From positions 62,001 to 126,000 of the forward strand of contig DXEM01000027.1 of NCBI GenBank assembly GCA_019114985.1: a stretch of 64,000 bases of DNA, read 5' to 3'. Source of the stretch: Candidatus Anaerostipes excrementavium (GTDB lineage Bacteria > Bacillota > Clostridia > Lachnospirales > Lachnospiraceae). Shown piece by piece: positions 1 through 64,000 of this stretch (the stretch's first letter is position 1; every line of letters starts with the position of its first letter). A program made the translations under genes and the position numbers. Below the pieces are notes generated by a model. The model was not told where the DNA came from. It saw only the letters and a program-made list of their open reading frames with translations, and ran no database searches.

Positions 1-18
1 TTCTTTATATACTGCCAT
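1..18 (-). CDS. Start of a gene cut by the left window edge
   Basis: Reading the minus strand downstream of the ketose-bisphosphate aldolase, a GGAGG Shine-Dalgarno lies about 9 bases before an ATG that opens with MAVYKE and runs off the window. A nearer ATG in another frame meets a stop after six codons, so it is not the start. Only six codons are visible, so no product can be assigned. Its position suggests a further member of the PTS/aldolase operon. Confidence 0.4.
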
Positions 19-35
19 TTTTCATTTCCTCCGTA

Positions 36-908
36 TCACTTTTTTTGAAATACTTTAATTGCTTCTTTGATATCTTCTTTCATCGCCTCTGTGGCTGCCA
101 GAGACATGGAATCATAAAATAACGGTTTTGTATCGTCCTTCCAATATTCTTTGGAAGCCTTTCCTCCGGCAGTATTCATATAGGTATAATAGTTGACTTT
201 GCAAATGCCATTTTCGATGGCAGCTTTATAGTCTTCTTCCGATACACCGGACCCCCCATGCATAACAAGCGGCACTTTGGCTGCGTCTCGAATCTTTGCT
301 ACCCGAGGCAGATCGAGCTTTGGTTCTGTCAGATATACCCCATGTGTCGTTCCGAATGCTATTGCCAAACAGTCTACTCCTGTCTTCTCTACAAACTCTT
401 TTGCCACTTCCGGATCTGTATAAATATCATCCAGATTCTCATAATCGTCTTTTTTATCATAGGAAGATCCCTCTCCCTGTACGATTTCCGATGTAAAAAT
501 ATGTCCTAACTCTGCTTCCACACTGGCGCCTACTGCATGGGCAATTTTAACCATTTCCGCCGTTTCTTTTACGTTATCCTCAAAACTTTTTGCGGATGCG
601 TCATACATGACAGATGTAAATCCAAGACGAAGCGCCTGCACACATCGCTCAAAACTGCTTCCATGATCCAGATGGAGCGCTACCGGCACCTTGGCTCTTT
701 GCGCATAATATTTCATAATCGGTCCGATTTCCTCGAGGTCGATCAGATCATCATGACTTTGCGCATGCTGTAAGATAACCGGGCAGTTAAGTTCTTCTGC
801 TGCCTGAATGATTCCGCGAATCGCTTCCAACGTACTTCCATTAAACGCACCCACTGCTTTTTTCTCTTCCTGAGCCTGATCTAATAATTCCTTTAATGTC
901 ACTAACAA
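36..908 (-). CDS. Class II (zinc) ketose-bisphosphate aldolase
   Basis: This 290-residue protein belongs to the class II fructose/tagatose-bisphosphate aldolase family, which cleaves ketose 1,6-bisphosphates to dihydroxyacetone phosphate and an aldehyde. Zinc-ligand motifs are visible: LHLDHG near residue 80, VEAELG near 130, FGTTHG near 183 and MHGGSG near 213, with the phosphate-binding KVNYYT segment after it. Length is normal for the family. It is the last complete gene of an operon beginning with galactitol-type PTS genes, so tagatose-1,6-bisphosphate or a related ketose bisphosphate is as likely a substrate as fructose-1,6-bisphosphate. Sequence alone does not decide between them. Confidence 0.9.
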   Translation of the reverse strand: MLVTLKELLDQAQEEKKAVGAFNGSTLEAIRGIIQAAEELNCPVILQHAQSHDDLIDLEEIGPIMKYYAQRAKVPVALHLDHGSSFERCVQALRLGFTSVMYDASAKSFEDNVKETAEMVKIAHAVGASVEAELGHIFTSEIVQGEGSSYDKKDDYENLDDIYTDPEVAKEFVEKTGVDCLAIAFGTTHGVYLTEPKLDLPRVAKIRDAAKVPLVMHGGSGVSEEDYKAAIENGICKVNYYTYMNTAGGKASKEYWKDDTKPLFYDSMSLAATEAMKEDIKEAIKVFQKK

Positions 909-958
909 TGAAATGTCCTCCTGTAAATTTTCAATAAGCTTATGTATCCTTCCAAATG

Positions 959-1633
959 CTATACTCTTTTTACCAATTCTTTTGGAATCGCCGGTGTTCC
1001 CTGCCCATAATAATGAAAAACCTCCACTGCCTGTGTGATTTGTTCTTTTGTCATCTTTTTAGGGTTTCCTACATTTTTAGCAGCTAAGTAACATTTTGCC
1101 GCCTCTTCTAAATAAACGGCTGCATACAATGCCTGTTTTAAACTATTTCCGACTGCCATGACTCCATGATTCGCCAAAATTACTGCTAAAGAATCTCCTA
1201 GATATTGAACCGTATCTTTGCCCATATCGATGCTTCCCGCAGAACTAAATGGAGTCACAGCCACATTTCCGCCGCAGGCATTTGCTAATGTTGTAAGATT
1301 AACTTCAAATTCTTCTTGTATTAATCCAATCGCTGTAGCATAAGGCTGATGGGTATGGATAACGGCATTTATATCATCTCGATTCTGAAAGATATATAAA
1401 ATTCCTTCTGTATCCGAAGAAGATTTCCTCTCTCCTTCTATGATATTCCCCTTAAGATCCATCACAAGGATATCTTCAGGCTTCATGTCTTCATAAATCA
1501 TTCCGGATGGTGTAATTAATATTTCTCCCGTAGACGTCCTTTCACTTACATTTCCACCAGAAAGCGCAATCAATCCATAGCGGTCCATCTTCATTCCGGC
1601 TTTTATCATTTCTGCTTTTTCCTGTTCAAACAT
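959..1633 (-). CDS. Class II aldolase/adducin family protein, FucA-like
   Basis: This 224-residue protein is related to L-fuculose-phosphate aldolase and L-ribulose-5-phosphate 4-epimerase. Visible motifs are SGGNVSER (about 25-32), TPSG (41-44), the acidic SSSDTEG stretch (71-77), zinc ligands HTH at 93-95 and a third histidine in ANHGV at about 156. The family uses zinc to cleave or epimerise sugar 1-phosphates and releases dihydroxyacetone phosphate when acting as an aldolase. The ATG overlaps the end of the upstream membrane-protein gene by 8 bases, indicating translational coupling. Context (PTS uptake, second aldolase downstream) favours an aldolase on a keto-sugar phosphate; the exact sugar is unknown. 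Confidence 0.82.
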   Translation of the reverse strand: MFEQEKAEMIKAGMKMDRYGLIALSGGNVSERTSTGEILITPSGMIYEDMKPEDILVMDLKGNIIEGERKSSSDTEGILYIFQNRDDINAVIHTHQPYATAIGLIQEEFEVNLTTLANACGGNVAVTPFSSAGSIDMGKDTVQYLGDSLAVILANHGVMAVGNSLKQALYAAVYLEEAAKCYLAAKNVGNPKKMTKEQITQAVEVFHYYGQGTPAIPKELVKRV

Positions 1634-2132
1634 AAGGTACCCCTTTCTTTTTCAGTCGTTCTTTGCCTTGTTTTTTTGCTTCTACAAGAATCGAATTCGG
1701 ATGAATCTGCGCTTCCATCTGAGACAATTTTTCTTCCAGTTCTGTGTTTTCCGAAAATTCTTCCAATCTGATCCAATATCTTCCGCGAAAAATTCCTCCG
1801 TGATTTATCGTCAAGTAGATCCTTTTTCTTCCGCCTATCATTCTCATATAGAAATGTTCTATTTCTTCCAAGTCGTAGCTATGTTCCTTTCCATACGCAT
1901 GGAATAGAATCTTGTTTGTATCTACAGAAATTTTTTCCGGATTGCTCACCGAAACAAAGGTATTCCAAACATGGTAAATCGCTACCAACAGGACAAAACC
2001 ATAAGCAGGGCCATAATCGGAAACAATCATTTGATATATACTAAAGAGTCCTATCAGTGCTGTAAAAATTCCCGGCAACGTCACCTGAACGAAGAAACAA
2101 GATGGTTTATATTGATATTGTTTCAATTTCAT
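1626..2132 (-). CDS. Small membrane protein of unknown function in the PTS/aldolase operon
   Basis: I do not recognise this protein of about 168 residues. The N-terminal 65 residues carry two hydrophobic segments (roughly 13-35 and 43-62). They are followed by a soluble domain with alternating hydrophobic strands and a lysine/arginine-rich C terminus. This layout resembles bacterial PH-like membrane proteins, but no diagnostic motif is visible. The first possible codon is GTG at 2135; the adjacent ATG at 2132 was preferred. It lies between EIIC and the FucA-like gene and overlaps the latter by 8 bases, so it is co-translated with sugar catabolism genes, which is an unusual partner for a PTS operon. 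Confidence 0.6.
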   Translation of the reverse strand: MKLKQYQYKPSCFFVQVTLPGIFTALIGLFSIYQMIVSDYGPAYGFVLLVAIYHVWNTFVSVSNPEKISVDTNKILFHAYGKEHSYDLEEIEHFYMRMIGGRKRIYLTINHGGIFRGRYWIRLEEFSENTELEEKLSQMEAQIHPNSILVEAKKQGKERLKKKGVPYV

Positions 2133-2147
2133 CACCTTCCCTCTGTT

Positions 2148-3518
2148 TTAAGAGGCAGAACGCATTTCCTTTGCTTCTTTCAAAATTCGTTTTCTATTAA
2201 AGAGTGCTAATACAACAGCAACTGCTATTCCTGCAATAATTCCAATCGCTCCCAATCCATGTGCTCTTACCAATACCCATGTAAGAGGATTGGCCCCATC
2301 ACAAATAGAAGATATGGTCGTTGCCCCTTCCGGAATTGCAAAATGTACAGATTTTGCTACATCTGTTACCATTGGAGCCAAATTCGTGGAGATATACAGC
2401 CCTGCAATGATACAAATCACTCCGGTTACTAAAGTACGGAATCCATTTCCTCTCACCAAAGGTACCACCAATACAAAAATATATGGGAAAACAGCTAAGT
2501 CAGCCATTGGAAGAACTGTATTGCCAGGAAGTGCTACTGCCAAAAATACTGCGAGCGGCACGAGAATCAAAGAAACGGTAAGACAAATCGGATGCCCCAC
2601 ACCTACTGCGGAATCCAAACCAATATAAATTTTTCCTCGATTCTTAAATCTTTTGGAAACAAAAGCAGATGCTGCCTCTGAAATCGGCATTAATCCCTCC
2701 ATCAATAAAGCTGCCATCTTAGGAATCAGCACAAGAACAGCTCCTAACGTAATTCCAGTTTGTAAGACTTTCGCAATATCATATCCTGCTAATGCTCCGA
2801 TAATGGCTCCTAAAACAGTTCCAACAAGCATTGGTTCTCCAAATACTCCAAACTTTTTCTGAAGTTTGTCTATATTGATATCAATATCACGAACTCCCGG
2901 AATCGCATCGATTACTTTATTAACTACTATGGCAATGGGTACAAACGCCGCTGTAAACCCATGGGGCAGCGAAACTCCCGGCATTTGCAGAGTCTCTTCT
3001 ACCTTTGGAGCCGTGTAATCTCCTATTACCATGACAATCACCATATTTACAATCGTAGCAATCAAACCAATATAAAAACTTCCGGTCAAACTTACAACCA
3101 ACGCTCCGGTAAAAGCAAAATGCCAATAATCCCAGATATCCACATCTATGGTCTGTGTTGTATTCGTCAACAGCATCACGATATTAATAATCAATCCAAG
3201 AGGAATCATCATCATACCGATTTTGGAACCAAAAGCGATTGCTGCCGCAGCCGGCCATCCTACATCCACTGTAGATAGGGTGAGCCCAAACCGTTCCGTC
3301 ATTGTCTGTACGGCCGGCGCTAAACTATCCCCCATCGCCCCGATGACCAAGTTTAATCCTACAAATCCAATTCCAACCGTCAGTCCGGCTCTTAAAGCTT
3401 TTCCAAACTTAGCGCCTAAAAGAAGGCCAAAAATCGTCAAGATGATCGGCATCATAACCGTGGCTCCCAGGTTAGAAATAAAATCAAATACACTTATTAC
3501 CGCATCAAATATTTGCAT
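2148..3518 (-). CDS. PTS galactitol-family EIIC permease
   Basis: This 456-residue polytopic membrane protein matches the galactitol (Gat) family EIIC, the channel that moves a polyol or sugar across the membrane while it is phosphorylated by EIIB. About ten hydrophobic segments are visible, and family-typical stretches include GLDSAVGVGHP around residue 302 and SICDGANPLTW near residue 405. EIIA, EIIB and EIIC are separate small genes in the order A-B-C, as is typical of Gat-type systems. Galactitol is only a family label; the neighbouring aldolases leave the substrate open. Confidence 0.9.
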   Translation of the reverse strand: MQIFDAVISVFDFISNLGATVMMPIILTIFGLLLGAKFGKALRAGLTVGIGFVGLNLVIGAMGDSLAPAVQTMTERFGLTLSTVDVGWPAAAAIAFGSKIGMMMIPLGLIINIVMLLTNTTQTIDVDIWDYWHFAFTGALVVSLTGSFYIGLIATIVNMVIVMVIGDYTAPKVEETLQMPGVSLPHGFTAAFVPIAIVVNKVIDAIPGVRDIDINIDKLQKKFGVFGEPMLVGTVLGAIIGALAGYDIAKVLQTGITLGAVLVLIPKMAALLMEGLMPISEAASAFVSKRFKNRGKIYIGLDSAVGVGHPICLTVSLILVPLAVFLAVALPGNTVLPMADLAVFPYIFVLVVPLVRGNGFRTLVTGVICIIAGLYISTNLAPMVTDVAKSVHFAIPEGATTISSICDGANPLTWVLVRAHGLGAIGIIAGIAVAVVLALFNRKRILKEAKEMRSAS

Positions 3519-3546
3519 AACATTCTCCTTTTCATTTTATTGCTTG

Positions 3547-3831
3547 CTATTTTTTCATCATGTCTAAAATATCACTCTGAAGCTTATCCATCCCCATTCC
3601 GGTTAACAAAGGCAGCCCCGCCAAAACCGGGCACTTAGCATTTGCAGGCGCCGCTGTTGTGGCAATGCAAAAATCAAAATCTTCTGACTTTGCTGCAATT
3701 TCTGACACTTTACATTGTTCCATCTTATACTGCCCTTCATAGCCATTTGCGTTGAGAAAATCTGAGATCTTCTGGTTTGCAACTGTTGATGTACATACTC
3801 CTGATCCGCATGCAATTAAAATTCTTTTCAT
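3547..3831 (-). CDS. PTS galactitol-family EIIB
   Basis: This 94-residue cytoplasmic phosphotransfer domain receives phosphate from EIIA and passes it to the sugar held by EIIC. The N terminus shows the GatB-type phosphorylation loop, with the phospho-accepting cysteine at position 8 in ACGSGVCTST. A second cysteine at position 13 takes part of the usual P-loop. Length and the ATTAAPANAKCPVLAG segment fit the family. It sits 28 bases upstream of EIIC and 24 bases after EIIA, a compact A-B-C arrangement. Confidence 0.92.
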   Translation of the reverse strand: MKRILIACGSGVCTSTVANQKISDFLNANGYEGQYKMEQCKVSEIAAKSEDFDFCIATTAAPANAKCPVLAGLPLLTGMGMDKLQSDILDMMKK

Positions 3832-3855
3832 AGTATCGTCTCCTTTTTTATAAAA

Positions 3856-4320
3856 TTAATGAATAAGTTCCTTCATAATATTTTCGATAATATCTTTGTC
3901 TCCTTTTTGTATGATTGCCAACATTTTTTGGTTCTGACAGATTTCAACCACTTTCTGCAGCAATCCCAGCTGCTCTTCTTTCCTTTTAATCGCCAGCATA
4001 AACAGCAAGGAAACGTTTGTCTTCTCTCCTTCCATTCCCATCACATGGAATTCTATCGGTTCCTCTAACACACCAAGACAAACTGCCGCTTTTTTCACAT
4101 ATTCAGGATCAGTATGCGGTATTGCTACATTGATTGTCCCGGTAGGCAGGCCGGTAGGAAAAGTCTCCTCTCGTTTTATAACGGCATCATGAAACCCATC
4201 CGTTACATAGCCTTCCTGAAACATCGCATCTGCCATTTGTCCAAGCACATCTTGATCAGAGGAACCTGACAAAGAAACAGCTAGGTAATGTTTGTCTTTG
4301 TTATTGGTTATCATCTTCAT
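3856..4320 (-). CDS. PTS EIIA, fructose/galactitol type
   Basis: This EIIA phosphotransfer protein of 154 residues takes phosphate from HPr and passes it to EIIB. The phospho-histidine is H69 in the motif NVAIPHTDPEY. The start at 4320 was chosen because AAGGAG lies about 7 bases upstream. An in-frame ATG 18 bases earlier, at 4338, lacks a good ribosome site. The start overlaps the end of the regulator gene by 20 bases, which suggests coupled translation with the regulator that this EIIA probably helps to control. Confidence 0.9.
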   Translation of the reverse strand: MKMITNNKDKHYLAVSLSGSSDQDVLGQMADAMFQEGYVTDGFHDAVIKREETFPTGLPTGTINVAIPHTDPEYVKKAAVCLGVLEEPIEFHVMGMEGEKTNVSLLFMLAIKRKEEQLGLLQKVVEICQNQKMLAIIQKGDKDIIENIMKELIH

Positions 4321-6367
4321 CGTCTTTCTCCTTATCATTTCTGGTTTCTAAATTTTTTATGGTTTGCAGCAATGCTTTCGCGTTCGAGACACAATTTAAC
4401 TTTTTTCGTATATTTTCATTGCCAAAGATCATCATCAGATCATAAATCGCACCGTTAATGCTTTTCGCACTCTGAATGCTCATTCCAATCACATACCGTA
4501 CCGGATCGTTGGTTCCGCTGTGAAAATCGATAGGCTCTTTCAGTCTTAAAATAGAAGCCGCCTCTTCAATGACTCCTTGTTCCGCATCCGCATGAGGAAG
4601 CGCTGTCTCAGGGCACACCACAATATAAGGTCCATTTTTCTTGATGTTCATAACCATCTCATCCACGTAACGCGATTCTACTGCTCCTGTATCCAAAAGC
4701 AGCTTTCCCGACTTCCGTACCGCATCTTCCCAATCTTCGGCCGGATAATCCAGCTGAATCCTTTCTTCTGAGAGGAGATCATAGAATGCTCCCTGAATAT
4801 CCGCATCCGAAAGATTATTGATATCTGATACTTCTTCTTTGATTGTCTGATCGCTCCCTTCACGAATATCCAGGACTTTCCTTTGGATATCCAGAAGATC
4901 TTCTTTCTCCAGCATCGGAGATCTCACTTCCACACAGGGGAGACTTGCATTATCCAGCGGGATCGTCGATATAATCATTTGCGTTCCGTTTGTCTCAATC
5001 TCTCTCATATTATGAAAAGACGAAATGCTTACGACTTCGATCATATCATCCAGCATCTGCAGTTTTGCCAGCATGAACTGTGCAGTTCCCCTTCCTGTAG
5101 CACAAACCAAAGCGACCTTGATTTTTTTGCTTTTCTCACTTTCAGCTCGTTCTTTTTCCAAAACAGAAGCAAAATAAAGCACCATAAATGACATCTCATC
5201 TTCAGAGAATTTTTTTCCTATATATTCTTCTAATGGTCCAAGATGCTGTCTGACATTTTCAAAAATCTTCGGGTAATCTTTTTTCAAAGTATCTTTTAAC
5301 GGATTTACCAAAACTTCATCGTTTTTCAGTCGATGTACCGCAGATTTCATGTGGGCTACCAAAAGATCATAGAGGGAAAAATCCAGATAAAAATCAATTC
5401 CGAAACAAGTAGAAATCTCATAAATCGTCTCCGCAATCATAACTTTCAGTTCCAAACCATTGTTTTTTGGAATATCATTTTTTAAATAGCTTTTTCCATT
5501 CAGACATTCCGTGTAATAAAGAATTTCTACTTCACGTATGTCTATGTCATATAGTCTTGATATTTTTTCAAACAAATTTTTACTGAAATTATATTTGGAA
5601 CCTTCTTTTAGGTAACTCCACTCATTTGTATAATAGCCGGGCAGGAATTGTCTTCTCATCATCCGGTTGGTAATAATAGTTAATTCTGTTACTGCCTCGA
5701 AGAACGAAAAATCTGCAAAGAATGTTTGCTGCGCTTCCTCTTCCTCTAAAATGCAGTTCTTGATTCTCTCATAATTTCCCAGAGCATCCGCTTCTTTAAG
5801 CAGTAAATTCCAAAAAATGCTTAGATTATATCCATTTTTGTAGTAATTATCATCTCCATTCACTTCCAATAATTTTAAAATCTCATTTCGGATCTCGATT
5901 TCCGGTGCTTCAACAATATACCCTCGTCTGACCTGAGAGACGAGCGTCATGCCATTTTCTTTAAACCACCCCTTCAGCTCCTGAAAATCCTGCAGTAAGG
6001 TATTGCGGCTTACTCCGATTTTCTCTTTTAACTGATCGACGGTCACATACCCATTGGCATTGAGAAGAATCATCGCAAGGATTGTAGAACGCTCCTTTTT
6101 TGAAAGATAATAAGTATAGAAATCGTATTCTGAAATCATGTTTTCAAATGCCCGGATGTCAATCTTTTCATTGGATTCAATCCATAATCTTCCTTCTGCG
6201 TCAGAAGCAATCATCGGCAAATGACGTAACTCTAAATCTCTATTCAGCTCTTTGATATCTGCCCGAATGGTCCTCTCCTGTATATTGTATGTCTCTTCTA
6301 ATTCAGAAACATTGGTATGGATACCAAGGATCAGATCCTTCAGGATCTTGTTGCTTCTTCTGTTCAT
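4301..6367 (-). CDS. PRD-type PTS transcription regulator (BglG/MtlR family)
   Basis: This 688-residue multidomain regulator carries N-terminal winged-helix DNA-binding segments (about 1-60 and 75-140) and two PTS regulation domains (roughly 170-390). An EIIB-Gat-like domain follows (about 405-490, with a cysteine in CATGRGTAQ), then a C-terminal EIIA-like domain (about 530-680) with the histidine motif TALPHAD. Family members are activated or inhibited by PTS phosphorylation according to sugar flux. It starts the operon that encodes its own partner EIIA/B/C, and AAGGAGG lies just before the ATG. DNA binding, rather than RNA antitermination, is inferred from the HTH-like N terminus. Confidence 0.9.
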   Translation of the reverse strand: MNRRSNKILKDLILGIHTNVSELEETYNIQERTIRADIKELNRDLELRHLPMIASDAEGRLWIESNEKIDIRAFENMISEYDFYTYYLSKKERSTILAMILLNANGYVTVDQLKEKIGVSRNTLLQDFQELKGWFKENGMTLVSQVRRGYIVEAPEIEIRNEILKLLEVNGDDNYYKNGYNLSIFWNLLLKEADALGNYERIKNCILEEEEAQQTFFADFSFFEAVTELTIITNRMMRRQFLPGYYTNEWSYLKEGSKYNFSKNLFEKISRLYDIDIREVEILYYTECLNGKSYLKNDIPKNNGLELKVMIAETIYEISTCFGIDFYLDFSLYDLLVAHMKSAVHRLKNDEVLVNPLKDTLKKDYPKIFENVRQHLGPLEEYIGKKFSEDEMSFMVLYFASVLEKERAESEKSKKIKVALVCATGRGTAQFMLAKLQMLDDMIEVVSISSFHNMREIETNGTQMIISTIPLDNASLPCVEVRSPMLEKEDLLDIQRKVLDIREGSDQTIKEEVSDINNLSDADIQGAFYDLLSEERIQLDYPAEDWEDAVRKSGKLLLDTGAVESRYVDEMVMNIKKNGPYIVVCPETALPHADAEQGVIEEAASILRLKEPIDFHSGTNDPVRYVIGMSIQSAKSINGAIYDLMMIFGNENIRKKLNCVSNAKALLQTIKNLETRNDKEKDDEDDNQ

Positions 6368-6770
6368 CTCTTTCCTCCTTGAGCTTAATTTTATTTTAAA
6401 TCTATTTCATTCGACAAAAAAGTCCAATCAAATGCAATTCAAATACATGAAATTGGGTTATTTTAATGACATTTTCACCGGATAAATGTTGTACATATTG
6501 TTTCCAATATTCCTGAAATAAGCAGAAAAGATGAAACCGCCAAAAAGAGAGGATGTAATATGCACAAGAAATGAAATCGGAAATAATGGTTTGAAAGGAG
6601 AGGGAATATATAGGGAATGAAGACGAACACTATAGTTCAGATGTGAAAAATATTGTACAGATGCCGCTCGGCAAAACTTGACCGGGCGGGCTGAAAAAAT
6701 GATATTTAAGAAATAAAGCTCTCAGTGAGATTCACCGAGAGCTTTATCCTGCGTTATTTTTTGTTATGAA
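6368..6770. other. 403-base intergenic region
   Basis: No credible gene is present. On the minus strand it should hold the promoter of the PTS operon. A candidate is TTGGAC, 17 bases, then TAGATT at about 6395-6423, which is weak. The right end holds the terminator of the GGGtGRT operon, listed separately. The stretch between about 6480 and 6700 is purine-rich, has several unused ATGs and shows no strong structure that I could find. Confidence 0.5.
6715..6745 (-). terminator. Terminator of the NifU-like/GGGtGRT operon
   Basis: A perfect inverted repeat AAAGCTCTC/GAGAGCTTT has an inner GTGA/TCAC pairing. On the minus strand it is followed by TATTTCTT. It lies 26 bases after the GGGtGRT stop codon. 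Confidence 0.75.
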
Positions 6771-7781
6771 TTAGAACTTTCCTGCTTTTGCAGCTTCTTC
6801 GATAGAAACTGCAACTGCAACAGTAGCACCTACCATTGGATTGTTACCCATTCCGATCAGTCCCATCATTTCTACATGGGCTGGTACAGAAGAAGATCCA
6901 GCGAACTGTGCATCACTATGCATACGTCCCATTGTATCTGTCATACCATAGGAAGCTGGTCCTGCAGCCATGTTGTCTGGATGGAGTGTACGTCCTGTTC
7001 CTCCTCCGGAAGCTACAGAGAAGTATTTCTTGCCCTGCTCGATACATTCTTTCTTATATGTACCTGCAACTGGATGCTGGAAACGTGTAGGGTTTGTAGA
7101 GTTACCTGTGATAGATACGTCTACACCCTCTTTGTGCATGATTGCAACACCTTCTGTTACATCGTTTGCTCCATAGCAGTTAACCTTAGCTCTTAATCCT
7201 TCAGAGTAAGATTTTCTAAATACTTCTTTTACTTCGCCTGTGTAATAGTCCATTTCAGTTTCAACATATGTAAATCCGTTGATTCTTGAGATGATCTGAG
7301 CGGCATCTTTTCCTAAACCGTTCAGGATAACTCTTAATGGTTTCTGACGAACTTTGTTTGCCTTTTCAGCAATTCCGATCGCTCCCTCAGCAGCGGCGAA
7401 AGATTCATGTCCTGCAAGGAATGCGAAACATTCTGTCTCTTCTTCCAGAAGCATCTTTCCTAAGTTACCATGTCCAAGACCTACTTTACGACGGTCAGCT
7501 ACAGATCCAGGGATGCAGAATGCCTGCAGTCCTTCTCCGATTGCAGCAGCAGCGTCAGCAGCTCTCTTGCAGCCTTTCTTGATTGCAATCGCAGCACCTA
7601 CTGTGTAAGCCCATTTTGCGTTTTCAAAGCAGATTGGCTGAACGGATTCTACCTGAGCATATACATCTAATCCGGCAGCTTTTGTAACTTCGGCAGCTTC
7701 TTCAATAGAATTAATTCCGTACTCTTTTAATACAGCGAGAACCTGTTTCTCTCTTCTTTCATATGATTCAAATAAAGCCAT
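6771..7781 (-). CDS. GGGtGRT protein (function unknown)
   Basis: This 336-residue protein is of the family named for its GGGTGRT motif, visible here as ASGGGTGRTLHPDN near residue 258. The protein is rich in glycine and alanine and has several conserved-looking loops (GLGHGNLGK, GHESFAAAEGA, GMGNNPMVGA). No signal peptide or membrane segment is seen, so it is probably cytoplasmic. The family is widespread in anaerobic Clostridia, and to my knowledge no activity has been established. It lies 13 bases after a NifU/IscU-like scaffold gene in what must be one transcript, so an iron-sulfur-dependent role is a reasonable inference only. Confidence 0.85.
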   Translation of the reverse strand: MALFESYERREKQVLAVLKEYGINSIEEAAEVTKAAGLDVYAQVESVQPICFENAKWAYTVGAAIAIKKGCKRAADAAAAIGEGLQAFCIPGSVADRRKVGLGHGNLGKMLLEEETECFAFLAGHESFAAAEGAIGIAEKANKVRQKPLRVILNGLGKDAAQIISRINGFTYVETEMDYYTGEVKEVFRKSYSEGLRAKVNCYGANDVTEGVAIMHKEGVDVSITGNSTNPTRFQHPVAGTYKKECIEQGKKYFSVASGGGTGRTLHPDNMAAGPASYGMTDTMGRMHSDAQFAGSSSVPAHVEMMGLIGMGNNPMVGATVAVAVSIEEAAKAGKF

Positions 7782-7794
7782 TCTTCGTTACCTC

Positions 7795-8487
7795 CTATTG
7801 TTTTCTTGGGTCAATAATCTTCGCTGCGTCATCCACGCGTCCATACTGACCTTTTGCCTTGTCCATGGCTGTCTGCGCATCGTCTCCGTCTTTGATGTAA
7901 TCCATCATTCTTCCGAAGTTGAGATACTGATATCCGATGATCTCATCATCTTCGTTCAGAGCGATTCCTGTTACATAGCCTTCAGCCATTTCCAGATAAC
8001 GAGGACCTTTTTTGAGAGTTCCATACATTGTACCAACCTGAGATCTTAACCCTTTTCCTAAGTCTTCCAATCCGGCACCAATCATAAGACCTCCCTCAGA
8101 GAAGGCACTCTGAGATCTTCCATATACGATCTGCAAGAACAATTCTCTCATTGCTGTATTAATTGCGTCACAAACTAAGTCTGTATTCAATGCTTCTAAG
8201 ATTGTTCTTCCCGGTAAAATTTCAGATGCCATAGCAGCGGAATGTGTCATTCCTGAACATCCAAGTGTCTCTACTAATGCTTCCTGAATAATACCTTCTT
8301 TAACGTTCAGTGTCAGTTTACATCCTCCCTGCTGAGGTGCACACCAACCAATACCATGTGTCAATCCTGAAATGTCTGCAATATCTTTCGCCTTTACCCA
8401 ATTTGCTTCTTCAGGAATCGGTGCAGCTCCATGGTTTACGCCCTGGGCTACTGTACACATTTGTTCTACTTCATGTGAATAAATCAT
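7795..8487 (-). CDS. NifU/IscU-like iron-sulfur scaffold protein
   Basis: This 230-residue protein contains a NifU N-terminal-like fold. Conserved cysteines are C56 in GGCKLTLNV and C77 in TLGCSGMTHSAA, matching two of the three IscU cluster ligands, with an extra C49 just before. The third IscU cysteine (LHCS motif) is not seen. The C-terminal 90 residues extend beyond ordinary IscU and include the GPRYLEMAEGYVTGI stretch. AAAGGAG lies 7 bases before the ATG. No cysteine desulfurase sits nearby; the only one in the window is at 45951-47096, next to thiI. A dedicated scaffold or sensor role with GGGtGRT is likely, rather than general cluster assembly. Confidence 0.82.
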   Translation of the reverse strand: MIYSHEVEQMCTVAQGVNHGAAPIPEEANWVKAKDIADISGLTHGIGWCAPQQGGCKLTLNVKEGIIQEALVETLGCSGMTHSAAMASEILPGRTILEALNTDLVCDAINTAMRELFLQIVYGRSQSAFSEGGLMIGAGLEDLGKGLRSQVGTMYGTLKKGPRYLEMAEGYVTGIALNEDDEIIGYQYLNFGRMMDYIKDGDDAQTAMDKAKGQYGRVDDAAKIIDPRKQ

Positions 8488-8789
8488 GTTGAAACTCCTT
8501 TCAGTATTAAAAATAACAACCTTATTTTATCATATCGTTAAAAATAAAACAACAAAATCTATGAATATCTTAGAAAACCCAAAATTTTGCTTTCTCTTGC
8601 TGCTTTCGTTCTTAATTAGGAAACAATCGTTCATTTTTTTTGAACAATATGGTATACTGAGTTTATCGGATTGGTGGTATTCCTATATAAAAAAGGAATT
8701 GATATTCATTTGAATGTATAGGCATATCATCTATGGTCTAGTAGTAAGGTAACCTATATTCAAACTATAAAAAGAAAGAAGGAACTGAC
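8488..8789. promoter_or_regulatory. Divergent intergenic region, NifU-like / bPH
   Basis: This 302-base AT-rich region separates two divergently transcribed units. For the plus strand, TATACT at 8652-8657 is a reasonable -10 element with a poor TTCATT -35 upstream. No clear -35/-10 pair was found for the minus-strand NifU-like gene, and no riboswitch-like fold was recognised. Confidence 0.35.
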
Positions 8790-9176
8790 ATGATTGATTT
8801 TAATAACAAAAAGATTTTTAAACTAACTAAAATGCAGGAAAAAAAAATTGATTCTTCCATTATGCCGTCTATTGGACCGTTATTATTAGATGATGAAAAA
8901 ATTATTAATGTTTATACTGCACTGCGTGACTACATGGTATTTACAGATAAACGAATCATTGCTGTAAATGTGCAGGGATTAACTGGTTCCAAAAAAGATT
9001 TCTCTTCTATGCCATATAGCAAAATTCAGGTGTTTTCTATTGAAACTTCCGGAACATTTGATCTGGACTCTGAACTCGAATTAAATTTTAGCGGAATCGG
9101 AACGATAAAATTTGAGTTTAGCAAAGACAAAGACGTAACTGAAATAGCAAAAACCATAGCAAAATATGTATTATAG
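8790..9176 (+). CDS. Bacterial PH-domain protein (bPH type)
   Basis: This 128-residue single-domain protein resembles the bacterial PH_1 family. Visible are the [21 protein letters not shown] strand-turn-strand, the later [17 protein letters not shown] segment and a C-terminal amphipathic helix ([13 protein letters not shown]). Such proteins are soluble beta-sandwich domains that form oligomers; the biological role is generally unknown. It has no membrane segment. The stop lies 14 bases before moaC, so the two are probably co-transcribed, although no functional link is evident. Confidence 0.8.
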
Positions 9177-9190
9177 AACCGAGCAATAAC

Positions 9191-9667
9191 ATGGGATTTA
9201 CACATTTTGATGCAAACGGAAAAGCATTTATGGTTGATGTGACTGAAAAAAAAGAGACCGCACGCACGGCTGTCGCCGTAGGTACGATCAAAGTAAACCA
9301 GGAAGTATATGAGGCAATTCAAAACGGAACCGTTGGAAAAGGAGATGTCCTTGGTGTGGCAGCGACTGCCGGAATTATGGGAGCGAAGAAAACTTCTGAT
9401 CTGATCCCCATGTGTCATATCCTGCCGATCACCAATTGCCGAATCCAATTTGAGATGGATCCGAAAGAATCAGCGATCCATTGCAGCTGTACGGTGAAAG
9501 TCACCGGAAAAACCGGCGTGGAAATGGAAGCTTTGACAGGAGTGACCACCGCCCTGCTTACCGTCTACGATATGTGCAAGGCTATGGATAAGTCCATGGA
9601 AATTGGCGAAATCTATCTAAAAAAGAAAACCGGTGGAAAAAGCGGAGATATTTTCAACGACAAATAA
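9191..9667 (+). CDS. moaC: Cyclic pyranopterin monophosphate synthase MoaC
   Basis: MoaC (158 residues) forms cyclic pyranopterin monophosphate in the first stage of molybdenum cofactor synthesis, together with MoaA. Signature segments are the N-terminal [30 protein letters not shown] with the active-site histidine near residue 77, [13 protein letters not shown] and the basic C-terminal [10 protein letters not shown]. Length is normal. No other cofactor-synthesis gene lies in the window. The ribosome site before the ATG is poor, so expression may depend on read-through from the bPH gene 14 bases upstream. A strong terminator follows. Confidence 0.95.
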
Positions 9668-9673
9668 ACTTTC

Positions 9674-9716
9674 ACAGCACGAATCAGAGAACAATCTGAC
9701 TCGTGCTGTTCTTTTT
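9674..9716. terminator. Bidirectional terminator between moaC and the MHS transporter
   Basis: A 15-bp stem ACAGCACGA-TCAGA / TCTGA-TCGTGCTGT, with one mismatch and a 6-base loop, is followed by TTCTTTTT on the plus strand. It sits between converging genes and overlaps the last codons of the transporter gene by two bases. Confidence 0.85.
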
Positions 9717-11022
9717 ATCGCTTACCTTGCTCATGCCGATATTTCAGCATAATACAGCATCCTACGCTGATCAGCGCCACAATGGTAGAATACAGTCCAA
9801 CATAAATGGTATTTCCTTTTCCATAGTTGATCAGCAGCGTGCAGATCGTCGGCACCATTCCTGCCACGAGAAAGCTCGGTACATGATATACAAAAGAAAT
9901 ACCGGAATACCGTACTTCTGTCTCGAAGTAGGAGGACCACAGGGAACTGATGACAGCCCAGATCAAATTATAGGCAATGCTCCATCCAAGCACGATTCCA
10001 ATAATCGTGATCCAAAGATTGCCATGACTCCATTCAATCACTTTTAGTGTCGGGATACTTAACGCCGCCGAAGCCAGACCGCCAATGATAAATGTTTTGC
10101 TGCTTCCCATTTTTTGAGCACACCATCCTCCAAAAAGAGTAAATGGGATTTTGAAGATACATGCAATGATTGTAATGACATAAGTATAGATCAACGGCAT
10201 TCCCAGCCAATCGATACAATAACTTAAAATCCAGACAATGAAAATATTATAAAACGTACCATCCACCCATCTGGTACCACAGCCCAGCAGCAAAGTTCTC
10301 CAATATCCTTTTATCATCGGTACGAATCCTACTTTTTCTTTTTTGGCTTCTGCTTCCTGTGCCTCCAATTTTTCCTGTGCCTTCTTATAATCTTCTGTTT
10401 CCATCATTTTTCCTTTTTGCTGCACAACGATGATTGTAAGAATGATAGCTGCCAGAAACGGAATTCTCCATCCCCAGGTGAAGAACATTTCTTCCGGAAA
10501 AACCAAAGTAGGAATTGCAATCAAGATGGAAGATAGTCCAAAACCGATGGGAAGACCGATCTGTGGAATTGCGGAATAAAGGGCACGTTTGTTTTCCGGA
10601 ACGTTCTCATATGCCATCAAAATTCCTCCGCCCCAGGTTCCGCCTCTTCCAAAACATTGTGCTAATCTCATAAGCTGGAGCAAAATCACGACCCAGGCTC
10701 CTGCTGCAGATGCCGGCGGCAGAATCCCTATGATGGAAGTAGAAATTCCCATCATGAGCAATGATGCATACATTGTGACCTTTCTTCCTTTTCTATCTCC
10801 AATGTGCCCAAAAAAGATCGCTCCGAAAGGACCTGCAATATAACCGATCGCAAAAGACATATAAGAAAGGATCAGCGCGGTTGTGCCATCTCCTGTTTGA
10901 GAGAAGAACACTTTGTTGAATACAGTGCCCGCCGCCGTTCCATACAGCAAAAAACAATACCATTGAACCGCACTCTCAAAAAGAGTAATGGCCGCTATTT
11001 TCTTAAACTTGCTTTTTTCCAT
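9715..11022 (-). CDS. MFS transporter, metabolite:proton symporter (MHS) type
   Basis: This 435-residue protein has about 12 hydrophobic segments. The loop GPFGAIFFGHIGDRKGRK between helices 2 and 3 is the hallmark of the MHS branch, whose known members take up organic acids or shikimate. A long charged loop rich in Glu/Lys/Ala lies near residues 205-235. It is 20 bases downstream of the phosphodiesterase gene and behind a LacI-type operator, so uptake of a compound sensed by the LacI regulator is inferred. The substrate cannot be read from the sequence. Confidence 0.85.
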   Translation of the reverse strand: MEKSKFKKIAAITLFESAVQWYCFLLYGTAAGTVFNKVFFSQTGDGTTALILSYMSFAIGYIAGPFGAIFFGHIGDRKGRKVTMYASLLMMGISTSIIGILPPASAAGAWVVILLQLMRLAQCFGRGGTWGGGILMAYENVPENKRALYSAIPQIGLPIGFGLSSILIAIPTLVFPEEMFFTWGWRIPFLAAIILTIIVVQQKGKMMETEDYKKAQEKLEAQEAEAKKEKVGFVPMIKGYWRTLLLGCGTRWVDGTFYNIFIVWILSYCIDWLGMPLIYTYVITIIACIFKIPFTLFGGWCAQKMGSSKTFIIGGLASAALSIPTLKVIEWSHGNLWITIIGIVLGWSIAYNLIWAVISSLWSSYFETEVRYSGISFVYHVPSFLVAGMVPTICTLLINYGKGNTIYVGLYSTIVALISVGCCIMLKYRHEQGKR

Positions 11023-11042
11023 ATTACCAAACTCCCCTTTCT

Positions 11043-11918
11043 CTAGTCTTCTTCCCCTTCATAGTATTTAAACGGCCACGGTCCGGAATAATCCGCTCCT
11101 GTCGGAATCGTAATTTCGTAGGTATTGATTCGTTCATCCTGCAAAACATGCATGAGATATCCGGGGTTGCCTAAAAAGAACCGATCTCCTCCTCCCTTGA
11201 AATTTTCTGCTCTCTCCTCATTTGTCACCGCAGCATCATTTTTGTGGCGGAAATCAACTTCCATCTGCATAGAGATCGAAGGACATACAGTGCAAGGGAT
11301 TCCTTTCCAATTTGTAAAAATCGCCGTATGCATATGTCCGCAGCACAAATGAATATTTTCATGTTCGCAGAGAATTTCGGCAAATTGTTCCGCATGATCG
11401 AATCCTTCATCCATCGCAGGAAGACCTGTATGAAACGGAGGATGATGAGTAAATACTATCGTCGGTTTTTCCGGATATTCGATGATTTTTCTTTTCAGCC
11501 AATCCATTACTTCCTCTGACGCACCGCCCCAATGGCAGTTCGGTTTGCTGGTATCTGCTACAATGATTCTCACCGGATATTCATCAATCGTGTAGCAAAT
11601 GTATGGCCTGATTTCTTTTTCCGCCGGAGCTTCTTCCGGAAACATTTCCAGGAAAAAGTCACGTTTATCATGATTGCCTGGAACAACAAACACAGGTCTC
11701 GGCAATTTCTGAAATCCTTCTCTTACAATTTGATATCCTTCTCGTGTTCCACCCTCTGACAAATCCCCTGTCGCAATAAAGAATTCCGGTAATTCATATT
11801 CTTTCAGACTGCAAAAATAGTCGATCATTTTTTGAAATGACTTTCTTGTATCTGCTTTTTGAAATGACAATTTTCCGTCTCCTCGCAAATGAAAATCAGA
11901 TATTTGAATTATTTTCAT
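11043..11918 (-). CDS. Class III (metallophosphoesterase) cyclic-nucleotide or phosphodiester phosphodiesterase
   Basis: This calcineurin-like phosphoesterase of about 292 residues shows the complete metal-ligand set: DFH at 8-10, GDLSEGG at 51-57, GNHD at 81-84, THHPP near 158 and GHMH near 197. It resembles the CpdA/Icc group, which hydrolyses cyclic nucleotides or similar phosphodiesters. A longer reading frame begins at 11963, but its 5' part lies in an operator palindrome. AAGGAGG lies directly before the ATGATG at 11921-11916, so the start was placed there. It is co-transcribed with the MHS transporter, which argues for a catabolic phosphodiester substrate rather than cAMP signalling. 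Confidence 0.85.
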   Translation of the reverse strand: MKIIQISDFHLRGDGKLSFQKADTRKSFQKMIDYFCSLKEYELPEFFIATGDLSEGGTREGYQIVREGFQKLPRPVFVVPGNHDKRDFFLEMFPEEAPAEKEIRPYICYTIDEYPVRIIVADTSKPNCHWGGASEEVMDWLKRKIIEYPEKPTIVFTHHPPFHTGLPAMDEGFDHAEQFAEILCEHENIHLCCGHMHTAIFTNWKGIPCTVCPSISMQMEVDFRHKNDAAVTNEERAENFKGGGDRFFLGNPGYLMHVLQDERINTYEITIPTGADYSGPWPFKYYEGEED

Positions 11919-11949
11919 CATAGTACCTCCTTCATATTTATCTTTTTCA

Positions 11950-11963
11950 TTGTTTCGAAACAA
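11950..11963. promoter_or_regulatory. LacI-family operator
   Basis: TTGTTTCGAAACAA is a perfect 14-bp palindrome with the central CG typical of LacI/GalR-family operators. It lies in the leader of the phosphodiesterase operon, just downstream of an AT-rich TATTAT -10-like element on the minus strand and about 200 bases from the divergent LacI-family gene, so repression of the phosphodiesterase/transporter operon is the natural reading. Confidence 0.75.
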
Positions 11964-12163
11964 AAAATTTGATATAATAAATTAAAATTTTAATTATTTT
12001 CTATGTTTTATTTAATTAAATCTTACATTTATTTAGTAATAACATCAATTTTTTTTATATTTTTTCAAAAAAAACCAGAATTATCACTAATTTTTTTGAG
12101 ATTCATTTGTGATTTATTACAATCAGGATTCAAATTTTATTAAAATTTTAATAAGGAGTTTTT

Positions 12164-13273
12164 ATGGCTTATAAGAAAAAAGTTACATTAAAAGACATTG
12201 CAGATGCTTCCGGAATTTCTGTCAGTTCTGTATCTATGATTTTAAATCAGAGAAGCGATGTGTCTTTTCGCGAAGAAACAATTGAAAAAGTTAGAACTGC
12301 TGCCGCCAAGCTTGGCTATCAATTTCGTACATCTTCTGATTCCACAGATTCCGTCAAAGAAGCCCCCAAAAATATGATTGCTATTTTTTGTCCCAATATT
12401 TCCAATGCCTATTACTCTACCATTGCACAAGCCATTGAACAGGCCGCATTTTTAAAGGGGTATAAAACATTGATCATCACAACATTTCGTGATGCATCTC
12501 TGGAAAAAGAAATGATTCGAAATATGATACATATGAATTTGAAAGGAATCATATTTACAATGATGCCTCAATCGCCAAAACTGCTTGAAAAAGCATCTAA
12601 GAAGATTCCTGTCATTGTTATTGGAGATAAAATATCATCTCTTGATGTTAGCGTAATCGAGACCAGCAACTATACTGCAGGCGTCCTGATTGCAGAACAC
12701 CTCTATGAATTAGGGCATCGCCATATTGCATTTCTTACAACAACCATCGGATCCAGCTTATCACTGGCAATGCGTTACCGCCGTCTAGTTGCAATCCAGG
12801 AAACCTTTCAGCGATTATGTTTTGACAAAGATTATGAAATTACCGTGCGGGAGGAAAAAATATCTCCGGAATTAGAACGAAAGAATATTTTTTTGGAACA
12901 CGGTGTAGGCTACCGTCTCTGCAACCAGTGCTTGGAAGACCGCAGTCTTTCCAATATCACGGCATTTATCGGAAATAATGATATGGTCGCTTATGGAATC
13001 ATGGACGCAATCTTGAAGAAAGGCTATAAAATCCCAAAGGATTTTAGTGTCTGTGGTTTTGACAACGATTTTGCCTCCAGCCTGCTTCCTGTCTCCTTAA
13101 CAACAGTAGAGCACTATATGGAGGACAAGGGAAAGAAGGCCTTTGAAATGCTTTATCAAAAAATCCAGGAAAGTGATGATACATTTTCTCCGGATCAAAA
13201 ATGTATTATTCGAATCGAATACAAATCAAAACTAATCAAACGGGATTCCACAAATACTGCATGCCGCAAATAA
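12164..13273 (+). CDS. LacI-family transcriptional regulator
   Basis: This 369-residue repressor has an N-terminal helix-turn-helix (TLKDIADASGISVSSVSMIL, about residues 8-27) and hinge helix. A periplasmic-binding-protein-like sensor domain from about 65 to 350 includes the family-typical GFDNDFASSLLPVSLTTVEH segment. AAGGAG lies 6 bases before the ATG. It is divergent from the phosphodiesterase/MHS transporter operon, with a matching palindrome between them, and is probably its local regulator. The effector is unknown. Confidence 0.92.
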   Translation: MAYKKKVTLKDIADASGISVSSVSMILNQRSDVSFREETIEKVRTAAAKLGYQFRTSSDSTDSVKEAPKNMIAIFCPNISNAYYSTIAQAIEQAAFLKGYKTLIITTFRDASLEKEMIRNMIHMNLKGIIFTMMPQSPKLLEKASKKIPVIVIGDKISSLDVSVIETSNYTAGVLIAEHLYELGHRHIAFLTTTIGSSLSLAMRYRRLVAIQETFQRLCFDKDYEITVREEKISPELERKNIFLEHGVGYRLCNQCLEDRSLSNITAFIGNNDMVAYGIMDAILKKGYKIPKDFSVCGFDNDFASSLLPVSLTTVEHYMEDKGKKAFEMLYQKIQESDDTFSPDQKCIIRIEYKSKLIKRDSTNTACRK

Positions 13274-13280
13274 AGAAAAC

Positions 13281-13318
13281 AGCCCTCTCCCAGGCAGTCT
13301 TCTGCCTGAAAGAGGGCT
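13281..13318. terminator. Terminator after the LacI-family gene
   Basis: Stem AGCCCTCT/AGAGGGCT with an inner CAGGCAG/CTGCCTG arm and a 4-base loop is followed by TTCATTCCTTATTTT. It separates the LacI gene from the converging lipoprotein gene and may act in both directions. Confidence 0.8.
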
Positions 13319-13325
13319 TCATTCC

Positions 13326-14216
13326 TTATTTTAAAATTTTTTCCAAATTATTGAGATTTTTTTCAGAAATCCGATAAAAGTTCTGCTTTCCTTCTTTATC
13401 TTCCACACAGATGATCTTATCGTCGCTGTTGATCTGCACTTTTGTTACGGTTCCTCTTGTATAAAACCGATATTCCATCCAATCATCCGTATTATCATCT
13501 GCTTTATCCAAACGATCTTTTGAAATATCCTTCAAAATCTTGGATGCGCGGATCGCATCTTCGTTATATTTTAGCTTCTCATCCGTGACAATTAAATCGG
13601 CATCTGCCAGACGGCTTGCAAAATTAGCATATTCCTTTTGTACATTTGCATCAATCAGGGCATCTCCAAGGACAGATGCTCCGTTATAAGCATAAACATT
13701 CGAAGGAATATCATCAAAAACAAGATAACTGTCGCCATATACTTTAAATTCAAATGTCGTATTATCTTCATCCATCAAAGCATAAGAATAATAGTCATCA
13801 TACTCTTTCTCTAAAGTATCCGGCGTCACACCGAGGACTCTGCTGCATCCGGTCACAATTTCTTTTGCGTAATTACATACAGCCGTATTTGTCACGGCAA
13901 ATCCCTTTTCTTTTACGGATTTTGCCACGAAATCCACTTTTCCTATGGTACTGTCTTTGATCCGCTCTTTGTAATCCGCAAGTTTCTCATCACCAGAAGC
14001 TTCTTCGATCGATTGAATCTGTTTATTCAAAGAGCTTGTCTTCTTTTTTTCTGCCTCTAATTCGGCAGAAACTTTATCATAATCTTCTTTCAGATCCTGA
14101 TAATATTCTGATTCTGTGACAGATTCCTTTGACGGTTTAAAGCACCCTGTCACAGCAAGGGAAAGTCCTGCAGCTAACATAGAAGCAGCCAATCTTCGTA
14201 TTTTTTTGTTCCTCAT
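13326..14216 (-). CDS. Lipoprotein of unknown function
   Basis: This 296-residue protein has a lipoprotein signal peptide: KKIRR, a hydrophobic run, then the lipobox LAVTGC with C25 as lipidation site. It is therefore attached to the outer face of the membrane. Residues about 36-75 form a charged, heptad-like coiled coil. The rest is acidic and has no motif I recognise. It is the last gene of the minus-strand run that starts at efp, and lies 22 bases after the beta-helix protein gene, but no joint function is apparent. Confidence 0.8.
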   Translation of the reverse strand: MRNKKIRRLAASMLAAGLSLAVTGCFKPSKESVTESEYYQDLKEDYDKVSAELEAEKKKTSSLNKQIQSIEEASGDEKLADYKERIKDSTIGKVDFVAKSVKEKGFAVTNTAVCNYAKEIVTGCSRVLGVTPDTLEKEYDDYYSYALMDEDNTTFEFKVYGDSYLVFDDIPSNVYAYNGASVLGDALIDANVQKEYANFASRLADADLIVTDEKLKYNEDAIRASKILKDISKDRLDKADDNTDDWMEYRFYTRGTVTKVQINSDDKIICVEDKEGKQNFYRISEKNLNNLEKILK

Positions 14217-14238
14217 GGCATTTCCTTTCTTTTGAAGC

Positions 14239-14907
14239 TTAGTATTTCTCTGCGATTTCTCCTGCCTTTTTGTAAATGCTTTCCGGCCGGATATATCCTC
14301 TTACCATGGATAAAGGATAAATATTCGTGTGATGACCTACGACAGAACCCGGATTTAAAATCGTACCGCATCCGACTTCCACATAATCACCTAAGATTGC
14401 CCCAATCTTTTTCATGCCTGTTTCTAAAACATTGTCTCCATTCTTGATCACAACATTTGTCTTATCTGACTTTACATTGGATGTAATGGAGCCCGCTCCC
14501 ATATGAGACTTATATCCTAAAATAGAATCTCCCACATAATTATAATGAGGAACCTGCACGCCATTGAATAAAATATCATTTTTGATCTCTGTAGAATTTC
14601 CTACGACACACCCTTCGCCAATCAAAGCATTTCCGCGAATAAACGCGCCCGGACGAACTTCCGTATCATGCCCGATGATTGCAGGCCCGCAGATCGTTGC
14701 CGTCTTGGCGATCGCTGCCGTCTTCGCAATCCAAACATCTTCTCCTATCTGATCGTATTCTTCTTTTGGAAGATTCGGCCCAATCTCCAAAATAAAATCT
14801 TTGATCAATGGCAGAATCTCCCATGGGTATGTTGTCTTTTCAAATAACGCACCTGCTATGGTCTGATCCATATGCAGAAATAACTTCTGATTTGTTAATT
14901 CTTCCAT
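14239..14907 (-). CDS. Left-handed beta-helix (hexapeptide) transferase-like protein, GlmU C-domain-like
   Basis: This 222-residue protein consists largely of imperfect hexapeptide repeats from about residue 55 to 205 (for example AKTAAI, AKTATI, GPAIIG, GNALIG, GEGCVV). It resembles the acetyltransferase half of GlmU and is often labelled UDP-N-acetylglucosamine pyrophosphorylase-related, but it lacks the N-terminal nucleotidyltransferase domain. HYNYVGDSILG resembles the GlmU active-site loop with its histidine. It probably acetylates an amino-sugar or related small molecule; the acceptor is unknown. It is 11 bases downstream of cysK. Confidence 0.75.
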   Translation of the reverse strand: MEELTNQKLFLHMDQTIAGALFEKTTYPWEILPLIKDFILEIGPNLPKEEYDQIGEDVWIAKTAAIAKTATICGPAIIGHDTEVRPGAFIRGNALIGEGCVVGNSTEIKNDILFNGVQVPHYNYVGDSILGYKSHMGAGSITSNVKSDKTNVVIKNGDNVLETGMKKIGAILGDYVEVGCGTILNPGSVVGHHTNIYPLSMVRGYIRPESIYKKAGEIAEKY

Positions 14908-14918
14908 TCTTTTCTCCT

Positions 14919-15821
14919 TTAAAACAGTCCGACACTGAAGTAACGCTCCGCCCGGTCTGGCAGGACCGTTGCGATCACCTTATCTTTTCCATACTTTTCC
15001 GCCATTTTTCTTGCCGTATAAATATTGGCTCCGGAAGAAGTTCCGCACAAAATTCCATATGTTTTTGCAAGCTCTCTCGCAGTCGCAATGGCATCTTCAT
15101 CGGATACTTCTACCACTTCCGTTACGATCTTCGGATCCAGAATTGCCGGAATAAATCCGTCTCCGATTCCTTGAATCTGATGAAGCCCCGGCTCCTGGCC
15201 TAAAAGAGCAGAAACACCCTTTGGCTCTGCTGCAATGATCTTCGTGTCCGGATTTTGTTCTAATAAATATTTGGCAATGCCTGCCATAGTTCCTCCGCTT
15301 CCAACACCGGAAACAAAAATATCGATTTTCTGTCCTGCCTGTTCACATAATTCTCTTGCTGTCGTCTTATAATGCGCTTCTGTATTTGCAGGATTTTCAA
15401 ATTGCTGCGGCATAAAATATTCATCGGAAGAAGCGGCAATCTCTTCCGCTTTTCGGACAGCTCCATCTACATTTTCTTCTGCCGGAGTCAGAATCAATTC
15501 CGCTCCGAGTGCCTGGATCAGTTTCCGGCGCTCCTCACTCATGTTTTCCGGCATTACAATCATGACACGGTAACCCATACGAACACCGCAAAAAGCAAGA
15601 CCAATGCCAGTATTTCCTGACGTCGGCTCGATGATTGTCATGCCAGGCTTTAATTTCCCGCTTTTTTCTGCATCTTCCAGCATATTTTTTGCCACACGAT
15701 CCTTGATGCTTCCTCCCGGATTCAAGAACTCGGCTTTTGCGTATATTTTACAGCCCATTGTTTTCTCAAAACTAATCAGCGGCGTATTCCCGATTAGATC
15801 CAACATACTCTCAACATACAT
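14919..15821 (-). CDS. cysK: Cysteine synthase (O-acetylserine sulfhydrylase)
   Basis: This 300-residue PLP enzyme makes L-cysteine from O-acetyl-L-serine and sulfide. The PLP lysine is K40 in NPGGSIKDR, the substrate loop PTSGNTG is near residue 65 and the phosphate-binding SGVGSGGT near 172. Length and order fit CysK. The C terminus PDRAERYFS is typical. No serine acetyltransferase gene is adjacent, although the downstream hexapeptide protein could be mistaken for one. Confidence 0.95.
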   Translation of the reverse strand: MYVESMLDLIGNTPLISFEKTMGCKIYAKAEFLNPGGSIKDRVAKNMLEDAEKSGKLKPGMTIIEPTSGNTGIGLAFCGVRMGYRVMIVMPENMSEERRKLIQALGAELILTPAEENVDGAVRKAEEIAASSDEYFMPQQFENPANTEAHYKTTARELCEQAGQKIDIFVSGVGSGGTMAGIAKYLLEQNPDTKIIAAEPKGVSALLGQEPGLHQIQGIGDGFIPAILDPKIVTEVVEVSDEDAIATARELAKTYGILCGTSSGANIYTARKMAEKYGKDKVIATVLPDRAERYFSVGLF

Positions 15822-15835
15822 TTCCAGAAAGCCTC

Positions 15836-16906
15836 CTACTTTAATTTTATTTTTATCTGAACTGGATTATGATCGCTGTTCTTAAAATCTTCATCCAGTG
15901 TGTGTACGCTCTGCAAACTTACATTTGGTGATAAAATAAATCCATCGATCACATAAAACTGTGTTTTGGGATCATCCCTGTCATAAGGGCGGTTCAGCAA
16001 ACGACAAGACGGCAGGCTGTCATCCACGGCAAACTGCCACCCTTCCTCAAACAAATCAGCTTCCACCTTCCCCGCCTGGAAATTATCATCATCCCATACC
16101 GGATATTTTTCTTCATCCACTTGTTCAAAAGTTTGATTGAAATCACCTCCAGCAATCACATAATTGCCGGCATCATATTCCTTCTGAAGGATCTTTGACA
16201 ATAACTTTGTCTGGGCTTCTTTCCCGCTGCCGTCATCGTATGCTTCCAGATGAAGGTTGACAAAAACGACCTGTCTATCACTCCCCTCAATGGGAACTCT
16301 TTCCACAAAAAGACAGCGTTTCAGCTGACAAATACGAATCGGCCACGAAAATGGTGTCGGAAGTGCAATCCGCTCGGCCGTATCGACCGAAAACTGATTC
16401 ATCGTTACCAGCCCCGCATCGACCTTTCCAATGGTGGGCAGCGGATAAGGAATATAATCACACAAAAAATTTCTGGCATATCCAAAATTTCCGGTCCATC
16501 CTTCCGTGAACATTTTCACTTCATTTCTATCATAAGATCGTTTGGAGCTTCGGTCAACCTCCTGCAGAAAGACAACTTGTGATCCGCTCTGATCTATGAC
16601 TTCTTTCATTGCATAAACGTTCGCGTCCACCAGATCTGCCTGATCGGGACGTACTTTTTCTCCTCCGTCCATAAAGAAGTCTTCTGTCTCGCTTAACGCC
16701 CCATATCCTACGTTCCAGCTAAGAACAGAGATCTCTTCTTCCTTTGCGATCTTACGGCCGCTGTCTCCTTTGATCTTTACTTCCTCTTTATCGTCCGGCC
16801 GATATTCCCGAACGGACAGTACAATCAAAAGAATCGTTGCCGCACACAGGAAAATTGTAAATATCCCGGCAATTCCCAACAAGATCTTTTTCCCATATTT
16901 TTTCAA
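15836..16906 (-). CDS. Membrane-anchored endonuclease/exonuclease/phosphatase-family protein
   Basis: This 356-residue protein has one N-terminal transmembrane segment (about 8-32) and a DNase I-like EEP domain from about 60. It shows SWNVGYG, the metal-binding glutamate in FLQEVDRSS, GGDFNQTFE and the C-terminal SDHNPVQ histidine motif. The domain should lie outside the membrane, so a phosphatase or phospholipase-like activity on an extracellular substrate is more likely than DNA repair. The start is TTG, preceded by AGGAGG 7 bases upstream. The next gene upstream, exoIII, carries the same fold. Confidence 0.85.
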   Translation of the reverse strand: MKKYGKKILLGIAGIFTIFLCAATILLIVLSVREYRPDDKEEVKIKGDSGRKIAKEEEISVLSWNVGYGALSETEDFFMDGGEKVRPDQADLVDANVYAMKEVIDQSGSQVVFLQEVDRSSKRSYDRNEVKMFTEGWTGNFGYARNFLCDYIPYPLPTIGKVDAGLVTMNQFSVDTAERIALPTPFSWPIRICQLKRCLFVERVPIEGSDRQVVFVNLHLEAYDDGSGKEAQTKLLSKILQKEYDAGNYVIAGGDFNQTFEQVDEEKYPVWDDDNFQAGKVEADLFEEGWQFAVDDSLPSCRLLNRPYDRDDPKTQFYVIDGFILSPNVSLQSVHTLDEDFKNSDHNPVQIKIKLK

Positions 16907-16923
16907 AGATATCCTCCTGTTAT

Positions 16924-17676
16924 CTACTCAAAATCCAATTCGATCGGACAATGGTCAGAGCCCATAATATCCGTCAAGATTTTGGCATCTTTCAGACGAT
17001 CTTTTAAGCATTCTGATGCCAAAAAATAGTCGATGCGCCATCCGGCATTATTCTTCCTTGCATTAAATCGATAAGACCACCAGGAATAAATTCCTTCCTG
17101 ATCCGGATAAAAATATCGGAACGTATCAATAAATCCGGCATCCAAAAGCTCTGTCATCTTACCTCTTTCCTCATCCGTAAATCCGGCATTCTTTCGATTA
17201 GTCTTCGGATTCTTAAGGTCAATCTCGGTATGAGCGACATTTAAATCGCCGCAGAGAATGATCGGCTTCTGTTTTTCCAGCTCTTTCAAATATGCCCGGA
17301 AATCATCTTCCCATTTCATACGATAATCAAGTCTTGCCAGCTCACTTTGAGAATTCGGCGTATAAACTGTAATGAAATAAAAATCTTCAAATTCCAAGGT
17401 AATGACTCTTCCTTCCTGGTCATGTTCCTCGATTCCAATGCCATAGGAAACAGAAATCGGTTCCTTTTTTGTGAAAATACCGGTTCCCGAATATCCTTTT
17501 CGGACCGCATAATTCCAATATTGATGAAATCCCGGCAATTCCAGCTCTAATTGTCCTTCCTGCATCTTACTTTCCTGAATACAGAAAATATCCGCATCTG
17601 CTTCTTTAAAAAAATCAAGGAATCCTTTTTTCACACAGGCACGAATGCCATTTACATTCCATGAAATAAACTTCAT
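16924..17676 (-). CDS. xth: Exodeoxyribonuclease III
   Basis: This 250-residue AP endonuclease/3'-5' exonuclease acts in base-excision repair. Motifs are SWNVNGIRA at the N terminus, CIQESKMQ with the metal-binding glutamate near residue 35, CGDLNVAH near 143, the [19 protein letters not shown] block and the final SDHCPIEL. Length is normal. It begins directly after the EamA transporter gene stop, in a tightly packed operon. Confidence 0.95.
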
Positions 17677-18546
17677 TTAATTTCCTCCATGTTTTCTGTT
17701 GTAAAAAAACATTGTTACTCCTGCTGCTATAATCACAATATATCCTAAAAAGCTCCATCCATCCGGGATCTGACCGAAAAAGAAAAATCCCAGCACGGCA
17801 GAGAACATGATCTGGGTATAATCATAGACCGATATCTCACGTCCCGGGGCGTAAGTATACGCCGCTGTAATTCCAAACTGTCCGCCGGCTGCTGCCACTC
17901 CTGTTAGCAATAGAAAAATCAGCTGGGTTCCTGAGATCGGCTGAAAATCCGCAATCATGAATGGAATGCAGGCAAGCATGGAAAAGGTGGAAAAGAAAAA
18001 GACAATCATCGGTCCCTGTTCTCCTCTGTTCCCAAGCTTCCTCACACAGGTATAAGCAAATCCTGCAAACATTCCTCCCAAAAAGCCGATGACCGATGCC
18101 GTCAGAGAATCTGAGGCAAAGCTCGGCTTGACGATGAACATACTTCCAATAAACGCTGCCACAACACAGCTTAGCTGCGGCAGTGTGATCTTCTCCTTCA
18201 GTACAAAATAAGAAAAAACAATCACAAAAAACGGCGATAATTTATTCAGGCTGGAAGCATCTGATAAAAGCAGATGGTCCACCGCATAAAAGTTGCAGAA
18301 AATACCTAAGGTCCCTGTAAGGGACCTTAAGATAAATAAATATAAATTCCGTTTCTGCAAGTGAAATCTTGTATTGCTTCGCATCAGCATAATGAATGCC
18401 AAAAGCGCTGCAATCAGATTCCTGAAAAAACTTTTCTCAATCGAAGGAAGATCCCCCGCCATCTTCAAAAACATATTCATAAAAGCGAATGACAAAGATG
18501 ACAGAATGATGCAGATAATCCCTCGATTCTTCCGGCTAAGCATCAT
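17677..18546 (-). CDS. EamA/DMT-family transporter
   Basis: This 289-residue membrane protein has about ten hydrophobic helices in two EamA repeats. The family exports or imports small metabolites; the substrate cannot be told. The ATGATG start overlaps the efp stop (ATGA), indicating coupled translation. Its basic C terminus (YNRKHGGN) is cytoplasmic. Confidence 0.88.
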
Positions 18547-19100
18547 ACTCTGGAAGAATACTCTCCGGTTCTTGTATCGATCTTTAACGTATCGCCTTCG
18601 TTAACGAACAATGGAACCATAACCTGTGCGCCTGTCTCAACTGTACATGGTTTTGTTGCTCCCTGAGCCGTATTTCCCTTCTCTCCCGGCTCACACTCTG
18701 TAACAAGAAGTTCTACTGTAATCGGCGGCTCTACCTGGAAAGCATTGCCGGCATGGGAAACGATCGTAACATTCTCATTCTCTTTGACAAATTTTAAAGA
18801 ATCTCCGATAACATCCGGTCCGAGAGCGATCTGATCGAACGTCTCATTATCCATAAAGTAATACAATTCTCCATCACTGTACAGATACTGCATCTCTTTA
18901 CGTTCAATATGCGCATTCTCAAACTTCTCTGTTGGGCGGAATGTCTTCTCTACTACGCCCCCACTCTTGATATTCTTTAATTTACAGCGAACGAAAGCTG
19001 CTCCTTTTCCCGGCTTTACATGCTGAAATTCAATGATCTGATAAATATTTCCTTCAAATTCGATTGTTAAACCGTTTTTAAAATCTCCTGCGGTAACCAT
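18543..19100 (-). CDS. efp: Elongation factor P
   Basis: This 185-residue translation factor relieves ribosome stalling at consecutive prolines. The N-terminal KOW-like domain holds [12 protein letters not shown], with the family's modification-site lysine in the tip loop near residue 32, and two OB domains follow. The C-terminal motif [17 protein letters not shown] is diagnostic. AAAGGAGG precedes the ATG. It leads the tightly packed operon that continues through exoIII and cysK. Confidence 0.97.
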
Positions 19101-19162
19101 ATAGTTTTTGTCCTCCTTTGATAATCTTTTTTTATTTTATAATAAATGGATATCTGAATCAA

Positions 19163-20347
19163 CTATTTATTTGCCAATTTATAGATTTCATAGATATCGT
19201 TCTGATCGCAAGTTTTAAAAGATCCAATGCTTCTGGTTCCTCCGTAAGAGCATCCATCCGCCATCTTCTTAAGCTCTTCGTCAGTCTTAATTCCAACTTC
19301 CTTGGCCTCTCCAAAGCAAGTCGGCATATCCAAAGATTTAAAATATTCTACTGTTTTCTCTATCGCCTTTTTCGCTGCTGTATCTATGTCATCTTCTTCG
19401 ATTCCCCATACATTTTTTGCATACTGGGCAAATCGTTCCGGCTTTTCTCCATAGACATATTCGGCCCACGCGCCCCATACAGCGGAAAGGCTGGCTCCAT
19501 GTGCAATATCGAATTTTGCACTTAATTCATGTCCCAGCTGATGAACGGCAAAATCTTTTTCCGCACCTAATCCGGTCAATCCATTATGGGATAAACTTCC
19601 TGCCCACATAATCTCACTCATTGCATTGTAGTCATGGGAGTCTTTGATCGCAATCGCTCCATTGCGGATCACCGTGCGAAGCAATCCTTCTGCAATCTCA
19701 TCCGTCAGTTCATTTCCTTCTGTCGGAGTAAAATATCGATCCAATGTATGCATCATAATATCAACAATTCCGCATCCGACTTGATATTTCGGCAAGGTAT
19801 ATGTAAGTTCCGGATTCATGACTGCAAATACCGGGCGATTCAAATCTGTGCTGAGACCTCTCTTAATCTTTGTCTCCTCATTGGTCAAAACGGCGGAATC
19901 GCTGGTCTCACTGCCCGCCGCAGCCAAAGTAAGAACAACACCTATCGGAAGGGATTTCTCCACCGTCTTTTTCCTGGACCAAAACTCCCAGATATCTGTA
20001 TCCGGATTTGCCGTTCCATGAGCCACAGCCTTTGCTGTGTCAATCACGCTTCCTCCTCCGACTGCAAGTACGAAATCTGTCTGAAAATCAATGGACATCT
20101 TAACTGCCTGTCTGGCAAAAGACAATCTCGGATTCGGTTTCACGCCGCCCAAAACTTCATACGCCAGTCCTTCTTCTTTTAAAGAAGCCGTCACTCGATC
20201 CAATAATCCGCTCCTTACTACACTTCCTCCGCCGTAAATGACGAATACCCTAGAAGCATGATGCTCTTTGGCAAGCTGTCCTGCCTGTGTCTCCGTATCT
20301 TTCCCAAAGATGATCTTCGTCGGTGTATACTGAGTAAATGCCTGCAT
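19163..20347 (-). CDS. Iron-containing alcohol dehydrogenase (butanol-dehydrogenase-like)
   Basis: This 394-residue type III alcohol dehydrogenase is like the NAD(P)H-dependent BdhA/YqhD group. Visible are GGGSVVRSG and VGGGSVIDTAKA (nucleotide binding, residues about 40 and 98). Metal-binding residues follow in GCGIVDIMMHTLDRYF, HQLGHELS and IAHGASLS around 190-285. It probably reduces aldehydes such as butyraldehyde or methylglyoxal during fermentation. It stands between efp and the shikimate kinase fusion and is not clearly in an operon with either. Confidence 0.92.
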   Translation of the reverse strand: MQAFTQYTPTKIIFGKDTETQAGQLAKEHHASRVFVIYGGGSVVRSGLLDRVTASLKEEGLAYEVLGGVKPNPRLSFARQAVKMSIDFQTDFVLAVGGGSVIDTAKAVAHGTANPDTDIWEFWSRKKTVEKSLPIGVVLTLAAAGSETSDSAVLTNEETKIKRGLSTDLNRPVFAVMNPELTYTLPKYQVGCGIVDIMMHTLDRYFTPTEGNELTDEIAEGLLRTVIRNGAIAIKDSHDYNAMSEIMWAGSLSHNGLTGLGAEKDFAVHQLGHELSAKFDIAHGASLSAVWGAWAEYVYGEKPERFAQYAKNVWGIEEDDIDTAAKKAIEKTVEYFKSLDMPTCFGEAKEVGIKTDEELKKMADGCSYGGTRSIGSFKTCDQNDIYEIYKLANK

Positions 20348-20389
20348 ATCTTATCCTCCGTTCTTAAAAATTCACTTTACCGGCTCTTT

Positions 20390-21169
20390 TTAATCTTCTC
20401 TTGTCAATTTCACAACGATCTCTTCCGCAATCTCCTCGACCCGTTTATGATCTGTATTTACGATGACATCCGCTGCAGCTTCGTATTTCGGACGCCGCTC
20501 TTCCATCATCTTGGTAATAAACGCCGTATTCTTATTTCCTCTTAACAGCGGCCTCTCATCACTGTCTTTGACACGCTCTAAAATCACTTCCGGAGATGCA
20601 GTCAAAAGAACGACTTTACCGTTTTTCTTCATCTCTTTCACATTCTCATCTCTAAGCGCAACACCGCCTCCGCAGGAAATAATCTGGTTATTGCCTTTCT
20701 GCAGTTCAATGAGCAGGTTCGTTTCACAATTTCGGAAGTAAGTCTCTCCATATTCTTCGAAAATCTTATTGATTGACATTCCTTCCTTCTCTACAATCAC
20801 CTGGTCCATCTCAACTTGCGGGGACGCCAGGATCTTGCTTAAATAATCCGATACGGTACTTTTTCCAACGCCCATAAATCCAATCAGTAAAACATTGTGA
20901 GTAAACAGGGTTCTCGCCTGGATTCGTCTGCTGTTTTCCAATATATATGCAAAAATATCCAAAATCTCGTTTTTATATGTATTCTCGCTCACGTGGGCCA
21001 TCAACATCTTCCTCTGCCGTTTTTCCTGTTCCGGCTGAAGAATCGGAAGTCCATTCTGCTTCTTGTAAACCATGATCTCCTTGATAATATCCATTCTTTC
21101 TTCAAGAACGGAGACAATCTTCTTATCGCAAAGATCCAATCTCTGTCTGATTTCTTCTAATTGATTCAT
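20390..21169 (-). CDS. Chorismate mutase-shikimate kinase fusion
   Basis: This protein of about 259 residues has two domains. Residues 1-85 form an AroQ-type chorismate mutase helix bundle (LEEIRQRLDLCDKKIVSVLEERM). Residues about 92-259 form a shikimate kinase with the P-loop GFMGVGKST, the substrate-binding DQVI and GGGVALR motifs and the RPLL lid. The fusion would phosphorylate shikimate and rearrange chorismate to prephenate in aromatic amino-acid synthesis. The start at 21169 has AAGGAAAG upstream; an earlier in-frame ATG at 21217 adds 16 charged residues and is less likely. It lies next to the quinate/shikimate-type cluster but looks biosynthetic. Confidence 0.9.
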   Translation of the reverse strand: MNQLEEIRQRLDLCDKKIVSVLEERMDIIKEIMVYKKQNGLPILQPEQEKRQRKMLMAHVSENTYKNEILDIFAYILENSRRIQARTLFTHNVLLIGFMGVGKSTVSDYLSKILASPQVEMDQVIVEKEGMSINKIFEEYGETYFRNCETNLLIELQKGNNQIISCGGGVALRDENVKEMKKNGKVVLLTASPEVILERVKDSDERPLLRGNKNTAFITKMMEERRPKYEAAADVIVNTDHKRVEEIAEEIVVKLTRED

Positions 21170-21280
21170 TGTAAGTCTTTCCTTTTCTTTTTCTCGTGTT
21201 TCTGCCTTTGTTCTCATCCAATCTAGGCGGGCAGTCTTTACTCAGTATAGCATAAAGCCAAAGTTGTTTTCAATGGTTTC

Positions 21281-22168
21281 TCACAGCACAGAGTAGTTCT
21301 TTTTTATGAATCGAATAAAATCCTTTGCAGCAGGCGCAAGATACTTATTTTTCTTTGTCACAAGATAAACATATCGTCTGATTTCCGGGGATGAAATTGG
21401 AACTGTGCAGACATCCATTGTCTGAAGAAGCGGGATCTTTGGCATAATTGCGATTCCAAACCCGGCTGCGACCAGTCCGGCAACAGAAGAATCTTCCTCT
21501 CCCTCATATGCAAATTTTGGCTGACATTTGATTTGCGCAAATAACTGGCTGATTACCGGCCGCAGGCCGCTGTTTTCCGAAAACGCGATATATGGATAGT
21601 CAATTGTATCCTTTAAATCAACAGAATCTGCTCCCGCCAATGGATGATCCTTCGGCACGATCAAGACCAGTTCCTCTTTGGTAATCGGATAAAATTCCAA
21701 ATCTTTTTCTCCATTTACATAGGAAGCAAATACGAAATCATACACTCCATCCTTTAATTGAGCAATCATTTGCTTTGTGGTTCCCTGTCCAAAAGAAAAC
21801 TTGATGCGGTTTCCTTCCTTCTCTTTTAAATAATTTTTCAACATTTCCGGGATCAGATGACTTCCAAGGGTGTAAATATATCCAATATCCAAAAATCCTC
21901 CTTGGATTCCGGATGATTCAATCAAGATCCTCTTCCCTTCATCCAGCATCTCCAATGATTGTTCTACATAACGCAGAAACAAAGCGCCATATTTGGTCAG
22001 TTTGGCATTCCTCCCTTGTTTTTCAAACAGCTTGACTCCCAGTTCACTCTCCAAACAGGAAATGGCATGGCTTAAACTTGGCTGGGTGATGGACAGGTGT
22101 TCCGCTGTTTTCGTATAATGTTCCTCTTTCGCAAGCGCCCGAAAATAATACAAATGGTTCAAATTCAT
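21281..22168 (-). CDS. LysR-family regulator, first copy
   Basis: This 295-residue LysR-type regulator has an N-terminal winged helix-turn-helix (HYTKTAEHLSITQPSLSHAI, about 17-36) and a co-inducer domain from about 90. It is divergent from the first flavin oxidoreductase gene. A T-N11-A palindrome at 22248-22262 just upstream of that gene's -35 box is the expected activation site. It closely resembles the second LysR protein at 32329-33219, so the two are probably duplicates. A hydroaromatic acid such as shikimate is an attractive but unproven co-inducer. Confidence 0.92.
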   Translation of the reverse strand: MNLNHLYYFRALAKEEHYTKTAEHLSITQPSLSHAISCLESELGVKLFEKQGRNAKLTKYGALFLRYVEQSLEMLDEGKRILIESSGIQGGFLDIGYIYTLGSHLIPEMLKNYLKEKEGNRIKFSFGQGTTKQMIAQLKDGVYDFVFASYVNGEKDLEFYPITKEELVLIVPKDHPLAGADSVDLKDTIDYPYIAFSENSGLRPVISQLFAQIKCQPKFAYEGEEDSSVAGLVAAGFGIAIMPKIPLLQTMDVCTVPISSPEIRRYVYLVTKKNKYLAPAAKDFIRFIKKNYSVL

Positions 22169-22247
22169 GTTATCACTCTTCCTTTATTCCTGAATCATCC
22201 AGTATTTTCACTTTATGGATCGTTTTGTATTTATTTTATCATATGGG

Positions 22248-22262
22248 CTTTAGAAACTAAAG
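22248..22262. promoter_or_regulatory. LysR-type T-N11-A palindrome, first copy
   Basis: CTTTAGAAACTAAAG is a perfect interrupted palindrome (arms CTTTAG/CTAAAG) containing T-N11-A. It lies about ten bases upstream of the -35 box of the flavin oxidoreductase promoter, the usual place of a LysR recognition site. Confidence 0.6.
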
Positions 22263-22271
22263 GGAAATTCA

Positions 22272-22300
22272 TTGCATTTGTATACACACTTTGCTATAAT
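22272..22300 (+). promoter_or_regulatory. Promoter of the first flavin oxidoreductase
   Basis: TTGCAT (22272-22277) and a perfect TATAAT (22295-22300) are separated by 17 bases, giving a transcription start near 22307. The start codon follows at 22342 with a GGAGG site. Confidence 0.7.
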
Positions 22301-22341
22301 TATGGTAAAAAGAATCAAATTTAAGTTGGAGGAATATCATT

Positions 22342-24330
22342 ATGGCAGCGAAGAATTTTCCTAAATTATTTGAACCATGTACAGTAAAATCCATGACACT
22401 GAAGAATCGAATCGTCATGACTCCAATCGGGACTAATTTTGCTGAACACACTGGTGAAGTGAGTGAAAAAATTATCGAATATTATAGACAGCGCGCAAAA
22501 GGCGGAACCGGCCTCATTATCGTAGAGGGCACCAGCGTTTATTCTCCTCAGGGTTCCTCTGGGGCTTACCAGCTGAGAATTGACCACGATAACTATATCC
22601 CGGGCCTTTACCGCTTATGTGAGAAAGTACACGAATATGGAGCTAAGATCAGCATCCTGCTGAATCATGCAGGAGCGGCTGCAAATGGAAGCATTACGAA
22701 CATTCAGCCTGTCTCTGCATCTGACATCCCGACTCGACAGGGAGGAGATATTCCTCGTCCATTGACCAAGGATGAGATCCTTACTATCGTGGATAAATTC
22801 GCGCAGGCAGCCAAACGAGCTGTCACTGCAGGTTTTGATGCCGTAGAGATCCAGGCCGGCCACGGTTATCTCTTGAATCAGTTCCTTTCTCCGACAACGA
22901 ACGACCGTACCGATGAATTCGGCGGCTCCAAAGAAAACCGCGCACGCTTTACAACTTTGGTATTAAAAGCTGTTCGTGAGACCGTCGGCGAGAATATTCC
23001 GATTTTCCTGAATATCAGTGCAGATGAACTTGCAGAAGGCGGAAACACATTAGAAGACACAAAAGAAATCGTTGAATATTTCAAAGAGTATGTGGATGTA
23101 TTCTCTGTATCCGCAGGACTTACCTGCTCCATCCAGTATCAGTATGACGCAGACTATCTTCCTGACGGATGGAAATCTTTTATGGCAAAAGAATTAAAAG
23201 AATCCACCGGAAAACCTTGCCTGACCAGCGGAAATATCCGTGAACCGGAAGTAGCAAACCGCATCCTTGCCGATGGAGAAGCTGATTTTATTGCAATCGG
23301 CCGCGGATTGATTGCTGATCCTGAATGGGTGAATAAAGTACAGTTCGGCAATTCCGACGATATCAATCGATGCATCTCCTGCAACAACGGATGTACTGCT
23401 ACTTTAGGAGATGAACCAATCCGATGCACCATCAATCCATCTATTGTTTCCGGAGAATATTACAAGAACCGCACATTGAAGAAACCATGCAACGTTGTTG
23501 TAATCGGCGGCGGAACCGCCGGATTGGAAGCGGCCTGCACCGCTGCTGAAGTCGGATGTTCCACTGTATTGATCGAGAAGACAGACAAGCTTGGCGGATT
23601 AGCCAGACGTGTCGGAAAGATGCCGAACAAACGCCGCCTTGGATTTTTCCCACAGTATTTGGAGCACCGCGCTTCCAGACTTAAGAACTTATTCATTCTT
23701 AAGAACACAGAGGCTACCATCGATTTGGTAGAAGGCTGCAAACCGGATATCGTTGTGAATGCTACCGGATCTTCCCCTCTTCTTCCTGATATCAAGGGGT
23801 TAAAAGAAAACCTTGAAGCAGGCAATGTAGCAACGATTTTTGACCTGGTCGATCATGTAGAAGATTATGAAGATAATATGGAAGGCAAGAAAGTCGTTGT
23901 AATCGGCGGAGGAAATGTCGGCCTTGACGTTGTTGAATTTTTCGCTCCAAGAAAAGCCGATGTCACGATTGTAGAACAGAAAGCACGTTTTGGAGAGACT
24001 CTGGACTTTATTACCAGAACCGGATCTCTTGCAATGTTAAGCCGCTTCGGAGTACACCAGTATCCAAACGCTTCCCTTCTGGAAGTAAAAGAAGATCGTT
24101 TCATTGTCAGACACGATTACAAAGACATTGAACTGGAATTTGATTATGGATTCATCTGTCTTGGAATGCAGTCTGCAACTCCTGCTTTGAAGGAACTGTA
24201 CGATCACTTTATCTATGAAGGAATCGAAGTCCTGAATATCGGCGACAGCGCTCAGAGCCGCCGAATCATCGAAGGTGTCAAAGAAGGCCGTGATATCATT
24301 CTTTCTCTGGAGAGACAGAATTTTATCTAA
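22342..24330 (+). CDS. NADH:flavin oxidoreductase, three-domain Old Yellow Enzyme type, first copy
   Basis: This 662-residue enzyme is built like 2,4-dienoyl-CoA reductase, BaiCD/BaiH and trimethylamine dehydrogenase. Residues 1-340 form an FMN TIM barrel (NHAG at 108-111, HGYLLNQFLSPTTN from 174 with Y176). Cysteines C344, C347, C351 and C362 should bind a 4Fe-4S cluster. Residues 384-662 bind FAD/NAD(P)H, with GGGTAG at 389-394 and a second glycine motif near 517. Such enzymes reduce C=C bonds conjugated to a carbonyl. A paralogue lies at 33351-35348. Neighbouring aroD/aroE and transporters suggest 3-dehydroshikimate or a related enone as substrate; this is inference. Confidence 0.92.
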   Translation: MAAKNFPKLFEPCTVKSMTLKNRIVMTPIGTNFAEHTGEVSEKIIEYYRQRAKGGTGLIIVEGTSVYSPQGSSGAYQLRIDHDNYIPGLYRLCEKVHEYGAKISILLNHAGAAANGSITNIQPVSASDIPTRQGGDIPRPLTKDEILTIVDKFAQAAKRAVTAGFDAVEIQAGHGYLLNQFLSPTTNDRTDEFGGSKENRARFTTLVLKAVRETVGENIPIFLNISADELAEGGNTLEDTKEIVEYFKEYVDVFSVSAGLTCSIQYQYDADYLPDGWKSFMAKELKESTGKPCLTSGNIREPEVANRILADGEADFIAIGRGLIADPEWVNKVQFGNSDDINRCISCNNGCTATLGDEPIRCTINPSIVSGEYYKNRTLKKPCNVVVIGGGTAGLEAACTAAEVGCSTVLIEKTDKLGGLARRVGKMPNKRRLGFFPQYLEHRASRLKNLFILKNTEATIDLVEGCKPDIVVNATGSSPLLPDIKGLKENLEAGNVATIFDLVDHVEDYEDNMEGKKVVVIGGGNVGLDVVEFFAPRKADVTIVEQKARFGETLDFITRTGSLAMLSRFGVHQYPNASLLEVKEDRFIVRHDYKDIELEFDYGFICLGMQSATPALKELYDHFIYEGIEVLNIGDSAQSRRIIEGVKEGRDIILSLERQNFI

Positions 24331-24345
24331 TATCTTTAAGACATA

Positions 24346-24395
24346 AAAAGGAGGCAATTGCCGGTACCATATAAGACCGGCAATTGTCTCCTTTT
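24346..24395. terminator. Bidirectional terminator
   Basis: An almost perfect long stem AAAAGGAG-CAATTGCCGGT / ACCGGCAATTG-CTCCTTTT with a 10-base loop is followed by GTTTTG. It lies between the flavin oxidoreductase and the converging YqeG gene. Confidence 0.9.
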
Positions 24396-24420
24396 GTTTT
24401 GTCTGTATTCCAGACAAGAA

Positions 24421-24942
24421 TCATCTATTTCTTTTTCTCTTATAATATCTCCAAAGAATGATTTTTTCAAAATAGCGTTTCACAACAATCTGGATTTCCT
24501 CTTTTGGATGGATCGGCTTTACAAGGATACTATGAATTCCGGTACGGTTAGCTCCATAGATGTCTGTAAACAGCTGATCTCCTACAAACAACGTATTCTG
24601 CTTATTGGTTCCCATCATCTCCATCGCCTTCTCATATCCTTTTACGGAAGGTTTATTCGCCTTGTAGATATAATGTGTTCCTCCCACATCCTGACAGAAC
24701 TTTTTCACCCTGGGTTCCCGATTATTGCTGGTAAAGCAAAACTCGTATCCAATCTTCTTCAAACGATGAAATAGCTGCTTTGCCTGCTGATTCGCCGGCA
24801 TATCATGACGGACCAGTGTATTATCAATATCAAAGATCACACCTCGGTATCCTTTCTCATAATATTCTTCAAAATTGATATCATAGGTACTTCTGATATC
24901 TTCTACAGGGTAAAACTTCTGAAACATTCTCTTACTCTCCAT
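24421..24942 (-). CDS. yqeG: YqeG-family HAD phosphatase
   Basis: This 173-residue HAD IIIA phosphatase has motif I in VIFDIDNTLVRHD (about 34-46), motif II serine/threonine in FCFTSNN near residue 75 and motif III/IV in LFVGDQLFTDI near 123. The C-terminal helix is basic. It is a single gene between two plus-strand genes. Its substrate is unknown; the family is common in Firmicutes and related to mitochondrial phosphatidylglycerophosphatases. Confidence 0.9.
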   Translation of the reverse strand: MESKRMFQKFYPVEDIRSTYDINFEEYYEKGYRGVIFDIDNTLVRHDMPANQQAKQLFHRLKKIGYEFCFTSNNREPRVKKFCQDVGGTHYIYKANKPSVKGYEKAMEMMGTNKQNTLFVGDQLFTDIYGANRTGIHSILVKPIHPKEEIQIVVKRYFEKIILWRYYKRKRNR

Positions 24943-25163
24943 TCTTTTTCCGTTGTTTTTTTTATTTTATAATACCTTTCTTTTCCGTGCAATATATTTT
25001 TCACCAATTGCTCTTTCGCGAATTAAATCGAAAAATTTTTTCCTGTTTTTTACACATTTCTACTTTCATTCTCTGTCATTTTCATATATGATATATATAG
25101 TTAATAGCAACGAAATGATTCCTTAACTATCGTTCTTTCATTTTCGAAAAAGGGGGGCTTCCA

Positions 25164-26225
25164 TTGAATCCAAATCATTTAACAAGCGCGATGATTGATA
25201 AGATCGTGGAGCGCAAGATCGAAGATATGGCCAAGGATCCGAAAGCCACGATCAGACAGCTTATGAACTACTTCTGCCGCTTCTCATCCAGTCGTTTCCA
25301 GACTCCTATATTTTCAATTTTACAGCATCTTCTTGCCAATGATGACAGCCAGTATTATATTATGATTCAAAACTTACTGCAAAACGTATCCCATTCAGCT
25401 ATCAAGAACTTAGGTATTAATCTCGGATATAACAGCTGGACCAGAGGCGCTCAGACCGTCCGCTCTGCCATGCAGAAAGCCGGATACTGCATTCCTTGGA
25501 TCTTAATCTTCCGATGGAATCCCGCAAAAACCAATACCGTGAATTTAAAAAATATGAATCGCTTTATTCGGGATGCCAACAAGCTTGGAATCTATGCGTT
25601 CTGCATTCGGCAGGAAATTCCTCACCAGTCTTTTGGAGAAATTTTTGAGCTGTTCGACAAACATTCCGACAGTACTTTTTTCTGGTTCCTTCCAAACCAA
25701 ATGCTTGCTCCGATTCATCTGGATATGATTCGAAAATGTGAGAATGTTCTGGCGCTTTTTGACAGCGATGAATCCTATACATACCGCAATGTTTCTCTGC
25801 TTAAGGAACGGAAAGCATTATATGGCATTTATCATACCTATACTTCTCTTCAAACTTTTGACAACGGCAATCAATGGATGGATTACTATAAGATGTATGA
25901 AACACCTTTTGTTTTCATGATTCCCGATGATTCCTGCAGTCAGGAAGATCAGGATGCGGTCTCCGCTTATATTGAAGAAGTTCGTGCAACCCAGCAGTAT
26001 CCGTTTTATATTTTTGATTTTTATCGTGATATTCAGGCAATTAACGAGGCAATCTCCGGTTCAGATTGTTATATGGACATCGGTTCAGATGGGCAGCTGA
26101 TCTATCCAAAGACGACCCAGATATTCTTCCATGATTCCAGGCTGATCGGATATCTGGCAGCTTCCATGCCTGCTACAGCACGCACCCCAAAACAAAAAGA
26201 CTGGAACCCAAATCCGGAATTTTAA
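25164..26225 (+). CDS. Unrecognised protein resembling a cysteine-less radical-SAM/SPASM fold
   Basis: This 353-residue protein is one I cannot place with certainty. An N-terminal helical region (1-110) is followed by a stretch spaced like a radical-SAM barrel. IPWILIFRWNPAKT is where the CxxxCxxC loop would be, NMNRFIRDANKLGIYAFCIR is like the segment before GGEP, VLALFDSD follows, and late YMDIGSDGQLIYPKT resembles the SPASM-type segment ending in PC. The cluster cysteines are absent, so no iron-sulfur cluster is expected. The TTG start is preceded by a run of six G after AAA. It stands alone, with a terminator after it. Confidence 0.6.
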   Translation: MNPNHLTSAMIDKIVERKIEDMAKDPKATIRQLMNYFCRFSSSRFQTPIFSILQHLLANDDSQYYIMIQNLLQNVSHSAIKNLGINLGYNSWTRGAQTVRSAMQKAGYCIPWILIFRWNPAKTNTVNLKNMNRFIRDANKLGIYAFCIRQEIPHQSFGEIFELFDKHSDSTFFWFLPNQMLAPIHLDMIRKCENVLALFDSDESYTYRNVSLLKERKALYGIYHTYTSLQTFDNGNQWMDYYKMYETPFVFMIPDDSCSQEDQDAVSAYIEEVRATQQYPFYIFDFYRDIQAINEAISGSDCYMDIGSDGQLIYPKTTQIFFHDSRLIGYLAASMPATARTPKQKDWNPNPEF

Positions 26226-26237
26226 AATCATAGATTC

Positions 26238-26278
26238 AAAAAGGCGATATACTTCCCATCGAAGTACGTCGCCTTTTT
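26238..26278. terminator. Bidirectional terminator
   Basis: Stem AAAAAGGCGA-TACTTC / GAAGTA-TCGCCTTTTT with a short loop lies between converging genes (the radical-SAM-like gene and dctP-like gene). The T-run on either strand is provided by the stem ends. Confidence 0.85.
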
Positions 26279-26312
26279 CATTCTCTCATGGGCAGAAATT
26301 ATCTTATATGTT

Positions 26313-27347
26313 TTATTTTTCCACACCCTGAAGATAGGAGTCTACCAACTCTTCTGATACGCTGTCTTCAATTTCCTGATAGATATCAGAGGATGCCTCT
26401 CGAATCTGTTCATGTACTTTATCGCTTAATTTCACGATCTTTGTTCCGCTGTCTTCGATGATCTTGATTCGATCCTCAATTCTCTCATCGGACGCTTTTC
26501 TTGCGTATTCTTTTGCCGTCTCTGATGCCTGTGTGATGATCTCCTGCTGTTCTTTCGGCAAATCATTGAAAAACTCATCGCTGACAATCAGAGAAATATA
26601 ATGCGGCAAGTGATTGGTTTCTACCACATAATCTTGCTGTTCATACAGTTTGCTGGATACAATGACCTCATAAGGATTCTCCTGCGCATCGATTGTTCCC
26701 TGCTGCAGTCCAATATAAACTTCACTGAACGTCATCGGCGTCGGATTGGCGCTTAAAGCTTTCCAGAAATCCAGGTGGTAACTGTTTTCCATTGTTCGGA
26801 TCTTCTGACCTTTGAAATCTTTGATATCCTTGATCTCTTTATTGGTAGACATGACACGGAACCCTTGATCCGCATATCCCAAAAGCTTATATCCGCCTTT
26901 CTCATAGACTTTTTCCATTTTTTGATAAAATTCCGGATTATCCACCGCATTCCTTGCTTCTTCAATTGTTGTAAAAGCGCTTGGAAGGTCAAATACCGCC
27001 GTCTCAGGAAGGAAGGTTACCTGCGGCGCTGTATTCTGAACCACAAACGGGATATCGCCGTCTTTGCAGCTCTCCAGCAATTCTCGGTCTCCTCCCAGGG
27101 TACTATTCGGATATACTTCAATCTTCATTTTACCATCGCTTAATCGGCTGACTTCATCTGCGAATTTCTCCGCATAAAGCTGTGTTACCGTATCTTCCGG
27201 GCTGGATGTACCAAGCGGCCATGCGTATCGCTGCACCTCATCATCCGAGCTATCTTTTTTGCTGCAGCCATAAAGGCCAGCCAATCCGAATCCAAACATC
27301 GCTATGCACAAGCCGATCAGACACATTTTCCATTTTTTCATCATCAT
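26313..27347 (-). CDS. dctP: TRAP transporter substrate-binding lipoprotein (DctP type)
   Basis: This 344-residue extracytoplasmic binding protein captures an organic acid for the TRAP permease. The signal peptide ends with lipobox GLYGC, lipidating C28. The DctP features AEKFADEVSRLSDGKMKIEVYPN, the LGGDRELLE segment and IRTMEN near residue 183 (arginine that binds the carboxylate) are visible. The start triplet ATGATGATG overlaps the end of the large permease gene. It is the last gene of the small permease, large permease, binding protein operon. Quinate or shikimate is the suggested cargo from context. Confidence 0.92.
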   Translation of the reverse strand: MMMKKWKMCLIGLCIAMFGFGLAGLYGCSKKDSSDDEVQRYAWPLGTSSPEDTVTQLYAEKFADEVSRLSDGKMKIEVYPNSTLGGDRELLESCKDGDIPFVVQNTAPQVTFLPETAVFDLPSAFTTIEEARNAVDNPEFYQKMEKVYEKGGYKLLGYADQGFRVMSTNKEIKDIKDFKGQKIRTMENSYHLDFWKALSANPTPMTFSEVYIGLQQGTIDAQENPYEVIVSSKLYEQQDYVVETNHLPHYISLIVSDEFFNDLPKEQQEIITQASETAKEYARKASDERIEDRIKIIEDSGTKIVKLSDKVHEQIREASSDIYQEIEDSVSEELVDSYLQGVEK

Positions 27348-28642
27348 GCACCTCCCAATAATACAAGGCTAATCTGCGGAATAAACGTGATCAGCAAAAG
27401 CGCTGCAAGGAAACATACAATTAACGGCATTGCCTTTTTGGCGATCTGCATGATCGGAATTTCCGTCAGCGATGACGCAACAAACAAGTTCACTCCGATT
27501 GGAGGTGTGACAAATCCAATCGCAAGATTGACGACCATCATAATACCAAAATGAATCGGATTCATGCCAATTGCAGTGGCAATCGGAAGCAGAATCGGCG
27601 TTAAAATCAAAATCGCCGGAGTTGTATCCATGACCATTCCAACCAATAACAGGAAAATGTTAATCACAAGCAGAATCACAATTTCATTATGGAAGTTTCC
27701 AAGGATCCATTGACTAATCGTCTGCGGAACCTGCATCAGCGTAAGCACCCTGGAAAATGCTGTTGATGCTGCCAGGATAAATAAGATCGGCGCGTAGGTT
27801 TTCACTCCTTCTACCAACATCGGCCAAATATCTTTTACCTTCATGGAACGATATATAAACATACTGACAATCAGAGAATAAAATACGGAAATAACCGCAG
27901 CCTCTGTCGGTGAAGCAATTCCTGTGTAAATACATCCAAGAATGATAACCGGACTTAAAATCGCAAAGAAACTATCTTTGAATACGCCAAAAAATCCTTT
28001 CTTATGAAGTTGGTCTACTTCTTCGTGAATCTTTTCTTTGTCTTCTCCATGTCTTTTACAATAAAATACCGCATAGACCATCAGCAAAACACCGATTAGA
28101 ACTCCCGGAACGATTCCTCCAATGAACAAATCACTGACAGACTCTCCTGACGCCATTCCAAACATGATAAATGGAATGCTCGGCGGAATAATAACGCCCA
28201 GTCCTCCGGCAACCGCTACGATTGCAGTAGCAAAGGTCTTGTCATAACCAAGTTTTATCAGGATCGGTATCGTCATACTTCCCACAGCCGCTACCGTTGC
28301 CGGTCCGGAGCCGGAAATCGCTCCGTAAAATAAACAGGTTACAATAACCGCACAAGGCATTCCGGCAGTAAGCTTTCCGATAAAGAAAGCAAACACATCA
28401 AAAATCTTTTTAGAAATTCCGCCTTTTGCCATGATCATTCCGGAAAGTACGAACATCGGAACCGCCAGAAGCGGAAAACTGTCAATTCCGCCCAGCATGG
28501 AACGAATAACAAAGGTACCGCTGGCTGTAAAAGAAGGATCAAAAGCTCCTGGAAGAACAGAAACGATTCCCAATCCAATCGAAATCGGAATCGCAATGAT
28601 CAAACACAGGAAGAAAATAATAAATACTGCTACTGCTGACAT
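27344..28642 (-). CDS. dctM: TRAP transporter large permease (DctM type)
   Basis: This 432-residue membrane protein has about 12 hydrophobic segments and the DctM hallmark regions GSGPATVAAVGSMTIP near residue 110 and GLGVIIPPSIPFIMFG near 146. It couples sodium flow to substrate uptake with the DctP and DctQ partners. It overlaps the small permease gene by 13 bases and the binding-protein gene by 4 bases, so the three are translated together. Confidence 0.95.
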   Translation of the reverse strand: MSAVAVFIIFFLCLIIAIPISIGLGIVSVLPGAFDPSFTASGTFVIRSMLGGIDSFPLLAVPMFVLSGMIMAKGGISKKIFDVFAFFIGKLTAGMPCAVIVTCLFYGAISGSGPATVAAVGSMTIPILIKLGYDKTFATAIVAVAGGLGVIIPPSIPFIMFGMASGESVSDLFIGGIVPGVLIGVLLMVYAVFYCKRHGEDKEKIHEEVDQLHKKGFFGVFKDSFFAILSPVIILGCIYTGIASPTEAAVISVFYSLIVSMFIYRSMKVKDIWPMLVEGVKTYAPILFILAASTAFSRVLTLMQVPQTISQWILGNFHNEIVILLVINIFLLLVGMVMDTTPAILILTPILLPIATAIGMNPIHFGIMMVVNLAIGFVTPPIGVNLFVASSLTEIPIMQIAKKAMPLIVCFLAALLLITFIPQISLVLLGGA

Positions 28643-29130
28643 TGTTCTTCCTCCTTATCTTTTCCTATCGCAATTTTGAATTCAACGATCCAACGCTGAA
28701 TAATCCGAATGGCTACTAATAAAAAGCTTACCAAAGGCGCCGCCTGAATATAGTACATCGGAATTCCGCAGGCAGGACTGACCTGTCCGCTTTCAAAAGC
28801 ACTTCTTAAATAATGCACAGAAAATGGGATCAAATAAAAGAAGAAAATCAACTCGAACGTATGATTGACAACTTTAAAAATCGCTTGTCCTCTTCTCGGG
28901 AATAATGCAACAAACTGCTCGATCTTAATCGAAATACACTTTTTTGTACAATAGCTGACGCTGATAAATGCAGACCAGATAAACAAATATCTTGTGATTT
29001 CTTCGGACCAGGATAAGGACGCTCCAAGGGCATATCTTGCAAATACCTGGATACCCATAATCAAGGTCATCGCAATCAGCAATGCTACCATGAGAAATTC
29101 TTCTAAATTCTCATTCAGCCATTTTAACAT
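28630..29130 (-). CDS. dctQ: TRAP transporter small permease (DctQ type)
   Basis: This 166-residue protein has four hydrophobic segments, with the family motif ARYALGASLSWSEEITRYLFIWSAF spread over residues about 31-55. It forms the membrane complex with the large permease. It is the first gene of the TRAP operon and lies about 50 bases after the terminator of the aroE-MFS-aroD operon. A TATAAG -10-like element lies in that gap but no good -35 is visible. Confidence 0.93.
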   Translation of the reverse strand: MLKWLNENLEEFLMVALLIAMTLIMGIQVFARYALGASLSWSEEITRYLFIWSAFISVSYCTKKCISIKIEQFVALFPRRGQAIFKVVNHTFELIFFFYLIPFSVHYLRSAFESGQVSPACGIPMYYIQAAPLVSFLLVAIRIIQRWIVEFKIAIGKDKEEEQCQQ

Positions 29131-29181
29131 ATTGAACCTCTCTCTCTTTTGGATTTACTATGTTCTTATAGAATAAGCGGA

Positions 29182-29215
29182 AAACTGGCAGAGACTCATG
29201 GTTCTCTGCCAGTTT
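29182..29215 (-). terminator. Terminator of the aroE-MFS-aroD operon
   Basis: A perfect 13-bp stem AAACTGGCAGAGA/TCTCTGCCAGTTT with an 8-base loop is followed on the minus strand by TTCCGCTTATTC. It starts 17 bases after the aroD stop codon and separates it from the TRAP operon. Confidence 0.85.
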
Positions 29216-29231
29216 CATGTTACCTGTCTTC

Positions 29232-29993
29232 TTATAGGCTCTTATGAAGCAGTTCCAAAACAGTCTTTAAATCTTCCACTCCCATCTGTCCTGGTGCGGA
29301 AGCTTTCTTTGCAGCTCCAAATGTCAGAGCTGAACCGAACACTTCTCCGCACAGACGGCTGATGACACCGGTTCCTGCCATGGACATTGTAATGATTGGG
29401 CGATCTGCATACTCTGTATACATCTCTTCTGTCGCTGCCAGCAAAGTCAGTACATCTCTTTTGCATGTCGGCATAACAGCAATCTTTGGAATATCTGCGC
29501 CAAGATCCTGCATTTTGCGCAATCTCTTCACGATTTCATCTTTTTCCGGCGTCTTATCGAAATCATGATTGGATGCTACGACTTTTACACCACATGCATG
29601 AGCTTTCTCTACGATCTCTTTTACAATCTCGTCTCCTGTGAATACTTCCACATCTACAAGATCTACATATCCGGAAGCCGCAGCTTTCTGATTCAGCTCT
29701 TTATAAGCTTCTGCTTCTATTGCTTTTTCGCCGCCTTCTTTTGATGTACGGAAGGTAAATAAAATCGGAGTATCTTTTAAGGCGTCTCTCAAATCTTTCA
29801 GGACATCCTCAACTTTTTCAAAATCAAATACATTTTCAAACCAGTCAACGCGCCATTCTACGACATCTACCGGAATGCTGTCAAATGTTTTTGCTTCTGT
29901 AATAATTTCTTCTTTCGTTACGCCAACGATTGGCACACAAATTTTAGGAACACCGCTTCCGATCTCAATATTTCTTACTTTTACCGTGTTCAT
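29232..29993 (-). CDS. aroD: Type I 3-dehydroquinate dehydratase
   Basis: This 253-residue class I dehydratase converts 3-dehydroquinate to 3-dehydroshikimate through a Schiff base. Catalytic residues fall at the canonical positions: E46 in EWRVD, H143 in SNHDF and the Schiff-base lysine K170 in DIPKIAV. The substrate-binding MSMAGTGVISRL is near residue 205. Type I enzymes can serve biosynthesis or quinate catabolism. Here the gene is last in an operon with an AroE-family enzyme and an MFS transporter, between LysR/flavin-reductase modules, which favours a catabolic role. Confidence 0.95.
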   Translation of the reverse strand: MNTVKVRNIEIGSGVPKICVPIVGVTKEEIITEAKTFDSIPVDVVEWRVDWFENVFDFEKVEDVLKDLRDALKDTPILFTFRTSKEGGEKAIEAEAYKELNQKAAASGYVDLVDVEVFTGDEIVKEIVEKAHACGVKVVASNHDFDKTPEKDEIVKRLRKMQDLGADIPKIAVMPTCKRDVLTLLAATEEMYTEYADRPIITMSMAGTGVISRLCGEVFGSALTFGAAKKASAPGQMGVEDLKTVLELLHKSL

Positions 29994-30026
29994 TCATTTA
30001 TCCTCCTATTTTACCGATTCACAAAC

Positions 30027-31217
30027 TTATTTCGCTGCTTCTTCTGCGTTCTTAAGCAGTACGCCATATCTTGCATTTACATATACAGCCAAAAGAACAC
30101 CGATGATTGTAATCGCAATATTCATAACAATAACACCAGATGCCGTCATCTTAGCGGCTGCTGTCAGAATCGTATAGTTACACAAGCTTGACGCAATCAT
30201 AACCAAGCTGGTAATTGTTCCTTTGATTTTCGGGAACAGATCGTTGACAACTGCAGTCGCCATCTGAAGGACTCCGCCTGCTGCTGCATAACCGATGACA
30301 AATGCTCCTATGTAACAGATTGTCGGGCTCTTAATCAAGTATACTAAAACAAGCATAACTGCTGAAATTGCCGGATAGATCACCAGAAACCGCACCTGTT
30401 TGAATTTCGTAATCAAAAGGCTGGTAACTACCAATGCTACCATTGTTCCCGCAGAATAGTAAGTCTGCATGATGGAAACACTTTCTGACGCAATACCAGC
30501 AACGTCTTTTCCAAATGTCTGAGCACAGTTCAGCCATAACTGGAAAGTCGCTGTACTTGTAAATCCGATCAGAATCAAAGCGACACTTTCGATTGAAAAA
30601 TGTGCATTCTTTAAATTATCAATAAAGGATTCTGATTTTCCGCTCTCAGATGCTGCCGGGAATGGAGCAAAAATTGCCAAAACTCCAAGTACTGCGATCA
30701 CGATTCCTGCTACCAGCGGAAGCATCAGATAAGACATACTGCTTCCTGCCGCAACACCTAAGAAAAACGGAATTAACAGCTGAGCAACAGAGATAAAGAA
30801 CTTAATTCCCATTGTCGCAATTCCGGTGTACTTATAAATAATTTCCGCTACAGCAGGGTAAGTTGCCGTGTCAAGGAAGGAGTTTGCAATACCTCCCAAT
30901 ACCGCTGCCACATAAGCCACTGTCGTATTCGGTGAAAATGCGATACCTACAAAGAAGATAACATAAGACGCACATCCAATCAATACAGAAAGACGACGGC
31001 CTAATTTATCAGATAATGGTCCTGCAAACGGAAGGGAAATCAGACGTCCCAGTCCCAATGCTGCCGCAATGGAAGTAACCGCCATAACATCATTTAATCC
31101 CCACTGCTGGGCAAGCATTTCTTTCACAACCTGCTGGCTTAAGATAGAGCATCCGATTCCATGAACAAAATAGTTCAAATAAAGAATCAGGGCGCTTGGT
31201 AAATATTTTTTATCCAT
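30027..31217 (-). CDS. MFS transporter between aroE and aroD
   Basis: This 396-residue transporter has 12 predicted helices. The loop GPLSDKLGRR after helix 2 is the general MFS motif. It lies 27 bases after aroE and 33 bases before aroD on the same strand, so quinate, shikimate or their reduced product is the likely substrate. Uptake versus product export cannot be told from sequence. Confidence 0.88.
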   Translation of the reverse strand: MDKKYLPSALILYLNYFVHGIGCSILSQQVVKEMLAQQWGLNDVMAVTSIAAALGLGRLISLPFAGPLSDKLGRRLSVLIGCASYVIFFVGIAFSPNTTVAYVAAVLGGIANSFLDTATYPAVAEIIYKYTGIATMGIKFFISVAQLLIPFFLGVAAGSSMSYLMLPLVAGIVIAVLGVLAIFAPFPAASESGKSESFIDNLKNAHFSIESVALILIGFTSTATFQLWLNCAQTFGKDVAGIASESVSIMQTYYSAGTMVALVVTSLLITKFKQVRFLVIYPAISAVMLVLVYLIKSPTICYIGAFVIGYAAAGGVLQMATAVVNDLFPKIKGTITSLVMIASSLCNYTILTAAAKMTASGVIVMNIAITIIGVLLAVYVNARYGVLLKNAEEAAK

Positions 31218-31244
31218 TTTAATTATTTCCTCTCTTTTTTTCTC

Positions 31245-32120
31245 TTAATCGTATTTAATATCCAGAACTTCTTTCATATGATCAATCGGCATATGTTTGC
31301 CTGTCCATAAGTGGAATGCCGCGTCTCCCTGGAACAGCATCATGCCAAGTCCGTTCATTGTCTTGCATCCTACTTCTTTTGCCATCTTAAGAAGAGCTGT
31401 CTCTCTTGGAGCATAGATTGTATCTGTAACAATCAGGTCCGGACGGAAGAAAGATTTATCCGGTACAACAGACTGGCCTTCCAACGGTTTCATTCCAACA
31501 CCTGTTGCCTGCGCGAATAAATAACTGTCTGCGATTTCTTCTCTTAATTTCTCTTTATCATCCAGATCATACAGATGAACAACACAGTCTGTATTTTCAC
31601 GAATCTTCTCTACCGTCTTTTCTGCATTCTCCCAGAACTTATCTTTGATATTAAAGATTGACATTTCTTTCACACCATCTAAAGCTGCCTGAATTTCAAT
31701 CGCTGTTGCAGCTCCTCCGGCTCCTGTGATTGTCATTTTTTTGCCAATCACATCGATATCATTATCTTTTAAAGACTGCATGTATCCGATTCCGTCTGTG
31801 ATATGTCCGATCAGTTTCCCATTGTCATTTACAATTGTATTCACGGCTCCTGCCATCTCAGCTGCCGGTGAAAGCTCATCCAAATACTGTCCTACGACTG
31901 TCTTGTTTGGCATGGACACGTTTGATCCTACCATTTTTAAAGCTCTTAATCCTTTTACTGCGTCTTCCAATGTATCGTTGTCTACCTCAAATGCAAGATA
32001 AGCGTAATCTAATCCTAATGTAGCAAATGCTTCATTATGCATTGCCGGTGAGCTGGAATGACGAATCGGATAAGCCATTAAGCCGATCAATTCTGTGTGT
32101 CCTGTAATTCTTTCTGCCAT
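31245..32120 (-). CDS. aroE: Shikimate (or quinate/shikimate) dehydrogenase, AroE family
   Basis: This 291-residue dehydrogenase interconverts shikimate and 3-dehydroshikimate, and in some family members also quinate and 3-dehydroquinate. Substrate-binding serines are S22 and S24 (HSSSPAMHN), the catalytic lysine is K73 (SMPNKT) and the catalytic aspartate is D109. The usual NTD motif before D109 reads HITDG here. AVNTIV (92-97) and the nucleotide loop GAGGAATA near 134 are normal. It leads the operon with MFS and aroD, opposite a LysR gene. Context supports a quinate/shikimate catabolic enzyme rather than the biosynthetic AroE. Confidence 0.92.
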   Translation of the reverse strand: MAERITGHTELIGLMAYPIRHSSSPAMHNEAFATLGLDYAYLAFEVDNDTLEDAVKGLRALKMVGSNVSMPNKTVVGQYLDELSPAAEMAGAVNTIVNDNGKLIGHITDGIGYMQSLKDNDIDVIGKKMTITGAGGAATAIEIQAALDGVKEMSIFNIKDKFWENAEKTVEKIRENTDCVVHLYDLDDKEKLREEIADSYLFAQATGVGMKPLEGQSVVPDKSFFRPDLIVTDTIYAPRETALLKMAKEVGCKTMNGLGMMLFQGDAAFHLWTGKHMPIDHMKEVLDIKYD

Positions 32121-32254
32121 GTTTTTTCTCCTTTTTTCACTCTTCTAAATTTCTTCGTTTTTGTTATTCCACCCAAAAGTTAATTTTTTAACAACCCGAT
32201 GGCTATATTATAACGCACTTCAATCGATACTTCTAATACATCTTTTTCTATATT

Positions 32255-32275
32255 TTGATAGCTTTTTGCTATCAA
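32255..32275. promoter_or_regulatory. LysR-type palindrome, second copy
   Basis: TTGATAGC and GCTATCAA flank a TTTTT spacer, a perfect 21-bp interrupted palindrome containing T-N11-A. It lies between the divergent aroE operon and the second LysR gene, 53 bases before the LysR start, and is the likely binding site of that regulator. Confidence 0.65.
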
Positions 32276-32328
32276 TCGTGATAAAATATAGTTGTTTGAG
32301 AAATCATTGTCATAAGGTAGGTCTATTT

Positions 32329-33219
32329 ATGAATTTAAATCAGCTATACTATTTTCAAAAGGTTGCCCAATTACAGCATTATCATCAAGCTGCCAGAGAA
32401 TTAAATATTTCTCAGCCTAGCCTGAGCCGTTCTATCTCAAATTTGGAAGAAGATCTGGGGGTGCAGCTTTTCAAGAAAAACGGAAGAAATATTGAATTGA
32501 CCAAATATGGAAAGATTTTTTTGGAACATGTGAATCGGATTTTGGAAGAGGTTAAAATCGCTGAAGATAAAATGCGTTCTTTTGCGGCTTCTTCCGGAGG
32601 ACATATTGATATTGGTTATGTTTTTCCCCTTGCGAAATCTTACATTCCCCACCTGGTCCGCAGTTTTTTGAACCGAGAACAAAACCAAGGGATTACTTTT
32701 TCTCTGAATCAGGAAATTACAAAAGACCTGATCCGAGCCTTAAAAACAGAAAAATACGATGTCATTTTCGGATCGAAGGTTCCGGAAGAGACCGGGATTG
32801 AGTTTATTCCGGTCGTAAACCAGGAAATGGTCATCATTGTACCTCCGGGACATCCCCTAAAGTATAAAAAGCCGCTGCTGCTGGAAGACCTGACAGAATA
32901 TCCTGTCGTTGGCTATGACCGCACCTCCGGACTCGGACAATACACCAATTCTATCTATCGGCAGAATCATATGAAACCATCCATTGCCTTTGAAACCTCC
33001 GATGAAAACGCCATTGCTTCTCTCGTTGCAGAAAACTTCGGAATCGGATTCGTCGCTCACGTAGAGTCTTTGAAGGAATATAACGTGAATATATTACATT
33101 TAGATAACGTAAAACCTTATCATACCGTCTATATGGCCTATTTAAAAGACCATCCTATGATCCCGGCAGTCAGAAAATTCATCGATTTCGTGCTGGAAAC
33201 TATAGATAGATTCTATTAA
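32329..33219 (+). CDS. LysR-family regulator, second copy
   Basis: This 296-residue regulator has its helix-turn-helix at about 17-36 (HYHQAARELNISQPSLSRSI) and a co-inducer domain after residue 90. A longer frame opens at 32161, but the ATG at 32329 is preceded by AAGGTAGG and matches the family N terminus (MNLNQLYYF), as in the first copy. It is divergent from the aroE operon and points towards the second flavin oxidoreductase, so it could regulate both sides. In Listeria a shikimate-responsive LysR protein (QuiR) is known to control quinate/shikimate genes; equivalence here is inferred. Confidence 0.92.
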   Translation: MNLNQLYYFQKVAQLQHYHQAARELNISQPSLSRSISNLEEDLGVQLFKKNGRNIELTKYGKIFLEHVNRILEEVKIAEDKMRSFAASSGGHIDIGYVFPLAKSYIPHLVRSFLNREQNQGITFSLNQEITKDLIRALKTEKYDVIFGSKVPEETGIEFIPVVNQEMVIIVPPGHPLKYKKPLLLEDLTEYPVVGYDRTSGLGQYTNSIYRQNHMKPSIAFETSDENAIASLVAENFGIGFVAHVESLKEYNVNILHLDNVKPYHTVYMAYLKDHPMIPAVRKFIDFVLETIDRFY

Positions 33220-33238
33220 TTTTTAAAATAATATTGAT

Positions 33239-33267
33239 TTGTTAAATATTTGACCAGGTGCTATAAT
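33239..33267 (+). promoter_or_regulatory. Promoter of the second flavin oxidoreductase
   Basis: TTGTTA (33239-33244) and a perfect TATAAT (33262-33267) are separated by 17 bases. The gene therefore has its own promoter and does not depend on read-through from the LysR gene, which ends at 33219. Confidence 0.7.
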
Positions 33268-33350
33268 GAAATCATCCGAACACACCCAAAGATAATTTTC
33301 ACAACCTCACAGGAAACAAAATTTGTTTATTTTTTGGAGGTTCCAATTCT

Positions 33351-35348
33351 ATGAAATCTAACTATAAGAATATTTTTTCACCATTGACAATCAAAAACAT
33401 GACGATGAAAAATCGCGTCATGATGACTCCAATGGGTACAAACTATGGAGAACAGACCGGTGAGATGAGTTTTCTGCACATTGATTACTACACCGAAAGA
33501 GCCAAAGGCGGTGTTGGTTTAATCATGGTAGAAAATGCCAGTGTGGACTCACCTCTTGGTTCCAATGGTACAACACAGATCCGTATTGATCATGACAACT
33601 ATATGCCTCGCTTTTTCAAACTTTGCGAAACGATCCATTCACACGGAGCCTGCATTGGGCTTCAGCTGAACCACGCCGGCGCTTCTGCTCAGTCTAAACG
33701 TACGAATATGCAGCCGGTATCTGCTTCCAACATTCCTTCTAAGGAAGGCGGCGAAACTCCTCGTCCATTGGAAATTGATGAGATCTATGCGATTGTAAAA
33801 AAATATGGAGAAGCTGCAGCACGCGCTCAGGCATCTGGTTTTGACTGCGTTGAGATCCATGCCGGACACTCCTATTTGATCAGCCAGTTTATGTCCCCAA
33901 CGACCAACAAGAGAACCGATGAATTCGGCGGATGTCCGGAAAACAGGGCTCGCTTTGCCAAATTAGTTATTGAAGAAGTCCGCAAGCAAGTAGGACCGAT
34001 GTTCCCAATCTTCGTTCGTCTCAGCGCCGATGAATTCGTAGAAGGCGGAAATACATTGGAAGATACATTAGAGCTGGTTTCTTATTTCCAGGATGAAGTC
34101 GATGTTTTTGATGTATCTGCAGGATTAAACAGTTCTATTCAGTATCAGATCGATGCGAACTACTTAAAAGACGGCTGGAGATCTTACATGGCGAAAGCTG
34201 TCAGAGATAAGTTTGGAAAGCCTTGTGTTACGATGGGAAATATTCGTGATCCTCGTGTTGCAGATGATATTCTGGAAAGAGGCGACGCAGATATCATCGG
34301 TATAGGCCGTGGATTAATTGCAGACCCTCACTGGGTGAAAAAAGTTGCAACGGGCCTTGAAGACGAAATCAGAAAATGTATTTCCTGTAATATCGGATGT
34401 GCCGGAAACCGTATCGGAGTAAACCGTCCGATTCGTTGTACGATCAATCCGACCATCAACTCAGGATATGATTATAAGAAACATAAAATTAACAAACCTT
34501 GCAATGTGGTTGTCATCGGCGGCGGTACTGCCGGATTGGAAGCAGCATGTACAGCTGCAGAGGTTGGATGTACTACGTTCCTTTTCGAGAAAAAAGACGT
34601 TCTTGGCGGATTATCTGTAGAAATCTCTAAGATTCCAGACAAGAAACGTTTAGGAGATTTTCCGGCTTACCTGGTGAACAGAGCTTCAAAACTTACGAAC
34701 CTGTTTATCTTTAAGGGACAGGAAGCGACTTTACCGCTCATCAAAGCGCTTCACCCGAATATTATTGTAAACGCAACAGGTTCCAATCCGCTGCTTCCGC
34801 CAATCAAGGGACTTCATGATCACATCGACAAAGAAGGTTCCAAAGTGGCTTCTATTACCGGCATGATCAACAGCCTTTCTTCCTATCCGGAAGATTGTTC
34901 CGGCAAGAAAGTTGTCGTTGTCGGCGGCGGAGCTGTAGGTCTTGACGTGGTAGAATATTTCGCTCCAAGAGGTGCTGATGTCAGCATCGTAGAAATGATG
35001 CCTCAGATCGGAAAAGACCTGGATCCGGTTTCTAAATGCGGAACAAATGCATTAATGAAGAAACACGACGTAAAACAAATGCCAAACACCGCTCTTTGCG
35101 AAGTCAAATCGGATGCTTTTGTTGTAAAAGCCGGCGAAGAGGAAAAAGAACTGCCATTTGATTATGGATTTGTATGCCTGGGAATGCGCGCAAATGCACC
35201 TGTTTTGGATGAAATTCGAGAAGAATTCGCAGATACAGATGTTGAGATCATCAATATCGGTGACAGTGTCCGCGCAAGAAGAATCATCGATGGCGTACAG
35301 GAAGGCCACAATATTTTAAGCACGCTTGCAGATATGGACTATCTGTAA
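33351..35348 (+). CDS. NADH:flavin oxidoreductase, three-domain Old Yellow Enzyme type, second copy
   Basis: This 665-residue paralogue of the enzyme at 22342-24330 has the same layout. The FMN barrel spans 1-340 (NHAG at 107-110, IHAGHSYLISQF from 169 with H170, H173 and Y175). The cluster cysteines are C343, C346, C350 and C363. An FAD/NAD(P)H region from about 386 carries GGGTAG. It differs from the first copy in having H170 where the other has glutamine, and in a longer loop before the fourth cysteine. The two copies may reduce different intermediates, for example 3-dehydroshikimate and a second enone. TTGGAGG lies before the ATG. Confidence 0.92.
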   Translation: MKSNYKNIFSPLTIKNMTMKNRVMMTPMGTNYGEQTGEMSFLHIDYYTERAKGGVGLIMVENASVDSPLGSNGTTQIRIDHDNYMPRFFKLCETIHSHGACIGLQLNHAGASAQSKRTNMQPVSASNIPSKEGGETPRPLEIDEIYAIVKKYGEAAARAQASGFDCVEIHAGHSYLISQFMSPTTNKRTDEFGGCPENRARFAKLVIEEVRKQVGPMFPIFVRLSADEFVEGGNTLEDTLELVSYFQDEVDVFDVSAGLNSSIQYQIDANYLKDGWRSYMAKAVRDKFGKPCVTMGNIRDPRVADDILERGDADIIGIGRGLIADPHWVKKVATGLEDEIRKCISCNIGCAGNRIGVNRPIRCTINPTINSGYDYKKHKINKPCNVVVIGGGTAGLEAACTAAEVGCTTFLFEKKDVLGGLSVEISKIPDKKRLGDFPAYLVNRASKLTNLFIFKGQEATLPLIKALHPNIIVNATGSNPLLPPIKGLHDHIDKEGSKVASITGMINSLSSYPEDCSGKKVVVVGGGAVGLDVVEYFAPRGADVSIVEMMPQIGKDLDPVSKCGTNALMKKHDVKQMPNTALCEVKSDAFVVKAGEEEKELPFDYGFVCLGMRANAPVLDEIREEFADTDVEIINIGDSVRARRIIDGVQEGHNILSTLADMDYL

Positions 35349-35382
35349 GATTCTCCATCCTCCATATAAGTATGATAGAAAG

Positions 35383-35415
35383 AGAGCCATGAAACCCCGA
35401 ATGTTTCATGGCTCT
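35383..35415. terminator. Terminator after the second flavin oxidoreductase
   Basis: Perfect 13-bp stem AGAGCCATGAAAC/GTTTCATGGCTCT with a 7-base loop. The following plus-strand sequence (GCGTATTT) is only modestly T-rich. Confidence 0.75.
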
Positions 35416-35443
35416 GCGTATTTACAAATAATTTTGTTATTTT

Positions 35444-37114
35444 CTATATTTGATTCACCATGCATTCTTTTTTGTAAAACGCAATTCCATATTTTAGGAT
35501 ATCCTGATATCCTTCTTGTTTTAGAATTTCTTCATATTTATGATCCTCAATCTGACGAAGAGCTTCTCTGCATTTTTCTTCTAATTGTTGGTACGTTTTC
35601 GCTGTTTTTATTTCGATAATGACAGCTTTTCCTTTGACACTAGGATGCTTTATCAAAATATCCGGTCTTCCATTTCCGGATTCCCGATTCGATAAAACAA
35701 TATAATTTCCCATATTTTTTAACATACCTGCTAAAAATCCATGATAATAACTTTCTTGATAATCATAGAAACTGATCGTTTCCATCAAATTTTCAGACAA
35801 AATTTCCGCTATTTTTTCGCACTCTCCGTTTAGAATACTATCATAAAACGGCAATAATTCTTTTGCTTTGATCTGATCTTCAAACCAACGCAGCACCGTA
35901 TTTTTATAGATATAGAGAACTTCCGTATTGGGAATCGCCATTTCCATATAAATTGTCTCTCCATTTTGGCGCTCTTTCACTTTTTTCAAATAACCGGTGA
36001 ATAACAGAAAATTCCAAAGATTATCCTGGGTGGAATCCATATCATCATAGGTAATATCTTCATGAACAGGTTTTTCGATGGTATTCCCTGCGATTAACGC
36101 CTCAATTTCCTGCCTGACTGAAAGATCAGCTTTCTCCACAAGCGTCCGAACAATGCTGTTGGAGCTTGTATTCGACCAATAAGGTCTGCAAAACTCATTT
36201 CTATTTTTATAACATGAATTAATATAATTAATCACACTCCATGGGTTATATACCTCGGTATCTCCAAACTGATATCCATCATACCATATTTTCACTGTTT
36301 CTCTCTTTTGCTCCAAGCCATAATGACTGAGCATTTGATCTACTTCACTTTGTGTAAATCCAAAATGTTCCGCATAACTGCGATCCAAAATAGAAATGAT
36401 ATTCAGATTATTAAGTCCTGTAAAAATGGATTCTTTGCTGATTCGAAGACATCCTGTAATAACAGCAAATTCCAGAGTATCATTGGTTTTTAAAGCTGAC
36501 TCGAATAAAGATCGAATGAATGAGACCATTTCATTGTAAAATCCACAGAAATATGAATTTTCCAACGGTACATCATATTCATCGATCAAAATCACCGTTC
36601 GTTTTTCATAACAACTGCATAGACATTCTGAAAGGAACTGCAGCGCTGTGAGATACTCTTCTGGTTCTGCATTCCGATCCATAAAACGCTGATATTTTTT
36701 CTGTTCTTGTTTCGAATCCAATTGTTCTGCAATGTTGGAATGTCTCTTATATTCTCTTGCAATCTCTTCTTTTATACAATAAAAAGCATCTTCATAGCTT
36801 GCCTGCTTCATAGATTTAAATGACAGAGAAATAACCGGGTACCGGCCCATTTCTTTCTTATATATTTCTCCAGCCTCCATGATCTTTGTTCCCTCAAACA
36901 ATGTTCTGCGATCCTCATCAGATCTCTCAAAAAAATATCGCAGCATACTCATATTCAGGGTCTTCCCAAAGCGTCTCGGGCGGGTAAAAAGGGTTACTTT
37001 ACCTTTCAAATCCATAAGATCTTGGATCAATAACGTCTTATCGACATAATAGTAACCCTTTTCTATCATTTCTTTAAAATTTTCAATCCCTACAGGTAAT
37101 GGTGTCCAGCTCAT
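35444..37114 (-). CDS. AAA-ATPase-like protein with PD-(D/E)XK nuclease domain (DUF1703 type)
   Basis: This 556-residue protein starts with the family opening LPVGIENFKEMIEKGYYYVD and a Walker A in RPRRFGKTLNMS (about 46-57). The Walker B-like VILIDEYDVPL is near 175. The C terminus holds a PD-(D/E)XK nuclease core: GRPDILIKHPS around 478 and AVIIEIKTA around 493. Such proteins occur in many copies in gut Bacteroidetes and Clostridia and behave like mobile or selfish genes, but their role is not established. AAGGAGG precedes the ATG. It stands alone. Confidence 0.9.
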   Translation of the reverse strand: MSWTPLPVGIENFKEMIEKGYYYVDKTLLIQDLMDLKGKVTLFTRPRRFGKTLNMSMLRYFFERSDEDRRTLFEGTKIMEAGEIYKKEMGRYPVISLSFKSMKQASYEDAFYCIKEEIAREYKRHSNIAEQLDSKQEQKKYQRFMDRNAEPEEYLTALQFLSECLCSCYEKRTVILIDEYDVPLENSYFCGFYNEMVSFIRSLFESALKTNDTLEFAVITGCLRISKESIFTGLNNLNIISILDRSYAEHFGFTQSEVDQMLSHYGLEQKRETVKIWYDGYQFGDTEVYNPWSVINYINSCYKNRNEFCRPYWSNTSSNSIVRTLVEKADLSVRQEIEALIAGNTIEKPVHEDITYDDMDSTQDNLWNFLLFTGYLKKVKERQNGETIYMEMAIPNTEVLYIYKNTVLRWFEDQIKAKELLPFYDSILNGECEKIAEILSENLMETISFYDYQESYYHGFLAGMLKNMGNYIVLSNRESGNGRPDILIKHPSVKGKAVIIEIKTAKTYQQLEEKCREALRQIEDHKYEEILKQEGYQDILKYGIAFYKKECMVNQI

Positions 37115-37179
37115 AAAACACCTCCTTCACACCTTAGGCTTCTTTTGCGAAACCTTCTTATCTGATATTGTTTATTCTA

Positions 37180-37845
37180 CTACACTTTATCAAAACCGCG
37201 CAAGTCATCTGGGATTGAAGATGACAAATCCAACTGTTTCTTTAGCATTTCCACTGCCTTTTTTTCAATCCTGCTGACATATGACCTGGATATATCTAAT
37301 TTTTGTGCAACTTCCCTTTGTGTCATAGGTTTGGTTCCATATAATCCATATCTCATGATCAAGGTTTTCTTTTCCTTCGTTGGCTCCATCTCTTCGAGGA
37401 TCTGGTAGATTCTTTTAATTTTCTCATTTTGGTCAATTTTCTTGACCAGATCGATCTCCTCTGCTCCGAGAATATCCAGAAGATGAATCTCATTGCCTTC
37501 TTTATCTACCCCGATCGGTTCGTAAAGAGAGGTATCTTTTGAGGTCTTTCGTTCCTGCCGAAGCATCATCAGCAGCTCATTTTCAATACATCTTGACGCA
37601 TAGGTAACAAGCCGATGTCCTTTTTCCAATTTATAGGTGTTAATTGCCTTGATTAATCCAATCGTTCCTACAGATATCAAGTCGTCCTTATCTCGATCGA
37701 AATTATGATATTTTTTTACTATATGAGCAACCAGACGAAGATTATGTTCGACCAGCAGATTCCTTGCCTCCATATCTCCCTGATGGCTTAGTTCCAGATA
37801 GTGACGTTCCTCCTCCGGTGATAATGGTTCCAGAAATGCCTGCAA
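37180..37845 (-). CDS. sigK: Sporulation sigma factor SigK
   Basis: This sigma-70-family factor of about 222 residues has region 2 ([31 protein letters not shown] spread over 29-60) and region 4 with helix-turn-helix [20 protein letters not shown] near 173-192. It matches mother-cell SigK, which directs late spore-coat genes. No ATG is available: an in-frame stop lies six codons upstream and the only credible start is TTG at 37845. It therefore begins close to the mature N terminus and lacks the membrane pro-sequence of the Bacillus protein. The gene is uninterrupted by a skin-type element. A structured leader covers the ribosome site. Confidence 0.9.
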
Positions 37846-37847
37846 AA

Positions 37848-37909
37848 GAAAAGCACCCTTCTAAGCCTTTTTATCATATTATGATTTTCGGCTTCAAAAA
37901 GTGCTTTTC
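37848..37909 (-). promoter_or_regulatory. Three-tier hairpin before sigK
   Basis: Nested arms GAAAAGCAC/GTGCTTTTC, AAGCC/GGCTT and ATCATA/TATGAT form one long imperfect stem. The Shine-Dalgarno AGAAGGG lies in the internal loop of the 3' side and the TTG start follows 3 bases after the stem. The T-rich end (TTTTCTTTTG) also makes it a possible terminator of the upstream U32 gene. A CATAATAT element inside resembles the -10 box of SigE/SigK promoters. Confidence 0.5.
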
Positions 37910-37937
37910 CCTATGGATTCCCTAAAAATAAGATATC

Positions 37938-39161
37938 TTATTCTTTTCTTCTCAGTAAATATCCTTCTTTGATTTCCTGTCCAAAATCAACATAGATCAT
38001 TTGCTTTGGATGAGGCGCAGACTCCATGGATGTCCCATCCTCATCTTCGATTGCCTTTACCGTAACTTCCAGATTCGTTCCATCCGGAACCATAACTTCA
38101 ATTACCTCGCCGACAGAGAACTTATTTTTCTGTTCCAGCAATGCATATCCTTTCTCGTTATGTCCCTGTACAATCCCAATGTAAGTATAATTCTTAATAT
38201 ACGTATTATTATCATAAATCTGAGAGTTCTCATCGGTCTTTCCAAAATAAAATCCTGTTGTAAACTGACGGTAGGTGCATTTGGCAATCTCTTCTTTGTA
38301 GTATTCCATATTTGCCTTATATTTTTCTACAGACTCTTTGCAGTCATCGATGGCTTTTCTGTAAGTCCTTGCCACTGTGGCTACATATAGCGCTGTCTTC
38401 ATTCTTCCTTCAATCTTCAAGCTGTCGATTCCGGCATCCAGGATCTGATCGATGTACTCGATCATGCAAAGATCCTTTGAATTAAAGATATAAGTCCCTC
38501 TCTCATTTTCATAAACCGGCAAATATTCTCCCGGTCTTGTCTCCTCCATGACTGCGTATTTCCATCGGCATGGATGCGTACATTCTCCATTGTTGGCATT
38601 GCGTCCGGTAAAATAATTGCTTAGCAAACAACGCCCGGAGTGAGAAATACACATTGCGCCATGAACAAAAGACTCTATTTCCATATCTTCCGGTATATTG
38701 CGGCGGATCTCTTTGATTTCTTCCAATGATAACTCTCTTGCAGATACGACCCTGGAAGCGCCTTGCTGATACCAGAAATTATAAGTTGCATAATTGGTGC
38801 TGTTGGCCTGTGTACTAATATGCCGTTCAATCTCCGGACAAACTTCTTTGGCAATCATAAAAACACCCGGATCTGATATGATCAGCGCGTCTGGCTCTAT
38901 TTCCTTTAATTCCCGGAAATATTCCCGAATTCCTTCCAAATCTCCATTATGAGCCACAATATTTGCTGTGATATAGACTTTTGCCCCATGTTCATGAGCA
39001 AAAGCAATTCCTTCTTTTACATCTTCCATGGAAAAATTCTTTGCCTTTGCCCGCAGGCCATACATCTCTCCCCCGATATAGACCGCATCGGCCCCGTACA
39101 AGACCGCGGTCTTTAAAACTTCCAAATTACTTGCAGGGATCAATAATTCACTTTCTCTCAT
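37938..39161 (-). CDS. U32 peptidase-family tRNA hydroxylation protein (TrhP/YrrO-like)
   Basis: This 407-residue U32-family protein has the core motif ESFVHGAMCISHSGRCLLSNY near residues 163-183 and later cysteines in GECTHPCRWK, which are expected cluster ligands. Bacillus and E. coli relatives are required to form 5-hydroxyuridine at tRNA position 34. The gene overlaps the upstream methyltransferase gene by 14 bases. In Bacillus the same order (yrrL, yrrM/trmR, yrrN, yrrO) makes 5-methoxyuridine. Here a single U32 gene follows the methyltransferase. Confidence 0.88.
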   Translation of the reverse strand: MRESELLIPASNLEVLKTAVLYGADAVYIGGEMYGLRAKAKNFSMEDVKEGIAFAHEHGAKVYITANIVAHNGDLEGIREYFRELKEIEPDALIISDPGVFMIAKEVCPEIERHISTQANSTNYATYNFWYQQGASRVVSARELSLEEIKEIRRNIPEDMEIESFVHGAMCISHSGRCLLSNYFTGRNANNGECTHPCRWKYAVMEETRPGEYLPVYENERGTYIFNSKDLCMIEYIDQILDAGIDSLKIEGRMKTALYVATVARTYRKAIDDCKESVEKYKANMEYYKEEIAKCTYRQFTTGFYFGKTDENSQIYDNNTYIKNYTYIGIVQGHNEKGYALLEQKNKFSVGEVIEVMVPDGTNLEVTVKAIEDEDGTSMESAPHPKQMIYVDFGQEIKEGYLLRRKE

Positions 39162-39813
39162 TGGTTTCTCCTGTCTTTTTGCTGATTGCTACCCCGTCTC
39201 CTACTGTGAGGATCACGGTATCCAGTACACTGCAGTTCTTTATCTGATACAGAAAATCCCGCATTCTTTTATGAATCGTCCGGTCTCGCCGTTCGATTGC
39301 GTACCTTGATTTTGCTACATCTCCATCTTGGAGAACATTATCTGATACGAAAAGACCTCCCGGGGCTAACAGCCGCAATACATCTTCCAAAAAATAGATA
39401 TATTGTCCTTTGGCCGCATCCATAAAAATAAAATCGAACGAGTCGTCGATTTTCGCTAATATCTCTGCGGCATCCCCCTCTAAAAGAGTGATTCTGTCTT
39501 CCCGCCCAAGATTCCTGATATTCTCTTTTGCTTTCCGAATCCTTTTCTCATTCCGTTCAATGGTAACAACACTTCCGCCCTGTGGCTGGAATTCGTTCAT
39601 ATAAAGAGCGGAGAATCCGACTGCCGTTCCAATCTCCAAGATCTTCATCGGACGAGTCAGTGAGACCAACATTCGAAGCAGCTCTTTCGTCTCCGGTTTT
39701 ACGATCGGTACATGCCCTTCCCTGGCTTCCTCCTGAATTCGATAAAATTCCTCATTCGCATCATCATGAATCAGGGAACGAAGATAATCTGTAATATTCG
39801 CATCTACAATCAT
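39148..39813 (-). CDS. trmR: tRNA 5-hydroxyuridine methyltransferase, TrmR-like O-methyltransferase
   Basis: This class I SAM-dependent O-methyltransferase of about 221 residues has the SAM loop ILEIGTAVGFSALYM near residue 59, metal-binding DAAKGQY near 130 and LVSDNVL-type segment near 154 (LFVSDNVLQDG). TrmR methylates 5-hydroxyuridine-34 of tRNA to 5-methoxyuridine. The start at 39813 has GAGGAGAAG upstream and overlaps the stop of the preceding gene as ATGA; an in-frame start 33 bases earlier is weaker. Synteny with the U32 gene supports this assignment over a generic catechol methyltransferase. Confidence 0.85.
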   Translation of the reverse strand: MIVDANITDYLRSLIHDDANEEFYRIQEEAREGHVPIVKPETKELLRMLVSLTRPMKILEIGTAVGFSALYMNEFQPQGGSVVTIERNEKRIRKAKENIRNLGREDRITLLEGDAAEILAKIDDSFDFIFMDAAKGQYIYFLEDVLRLLAPGGLFVSDNVLQDGDVAKSRYAIERRDRTIHKRMRDFLYQIKNCSVLDTVILTVGDGVAISKKTGETNERK

Positions 39814-40196
39814 TCTAGCTTCTCCTCTGTTTCCTGCTCTCCGCATAAGATTGCCATGATATCATCCATTCCCTGGGACTGGTAAAAAACATAAGTCCCG
39901 GGAATGAATGTTTCATTTTTAAACTCTGAAAAGTATTTTCGAACCCGAAATCGAATCGTTCCATTGATCAGCTTCTTGTCTTTCAGCTGTTTGGCAACCT
40001 CTGCTTCTGAGTCATCTTTTCTGACCACGACTTCAATTGCTTGATTTCCATGACTGTCATATGCAGGATTGGAAAATGCGTCCTGCGCCACAACATATGC
40101 CCAATAAAAAATAGCGAAAATCGAGCATATGAGCAAGACGCCTCCCATTGTTCGAAAAAACAAGCGGACATGTTCTGATATATATAGTTTCTTCAT
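39810..40196 (-). CDS. Short MltG/YceG-like membrane protein without the catalytic domain
   Basis: This 128-residue protein has a transmembrane segment (about 16-37) and then a LysM-like domain resembling the N-terminal part of the endolytic transglycosylase MltG (AEVAKQLKDKKLINGTIRFRVRKYF, then FIPGTYVFYQSQGMDDIM). The large catalytic domain with its glutamate is missing, and the frame ends by normal overlap with trmR (ATGA) rather than by a break. Its position matches yrrL/mltG of Bacillus. It may be a non-catalytic adaptor for cell-wall synthesis. Confidence 0.7.
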   Translation of the reverse strand: MKKLYISEHVRLFFRTMGGVLLICSIFAIFYWAYVVAQDAFSNPAYDSHGNQAIEVVVRKDDSEAEVAKQLKDKKLINGTIRFRVRKYFSEFKNETFIPGTYVFYQSQGMDDIMAILCGEQETEEKLE

Positions 40197-40227
40197 CTTG
40201 TTCTTACACCCCCGCCTGGTTCCTGTC

Positions 40228-42024
40228 TTATACTTCCGTAATAATCGGAAGGATCATAGGATTTCGTTTCGTATTCTTCCAAATATAATTGCTCAAGGAT
40301 TCTTTGATGCTGTTTTTGATTCTGGACCAATCCGAAATATTTCGTTCCATGCACTCTTCAACGGCTGCCAAAGCTACCTCCCTGGCTCCTTCCATCAATG
40401 ATTCGGACTCTCTGACATAGACAAATCCTCGTGATACGATATCCGGACCTGCAAGAATCTGATTGCCATGGCGCTGCAGGGTAACTGTCGCAATAATTAA
40501 GCCATTTTGTGACAGCATTTTACGATCGTTGAGGACGATATTTCCTACATCTCCGACACCCAGACCATCCACCAGAATTCCTCCGGCCTGTACTTTTCCG
40601 GTAACTTTGCCCTGACGTTTGTTTAATTCAAGAACATCACCTTCCGACAGTACGAAGACTTTCTCTTTTGGAATTCCCATCTCTTCAGCCAGTTCGCTGT
40701 GACGCATCAAATGACGATATTCTCCATGAACCGGAATCGCATATTTCGGCTTTGTCAGCGCATAAATCAGACGAATCTCTTCTCTGCAGGCATGTCCGGA
40801 AACATGCGTATCCTGAAATACGACTTTGGCGCCTTTGACTGCCAGTTCATTCATAATCTTTGATACATTTTTTTCATTTCCAGGAATCGGACTGGAACTG
40901 AAGATAATCGTGTCCGTTGGTACAATTGATATTTTCCTATGAGTTGAGTTCGCCATACGGGATAATGCAGCCATCTGTTCTCCCTGGCTTCCTGTTGTAA
41001 TTAAAACAATCTGATCATCCGGATAATTTCTAATTTGATCCGTTTCAATTAAAGTATTCTTTGGGATCTTTAAATACCCCAATTCAGAAGCAGTGGTGAT
41101 AATATTCACCATGCTCCTTCCTTCCACTGCAACCTTTCTTCCGTACTTATGCGCAGAATTGATGATATGCTGCACACGGTCTACATTGGAAGCAAATGTC
41201 GCAATGATCATGCGTCCTTTCAAATGTTCTGCAAATATGCCGTCCAGACGCTTTCCTACATTCTTTTCCGATAACGTATAACCTTGTCGTTCTGCATTGG
41301 TGCTGTCCGCCATCAGCGCCAGCACGCCCTTGCTTCCGAGCTCCGCAAACTTCGCAAGATCGATCGCCTCTCCAAACAGAGGTGTATGGTCGATCTTAAA
41401 ATCGCCGGTATGCACAATGACACCTGCCGGCGTCGTGATCGCCAGCGCTGCCGCATCCGCAATGCTGTGATTGGTCTTAATAAATTCGACTTCAAAAATT
41501 CCCAATTTGACCTTGTCGCCATGAGCGACAACGTTCTTCTGGATTCTTTCTGAAATTCCGTGCTCTTTTAATTTGTTGTCAATCAAAGCCATCGTAAGCT
41601 TCGTTGCGTAGATCGGAACATTTAATTCCTTTTCAACATAAGGAATCGCTCCAATATGATCCTCATGCCCATGAGTAATCACAAGACCGCGAATCTTCTT
41701 GGCATTCTCTTTCAGATATGTGATATCCGGTATCACCAGATCGATTCCAAGCATATCTTCATCAGGAAACGCAAGACCGCAGTCTACAATCAAAATCTGA
41801 TTGTTGCACTCGAACGCCGTGATATTCATTCCAATCTGCCCAAGTCCTCCAAGCGGTATGATCTTTACCGAACTTGGCTTCTTGCGGCCTGCTCCATTGC
41901 GGCGTCCCCTTGTCTGATTATAGTGATTTCTATTGTTATTGTTATACGTTCTTTTAACTTTCGTACTAATCTCGTTCTTTTTTCTTACTACAAGCTGTCC
42001 TTGCTGCTGTTGATTGTCCTTCAA
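40228..42024 (-). CDS. rnj: Ribonuclease J
   Basis: This protein of about 598 residues is a metallo-beta-lactamase/beta-CASP RNase with 5'-3' exonuclease and endonuclease activity in mRNA decay. The metal motif THGHEDHIGAIPY lies near residue 84. The beta-CASP signatures GSQGEQMAAL and VSGHACREE and a C-terminal domain follow. A basic, Asn/Gln-rich N-terminal tail of about 55 residues precedes the catalytic core. The frame opens with TTG at 42057, but TTG at 42024 has GGAGGAAG 7 bases upstream and is the better start. Confidence 0.93.
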   Translation of the reverse strand: MKDNQQQQGQLVVRKKNEISTKVKRTYNNNNRNHYNQTRGRRNGAGRKKPSSVKIIPLGGLGQIGMNITAFECNNQILIVDCGLAFPDEDMLGIDLVIPDITYLKENAKKIRGLVITHGHEDHIGAIPYVEKELNVPIYATKLTMALIDNKLKEHGISERIQKNVVAHGDKVKLGIFEVEFIKTNHSIADAAALAITTPAGVIVHTGDFKIDHTPLFGEAIDLAKFAELGSKGVLALMADSTNAERQGYTLSEKNVGKRLDGIFAEHLKGRMIIATFASNVDRVQHIINSAHKYGRKVAVEGRSMVNIITTASELGYLKIPKNTLIETDQIRNYPDDQIVLITTGSQGEQMAALSRMANSTHRKISIVPTDTIIFSSSPIPGNEKNVSKIMNELAVKGAKVVFQDTHVSGHACREEIRLIYALTKPKYAIPVHGEYRHLMRHSELAEEMGIPKEKVFVLSEGDVLELNKRQGKVTGKVQAGGILVDGLGVGDVGNIVLNDRKMLSQNGLIIATVTLQRHGNQILAGPDIVSRGFVYVRESESLMEGAREVALAAVEECMERNISDWSRIKNSIKESLSNYIWKNTKRNPMILPIITEV

Positions 42025-42066
42025 AGTTCTTCCTCCATCTTTCCTCCGGAGTGACAATCGATTGTT

Positions 42067-42333
42067 TTATAATCTTACTTCAAACTCATCTGTTAATTCA
42101 TTGAAGATGCTTGAAATCATCTTCAATTCTTCTTCGTCCTCTACGAACTCATAGGAAACCATATCATCTTCCAGTTCTGCTTCTTTCATGATCATAACGA
42201 CACCGTCATCATCCATGGAATCTGCTGTTAAAAGGTAATTCTTTCCGGCTAACGTTGTCTGTTCTAAGACATATAATTCGATCTCATTGCCTTCATCATC
42301 CAAAAGAAGTATCTGATTCTCATTCTTTCCCAT
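42067..42333 (-). CDS. DUF1292 family protein (YrzB-like)
   Basis: This acidic protein of 88 residues has the family pattern ILLLDDEGNEIELYVLEQTT followed by NYLLTADSM and a Glu/Asp-rich C-terminal half. Function unknown. The start was set at 42333 (MGKNENQ) because AAGGAT/AAGGAC lies upstream and this avoids overlapping ruvX; the longer frame starts inside ruvX. Synteny with ruvX and IreB is conserved across Firmicutes. Confidence 0.88.
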   Translation of the reverse strand: MGKNENQILLLDDEGNEIELYVLEQTTLAGKNYLLTADSMDDDGVVMIMKEAELEDDMVSYEFVEDEEELKMISSIFNELTDEFEVRL

Positions 42334-42343
42334 CTGTCTGTCC

Positions 42344-42769
42344 TTATCCTTCCCGGCGGGAATCCAAATATCCCTGCAAAATGAAAGACGCAGCGATCTG
42401 ATCAATCACTTTCTTGCGGTTTTCCCGTCTTACTCCGCTTTCCATCAGCACCCTCTCAGATGCGACCGTCGTAAGTCTCTCGTCCCATAAAATCACAGGA
42501 ATGTTAATACGCCGCACTAAAGCATCGCGGAAATCAATCGCAGCATCTCCCCGTTCGCCTATCGTATTATTCATGTTCTTTGGGAAACCAAGGACAATGG
42601 TCTCTGCCCCATATTCTCTGACCAGCTCTTCAATCCTTGCATAAGTTCTGCGAAGCTTGTTCTCATCCTTACGCTTGATCGTCTCCAACGGCTGAGCCGT
42701 CAATCCAAGCTCATCACTTACGGCAACGCCCACTGTCTTTGTTCCGTAATCCAATCCCAGTATTCTCAT
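42344..42769 (-). CDS. ruvX: Holliday junction resolvase RuvX (YqgF)
   Basis: This 141-residue RNase H-fold protein has the N-terminal [16 protein letters not shown] metal-binding aspartate, a middle [12 protein letters not shown] loop and the DERLTT motif near residue 96 with conserved Asp/Glu. Members act on Holliday junctions or in 16S rRNA processing. It lies 12 bases after the IreB-like gene and just before DUF1292, the standard order. Confidence 0.93.
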
Positions 42770-42781
42770 AGCAAGTCCGTC

Positions 42782-43036
42782 TTATCGAAGCTTCGTGTCA
42801 ATATAGTTCTCGATCAGAGCCTCTATGATCTCATCACGTTCCACTTTATTGATGATGCTTCTGGCATTCTTATGACTGGTAATATACGTAGGATCTCCTG
42901 ACATAATATATCCTACCATCTGATTCACAGGATTATAACCTTTTTCCTGCAATGCTTCATATACACGCGCCAGGATCATGTGTACATCAAGCTCTTCTTT
43001 TACAACCGAAAAATGTTGTGTACGATTGTTATCCAT
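42782..43036 (-). CDS. IreB-family regulatory phosphoprotein (DUF965)
   Basis: This protein of about 84 residues carries the IreB signature [24 protein letters not shown] spread over residues 26-49 and [13 protein letters not shown] at the end. In Enterococcus IreB is a substrate of the kinase IreK and affects cephalosporin resistance. An alternative GTG start lies 9 bases upstream. It heads the ruvX-DUF1292-RNase J run. Confidence 0.9.
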
Positions 43037-43126
43037 AATTATCACGTCCCTTTCATGTATTCTTATTCTAATATAAAAATTTTAAAATAGCAATGGGAAA
43101 ACAAAAAATTTCACTCATGCTTTACA

Positions 43127-44455
43127 TTATTTCTCTTCCGGAGCCAATCTGCCTTTCACATATCCATCCGGAGAGATGGTTTCTAATTGCACATTTACCA
43201 TCTGATTTTCCAGATCCGTTTCGCTGTATACAGCTGTTTTCACATATTCCCGCGTATGCCCGGTATACCAATTCTTGCTTCCATGCACTTCTTCCTCTAT
43301 AAGGATTTCTTTGGTCTGCCCAAGCTGCGCTTTCTCAAACGCCTCCTGATGATTTCTTGACATTTCCAAAAGAATATCGCTGCGCTTTGCTTTGATCTGA
43401 TCCGGTACTTGATCCTGCATCTTTGCAGCGCGGGTTCCTTTGCGGATCGAATATTTAAAAATATGCATCTCATACAGACAGATTTCTTCCAGGAACTTTC
43501 TTGTTTCCTCAAATTCTTCCTCGGTCTCTCCCGGGAATCCTACAATGATATCTGTTGTCAGCGCCGGCTGATCGAAATACTGACGGATCATCCTGCATTT
43601 TTCCCGGATTTCTTCTGTCGTATATTTGCGGTTCATCCGTTTTAACACGGTATCACATCCGCTTTGCAGAGACAAATGAAAATGCGGACAGAATTTTTCC
43701 AGGCGGCTAAGTCTGCGAAGCACATCTTCCGTAATAAAGCCAGGTTCCAAGGAACCTAAACGGATTCGTCTGACGCCATCTATCTTTGAAATCTCTTCCA
43801 GAAGATCAATCAATCGAATCTCTCCCAAATCCGTCCCATAGGAAGTCACATGAATCCCTGTAATGACAAATTCCTGATATCCTTTTCCTGCCAGTCCCCG
43901 GATTTCTTCCAACACGTCTTCTTTTCTTCTGCTGCGGACCCTTCCTCTGGCATAAGGAATAATGCAGTAAGAACAGAACTGATTACAGCCGTCCTGTACT
44001 TTGATATAAGCCCTTGTATGGGAATTCAAATGATCGACATGGAGTTCTTCATACTCCCGGTCAGAAGCGATATCCAATACCTCTGTCTCAGGTTTCTCGT
44101 TTGGCTGATATTCCTCAAGGATCTTAATCAGATCTTTCTTTTTATTATTTCCAATAATCAGATCGATATGTCCGTCTGCTATAAGTTCTTCTTTTCCGAC
44201 CTGGGCATAACACCCCACCGCCACGACGACCACATCCGGATTTTTTCGCTTTGCACGATGAAGCATCTGTCTTGATTTCCGCTCTGCCATATTGGTAACG
44301 GAACAGGTATTTACGATATAAATATCCGTTTTTTCTTTTGTACTTACAATGGAGACTCCTGCCTCCTGAAGCATCGCGCACATAGCATCTGTCTCATACT
44401 GATTCACTTTGCAGCCCAGTGTAACAATGGATGCTTTTTTCCCATATATCTTCAT
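43127..44455 (-). CDS. mtaB: tRNA threonylcarbamoyladenosine methylthiotransferase MtaB
   Basis: This 442-residue radical-SAM methylthiotransferase converts t6A37 to ms2t6A37 in tRNA. The N-terminal cluster domain has TLGCKVNQYET (C near 14), NTCSVTN and VGCYAQ. The radical-SAM motif CNQFCSYCIIPYARGR lies near residues 156-171. A C-terminal TRAM domain follows. Length and the TLGCKVNQ form fit MtaB rather than MiaB or RimO. It ends the run of tRNA-modification genes upstream of IreB. Confidence 0.93.
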   Translation of the reverse strand: MKIYGKKASIVTLGCKVNQYETDAMCAMLQEAGVSIVSTKEKTDIYIVNTCSVTNMAERKSRQMLHRAKRKNPDVVVVAVGCYAQVGKEELIADGHIDLIIGNNKKKDLIKILEEYQPNEKPETEVLDIASDREYEELHVDHLNSHTRAYIKVQDGCNQFCSYCIIPYARGRVRSRRKEDVLEEIRGLAGKGYQEFVITGIHVTSYGTDLGEIRLIDLLEEISKIDGVRRIRLGSLEPGFITEDVLRRLSRLEKFCPHFHLSLQSGCDTVLKRMNRKYTTEEIREKCRMIRQYFDQPALTTDIIVGFPGETEEEFEETRKFLEEICLYEMHIFKYSIRKGTRAAKMQDQVPDQIKAKRSDILLEMSRNHQEAFEKAQLGQTKEILIEEEVHGSKNWYTGHTREYVKTAVYSETDLENQMVNVQLETISPDGYVKGRLAPEEK

Positions 44456-44539
44456 AAAGATTCCTTTCTATTGACATTTTTATGAAATGCGAGTACACTA
44501 TCCATGAATTCTGAAATCAACACCTACAAGGAGTTTTTT

Positions 44540-44773
44540 ATGTGTTCTGTATGGATCCAATTTAATTCGATCAAAGAACTGTATTCTTTTATCGATATCA
44601 TTGATCAATATCCCGGCAATTACGAGATTGTCTCCGGCCCTTATGTCGTCAGTGCAAAATCTCTGATGAGTCTTTTAAGCTTAGATTTGTCCAGGCCTTT
44701 CCATCTGGTCATTACATCAGACGACAGCGACGAGATTCTCCGCAAAATCCAGCCTTTTATTTCACATGAATGA
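44540..44773 (+). CDS. HPr-like domain protein lacking the phospho-histidine
   Basis: This 77-residue protein matches the C-terminal part of HPr: VVSAKSLMSLLSLDLSRPFHLVI aligns with the HPr segment around Ser46. The region that should hold the catalytic His15 (GIHARP) reads SIKELYSF, so it cannot be an ordinary phosphocarrier. The serine of the AKS motif is kept. The start at 44540 has AAGGAG 6 bases upstream; an in-frame ATG at 44504 has none. It is divergent from mtaB and its last 17 bases overlap the end of thiI. A regulatory role is possible but unproven. Confidence 0.75.
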   Translation: MCSVWIQFNSIKELYSFIDIIDQYPGNYEIVSGPYVVSAKSLMSLLSLDLSRPFHLVITSDDSDEILRKIQPFISHE

Positions 44774-45935
44774 CTTCGGTTGAATCAATGGCTTCTCTCA
44801 TCAAATCGTCAATTACATCCTTCAGATGTTCTTCTGACTTTTTGATTCGTTTTAAATTTCCTTTTGTAACCGGATGTTTCGCTACAAAGATCGTACAGCA
44901 GTCTTCGAACGGCTGGATCGATGTCTCGAATGTTCCGATCTTTTCTGCAATATCTACGATTTCCTGTTTATCCATTCCAATGCATGGACGGAAAACCGGA
45001 AGCTCACAGACTTCATTGGTAATCGCAAGATTATGGATGGTCTGACTTGCCACCTGTCCGATACTTTCACCGGTTATTAAAGCCAGGTCTCCTTCTTTCC
45101 CTGCAAAATGTTCTGCAATCTTCATCATATATCTTCTCATAATGATCGTTAACTCATCATGCGGGCACTTTTCATAGATTGCCAATTGAATATCTGTAAA
45201 GTTAACCACATGCAGATCGATTGGTCCGGCATATTTGGCCACAATCTTTGCCAAATCTACTACTTTTTGTTTAGCACGTTCACTTGTATATGGCGGTGCG
45301 TGGAAATAAGTCGCATCGATTCTTACCCCTCGCTTTGCAATCATATATCCTGCTACCGGGCTGTCGATTCCGCCGGAGAGCAACAGCATGGCTTTTCCAT
45401 TGGTTCCTACCGGCATTCCGCCCGGTCCTTTGATCTCCTGAGAATAAATATAAATATATTTACGAACCTCGATATTTACCATAACATCCGGATGATGAAC
45501 ATCGACTTTGATTCCTTCGAATGCTTCCAGCATCTTCTCTCCAATATCCATATTCAGTTCCATCGAAGTCATTGGGAACTGCTTGTCTCCTCTGCGGGCA
45601 TGGACTTTGAATGTAAAATTCTTTTCCGGATACTGTTCATCGATAAATGCCAATACCGTCTTTCTCAGATGTTCGATATCTTTATCTTCTTCTACCACCA
45701 TCGGACAGATCCCTACAATACCGAATACTTTCTGAAGCGCTTCTACTGCCTCGTCGTAATCAAAATCCCCGTTTCCTTCTACAAACATCCTTCCGGATTC
45801 TTTCCGAACTTTAAATTCGCCCACCGGACGCATCGCGAACCGGATCTGGCGCATCAAAGCATCTTCGAACATATAGCGATTCTTTCCCTTGATCGCAATT
45901 TCTCCATACTTGATCAAAAAGGCTGTAACCTTCAT
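44757..45935 (-). CDS. thiI: tRNA 4-thiouridine synthetase ThiI
   Basis: This 392-residue enzyme has an N-terminal ferredoxin-like/THUMP region (1-170) and a PP-loop ATPase with LLLSGGIDSPVAGYM near residue 182. It activates uridine-8 of tRNA for thiolation. The C-terminal rhodanese domain of the E. coli form is absent, as in most Firmicutes, where a neighbouring cysteine desulfurase supplies sulfur; such a gene lies 15 bases upstream. The end overlaps the converging HPr-like gene by 17 bases. Confidence 0.95.
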   Translation of the reverse strand: MKVTAFLIKYGEIAIKGKNRYMFEDALMRQIRFAMRPVGEFKVRKESGRMFVEGNGDFDYDEAVEALQKVFGIVGICPMVVEEDKDIEHLRKTVLAFIDEQYPEKNFTFKVHARRGDKQFPMTSMELNMDIGEKMLEAFEGIKVDVHHPDVMVNIEVRKYIYIYSQEIKGPGGMPVGTNGKAMLLLSGGIDSPVAGYMIAKRGVRIDATYFHAPPYTSERAKQKVVDLAKIVAKYAGPIDLHVVNFTDIQLAIYEKCPHDELTIIMRRYMMKIAEHFAGKEGDLALITGESIGQVASQTIHNLAITNEVCELPVFRPCIGMDKQEIVDIAEKIGTFETSIQPFEDCCTIFVAKHPVTKGNLKRIKKSEEHLKDVIDDLMREAIDSTEVIHVK

Positions 45936-45950
45936 AACTCTCTCCTTTTC

Positions 45951-47096
45951 TTATCTTCTTACAAATCTTCGAAGCATCGGAACCAGCTCCTTCAGCGCTT
46001 CGATCGTTTCATCAACTTCTTCTTTCGTATTTTCTGCAGAAAAGCTAAAACGCAGGGTACCGTCTTTATAGTCATCCGGAAGTCCAATGGCATTTAATGT
46101 TCCGCTGACCGCTTGTTTTTTATTGGAGGAACAAGCAGATCCTGAAGAAACATAAATCTCTTTGTCCTCCAGCGCATGCAAAAGGACCTCGCTGCGAATT
46201 CCTCGAAAACTAATACTCGCAATATGCGGCGCCTCTCCGGAATTATCCCGAATGTCTTCGATTTCTTTGATTCTTTCCTGAAAATATTCTTTGACAGTTC
46301 TGATTTTTTCCGCGTTTTCAAAATGATCGCCAATCATCTGACGACACGCACAACCAAGACCTGCGATTCCCGGCACATTTTCCGTTCCGGAACGCATTCC
46401 TTTCTGCTGTCCGCCTCCATAAATCAACGGCTGAATCTTGGTTCCTTCACGGACATAGAGGAACCCTACGCCTTTTGGACCATGAATCTTATGTCCGCTC
46501 ATGGAAAGCAGATCAATCTTTAAATTCTTCGGAACGATCGGCAGTTTTCCATAAGCCTGGATCGCATCTACATGAAATACCGTATCTTTGTTTTTCTTTT
46601 TGATAATTTCTCCGGCTTCTTTGATTGGCTGTACCGCTCCGATCTCATTATTCACAAACATCAGGGAGACCAGGATGGTATCCGGACGAATCGCCGTTTC
46701 CAACTCTTCCAATAGAATCTGTCCTTTGGAATCTACGTTCAAATATGTAATTTCGAATCCCAGATCTTCCAAAAATGCTATCGGCTCATAGACAGAAGCA
46801 TGTTCGATCCTGGATGTAATAATATGTTTTCCTTTTCTCTTGTTTGCCAGCGCCGTTCCGATGATTGCCGTATTATTTGACTCTGTTCCTCCGGAAGTGA
46901 AGAAAATTTCTTTTGGCTTTGCTTTCAAAGACTTTGCAATGGTTTCCTGAGCCTCTTTGATTAGATTCTCTGCTTCCATTCCTTTTCTATGCTTTGCGGA
47001 TGGATTTCCATAAGACACATTCATTGCGTCTTCCATGACGCTCATGACTTCGGGAAACACTTTGGTCGTTGCCGCATTATCAAAATATATCGTCAT
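45951..47096 (-). CDS. Cysteine desulfurase (NifS/IscS-like), partner of ThiI
   Basis: This PLP enzyme of about 381 residues releases sulfur from cysteine as an enzyme persulfide. Motifs are YFDNAATT at the N terminus, SGGTESNN near residue 70, the PLP lysine in MSGHKIHGPKG near 200 and the active-site cysteine in SSGSACSSNKK near 322. The start at 47096 has AAGGAG 7 bases upstream; the frame opens 18 bases earlier. It is adjacent to thiI, which points to sulfur delivery for 4-thiouridine. Confidence 0.93.
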   Translation of the reverse strand: MTIYFDNAATTKVFPEVMSVMEDAMNVSYGNPSAKHRKGMEAENLIKEAQETIAKSLKAKPKEIFFTSGGTESNNTAIIGTALANKRKGKHIITSRIEHASVYEPIAFLEDLGFEITYLNVDSKGQILLEELETAIRPDTILVSLMFVNNEIGAVQPIKEAGEIIKKKNKDTVFHVDAIQAYGKLPIVPKNLKIDLLSMSGHKIHGPKGVGFLYVREGTKIQPLIYGGGQQKGMRSGTENVPGIAGLGCACRQMIGDHFENAEKIRTVKEYFQERIKEIEDIRDNSGEAPHIASISFRGIRSEVLLHALEDKEIYVSSGSACSSNKKQAVSGTLNAIGLPDDYKDGTLRFSFSAENTKEEVDETIEALKELVPMLRRFVRR

Positions 47097-47110
47097 TTTC
47101 TTTCTCCTTT

Positions 47111-47848
47111 TCATTTTTCCAATAAAAACATCAAAATAGAAAGCATCGTCATGCCTGCTGTTTCCGTTCTCAAAATCCTTTTTCCAAGGGTTAGAACATT
47201 GCCTCCTGCAAGCTTTGCCGATTCAATTTCCTCTTTATCAAAGCCGCCTTCCGGTCCGATAATAATCCCAATAGATTTCTTCTCTTTTGCCTTCTGAAAC
47301 AGCTCTCTGGAATGTTCCATGCCTTTTGCTTCCTCATACGGCACCAAAAACATATCCAAACTTTTCGCATCTTCCATGGCTTCCTTAAAATCCATGACTT
47401 CAGTCACTACAGGAATCTTTCCCCTGCGGGCCTGTTTTGCCGCACTCTGCGCAATGCTGTTCCAACGGCTGACTTTTTTTTTCGCTTTTTTCGCATCCAG
47501 TTTCACAACGCACCGTTTCATACGGACCGGAACAATCTTACTTGCACCAAGTTCCACTGCTTTCTGGATGATCCATTCCATCTTGTCGCCTTTTGGAAGT
47601 CCCTGATATAGGATCAGCTCTGTCTCAAGTTCTGTCTCCATTCCATGAATATCTAATATTCTGGCGCAGATCCCATCTTCTCCAAATTCTTCCAGACTGC
47701 ATTCATACTCCAAATCATTCTCGCAGCTTAAGAAAACCTTTTCCCCCGGTTTCATACGAAGAACATTTTTGATGTGATTCACATCACTTCCGCAAATCCA
47801 TATTTTATCTTCCTGAATCTGATCCTCTTTTACAAAAAATCGATGCAT
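47111..47848 (-). CDS. rsmE: 16S rRNA m3U1498 methyltransferase RsmE
   Basis: This 245-residue SPOUT methyltransferase modifies U1498 of 16S rRNA. An N-terminal PUA-like domain (HVNHIKNVLRMKPGEKVFLS-type segment at 26-45) is followed by the knot region with IGIIIGPEGGFDKEEIE and LGKRILRTETA. Length is typical. It follows prmA by one base and precedes the cysteine desulfurase gene. Confidence 0.95.
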   Translation of the reverse strand: MHRFFVKEDQIQEDKIWICGSDVNHIKNVLRMKPGEKVFLSCENDLEYECSLEEFGEDGICARILDIHGMETELETELILYQGLPKGDKMEWIIQKAVELGASKIVPVRMKRCVVKLDAKKAKKKVSRWNSIAQSAAKQARRGKIPVVTEVMDFKEAMEDAKSLDMFLVPYEEAKGMEHSRELFQKAKEKKSIGIIIGPEGGFDKEEIESAKLAGGNVLTLGKRILRTETAGMTMLSILMFLLEK

Positions 47849-47849
47849 C

Positions 47850-48812
47850 CTACTTCCTCTTTCCCGCTGTAATAGAAACCCAGTCTTTCATTCGGCGGAT
47901 ATCCAAGATCTCAAATCCATAGGCTTCTAGTTTCTCGCTGATTTCCTTCTCTTTCGTATCAATGATACCAGACAATACAAACACACCATCTTCTGTCAGG
48001 AAACGATCTGCGATCTCAATCAGCGGAAGGAGCACATCTGCTAAAATATTAGCCGCTACCAGCGGATAACATTTTTCTCCTAAAGATTTTACAAACGCTT
48101 CGTCATCCAGGACATTTCCCTGATAAATCTCATATTGTTCTTCGGAAATATGATTGACCTCGAAATTTTCTTTGGATGCGTTGATCGCATTTGGATCAAT
48201 ATCGGTGAGCACCGCATGAGAGGCTCCAAGTTTTAATCCAATGATGGATAAGATTCCGCTTCCGCATCCGATATCTAAAATCTTCGTATCCTCTTTGATA
48301 TACGGTTTCATTCCTTCTACACAAAGCTTTGTCGTCTCATGAGATCCCGTTCCGAAAGCAGTTCCCGGATCAATCTCAACGACAATTGCGTCCTCATCCG
48401 AATGATCCAATTCCTCCCAAGTCGGCTTAATGATAATTTGATCATCCAGACGAATCGGCTTGAAAAATTTCTTCCAGTTATTCACCCAATCCTCTTCCTG
48501 CGTCTTATCAAAAGAAATCGTACCTTCCCCAATATCCATAAAACCACTCAGACGATGAAGCATCTCCTGGATCTTCCATGTAATATCTTCCAAATTCTCA
48601 TCTTCTTCAAAATAACAGTGGATCTTTGCTGTCCCGTCATCCGGAGCAATCTCATCCGGAAGAAGATCCACATACATCACTTTCATCTCTTCTTCCGTCA
48701 GCGGCACATGATCTTCAACTTCCACTCCGGCCGCGCCTAATTCCGTCAATTCATAACTAATCATGTCCTCTGCAGATGTCAATGTCTGGATCGTAATCTT
48801 ATTCCATCCCAT
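47850..48812 (-). CDS. prmA: Ribosomal protein L11 methyltransferase
   Basis: This protein of about 320 residues has an N-terminal substrate-recognition domain and a class I SAM methyltransferase domain, with PGTAFGTGSHETT near residue 150 and ILDIGCGSGILSI near 182. It trimethylates ribosomal protein L11. ATG at 48812 was preferred to an in-frame TTG nine bases earlier because of spacing to GGGAG. The prmA-rsmE pair is conserved in Firmicutes. Confidence 0.95.
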   Translation of the reverse strand: MGWNKITIQTLTSAEDMISYELTELGAAGVEVEDHVPLTEEEMKVMYVDLLPDEIAPDDGTAKIHCYFEEDENLEDITWKIQEMLHRLSGFMDIGEGTISFDKTQEEDWVNNWKKFFKPIRLDDQIIIKPTWEELDHSDEDAIVVEIDPGTAFGTGSHETTKLCVEGMKPYIKEDTKILDIGCGSGILSIIGLKLGASHAVLTDIDPNAINASKENFEVNHISEEQYEIYQGNVLDDEAFVKSLGEKCYPLVAANILADVLLPLIEIADRFLTEDGVFVLSGIIDTKEKEISEKLEAYGFEILDIRRMKDWVSITAGKRK

Positions 48813-48852
48813 GTTTCTCAAACTCCCTTTCGTAACCTATCCGGTATCAAAA

Positions 48853-48876
48853 GGAATCAAAATCTTTTTTGATTCC
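48853..48876 (-). terminator. Terminator after the K+/H+ antiporter
   Basis: Perfect stem GGAATCAAAA/TTTTGATTCC with a 4-base loop, followed on the minus strand by TTTTG. It lies between the antiporter stop and prmA. Confidence 0.7.
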
Positions 48877-48931
48877 AACATCTCCTTAGTGTAACATAGA
48901 AGCTTTTCTGATACAAGACCGGCTTTTTCTT

Positions 48932-50518
48932 TTAATTGTATACAACCAAGATATCTCCTTCTTTGATTTCAGTCTTTCCCCTCGGTATAATATTGCGGTC
49001 TTCTCTTTTGATCATAGCAACCAGCACATGATCTTCCAGATCCAATTCTTCGATCCGGCATCCTTTCCACGGATGCTCTCGATCAATCGCAATTTCTCTT
49101 AATTCAATATCATTGACAGATTCATACGCCGGAACATTTAAAACAATCTCATCTCCCTCTAAGATTTTCGTATCCCCTTTTGGAATGATCGTCTCATCCT
49201 TTCTCCGAATCAACATCGCCAAAGAACCTTCCGGAAGATTCACATCTTTTACAAGATGATTTTTCCATCCATGTTCTTCGCTGATATGGATCTGCATCAG
49301 ATTCATCCCGGCATCTTCCTGATAATCATTAAAGGTCTTTAAAACATCTTTGGATGCATCGATCAGTTCTAATTTTTCCGCAATCTTTGGAAGCAGCGTT
49401 CCTTGTACGGCAACTGACAGAATCGCCAATCCAAATACAATATGAAAAACATTCTCGCCTTCATACACACCGCTGACTGTGGCAAAAATCGCAAAGACGA
49501 TAGAAGATGCTCCTCGAAGCCCTGCCCAGGAAATAAAAATCTTCTCACGTACCGAATATTTTCTTCCCAATAGCAAAAATACGGCCAATGGTCTTGCCGC
49601 AAATGTCAAAAATAATATAATAATCCATGCATTTGGCATAAAACTAACCATTTGAGACGGATAAGAAAGCAGTCCCAACAGGAAAAAAGCTGCCATCTGG
49701 GCAAGCATCGTGATATTATCAAAGAAATGTACAATGTCCGCTTTATTTTTCGTTTTCGCATTTCCCATGATAATTCCTGCCAGATAAACGGAAAGGAAGC
49801 CATTTCCTCCTAAAATCGCTGCCATCCCATAGGAAATCATTGCAACCGCGATCATAAAAATCGCATCAAAACCTCCCGTATAGAAACGAAATCTACAGAC
49901 GATACGCGGCGCGGCAATTCCAATCAAAGCACCTGCCGCAGCTCCAATGAAAATCTCTGCCACGATCATACCGCCTAATGCAGCTGCTTCTTTTCCTTCC
50001 ATCATTGTCAATGCACTTACTGTCAGCATATAGGCGATTGGATCATTGCTTCCGCTCTCAATCTCAAGCAAAGGGGCCAGATTTCCTTCCAGGTTCAGAT
50101 TTTTAGAACGAAGAATAGAAAAAACAGCCGCCGCATCGGTACAGCTAACAACAGATCCAATCAGAAAACTTTCTGCAAAAGGAAACCCTAAAAAGAAATG
50201 ACAGAATACACAGACAAGTCCTGCCGTCATAACAACCCCTACCGTCGATAAAAGCAATGCTTTTGGCGCCGCCGGCTTGGCATGCTCCCAATTCGTTGAA
50301 TATCCACCATAAAACATGATAAATACAAGGGCAGTGGTACAAATATCTTCTGCCATAGAAAAATTATTAAAATCAATTTTAAAAATCCCATCGGATCCGA
50401 ACAACATGCCAAGCAGCATGAAAATCAAAAGGCTCGGGATTCCCAGTTTATTGGAAATCTTATTTGAAAAGATACAAAGGATTAAAACGATCGCGCATAA
50501 CAAGAAAAAGAACTCCAT
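48932..50518 (-). CDS. K+/H+ antiporter with C-terminal RCK_C domains (CvrA/NhaP2 type)
   Basis: This 528-residue protein has about 12-13 hydrophobic helices in residues 1-385. It carries the CPA1 motifs SCTDAAAVFSIL near 126 and ESGSNDPIAYML near 154, whose Asn-Asp pair is the ion-binding site. The soluble C terminus from about 400 holds two RCK_C-like repeats (LAMLIRRKDETIIPKGDTKI and LVAMIKREDRNIIPRGKTEI). It exports potassium or sodium in exchange for protons. GGAGG lies before the ATG and terminators lie on both sides, so it is a single-gene unit. Confidence 0.9.
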   Translation of the reverse strand: MEFFFLLCAIVLILCIFSNKISNKLGIPSLLIFMLLGMLFGSDGIFKIDFNNFSMAEDICTTALVFIMFYGGYSTNWEHAKPAAPKALLLSTVGVVMTAGLVCVFCHFFLGFPFAESFLIGSVVSCTDAAAVFSILRSKNLNLEGNLAPLLEIESGSNDPIAYMLTVSALTMMEGKEAAALGGMIVAEIFIGAAAGALIGIAAPRIVCRFRFYTGGFDAIFMIAVAMISYGMAAILGGNGFLSVYLAGIIMGNAKTKNKADIVHFFDNITMLAQMAAFFLLGLLSYPSQMVSFMPNAWIIILFLTFAARPLAVFLLLGRKYSVREKIFISWAGLRGASSIVFAIFATVSGVYEGENVFHIVFGLAILSVAVQGTLLPKIAEKLELIDASKDVLKTFNDYQEDAGMNLMQIHISEEHGWKNHLVKDVNLPEGSLAMLIRRKDETIIPKGDTKILEGDEIVLNVPAYESVNDIELREIAIDREHPWKGCRIEELDLEDHVLVAMIKREDRNIIPRGKTEIKEGDILVVYN

Positions 50519-50546
50519 GGCTCTAACCTCCCTCCTGAGTCAAAAA

Positions 50547-50581
50547 AACCGACGAGACAATCCTCATTGCCATCATCGGTT
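50547..50581 (-). terminator. Terminator after the first GNAT gene
   Basis: Stem AACCGA/TCGGTT with imperfect inner pairing, followed on the minus strand by TTTTT. It lies 58 bases after the acetyltransferase stop. Confidence 0.65.
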
Positions 50582-50639
50582 AAAATCATTATAACATATT
50601 ACCTCCATCGAAAGAAGCAGAAAATTTAGCCTTCCTATT

Positions 50640-51191
50640 TTAATTTTGAAGTTCGAGCCATCTTTCTCTCGTCATACAATAAATATGCTCTGTACGATAA
50701 TCGTCCATAAGTTCCCAGTAAATATTTTCATTCGTGTGACTGTATAGAAATCCTATCTTTTCCTGCACTTTTTTAGATTTCACATTGTCATTAAAATATG
50801 CACACCAGATTTTCTTCAGCCCCAGTTCATCAAATCCATAGCGCAGAATTTCACGGCAGGCTTCCGGAATCAATCCCTGTCCCCAAAATGGAACGCCAAT
50901 CCAGTAACCCAGCTCTGCTTCATTTTCATTTGTTACCAGATTGCTGTTTTCACCAAACAGAAGGCCTACGCTTCCTATTGCAGCATGATCATCCTTTAAG
51001 CACACCGCATAAGTTCCCGGAATTGATAGGTATTCCCTAATCGCCATTTTACTGAAATCTATATTTTCATGTACCGGCCAACCTGCAATAGGCCCAACAT
51101 CAGGATTTTTCGCATATTCATATAAATTTTTGGCATCTGCCTCTGCCCATTTTCTCATAACCAATCGTTCTGTATATAATCGTTCTTTCAT
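50640..51191 (-). CDS. GNAT N-acetyltransferase, RimJ/RimL type
   Basis: This 183-residue acetyltransferase begins with the RimJ/RimL-like LYTERLVMRKWAEADAKNLYEY. It has the acetyl-CoA loop in GYWIGVPFWGQGLIPEA near residues 93-110 and the later VKSKKVQEKIGF. It probably acetylates a protein N terminus or a small amine. Upstream lie 226 bases without a gene, in which I see nothing definite. Confidence 0.88.
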   Translation of the reverse strand: MKERLYTERLVMRKWAEADAKNLYEYAKNPDVGPIAGWPVHENIDFSKMAIREYLSIPGTYAVCLKDDHAAIGSVGLLFGENSNLVTNENEAELGYWIGVPFWGQGLIPEACREILRYGFDELGLKKIWCAYFNDNVKSKKVQEKIGFLYSHTNENIYWELMDDYRTEHIYCMTRERWLELQN

Positions 51192-51417
51192 AAATACTTC
51201 TCCTTCATTCTGTAACTTTAGGTTGTATCATTATCATATATTAAATAAGCATATTTTTCCAAAGCACATATGAAACTTTTGAAAATTTCACATTGTTTCA
51301 AAATATAAGGCAAAGTACGGTCAAGATTATCTTCTTTGCAGACAAAACCATTCCACCCATGTTTTCCTCTATTAAATACAATTAATTCTTTCCCGCATTA
51401 ATTATTGAATAACTCTT

Positions 51418-51819
51418 TCAGTCTAGAAATTCTTCAGCAGTTTCCCTTATTTCTTTTTCAATCTTCTTGTTTTCGACAATTTCTTTCAATACATTCATAT
51501 ACTTTTGTTGTTCTTGTGCTCCATTCTTCACCCTGTTTAACATCCATATCGTATGTATCGTTGGTCTTCGCTTTACAGATCTGAGCAAAATTTCTTCATA
51601 CCCCTTTTTATAAAATGTTTCTAAAAAGTGAACAATGGAACCCGGCACACCAAAGTCAGCAAATGGATGACGTTCCATAAATTCTAACAATGGCTCTGCT
51701 GCGCGAATACCAACTCCACTTTCTTCAATCTCCTGAATACAATGATCCATGGTCTCTATAAAATTGTCAGTGTCTATTTCTCTTTCCATTTTCTCAATTA
51801 CATCATTTAAGCTCTTCAT
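51418..51819 (-). CDS. Small all-helical protein, possibly Imm30-like immunity protein
   Basis: This protein of about 133 residues looks entirely helical. The segment VKRRPTIHTIWMLNRVKNG near residue 80 resembles the conserved region of immunity protein family 30, but this is from memory and uncertain. The start at 51819 has AAAGGAAG upstream; the frame opens 33 bases earlier. No toxin gene is adjacent, so an orphan immunity gene or an unrelated HEAT-like protein are both possible. Confidence 0.5.
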   Translation of the reverse strand: MKSLNDVIEKMEREIDTDNFIETMDHCIQEIEESGVGIRAAEPLLEFMERHPFADFGVPGSIVHFLETFYKKGYEEILLRSVKRRPTIHTIWMLNRVKNGAQEQQKYMNVLKEIVENKKIEKEIRETAEEFLD

Positions 51820-51859
51820 TGTACTTCCTTTGACTCCTATTCTAAGAATCATCTGTTTA

Positions 51860-52261
51860 TCATTCTACTTCTGCGTTTTCAATGTCAGTTACTGTTATCA
51901 ACGAATTCCTCTGTAAATACTTGATTGCTTTCAGCGCGTATTCATGTGCTTCTTTGCTTGAACCGGCAACCGCATCAGTTACATCTTTAATGTAATAATC
52001 GTGCTGATGGGCATCTACTGCTGTATAATGGATGCAGACGTCTGTCAGTCCGCCAAATTCCGCATAATCCGTATACGGCGAATCTTCCATACAATGAATC
52101 GACTCTGCGCCATCCAATTCTCGTCCAAAATCCACCATATCCGGTCTGTGAATTTCTTTAATCTGAATGACAGGCAAGTTATTTGCACGGAAAATATCTA
52201 AAACCCGTTTTGCGTCGCGGATGCAGTCCCATTCCGGTGCTCCCTCATTTTCACAGTTCTT
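51860..52261 (-). pseudogene. Isochorismatase-family cysteine hydrolase remnant
   Basis: The frame carries GAPEWDCIRDAKRVLDIFRA, VIQIKEIHRPDMVDFGREL and TDVCIHYTAVDAHQHDYYI, all matching isochorismatase-like hydrolases, including the nucleophile cysteine in TDVC. The N-terminal strand with the catalytic aspartate is missing: an in-frame stop lies just upstream of 52261. About 50 residues before GGLTDVC, including the catalytic lysine region, are also missing. No start codon with a ribosome site is evident. It is best read as a decayed gene with a 5' truncation and an internal deletion. Confidence 0.75.
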
Positions 52262-52279
52262 AAAACTGAGAATTGTCTG

Positions 52280-52489
52280 TTACTGTTGTCTGTATTTTTT
52301 CTCAATTCTCAAATAGATAATAATAGCAGCAATCACCAAAATCACCACTTCAAAAATTACGAGTATAAATAGTGGAGAATTTTGTTCAACAAACAAAATT
52401 GGTAATCCTATGACTTCCAAGCATTGATTCCAATAAACATAAAAATGATCGCTGTAATACTCAAAATAATAAATGCCTCTGCCATACAC
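52280..52489 (-). CDS. Small single-span membrane protein
   Basis: A 69-residue open frame begins with an aromatic-rich N terminus (MYGRGIYYFEYYSDHFY), has one hydrophobic segment at about 41-60 (LFILVIFEVVILVIAAIIIY) and ends in a basic tail. I do not recognise it. A GGTAAAGGTG site lies before the ATG. Its coding status is only moderately supported, as it sits beside a pseudogene. Confidence 0.4.
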   Translation of the reverse strand: MYGRGIYYFEYYSDHFYVYWNQCLEVIGLPILFVEQNSPLFILVIFEVVILVIAAIIIYLRIEKKYRQQ

Positions 52490-52537
52490 AACACCTTTAC
52501 CAAATTTACAATTTTATTATTTCTTAAAACCGGGATT

Positions 52538-53020
52538 TTATAAATCGAGTTTCATATAAATAGAAGTATCCATTGGGCTATTATTATAACTTTCTATCTC
52601 ATAAAAACCAAATTTCTTGTACATGTGTATTGCACTTTGCAAAAATGGCAATGTATCTAATAACATATAAGAATATCCTATTTCTCTTGCATCCCCTATA
52701 ATCTTTTCAATCAAAATACTTCCTAACTTTTTCCCACGGAATTGTGGTCTTACATAAAGACGTTTCATTTCACAGTTCTGATTATCAATTTTTCTTAAAC
52801 CTATACAGCCTGCTAACCCCTCATCACAGTAAGCCAAATATAACCTTCCGTCAGACATACCATATTTAGATTCTAAATGCTTGACTTCTTCATCATAGTT
52901 TTGTATGTCAAGGTACTTTTGAAATGATTCATCATTTGTGATTAGCATATTTATATATTCCGAAAATAATATATTAATTTCCTCACGCTGTTCATAGGCA
53001 GGTACTATTCTTATATCCAT
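52538..53020 (-). CDS. GNAT N-acetyltransferase
   Basis: This protein of about 160 residues has the GNAT core: CIGLRKIDNQNCEMKRLYV followed by the acetyl-CoA loop RPQFRGKKLGSILIEKII near residues 93-110, and MYKKFGF near the end. The substrate is unknown. The start at 53020 has GGAGGAG upstream; the longer frame overlaps the preceding gene. Its base composition is AT-richer than that of the housekeeping block. Confidence 0.88.
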   Translation of the reverse strand: MDIRIVPAYEQREEINILFSEYINMLITNDESFQKYLDIQNYDEEVKHLESKYGMSDGRLYLAYCDEGLAGCIGLRKIDNQNCEMKRLYVRPQFRGKKLGSILIEKIIGDAREIGYSYMLLDTLPFLQSAIHMYKKFGFYEIESYNNSPMDTSIYMKLDL

Positions 53021-53048
53021 GATTACTCCTCCGCAAAATGAAATTGCA

Positions 53049-53663
53049 TTACGCTTCCTTATCGGGTGCCTGTCCATCGTGAGCGAGCCACTGACACTCG
53101 GTTATTTTCATATTGGTAAAGACAGCCTTAAAAGAGGATTCTTCCGGACTGCAGGCATATACACCAAATCGAATCGCACCTTTTGCATTTATCATGTGGC
53201 ATATGCGCATTTGCTGAAATATTTTACCATCTACAGAATTCTCAATACAGAAATCGTCATCTCTCCGGCTCAAACGATACCACATGGTTTTTACTGTGGC
53301 TGGTATTTCTGTTGTTGCCCAGTCTGAATAACCGTGATTGGTTACAACGCTTCCTAAATGCTGAAATTTTTCATTTTCGTACTCAACGGAGCCTTTTAAC
53401 CAGTTTTCGCTGTCTAAGTACAAAACCACACCGCATTGGTCAAAACGATGATGACTGCCTGAAAAATCGGTTTTAACCACAAACGAAAAAAACGTTTCAT
53501 CCGTTTCCATTTGCAGCACAGGCGCATTATCGTTGCGGAAATGATAATATGTCCGCTGCCATAGGTCTGTGTGCGGGGCTGTTATAATTTCAATTTTCTC
53601 TGGGGTAATCGTAAAGTCCAAAGGTTCCCTTGTCCATTTTAATTTGTTAATATCCCATTGCAT
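53049..53663 (-). CDS. DUF1349 family protein
   Basis: This 204-residue protein has the DUF1349 concanavalin-like beta-sandwich pattern: ITAPHTDLWQRTYYHF near the N terminus, QCGVVLYLDSENWLKGSVEY near 76, SVVTNHGYSDWAT near 104 and FGVYACSPEESSFKAVFTN near 166. It is a soluble cytoplasmic protein with no signal peptide; family members are thought to be carbohydrate-active or carbohydrate-binding, without proof. TTGGAGG precedes the ATG. Confidence 0.85.
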   Translation of the reverse strand: MQWDINKLKWTREPLDFTITPEKIEIITAPHTDLWQRTYYHFRNDNAPVLQMETDETFFSFVVKTDFSGSHHRFDQCGVVLYLDSENWLKGSVEYENEKFQHLGSVVTNHGYSDWATTEIPATVKTMWYRLSRRDDDFCIENSVDGKIFQQMRICHMINAKGAIRFGVYACSPEESSFKAVFTNMKITECQWLAHDGQAPDKEA

Positions 53664-53714
53664 AAAATTTCCTCCAATTAAAATTTGGCCATATCCTTAT
53701 GATCACTTCTAATC

Positions 53715-54281
53715 CTACATATTTTTTGCATAGTCAATTCGGTACCCGAATTTTTCTGCCAGAACAGATAATGTTTCGATGTCCGCTTTCTTACATAAGA
53801 ATATCACATAGGAGTCACTATCTATGTCAAATGCTGCTGCAGCACTTTTTGATTTTTTCCATTTTTCATCTAATGCTTCACACCATTTTGGAATGTCCTC
53901 TTCTTCATCGAACCACTTACTGTTTATCTTGAGTGATAATAGCTTCATTCCTCGAAGTGCAGTGACCTGTGAAACAAACTCATCCATAGTCTCCTTCCAA
54001 TCACATTCACATACATAATTCTTACCGATTAATAGATCGATACATCCGATCCACTGCAAAAAAGTTTTTTCTTCTTCCGAAGATAACCCTCGTTCTTCAT
54101 AATCCATTGTATGATCTTGATAGTATTCCATTGTATGATTGATACAATTCTGAGCAGATTCCAAGATCTCTTCATCATCGAAACTTACGATCCGTACAAT
54201 CTCCAGTAACTCATGGTCAAAATGCTTTGCCGTTTGCATTTTTTGATTTTTTCCCTTTTGAAACTTATGAAACAAACTCAT
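53715..54281 (-). CDS. Unrecognised acidic cytoplasmic protein, possibly DUF6630-like
   Basis: This 188-residue protein is acidic in the middle and has neither signal peptide nor membrane span. Visible features are LQWIGCIDLLIGKNYVCECDWKETMDEF near 73-100 and a C-terminal YVIFLCKKADIETLSVLAEKFGY. It resembles DUF6630 proteins from memory, but I cannot confirm this. It lies in the accessory patch, with no operon partner that explains it. Confidence 0.6.
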   Translation of the reverse strand: MSLFHKFQKGKNQKMQTAKHFDHELLEIVRIVSFDDEEILESAQNCINHTMEYYQDHTMDYEERGLSSEEEKTFLQWIGCIDLLIGKNYVCECDWKETMDEFVSQVTALRGMKLLSLKINSKWFDEEEDIPKWCEALDEKWKKSKSAAAAFDIDSDSYVIFLCKKADIETLSVLAEKFGYRIDYAKNM

Positions 54282-54325
54282 ACTGAATCACCTTCCTATC
54301 AACAATCCTGCATCAAACTGAGACT

Positions 54326-54802
54326 TTATCGTTCCTGAACTTCTTTTCCGCTTAAATGTTCAATCTCTATTTCGTACATTTGCACAGTTTTTCCGGAAAG
54401 AACAATTTCTTCATCAACCATGTTTTCGTCAGGGTAAAACTTCATTGCAAATCTCTTTAACAAGGCTATTGCGGTCGCCTGATCTTTAACCAAATGACAG
54501 CGCCCGAATATGACAACGCTCTGCAAAAATGGCGCCCACGATTCTTTTTTGACCGTTTCATTTCCAAACACAGTGACGCATACCTTATCACAATTCTTTA
54601 TTGCATCCACCTTGTGTCCTGCACGCGATCCGTGAAAATATATCTTCTGATTTTCTTCGTCGTACAAATAGTTCACTGGTATTGCGTAAGGATAGTGATT
54701 GTCTCCATTGACAGCCAAAACTCCTCTCCGGGCATTATGAAGAAGCCTCTTCGCTTTCTCAATGCTAATTTCATTTTTCTTTTTTCTAATTGATCTAAAC
54801 AC
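54326..54802 (-). CDS. Pyridoxamine 5'-phosphate oxidase-like flavin-binding protein (NimA-like)
   Basis: This 158-residue split-barrel protein has GVLAVNGDNHYPYAIPVNYLYD near residues 28-49 and IYFHGSRAGHKVDAI near 54-68, the typical FMN-contact segments of the NimA/PNPOx-like group. These proteins reduce or bind flavin-linked substrates; nitroimidazole reduction is known for some. The start is GTG, with GGAGGG 7 bases upstream. Confidence 0.85.
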   Translation of the reverse strand: MFRSIRKKKNEISIEKAKRLLHNARRGVLAVNGDNHYPYAIPVNYLYDEENQKIYFHGSRAGHKVDAIKNCDKVCVTVFGNETVKKESWAPFLQSVVIFGRCHLVKDQATAIALLKRFAMKFYPDENMVDEEIVLSGKTVQMYEIEIEHLSGKEVQER

Positions 54803-54932
54803 GGTATCCCTCCAAATTTCAATCTATTTTATCTTTCCTCTAAAATTGGCAGCAAATACTTTTTATCTTTCTCTTTTTCTCATTATATCATGTTCCTTAT
54901 ATACCGTCATTTTCTTTTACAAAATGGGAAAA

Positions 54933-54980
54933 GGAGCCTCTGCTCCATAGATGATCTCTCATCTATTTTGCAAAGACTCC
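54933..54980 (-). terminator. Terminator after the 93-residue hypothetical gene
   Basis: Outer stem GGAGTCTTTGC/GCAGAGGCTCC with two G-U pairs and inner TAGATGA/TCATCTA, followed on the minus strand by TTTTCCC. It begins ten bases after the stop. Confidence 0.8.
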
Positions 54981-54989
54981 TAAACATTT

Positions 54990-55271
54990 TTACATTTCCC
55001 ATGTTACTTTGTAAAAAAACTGATTATCTCCGGAAAGTTCTCTGTGTTTTTGTTTCATCAAAGGAATAATCTCATGCAGAGGCGCAGATTTTCTACGATT
55101 GACTTCTTCTCGTATCATCTCCTTGATTGCCGCATCTTTTGCTTCCTTAATGGAATCATAAGCACCAAGCTCATCATATGCAGTCTGTCCCTGGTCAGTC
55201 GTCTTACGTTTTTTTAATATATATGTTTTTTCATCTTTTTCAATAAAATAATTTTCTCTAATATGCATCAT
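54990..55271 (-). CDS. Small hypothetical protein
   Basis: A 93-residue charged protein without membrane segments: an N-terminal beta-like part (ENYFIEKDEKTYILKKRK) and a helical middle (SIKEAKDAAIKEMIREEVNRR). I do not recognise it. The start at 55271 has AAAGGAG 8 bases upstream. A TATAAT -10 element with a weak -35 lies about 40 bases upstream, and a strong terminator follows, so it is a well-formed single-gene unit. Confidence 0.65.
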   Translation of the reverse strand: MMHIRENYFIEKDEKTYILKKRKTTDQGQTAYDELGAYDSIKEAKDAAIKEMIREEVNRRKSAPLHEIIPLMKQKHRELSGDNQFFYKVTWEM

Positions 55272-55465
55272 AATCAAATCTCCTTTCTTTCAGCAGATTA
55301 CTGGCATTATATACCATTTGCATATTGAATTTGTATCATTTCTATTACCACTTTTTAAAATTTTTCTTAAAATAGTATGATGTATACAGGACACAATATG
55401 CAAATTTAACTTGATTCTATAGTATGCACAAGAATAGGATTTTGATACAATACATTTTCTTTTTT

Positions 55466-55972
55466 TTAGTTCGCCAGCAATAACATTACAATTAGTCCTA
55501 GTATTCCGATGGTTCCAATTCCGGCACATACGGAAATGACAAATAATGCCTGCTCTTCTTTTCTGCACAGCTTTTCGATTAGAGAACAAACCAGAATGCC
55601 TGCCGCTCCTCCTATGGTATTTGCGATCACATCCGTGATATCCGTCCGTCCAATCGCCAATATATACTGCAGCGTCTCATAGATTACACTCGTCAATGCA
55701 ATAGCCCCCACCTCTTTCATGATATTTCTATCTTCTGATAATGCTCTTAAATAAACACCAAATGGCAGGAAAGCGATAACATTTTGCATAATTTCCGAAA
55801 TACTTAATTTCCCATTTACGATCATGGATCCTTTCAATGGGATCAAATTAATGCTTCTTACGTTTCCCAGCCCGGCTGCCGCATCCCAGCTCGTGCACAT
55901 TTTAAAAACAATGATCCATGTAAGTACAAGAAAATAAACAAAAAACATGACCGCTAAAAAATTCTTTTTCAC
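55466..55972 (-). CDS. VanZ-family membrane protein
   Basis: This protein of about 168 residues has four to five hydrophobic segments and the VanZ pattern: SINLIPLKGS near 40, IMQNVIAFLPFGVYLRAL near 60-77, YETLQYILAIGRTDITDVIANTIGGAAG near 97-124. VanZ homologues can lower teicoplanin susceptibility, but most have no known role. The start is GTG at 55972 with GGAGGTGG upstream; the longer frame begins 42 bases earlier. Confidence 0.85.
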   Translation of the reverse strand: MKKNFLAVMFFVYFLVLTWIIVFKMCTSWDAAAGLGNVRSINLIPLKGSMIVNGKLSISEIMQNVIAFLPFGVYLRALSEDRNIMKEVGAIALTSVIYETLQYILAIGRTDITDVIANTIGGAAGILVCSLIEKLCRKEEQALFVISVCAGIGTIGILGLIVMLLLAN

Positions 55973-56154
55973 AATACCACCTCCGTTTTTCTTTATCTTA
56001 CCAAACAGATCCAAAGAATCACGAAGATTTCTCTTACATTTTTATTACGATTTGATCTTTTTAATTTTGTGAAACCGCATCTTTAGGTGTTATTGCGCCT
56101 GAAAGTGCATTTGATGTATAATTATTTTAATCTTATACCGATGAAAGGAATGGA

Positions 56155-56973
56155 ATGATTATGGATTACAAATTAATTGCTTTGGATTTAGACGGCACAT
56201 TGTGCGATGACCACAAGACAGTAACCCCAAAAACTGCGGCTGCTTTAAAAAAGGTTCAGGAGCAAGGCGTCCGGGTCGTTCTTGCTTCTGCCCGCCCTCT
56301 TCATGGTCTGTTCCGTGAAATGCATGCAATTGACTGTGACAAACATCATGGAATTTTAATTGCATATAATGGAGGGAAAATCGTTGACGCTTCTACCAAA
56401 GAAATTCTCTCTCAGACGGTTATCCCTCGCGATCTTGCGGTTGAAGTTCTCCGTTATCTTAAAGATTTTCCTGTTTCTCCAATCATTGACGATGGAGAAA
56501 TATTTTACGCAGAATCTGCAGACACATATAAATTGGATCATGAATGCGCCAACAATGCTATGGATTATACTATCGTTTCTTCTCTGGCTGACTCCCTTAA
56601 TTTCGATCCGGTTAAGATTTTAACCTCTGTACAGCCAGAAGAATTATACGATGTTTTATCTGTGATCGGCGGACCTTACAAAGACCGCTTGGAATTTGTA
56701 CGTACAGCGCCGTTTTATATTGAGGTCATGCCGAAAAACATACATAAAGCTGCCAGCTTAAAATATGTCTGTGAGCAGCTGGGAATTCAACCGGAAGAAG
56801 TGATTGCTTTTGGCGATGCAGAAAACGATTTAGAAATGATCCAATTTGCCGGACATGGTGTCGCCATGGGAAATGCCTGCGATGCATTGAAGGAAGCTGC
56901 TGATGAAGTGACCCTGTCCAACAATGAAGATGGCATCGCCCATAGCCTGAAACAGCTTTTTGATTTCTTATAA
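56155..56973 (+). CDS. HAD hydrolase, Cof type
   Basis: This 272-residue HAD IIB phosphatase has motif I in LIALDLDGTLCDD at the N terminus, motif II in VVLASARPLHG near 42 and the C-terminal IAFGDAENDLEMIQFAGHGVAMGNA near residues 217-241. Cof-type enzymes dephosphorylate sugar phosphates or cofactors. A second ATG lies six bases after the first; the first is closer to AAAGGA. Confidence 0.92.
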   Translation: MIMDYKLIALDLDGTLCDDHKTVTPKTAAALKKVQEQGVRVVLASARPLHGLFREMHAIDCDKHHGILIAYNGGKIVDASTKEILSQTVIPRDLAVEVLRYLKDFPVSPIIDDGEIFYAESADTYKLDHECANNAMDYTIVSSLADSLNFDPVKILTSVQPEELYDVLSVIGGPYKDRLEFVRTAPFYIEVMPKNIHKAASLKYVCEQLGIQPEEVIAFGDAENDLEMIQFAGHGVAMGNACDALKEAADEVTLSNNEDGIAHSLKQLFDFL

Positions 56974-57011
56974 GGCGAGAAAATAGCTATTAGAATCCCC
57001 TTGATTGTGCA

Positions 57012-57060
57012 AAAAAAGAAGAAGGAACATTTTCTTGATAAAATGGTTCTTCTTCTTTTT
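57012..57060. terminator. Bidirectional terminator between the HAD gene and dnaJ
   Basis: Long A/T-flanked stem AAAAGAAGAAGGAAC-ATTTT / AAAAT-GGTTCTTCTTCTTTT with a 6-base loop. T-runs on either side serve both converging units. Confidence 0.8.
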
Positions 57061-57089
57061 ATTTCACTAGGAAACTTCGTTCCCATAAA

Positions 57090-58241
57090 CTATTTTTTAC
57101 GTTTCCCGAAAAATCCCTTGTGTTCATGTTCTGTCTTCTTCGGAACTTCTCCCATTGCTTCTTGGAATCTTTGAAGCGCTGCACGCTGTTCTCCGCTTAA
57201 ATGTTCCGGTACCTGGACTACCAATGTGACATAATGGTCTCCCCGAACATTTTTATTGCGGACCATCGGCACTCCTTTTCCTTTCAGGCGTACCCGTGTA
57301 TCAGTCTGAGTTCCCGGTTTGATCGTATATTCATACGGACCATCCACTGTAGGAATCTGGATCGTTGCGCCCAAAGCTGCCTGCGTGAAAGAAATCGGCT
57401 CTGTTGAATAGATCGTTGTATCCTGGCGCTGGAACTTTGGATGTCTCTGTACGATAACTTCCACAAGCAAATCTCCCCGTGGTCCTCCATTGACTCCCGG
57501 TTCTCCTTTTCCTCGGATTCGAATGCTCTGCCCATTATCAATACCTGCCGGTACCGTAACTTCAATCGTTTTCCGATTGCTGACATAACCGGTTCCGTGA
57601 CAATCCGGACATTTATCCCGAATGACCTTTCCGGTTCCATGACATTCCGGACAAGTCTGTACATTCTGAACGGTTCCAAACATAGACTGCTGTGTATATA
57701 CAATCTGTCCTCGGCCTCCGCACTTCGGACAAGTCTCCGGCTGGGTTCCAGGTTTTGCTCCGGTTCCATGACAGGAAGTACATTCATCTTTTAATGTGAT
57801 TTCTATCTTCTTCGTGGTACCAAATACAGCTTCCTCAAATGTCACGTGAACTCTCGCGCGGACATGCGCTCCCTGCGCCGGACGGTTCTGCTGCCTCTGG
57901 CTGCTTCTTGCTCCGCCGCCGAACATACCACCAAAAAGATCGCCAAAGATGTCACCCATATCTCCGCCAAAGTCGAAACCGCCAAATCCGCCGCCTTGGA
58001 ATCCTCCCCCCTGCTCAAAGGCAGCATGACCAAACTGGTCATACTGCGCTTTTTTCTCAGAATCGCTCAGCACTTCATAGGCCTCTGTTGCCTCTTTGAA
58101 TTTTGCCTCTGCTTCTTTATCTCCAGGGTTCGTATCCGGATGATATTTTTTTGCGAGTTTTCGGTAGGCTCTTTTTATTTCCGCATCTGAAGCGTTACGG
58201 TCAACGCCTAACACCTCATAATAATCTCTCTTATCTGCCAT
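57090..58241 (-). CDS. dnaJ: Chaperone DnaJ
   Basis: This 383-residue co-chaperone stimulates the DnaK ATPase. The J domain carries HPD at about 33-35, followed by a Gly/Phe-rich linker (72-110), four CxxCxGxG zinc-finger repeats between about 155 and 220, and substrate-binding C-terminal domains. It is last in the hrcA-grpE-dnaK-dnaJ operon, 24 bases after dnaK. Confidence 0.97.
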
Positions 58242-58265
58242 GATCGTCTACCTTTTCTATCTCAA

Positions 58266-60487
<2,222 letters not shown>

Positions 60488-61060
60488 TCAATTCGCTACT
60501 TTTACCATGCTGTGGCGCAGTACGTTTTCTTTGTACATATAGCCTTTCTGCAGTTCTTCTACCACCACATTCTCTCCCTGTTCTTCGTCTTCTACATGCA
60601 TGACGGCGTTGTGGAGATTGGCGTCGAATTCTTTGCCCTCTGCATCCATCGGTGTGACTCCCAGGTCTTCCATGACAGCCATCAGCTGTTTGTAGATCTG
60701 CTGGATTCCTTTGACGAATGCGGAGTCTTTATCTTCTTCTGCTACGCTTTCCAAGCCTCTTTCAAAGTTGTCAATAACCGGAAGAAGTTTTTCCAGGACG
60801 CCCATGGCTCCCATATCGTAGCGCTGTACGGATTCTTTGCTCATTCGTTTTCTGGCATTTTCAAATTCTGCCATCAGTCTCTGATACTTATCTTTCCAGT
60901 CTGCGATCTCAGCGTCTTTCTCAGCTAACGGATCTTCTTTGGATTCTTTCTCTTCTTTCTGATCAGTATCTGCTTCTTTGGCGTCTTTTTCTTCTATATT
61001 TTCTGCAGAAGTTTCTGCGTCTTTTTCTTCTTCCTGGAATTTCTTTTCTTGTTCTTTCAT
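60488..61060 (-). CDS. grpE: Nucleotide exchange factor GrpE
   Basis: This 190-residue DnaK partner releases ADP. A very acidic, low-complexity N terminus (1-50) precedes the long coiled coil (about 50-105) and the C-terminal beta domain with the signature GVTPMDAEGKEFDANLHNAVMHVED. The last residues YKENVLRHSMVKVAN are typical. It lies 16 bases after hrcA. Confidence 0.96.
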   Translation of the reverse strand: MKEQEKKFQEEEKDAETSAENIEEKDAKEADTDQKEEKESKEDPLAEKDAEIADWKDKYQRLMAEFENARKRMSKESVQRYDMGAMGVLEKLLPVIDNFERGLESVAEEDKDSAFVKGIQQIYKQLMAVMEDLGVTPMDAEGKEFDANLHNAVMHVEDEEQGENVVVEELQKGYMYKENVLRHSMVKVAN

Positions 61061-61076
61061 TCCTTCACTTCCTTTC

Positions 61077-62108
61077 TCAGGTCTTTCCCTTAAAGATATC
61101 GTCTAATTCTTCTGTAAGATTCTTCAGCGTCTTAACGACCTTGCGGTAATTCATGCGCTTCGGTCCAATGATGCCTACAGTTCCTGTACCGCCTTCGGCC
61201 AGCTCATAAGTCGCTGTTACGATGCTGCAGTCCTTCATGTTCTGTACCGGAGATTCTTCTCCAATATAAACTTGTATTCCATGATGCTCATCGTTCTGGT
61301 CTAATGTAGAGTCCACCAACTTCGTCAAAGCCTTTTTCTCGACCAACGTATCCAACAACTCGGTTGCGGTGTCTGGATTCCCCAGTTCCGGATATCTCAG
61401 GATATTCGCCGCTCCGCCTGTATAGATCTCCATATGGTCTGCCTCATGGATCGTAACTGCGATCTCTTCCAGGATCTTCTCCAAGATATCCTGTCGGATC
61501 CCAGCCTGTTCCCGCATCGTCTGGATCAGTTCCAAATTAATATCTCTAAGCGACAATCCCTGCAGGAACGTATTAAGCAGTACATTCAGCTTCAAGACAT
61601 CTTCATTCGATAAAGAGTCATCCACTGACATCATCTTATTCTTCACTACATTACCCTGCGTTACAATGACTGCAAGCAGATGTTCCGGATCGACCTGAGA
61701 CAGCTGTACGAACTTTAAAGTCACTTTTTGATAATGGGGAGAGGAAACCATCGTTGCATAATTCGTATTGCTTGCCAGAACATTGGCTACCTGCTTCAAT
61801 AAGACTTCCATCTTATCAACTCTCTGAATCAATGCCTGCTTCTCCTCATGCTCCGTCTCTCGCTCCATCATCAGCTGGTCCACATAGAAACGATATCCTG
61901 CATCGGAAGGAATCCGCCCCGCGGATGTGTGCGGCTGCAAGATCAGTCCCATATCTTCCAGATCCGCCATCTCATTTCGAATGGTAGCTGAGCTTAAATT
62001 CAGCTCCGGATGCTTTGATATGGTTCTTGACCCCACCGGTTCGCCGGTCTCAAGATAATTGGCTATAATCGCTTTTAATATTAACTTTTTACGATCATTT
62101 AGTTCCAT
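61077..62108 (-). CDS. hrcA: Heat-inducible transcription repressor HrcA
   Basis: This 343-residue repressor binds CIRCE. The N-terminal winged helix shows GEPVGSRTISKHPELNLSSATIRNEMADLE spread over 22-51. The GAF-like middle and C-terminal dimer domain follow, ending in VGIIGPKRMNYRKVVKTL. GGGAGGG lies before the ATG. It heads the operon and a perfect CIRCE lies 18 bases upstream of its start codon. Confidence 0.97.
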   Translation of the reverse strand: MELNDRKKLILKAIIANYLETGEPVGSRTISKHPELNLSSATIRNEMADLEDMGLILQPHTSAGRIPSDAGYRFYVDQLMMERETEHEEKQALIQRVDKMEVLLKQVANVLASNTNYATMVSSPHYQKVTLKFVQLSQVDPEHLLAVIVTQGNVVKNKMMSVDDSLSNEDVLKLNVLLNTFLQGLSLRDINLELIQTMREQAGIRQDILEKILEEIAVTIHEADHMEIYTGGAANILRYPELGNPDTATELLDTLVEKKALTKLVDSTLDQNDEHHGIQVYIGEESPVQNMKDCSIVTATYELAEGGTGTVGIIGPKRMNYRKVVKTLKNLTEELDDIFKGKT

Positions 62109-62126
62109 ATCTTTCCCTCCCTGTTA

Positions 62127-62153
62127 TTAGCACTCAACTTTATCGAGTGCTAA
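62127..62153. promoter_or_regulatory. CIRCE element
   Basis: TTAGCACTC, nine bases, GAGTGCTAA is a perfect match to the HrcA operator. It lies between the -10 box and the hrcA start, so HrcA should repress its own heat-shock operon. Confidence 0.97.
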
Positions 62154-62164
62154 CATCTATATTT

Positions 62165-62194
62165 AAAGTATCACTTTTGTATTTTATTGTCAAC
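62165..62194 (-). promoter_or_regulatory. Vegetative promoter of the hrcA operon
   Basis: On the minus strand, a perfect TTGACA (62194-62189) is followed after 17 bases by TACTTT (62170-62165). The CIRCE element begins 11 bases downstream, covering the transcription start. Confidence 0.8.
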
Positions 62195-62292
62195 CAAATT
62201 TGAAAAAAAATTTATTTATTTGCTTTTTTGTTCCTGTTCTTTTTATGCATGAAAGAAAATCTTCTTCATAGAATGAGTAAGAGGAGTGTGAT

Positions 62293-62589
62293 ATGATGAG
62301 TCAAAATACTGATTTTGAATTAGAACGAGCACGATTACATAGCGCCTATCAAAAATTAAATGCCGGGAAACAAACAGAGAAAGAAGAATCCCCTGCCACG
62401 TCTTATTGGACGTTCTTAAAACTGCGCATCGGTTTTTCTGTTCTTCTTTTCTTTTTCTTTGCAGCCGGCGCAAAAGCTTTTGATTCTCCCAAAACAAAAA
62501 ATGTTCAGAAGGTACTCCAGCAAATCGATCAAAAAGATCCCTATACCCAAAAAGCAATCGAAAAAGTCCAATCTGTTTTTCCAAAATAG
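62293..62589 (+). CDS. Small single-span membrane protein of unknown function
   Basis: This 98-residue protein has a charged N terminus of about 35 residues, a hydrophobic segment (about 45-60, including VLLFFFFAAGAKA) and a hydrophilic C-terminal part of about 38 residues rich in Lys and Gln. I do not recognise it. GAGGAG lies 7 bases before the ATG and a perfect terminator follows, so it is a well-formed gene. It is divergent from the heat-shock operon. Confidence 0.7.
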   Translation: MMSQNTDFELERARLHSAYQKLNAGKQTEKEESPATSYWTFLKLRIGFSVLLFFFFAAGAKAFDSPKTKNVQKVLQQIDQKDPYTQKAIEKVQSVFPK

Positions 62590-62608
62590 TTTTCCAGTAA
62601 ATAAAAAA

Positions 62609-62649
62609 GAGCAAGTTCATCCCAAATCTTTGAACTTGCTCCGTTTTTT
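62609..62649. terminator. Terminator after the small membrane protein
   Basis: Perfect stem GAGCAAGTTCA/TGAACTTGCTC with an 11-base loop, followed by CGTTTTTTA on the plus strand and preceded by an A-run that gives T-rich sequence on the minus strand for the converging DeoR gene. Confidence 0.88.
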
Positions 62650-62674
62650 ATTCGTTGTAGATTTCCTCTGCTTT

Positions 62675-63430
62675 TTATTCGACGACTTCTACCTGAATTC
62701 CATTTTGCTGTAAAGTTGTTTTCGCATCCGCCGGAATCTCGCTGTCAGTTATGATCTTATGGATATCCTTTAAACGAGACTGAAGAACAACTCCATGTTC
62801 TTTAAACTTACTGGAATCAGTTAAAATAATGGCATTCTTTGCAGATCCCATCATGCTCTTCATTGCCTCTGCCCGCATCATATCACCACAGGTAAATCCA
62901 ATATCCGGAATATATCCATCCGTTCCCATAAACAGCTTATCCACATAAAATGCTTCTGCACAAGTCTTTACCAAAGGACCGACCATCACTTCTGCTTCCT
63001 TTTGATATTCTCCGCCCAGCAGGATTGTTTTGACAACACCGCCGTTTATCTCCCGAATAAATCGGGCAATAAACGCGGAATTGGTGATAATCGTTACATC
63101 CTTTTTACGTTCTGCCAAGCATGCCGCCAAAAGCGCACAGCTTGATCCGGATTCAATCATGACAGTTTCTCCGTCAGACACCATATCTGCCGCTGCCTGA
63201 GCGATCTTTTGCTTTATGTCATAACGAAGAGCCAAACGATTCCCAATATCTGACATATTCTTAGCGGCTGCATATCCATGCTCTCTGGTCAGAAGTTCCA
63301 TGCCTTCCAAGGCGTCAAGATCTTTTCGGATTGTCACCTGGGAAACGCCAAGCATTTCAGATAAGGCAGCTACTTCTACTTTCTTCTGCCGCGTCACAAT
63401 TTCAAGAATCTTCGTTTGCCGATCTGTCAT
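62675..63430 (-). CDS. DeoR-family transcriptional regulator
   Basis: This 251-residue sugar-catabolism repressor has an N-terminal DeoR helix-turn-helix (VEVAALSEMLGVSQVTIRKD, about 18-37) and a sensor domain with VMIESGSSCALLA near residue 90, TIITNSAFIA near 115 and FMGTDGYIPDIGFTC near 165. These proteins usually respond to a phosphorylated sugar. It follows the fructose-6-phosphate aldolase-like gene by 25 bases and probably regulates that operon. Confidence 0.92.
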   Translation of the reverse strand: MTDRQTKILEIVTRQKKVEVAALSEMLGVSQVTIRKDLDALEGMELLTREHGYAAAKNMSDIGNRLALRYDIKQKIAQAAADMVSDGETVMIESGSSCALLAACLAERKKDVTIITNSAFIARFIREINGGVVKTILLGGEYQKEAEVMVGPLVKTCAEAFYVDKLFMGTDGYIPDIGFTCGDMMRAEAMKSMMGSAKNAIILTDSSKFKEHGVVLQSRLKDIHKIITDSEIPADAKTTLQQNGIQVEVVE

Positions 63431-63455
63431 AATCTCATCCCTTTCTACCTATGCT

Positions 63456-64000
63456 TTACAGGTCACAAATGCCTTTTCCTTCTCCGTAAACACTATACCA
63501 ATCCTGATTAAAATCCGTTACTGCTTTGTCAATGTTCGGATTGGCAAATACTTGTTTCAATACAGCATATGGCGCTGTGATTGCTTCTGCACCGTAAGTA
63601 AACGCATTCTTCACCTGTTCTACTCCTTTGAATGAAGCTGCAACAATCTTACAGTCATATCCATCATTTTCAATGCGGTCCTGCAGGTCGCTGATTAATT
63701 CCATCGGATCTCCGCCGAGATTTCCAATACGATTTACATATGGAGCGATATAATCAGCTCCTGCTGCAAGTGCGAAATATGCCTGCATTAAGTCATACAC
63801 TGCTGTTGCTGTGACATTGACTCCTTCTCCCTTTAAGATTTTGATCGCTTTCAATCCCTCATAGGATACCGGAACTTTGATATAAACCTGGTCGTCGATT
63901 TCTTTCAAAATTCTATGAGCTTCTTCTACAATTGCCTCTGCCTCCAAAGAAATTACCTGAACATGAAGGCTTCTTTCTTTTCCGATGATTTCACGAACCT
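63456..64000 (-). CDS. Fructose-6-phosphate aldolase/transaldolase-like protein, 5' end outside the window
   Basis: This C-terminal part of an FSA/TalC-type aldolase continues in frame to the window edge. The TTG at 63947 is an internal codon, as VREIIGKERSLHVQV precedes it. Visible are IYIKVP-type segment KVPVSYEGLKAI with the Schiff-base lysine, GVNVTATAVYDLMQAYFALAAGADYIAPYVNRI and ASFKGVEQVKNAFTYGAEAITAPY. Such enzymes split fructose 6-phosphate to dihydroxyacetone and glyceraldehyde 3-phosphate, or transfer dihydroxyacetone units. It is upstream of the DeoR regulator. Confidence 0.9.
   Translation of the reverse strand, partial: VREIIGKERSLHVQVISLEAEAIVEEAHRILKEIDDQVYIKVPVSYEGLKAIKILKGEGVNVTATAVYDLMQAYFALAAGADYIAPYVNRIGNLGGDPMELISDLQDRIENDGYDCKIVAASFKGVEQVKNAFTYGAEAITAPYAVLKQVFANPNIDKAVTDFNQDWYSVYGEGKGICDL

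Follow-up and report, generated by a model that had tools for sequence, protein, structure and literature searches.

The 64,000-nucleotide stretch analysed here (the window), from a gut bacterium related to Anaerostipes, contains a cluster of regulator, transporter, dehydrogenase and dehydratase genes together with two reductases of the Old Yellow Enzyme (OYE) type, one of which, OYE2, keeps company with AroE and AroD in distantly related bacteria far more often than chance would give. On this basis we regard it as reasonably likely that the cluster is a module for the uptake and reduction of quinate and shikimate, in which OYE2 would reduce the C=C bond of 3-dehydroshikimate as an electron sink. 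This widely conserved gene set would probably take up these plant acids and hydrogenate them to shed electrons.

Open reading frames were matched to families by Pfam and NCBIfam, and coordinates are given as positions within the window. The gene set described in the earlier note (two LysR, two OYE, TRAP, AroD, MFS and AroE genes) was recovered as such. The gene for LysR1 (21281..22168, minus strand), a QuiR-like regulator, and that for OYE1 (22342..24330, plus strand; Pfam, NCBIfam, alignment and tree), a three-domain flavin/Fe-S ene-reductase paralogue with a divergent active site, are separated by a divergent intergenic region (22169..22341). Beyond a YqeG-type phosphatase gene and an orphan ORF, both lacking an evident link to the cluster, a block on the minus strand encodes the TRAP solute-binding protein DctP (26313..27347), the large membrane subunit DctM (27344..28642) and the small membrane subunit DctQ (28630..29130), all recognised by Pfam and the last one also from the loci of relatives, followed by AroD, a type I 3-dehydroquinate dehydratase (29232..29993), an MFS transporter (30027..31217; Pfam MFS_1) that is probably involved in quinate/shikimate uptake, and AroE, a YdiB-type quinate/shikimate dehydrogenase (31245..32120). 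A second divergent intergenic region (32121..32325) leads to the plus-strand genes for LysR2 (32326..33219), another QuiR-like regulator, and OYE2 (33351..35348), a three-domain flavin/Fe-S ene-reductase that we propose as a 3-dehydroshikimate reductase from its family matches in Pfam and NCBIfam, linkage, alignment and structural model. A biosynthetic neighbour, the fused chorismate mutase - shikimate kinase AroKCM (20390..21217, minus strand; Pfam CM_2 and SKI), adjoins the left edge given to the cluster in the earlier note, just outside it.

The association of OYE2 with AroE and AroD was followed across several sets of genomes. In a sample of 395 Lactobacillales genomes, an OYE2-type protein (E under 1e-200, 54-60% identity) was found in 45, and in 44 of these an AroE match lies within 400 bp, although the linked genomes are not independent, since many of the 45 appear from their loci and from the tree to be Listeria/Enterococcus relatives. 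Among 397 Lachnospiraceae genomes, 31 carry OYE2 (E of 1e-180 or better), and AroD is found within 5 kb of it in 20 and not within that distance in the other 11; an AroD match anywhere in the genome was detected in 30 of these 31, versus 220 of the 397 overall. Finally, in 80 named loci an AroE-type match lies within 3 kb of OYE2 in 60, and either AroE or AroD within 8 kb in 67, including loci of Lachnospiraceae, Enterococcus, Klebsiella, Mangrovibacter and Sporolactobacillus. The remaining 13 comprise six in which OYE2 adjoins a shikimate kinase and seven with none of the three, three of the latter being on contigs under 8 kb. These counts support that the grouping of the genes is more than chance. 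Of the transport and biosynthetic neighbours, DctM lies within 8 kb of OYE2 in 27/80 loci and an AroKCM homologue in 24/80; DctP homologues are found near OYE2 in relatives and an MFS gene lies near AroE, AroD or OYE in many of them.

No Oxidored_FMN proteins other than OYE1 and OYE2 were found in the genome. Both have the architecture of the three-domain FadH/BaiCD/NCR class, with an FMN TIM barrel, Rossmann parts and a C-x2-C-x3-C-x12-C motif for the 4Fe-4S cluster (Pfam and alignment), whose cysteines (C343, C346, C350 and C363) are invariant across 49 aligned rows. The His/His/Tyr motif, with roles known from YqjM, is present in OYE2 as H170, H173 and Y175, in such a way that H170 and Y175 are kept in 40/40 rows of the OYE2 group and H173 in 39/40; a conserved loop (260-268) and K131 are candidate contacts for 3-dehydroshikimate. 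The two reductases, grouped together in the earlier note, are not equivalent: OYE1 shares 57% identity with OYE2 and lacks residues that 40/40 rows of the OYE2 group retain, with Q for H170, N for R223 and T for N260 (OYE2 numbering), so the Gln at 170 leaves it with only part of the His/His/Tyr motif. From these sequence differences OYE1 is best described as a divergent paralogue with active-site changes; in the tree of 107 OYE rows, built by a quick method, it sits on a long branch and its placement is unsure.

The nearest structural relatives of the OYE2 model (pLDDT 93.6) are 2-naphthoyl-CoA reductase and 2,4-dienoyl-CoA reductase, which share its fold over the whole length and its FMN, Fe-S and FAD modules, but are only 25-27% identical to it in structural alignment and act on CoA thioesters. 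The top NCBIfam match of both proteins is the bile acid enzyme BaiCD (NF041087), with 480.5 bits for OYE1 and 475.8 for OYE2, and bilirubin reductase, long form (NF045599), ranks third with 331.4 and 347.7 bits, respectively. Both identities were rejected, as the curated cut-offs are 825 and 750. With such scores, and with quinate/shikimate genes as the recurrent neighbours of OYE2, bile acids or bilirubin are hardly credible as its substrates.

We infer the substrates, products, direction, cofactor and regulation of the following route. Quinate or shikimate would be imported by the TRAP and MFS transporters, and the YdiB-type AroE would oxidise either acid, giving 3-dehydroquinate from quinate and 3-dehydroshikimate from shikimate, both products being interconverted by AroD via dehydration. 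3-Dehydroshikimate would be the sole alpha,beta-unsaturated ketone available from the enzymes of the cluster, and OYE2, with FMN, 4Fe-4S and FAD/NAD(P)H, is expected to reduce its C1=C2 bond to give 3-dehydro-dihydroshikimate, the ketone of which could then be reduced to dihydroshikimate by an AroE-type dehydrogenase. Starting from quinate, the balance would be a net use of reducing equivalents, which would serve a fermenting anaerobe as an electron sink.

AroD scores 260.2 bits against TIGR01093 (cut-off 139.3), and E46, H143 and K170 are present, as given in the earlier note. AroE scores 527.1 bits against NF001313 (cut-off 431) and shows the motifs HSSSP, MPNKT and TDG starting at 21, 70 and 108, in agreement with the YdiB-type family; it narrowly misses the quinate/shikimate dehydrogenase model NF009390 (348.2 versus 349), and its best structures are 3tnl, a shikimate dehydrogenase, and YdiB (1npd/1o9b).

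The earlier note had reasoned that a genome with no other aroD or aroE would make this the biosynthetic set, and here the two genes behave differently. A second AroE is present in the genome besides that of the cluster; the C31 AroE is 57% identical to the Listeria qui2-type AroE and 53% to that of the window, a nearer kinship to the former that weakens its candidacy as the classical biosynthetic AroE. AroD, by contrast, stands alone, as no other dehydroquinase, whichever the type, was found in the genome (a 40-contig draft, 97.7% complete), which carries aroB, aroC and EPSP-synthase-type genes elsewhere than in the cluster. AroD therefore presumably serves aromatic biosynthesis too, and the cluster would not be purely catabolic.

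A different explanation starts from these same genes: imported quinate or shikimate would be salvaged to chorismate via AroD, AroE and shikimate kinase, with the OYEs doing another job. The single AroD found, the adjoining shikimate kinase fusion and the aroB, aroC and EPSP-type genes elsewhere fit this explanation, and so does Nicoliella, where AroE, AroD and MFS genes form a block that has no OYE and is set among genes of aromatic biosynthesis. We also inspected 25 hand-picked Lactobacillales AroE loci, all of them without OYE2. In 11 of them an unrelated fumarate-reductase-type flavoprotein (FMN_bind and FAD_binding_2, alone or fused) accompanies AroE-AroD, as in Ligilactobacillus salivarius UCC118, where the locus is on a megaplasmid, and some other Lactobacillales. 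The other 14 lack this type as well as OYE2, so AroE is not always accompanied by an ene-reductase. We consider salvage unlikely, however, as it explains neither the position of OYE2 beside AroE in nearly all the Lactobacillales that have it nor the different reductase type at the L. salivarius and other loci.

Linkage alone cannot separate dehydroshikimate from another conjugated substrate that accompanies quinate, such as caffeate from chlorogenate. The OYEs could reduce the hydroxycinnamate freed with quinate (caffeate to dihydrocaffeate), in such a way that the cluster would handle both halves of the ester in which the two acids arrive jointly. Three-domain OYE relatives include enoate and cinnamate reductases, flavoprotein reductases of hydroxycinnamates occur in lactobacilli, with Gaur and Ganzle 2024 reportedly describing a NADH-dependent 2-ene reductase of Limosilactobacillus active on them, and genes for CocE/NonD and SGNH/GDSL hydrolases are found 1-3 genes beyond the Listeria block. 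Against this, the families that recur around OYE2 in the 80 loci, where names were assigned to part of the ORFs, are AroE, AroD, MFS, LysR and TRAP, with no other equally widespread, so that a role on hydroxycinnamates seems quite unlikely.

The claim that the cluster lacks a 3-dehydroshikimate dehydratase held for the scanned genes of the window, where none was recognised by Pfam or NCBIfam, and genome-wide for the QuiC2 type, as a QuiC2 query gave no match; of the QuiC2, two-domain QuiC and AsbF types, this search covered QuiC2 alone. Among 12 genomes probed with this query, 7 (the source genome included) gave no match and 2 more gave remote ones of 23-27% identity. QuiC2-type dehydratases are carried by Listeria, Blautia and Lachnotalea, so the enone can be aromatised there. 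It is conceivable that protocatechuate or catechol is the final product, formed through a dehydratase encoded elsewhere in the genome, and that the OYEs, which are known to reduce quinones, only detoxify the quinones formed. Listeria and Ligilactobacillus indeed pair the AroE-AroD set with QuiC2-type genes, but the absence of a QuiC2 match in the draft makes this very unlikely for the genome studied here. Reduction instead of aromatisation, as put forward in the earlier note, is thus the best-supported reading on three counts: the linkage of OYE2, the lack of a QuiC2 match and the other ene-reductase type found at the same site in some Lactobacillales.

A bolder extension, which we hold as doubtful, is that repeated beta-elimination and ene-reduction strip the hydroxyls of the quinate ring, with unrelated flavoproteins (OYE and fumarate-reductase type) recruited for the same step. 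AroD would remove the C1 hydroxyl and OYE2 would reduce the enone; the saturated 3-ketone would then lose the C5 hydroxyl, and the divergent OYE1 would reduce the enone so formed. This would leave deoxygenated cyclohexane carboxylates as end products, a type of compound put forward in the past as a precursor of hippurate in the gut.

Regarding regulation, the best solved relative of both LysR1 and LysR2 is Lmo0488 (5ted), suggesting a QuiR-like control in which these proteins would switch the genes on with shikimate. A script detected the palindrome CTTTAGAAACTAAAG in the LysR1/OYE1 intergenic region, which matches the T-N11-A consensus in form only, and the palindrome TTGATAGC-N5-GCTATCAA in the AroE/LysR2 region; both may have a regulatory function. 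The palindromes of these two regions differ, and no motif shared by the three intergenic regions was found at 16 bases with up to 2 mismatches, A/T-rich runs aside. Between 20300 and 35500, 45 promoter-like sites (33.3 in shuffles) and 8 terminator-like sites (shuffle mean 12.9) were counted, and an Rfam scan of the window returned nothing at gathering scores.

If the proposal is true, the reductive pathway for quinate and shikimate, known for around fifty years from the biochemistry of lactic acid bacteria, acquires its genes and a wider range that takes in Enterococcus, Listeria, Klebsiella and Lachnospiraceae of the gut. The OYE at the Lmo0488 locus of Listeria then has a role, and the saturation of cyclohexane acids from coffee, tea and fruit by gut microbes becomes testable.

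The pathway itself is already known, the assignment of a gene, OYE2, being the new part. According to a passage of PMC13204703 that cites Filannino 2015, lactic acid bacteria may convert quinate to shikimate and dihydroshikimate with quinate as hydrogen acceptor, and Whiting and Coggins 1971, cited in PMC8149962, reportedly deals with the reduction of quinate and shikimate to dihydroshikimate by Lactobacillus. As far as these citing passages go, the reaction and the use as hydrogen acceptor match what we propose for the window. In the literature searched, a weak test with subscription papers largely outside it, no gene for this reduction is named. The reductase differs: among the Lactobacillaceae, the L. 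salivarius locus has the FMN_bind/FAD_binding_2 flavoprotein and its relatives the same or a fusion, whereas the window has OYE2.

The ydiN-ydiB-aroD genes of E. coli share with the window the MFS, the YdiB-type dehydrogenase and the type I AroD, and that arrangement is not known to include an ene-reductase. Listeria, presented in the earlier note as a contrast ending in protocatechuate, turned out to have a reductase too: besides a qui2-type locus with QuiC2, it has the Lmo0488 (QuiR) locus, where OYE, annotated merely as an oxidoreductase, AroE and AroD follow the regulator. Prezioso et al. 2018 reportedly named qui1, qui2 and QuiR and described shikimate binding and a role in protocatechuate formation. 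The qui2 locus (QuiC2 being Lmo2234) and its relatives in Blautia, Lachnotalea and Terrisporobacter have the same LysR, OYE, AroE and MFS types as the window, but the qui2-type OYE shares only around 32% identity with OYE2 and is accompanied by a dehydroshikimate dehydratase of a type for which the source genome gave no match. The closer counterpart is the Lmo0488 locus, whose LysR-OYE-AroE-AroD block is present in the window with identities of 59% for OYE2, 65% for AroE, 61% for AroD, 52% for LysR1 and 40% for LysR2, a block of this kind also occurring in Enterococcus and Klebsiella. Compared with this qui1 set, the window has a rearranged gene order and is enlarged by MFS and TRAP genes and by one further LysR and one further OYE.

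An ORF listing, Pfam and NCBIfam confirmed the coordinates and families of the genes that the earlier note had described between 21281 and 35348 as a candidate cluster that may reduce 3-dehydroshikimate as an electron sink, instead of aromatising the ring. The window belongs to contig C18 of a draft genome of 2.69 Mb (97.7% complete). A leftward block comprises aroE (31245-32120), an MFS gene, aroD (29232-29993, type I dehydroquinase) and the TRAP genes dctQ, dctM and dctP (26313-29130), with gaps of 27 bases between aroE and MFS, 33 between MFS and aroD, and 101 between aroD and dctQ. Rightward run the regulator gene LysR2 (32326-33219) and OYE2 (33351-35348), the latter a three-domain Old Yellow Enzyme. 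The OYE2 sequence is 95% identical to counterparts in Anaerostipes butyraticus and Candidatus Anaerostipes avistercoris (among the best 80 of 569 relatives), so that the source organism probably belongs in or near Anaerostipes. The pair formed by LysR1 (21281-22168, minus strand) and OYE1 (22342-24330, plus strand) is divergent and lies two genes further left.

In the gap between aroD and the TRAP genes (29131-29231), the sequence contains a strong inverted repeat (CTGGCAGAGA ... TCTCTGCCAG), which may act as a partial terminator or attenuator and so allow the TRAP genes to be expressed separately. A 13-pair hairpin directly downstream of OYE2 (35383-35415) has the longest stem of all terminator-like sites in the region scanned. 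An orphan ORF of 353 aa (25164-26225), located between OYE1 and the TRAP genes, had no match in Pfam and NCBIfam scans; in three loci of Anaerostipes type (L010-L012), its homologues (55-62%) adjoin the TRAP genes.

The earlier note held that a genome with no other aroD or aroE would speak against its reading, and this was the case for aroD but not for aroE. The window AroD was the only type I dehydroquinase found in the genome, where no type II enzyme was found, and AroE N-domain proteins number two, that of the window and one at C31:63559, adjoining an FGGY-family (glycerol-kinase-like) gene. Elsewhere the genome encodes chorismate synthase, DHQ synthase and two proteins of EPSP-synthase type. 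The window AroD should therefore serve biosynthesis too, provided that no further dehydroquinase lies in the few percent of the genome that the assembly lacks. Both Oxidored_FMN proteins of the genome are in the window.

The co-occurrence of OYE2 with AroE and AroD was studied in the best 80 of 569 confirmed OYE2 relatives from named genomes. The genomes in this and the following counts are related, so that the counts are not independent events. An AroE-type match was found within 3 kb of OYE2 in 60 of these 80 loci, and 67 had AroE or AroD at no more than 8 kb (58 of the 65 loci whose contig extends beyond 8 kb in both directions). Among the other 13, seven adjoin none of these genes, three of them on contigs shorter than 8 kb, and six adjoin a chorismate mutase-shikimate kinase gene, an arrangement seen in Claveliimonas, Mordavella, Dorea phocaeensis and relatives (L048, L049, L050, L053, L054, L058), where AroE and AroD are absent within 8 kb. 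Of 395 evenly sampled Lactobacillales genomes, 49 gave an OYE match with an E-value of 1e-100 or lower; 45 of these matches were OYE2-type (E under 1e-200), and an AroE match lies within 400 bp of OYE2 in 44 of the 45, G401 being the exception. No AroE or AroD was found in the 6-18 kb read around five more distant Lactobacillales OYEs (best identity 34-41%; L138-L142). OYE2 was present in 31 of 397 Lachnospiraceae genomes, with AroD within 5 kb in 20; in the remaining 11, AroD was far away on the same contig (six), on another contig (three), at a place not listed (one) or without a match (one).

OYE2 was also detected without quinate genes nearby (L059, L065, L174) in Paenibacillus, where it occurs on a plasmid as well, and in an actinobacterium, Slackia equolifaciens. 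The Slackia copy groups with Lachnospiraceae in the tree and was likely acquired by horizontal transfer. In a Klebsiella pneumoniae record (L173), an OYE-AroE-MFS-AroD-LysR set is flanked by leuD and sgrR, a location that seems to be chromosomal.

OYE2 has an FMN barrel with an H-H-Y motif and an Fe-S/FAD relay that receives electrons from NAD(P)H. The predicted OYE2 model is confident and most resembles 2-naphthoyl-CoA reductase and 2,4-dienoyl-CoA reductase. Polar positions such as N62, N72, Q76, N107, S112, K131, N260, Q266 and D268 are invariant in 40 of 40 rows of the OYE2 group and mostly different in eight rows of the OYE associated with QuiC2, the aromatising dehydroshikimate dehydratase type, as would be expected for a fixed polar substrate. 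In the proposed mechanism, AroE and AroD would convert quinate or shikimate to 3-dehydroquinate and 3-dehydroshikimate, and the latter, the sole enone of the two, would be the substrate of OYE2; either AroE could carry out the subsequent ketone reduction. With NADH as donor, enone reduction would be favourable on chemical grounds and would serve as an electron sink. OYE1 is 57% identical to OYE2, has a long branch in the tree and lacks residues invariant in the 40 rows, namely H170 (Gln), R223 (Asn), N260 (Thr) and Q105 (Leu). A second OYE with 57% identity to OYE2 also occurs in a genome of the same genus (G647), around 9 kb from the OYE2 of that genome. OYE1 may have a second enone as its substrate, or may be decaying.

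We also read the surroundings of AroE in 25 hand-picked Lactobacillales genomes (20 + 5) from the stronger AroE matches without OYE2. A FAD_binding_2 protein, in most cases with FMN_bind detected, was found near AroE and AroD in 11, and neither this type nor OYE2 in the other 14. Eight of the 11 belong to a single family, with 55-63% identity to the protein of L. salivarius (99% in one case), and three (29-32%) are fusions of an OYE barrel with FAD_binding_2, around 970 aa long, that adjoin AroE/AroD (L150 2786-5692, L162 13878-16778, L163 3138-6050). FMN_bind was detected in the L150 and L162 fusions, and plasmid-borne relatives of the L163 protein are annotated as flavocytochrome c among the matches listed. 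In three of the 11 loci an ApbE-family gene (by Pfam for one, by clustering for the others) adjoins the flavoprotein, a neighbour expected for flavinylated FMN_bind proteins. Fumarate-reductase-type flavoproteins reduce alpha,beta-unsaturated carboxylates, and shikimate and dehydroshikimate are such acids. On the megaplasmid of L. salivarius UCC118, a divergent LysR is followed by a QuiC2-like isomerase (55% identical to that of Listeria), an SDR, the FMN_bind/FAD_binding_2 flavoprotein, AroE and AroD. An SDR is also present, differently arranged, in several Lactobacillales loci; that of L. salivarius (L171 6415-7242) is a candidate hydroaromatic dehydrogenase of the kind described in early work. 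That the same place is taken by either of two unrelated types of ene-reductase argues that C=C reduction belongs to the AroE/AroD pathway, although QuiC2 accompanies the second type in several loci.

The pathway itself is already known: passages of PMC13204703 state, citing Filannino 2015, that lactic acid bacteria may convert quinate to shikimate and dihydroshikimate, with quinate as hydrogen acceptor in place of pyruvate and fructose, and for L. plantarum PMC8149962 refers to Whiting and Coggins 1971. Other excerpts deal with oxidation and aromatisation of quinate-derived acids (PMC9171043, PMC9324987), a 2-ene reductase of hydroxycinnamates (cited in PMC13039779) and QuiA in Gilliamella (PMC11325843). 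Our literature search, in which subscription journals are poorly covered, found no ene-reductase gene assigned to quinate/shikimate reduction; what looks new is the assignment at gene level, with its spread. The reductive reading of the cluster is supported in part and made more likely by the comparative evidence, its biochemistry being that predicted from the genes.

Regarding known systems, the best solved relative of both LysR1 and LysR2 is Lmo0488 (PDB 5ted), which we take to be QuiR, and that of the dehydratase-like protein adjoining the second OYE type is Lmo2234, presumably QuiC2. QuiR is said, in work by Prezioso et al. in 2018, to bind shikimate and control genes for protocatechuate formation, and QuiC2 was reportedly the subject of Xue et al. 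in 2020. A QuiC2 query of 12 genomes gave a strong match in three (Blautia massiliensis, Lachnotalea glycerini, Vagococcus allomyrinae), a weak one (23-27% identity) in two and none in seven, among them the window genome; the OYE2 module therefore occurs without QuiC2. The earlier note had likewise found no 3-dehydroshikimate dehydratase in the cluster. Blautia, Lachnotalea, Terrisporobacter and others carry, near the OYE2 module, another one made up of QuiC2, OYE (31-33% identity to OYE2), AroE, MFS and often LysR. Both modules are present in a Listeria-type genome of 3.0 Mb, with LysR-QuiC2-OYE-AroE-MFS-MFS (L127) in one place and LysR-OYE-AroE-AroD, as in the OYE2 module, elsewhere (L126). 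The AroE of the latter shows, past the first aligned residue, one difference from PDB 3tnl in 292 aligned positions, and L. monocytogenes NCTC7974 carries a four-gene block identical in content.
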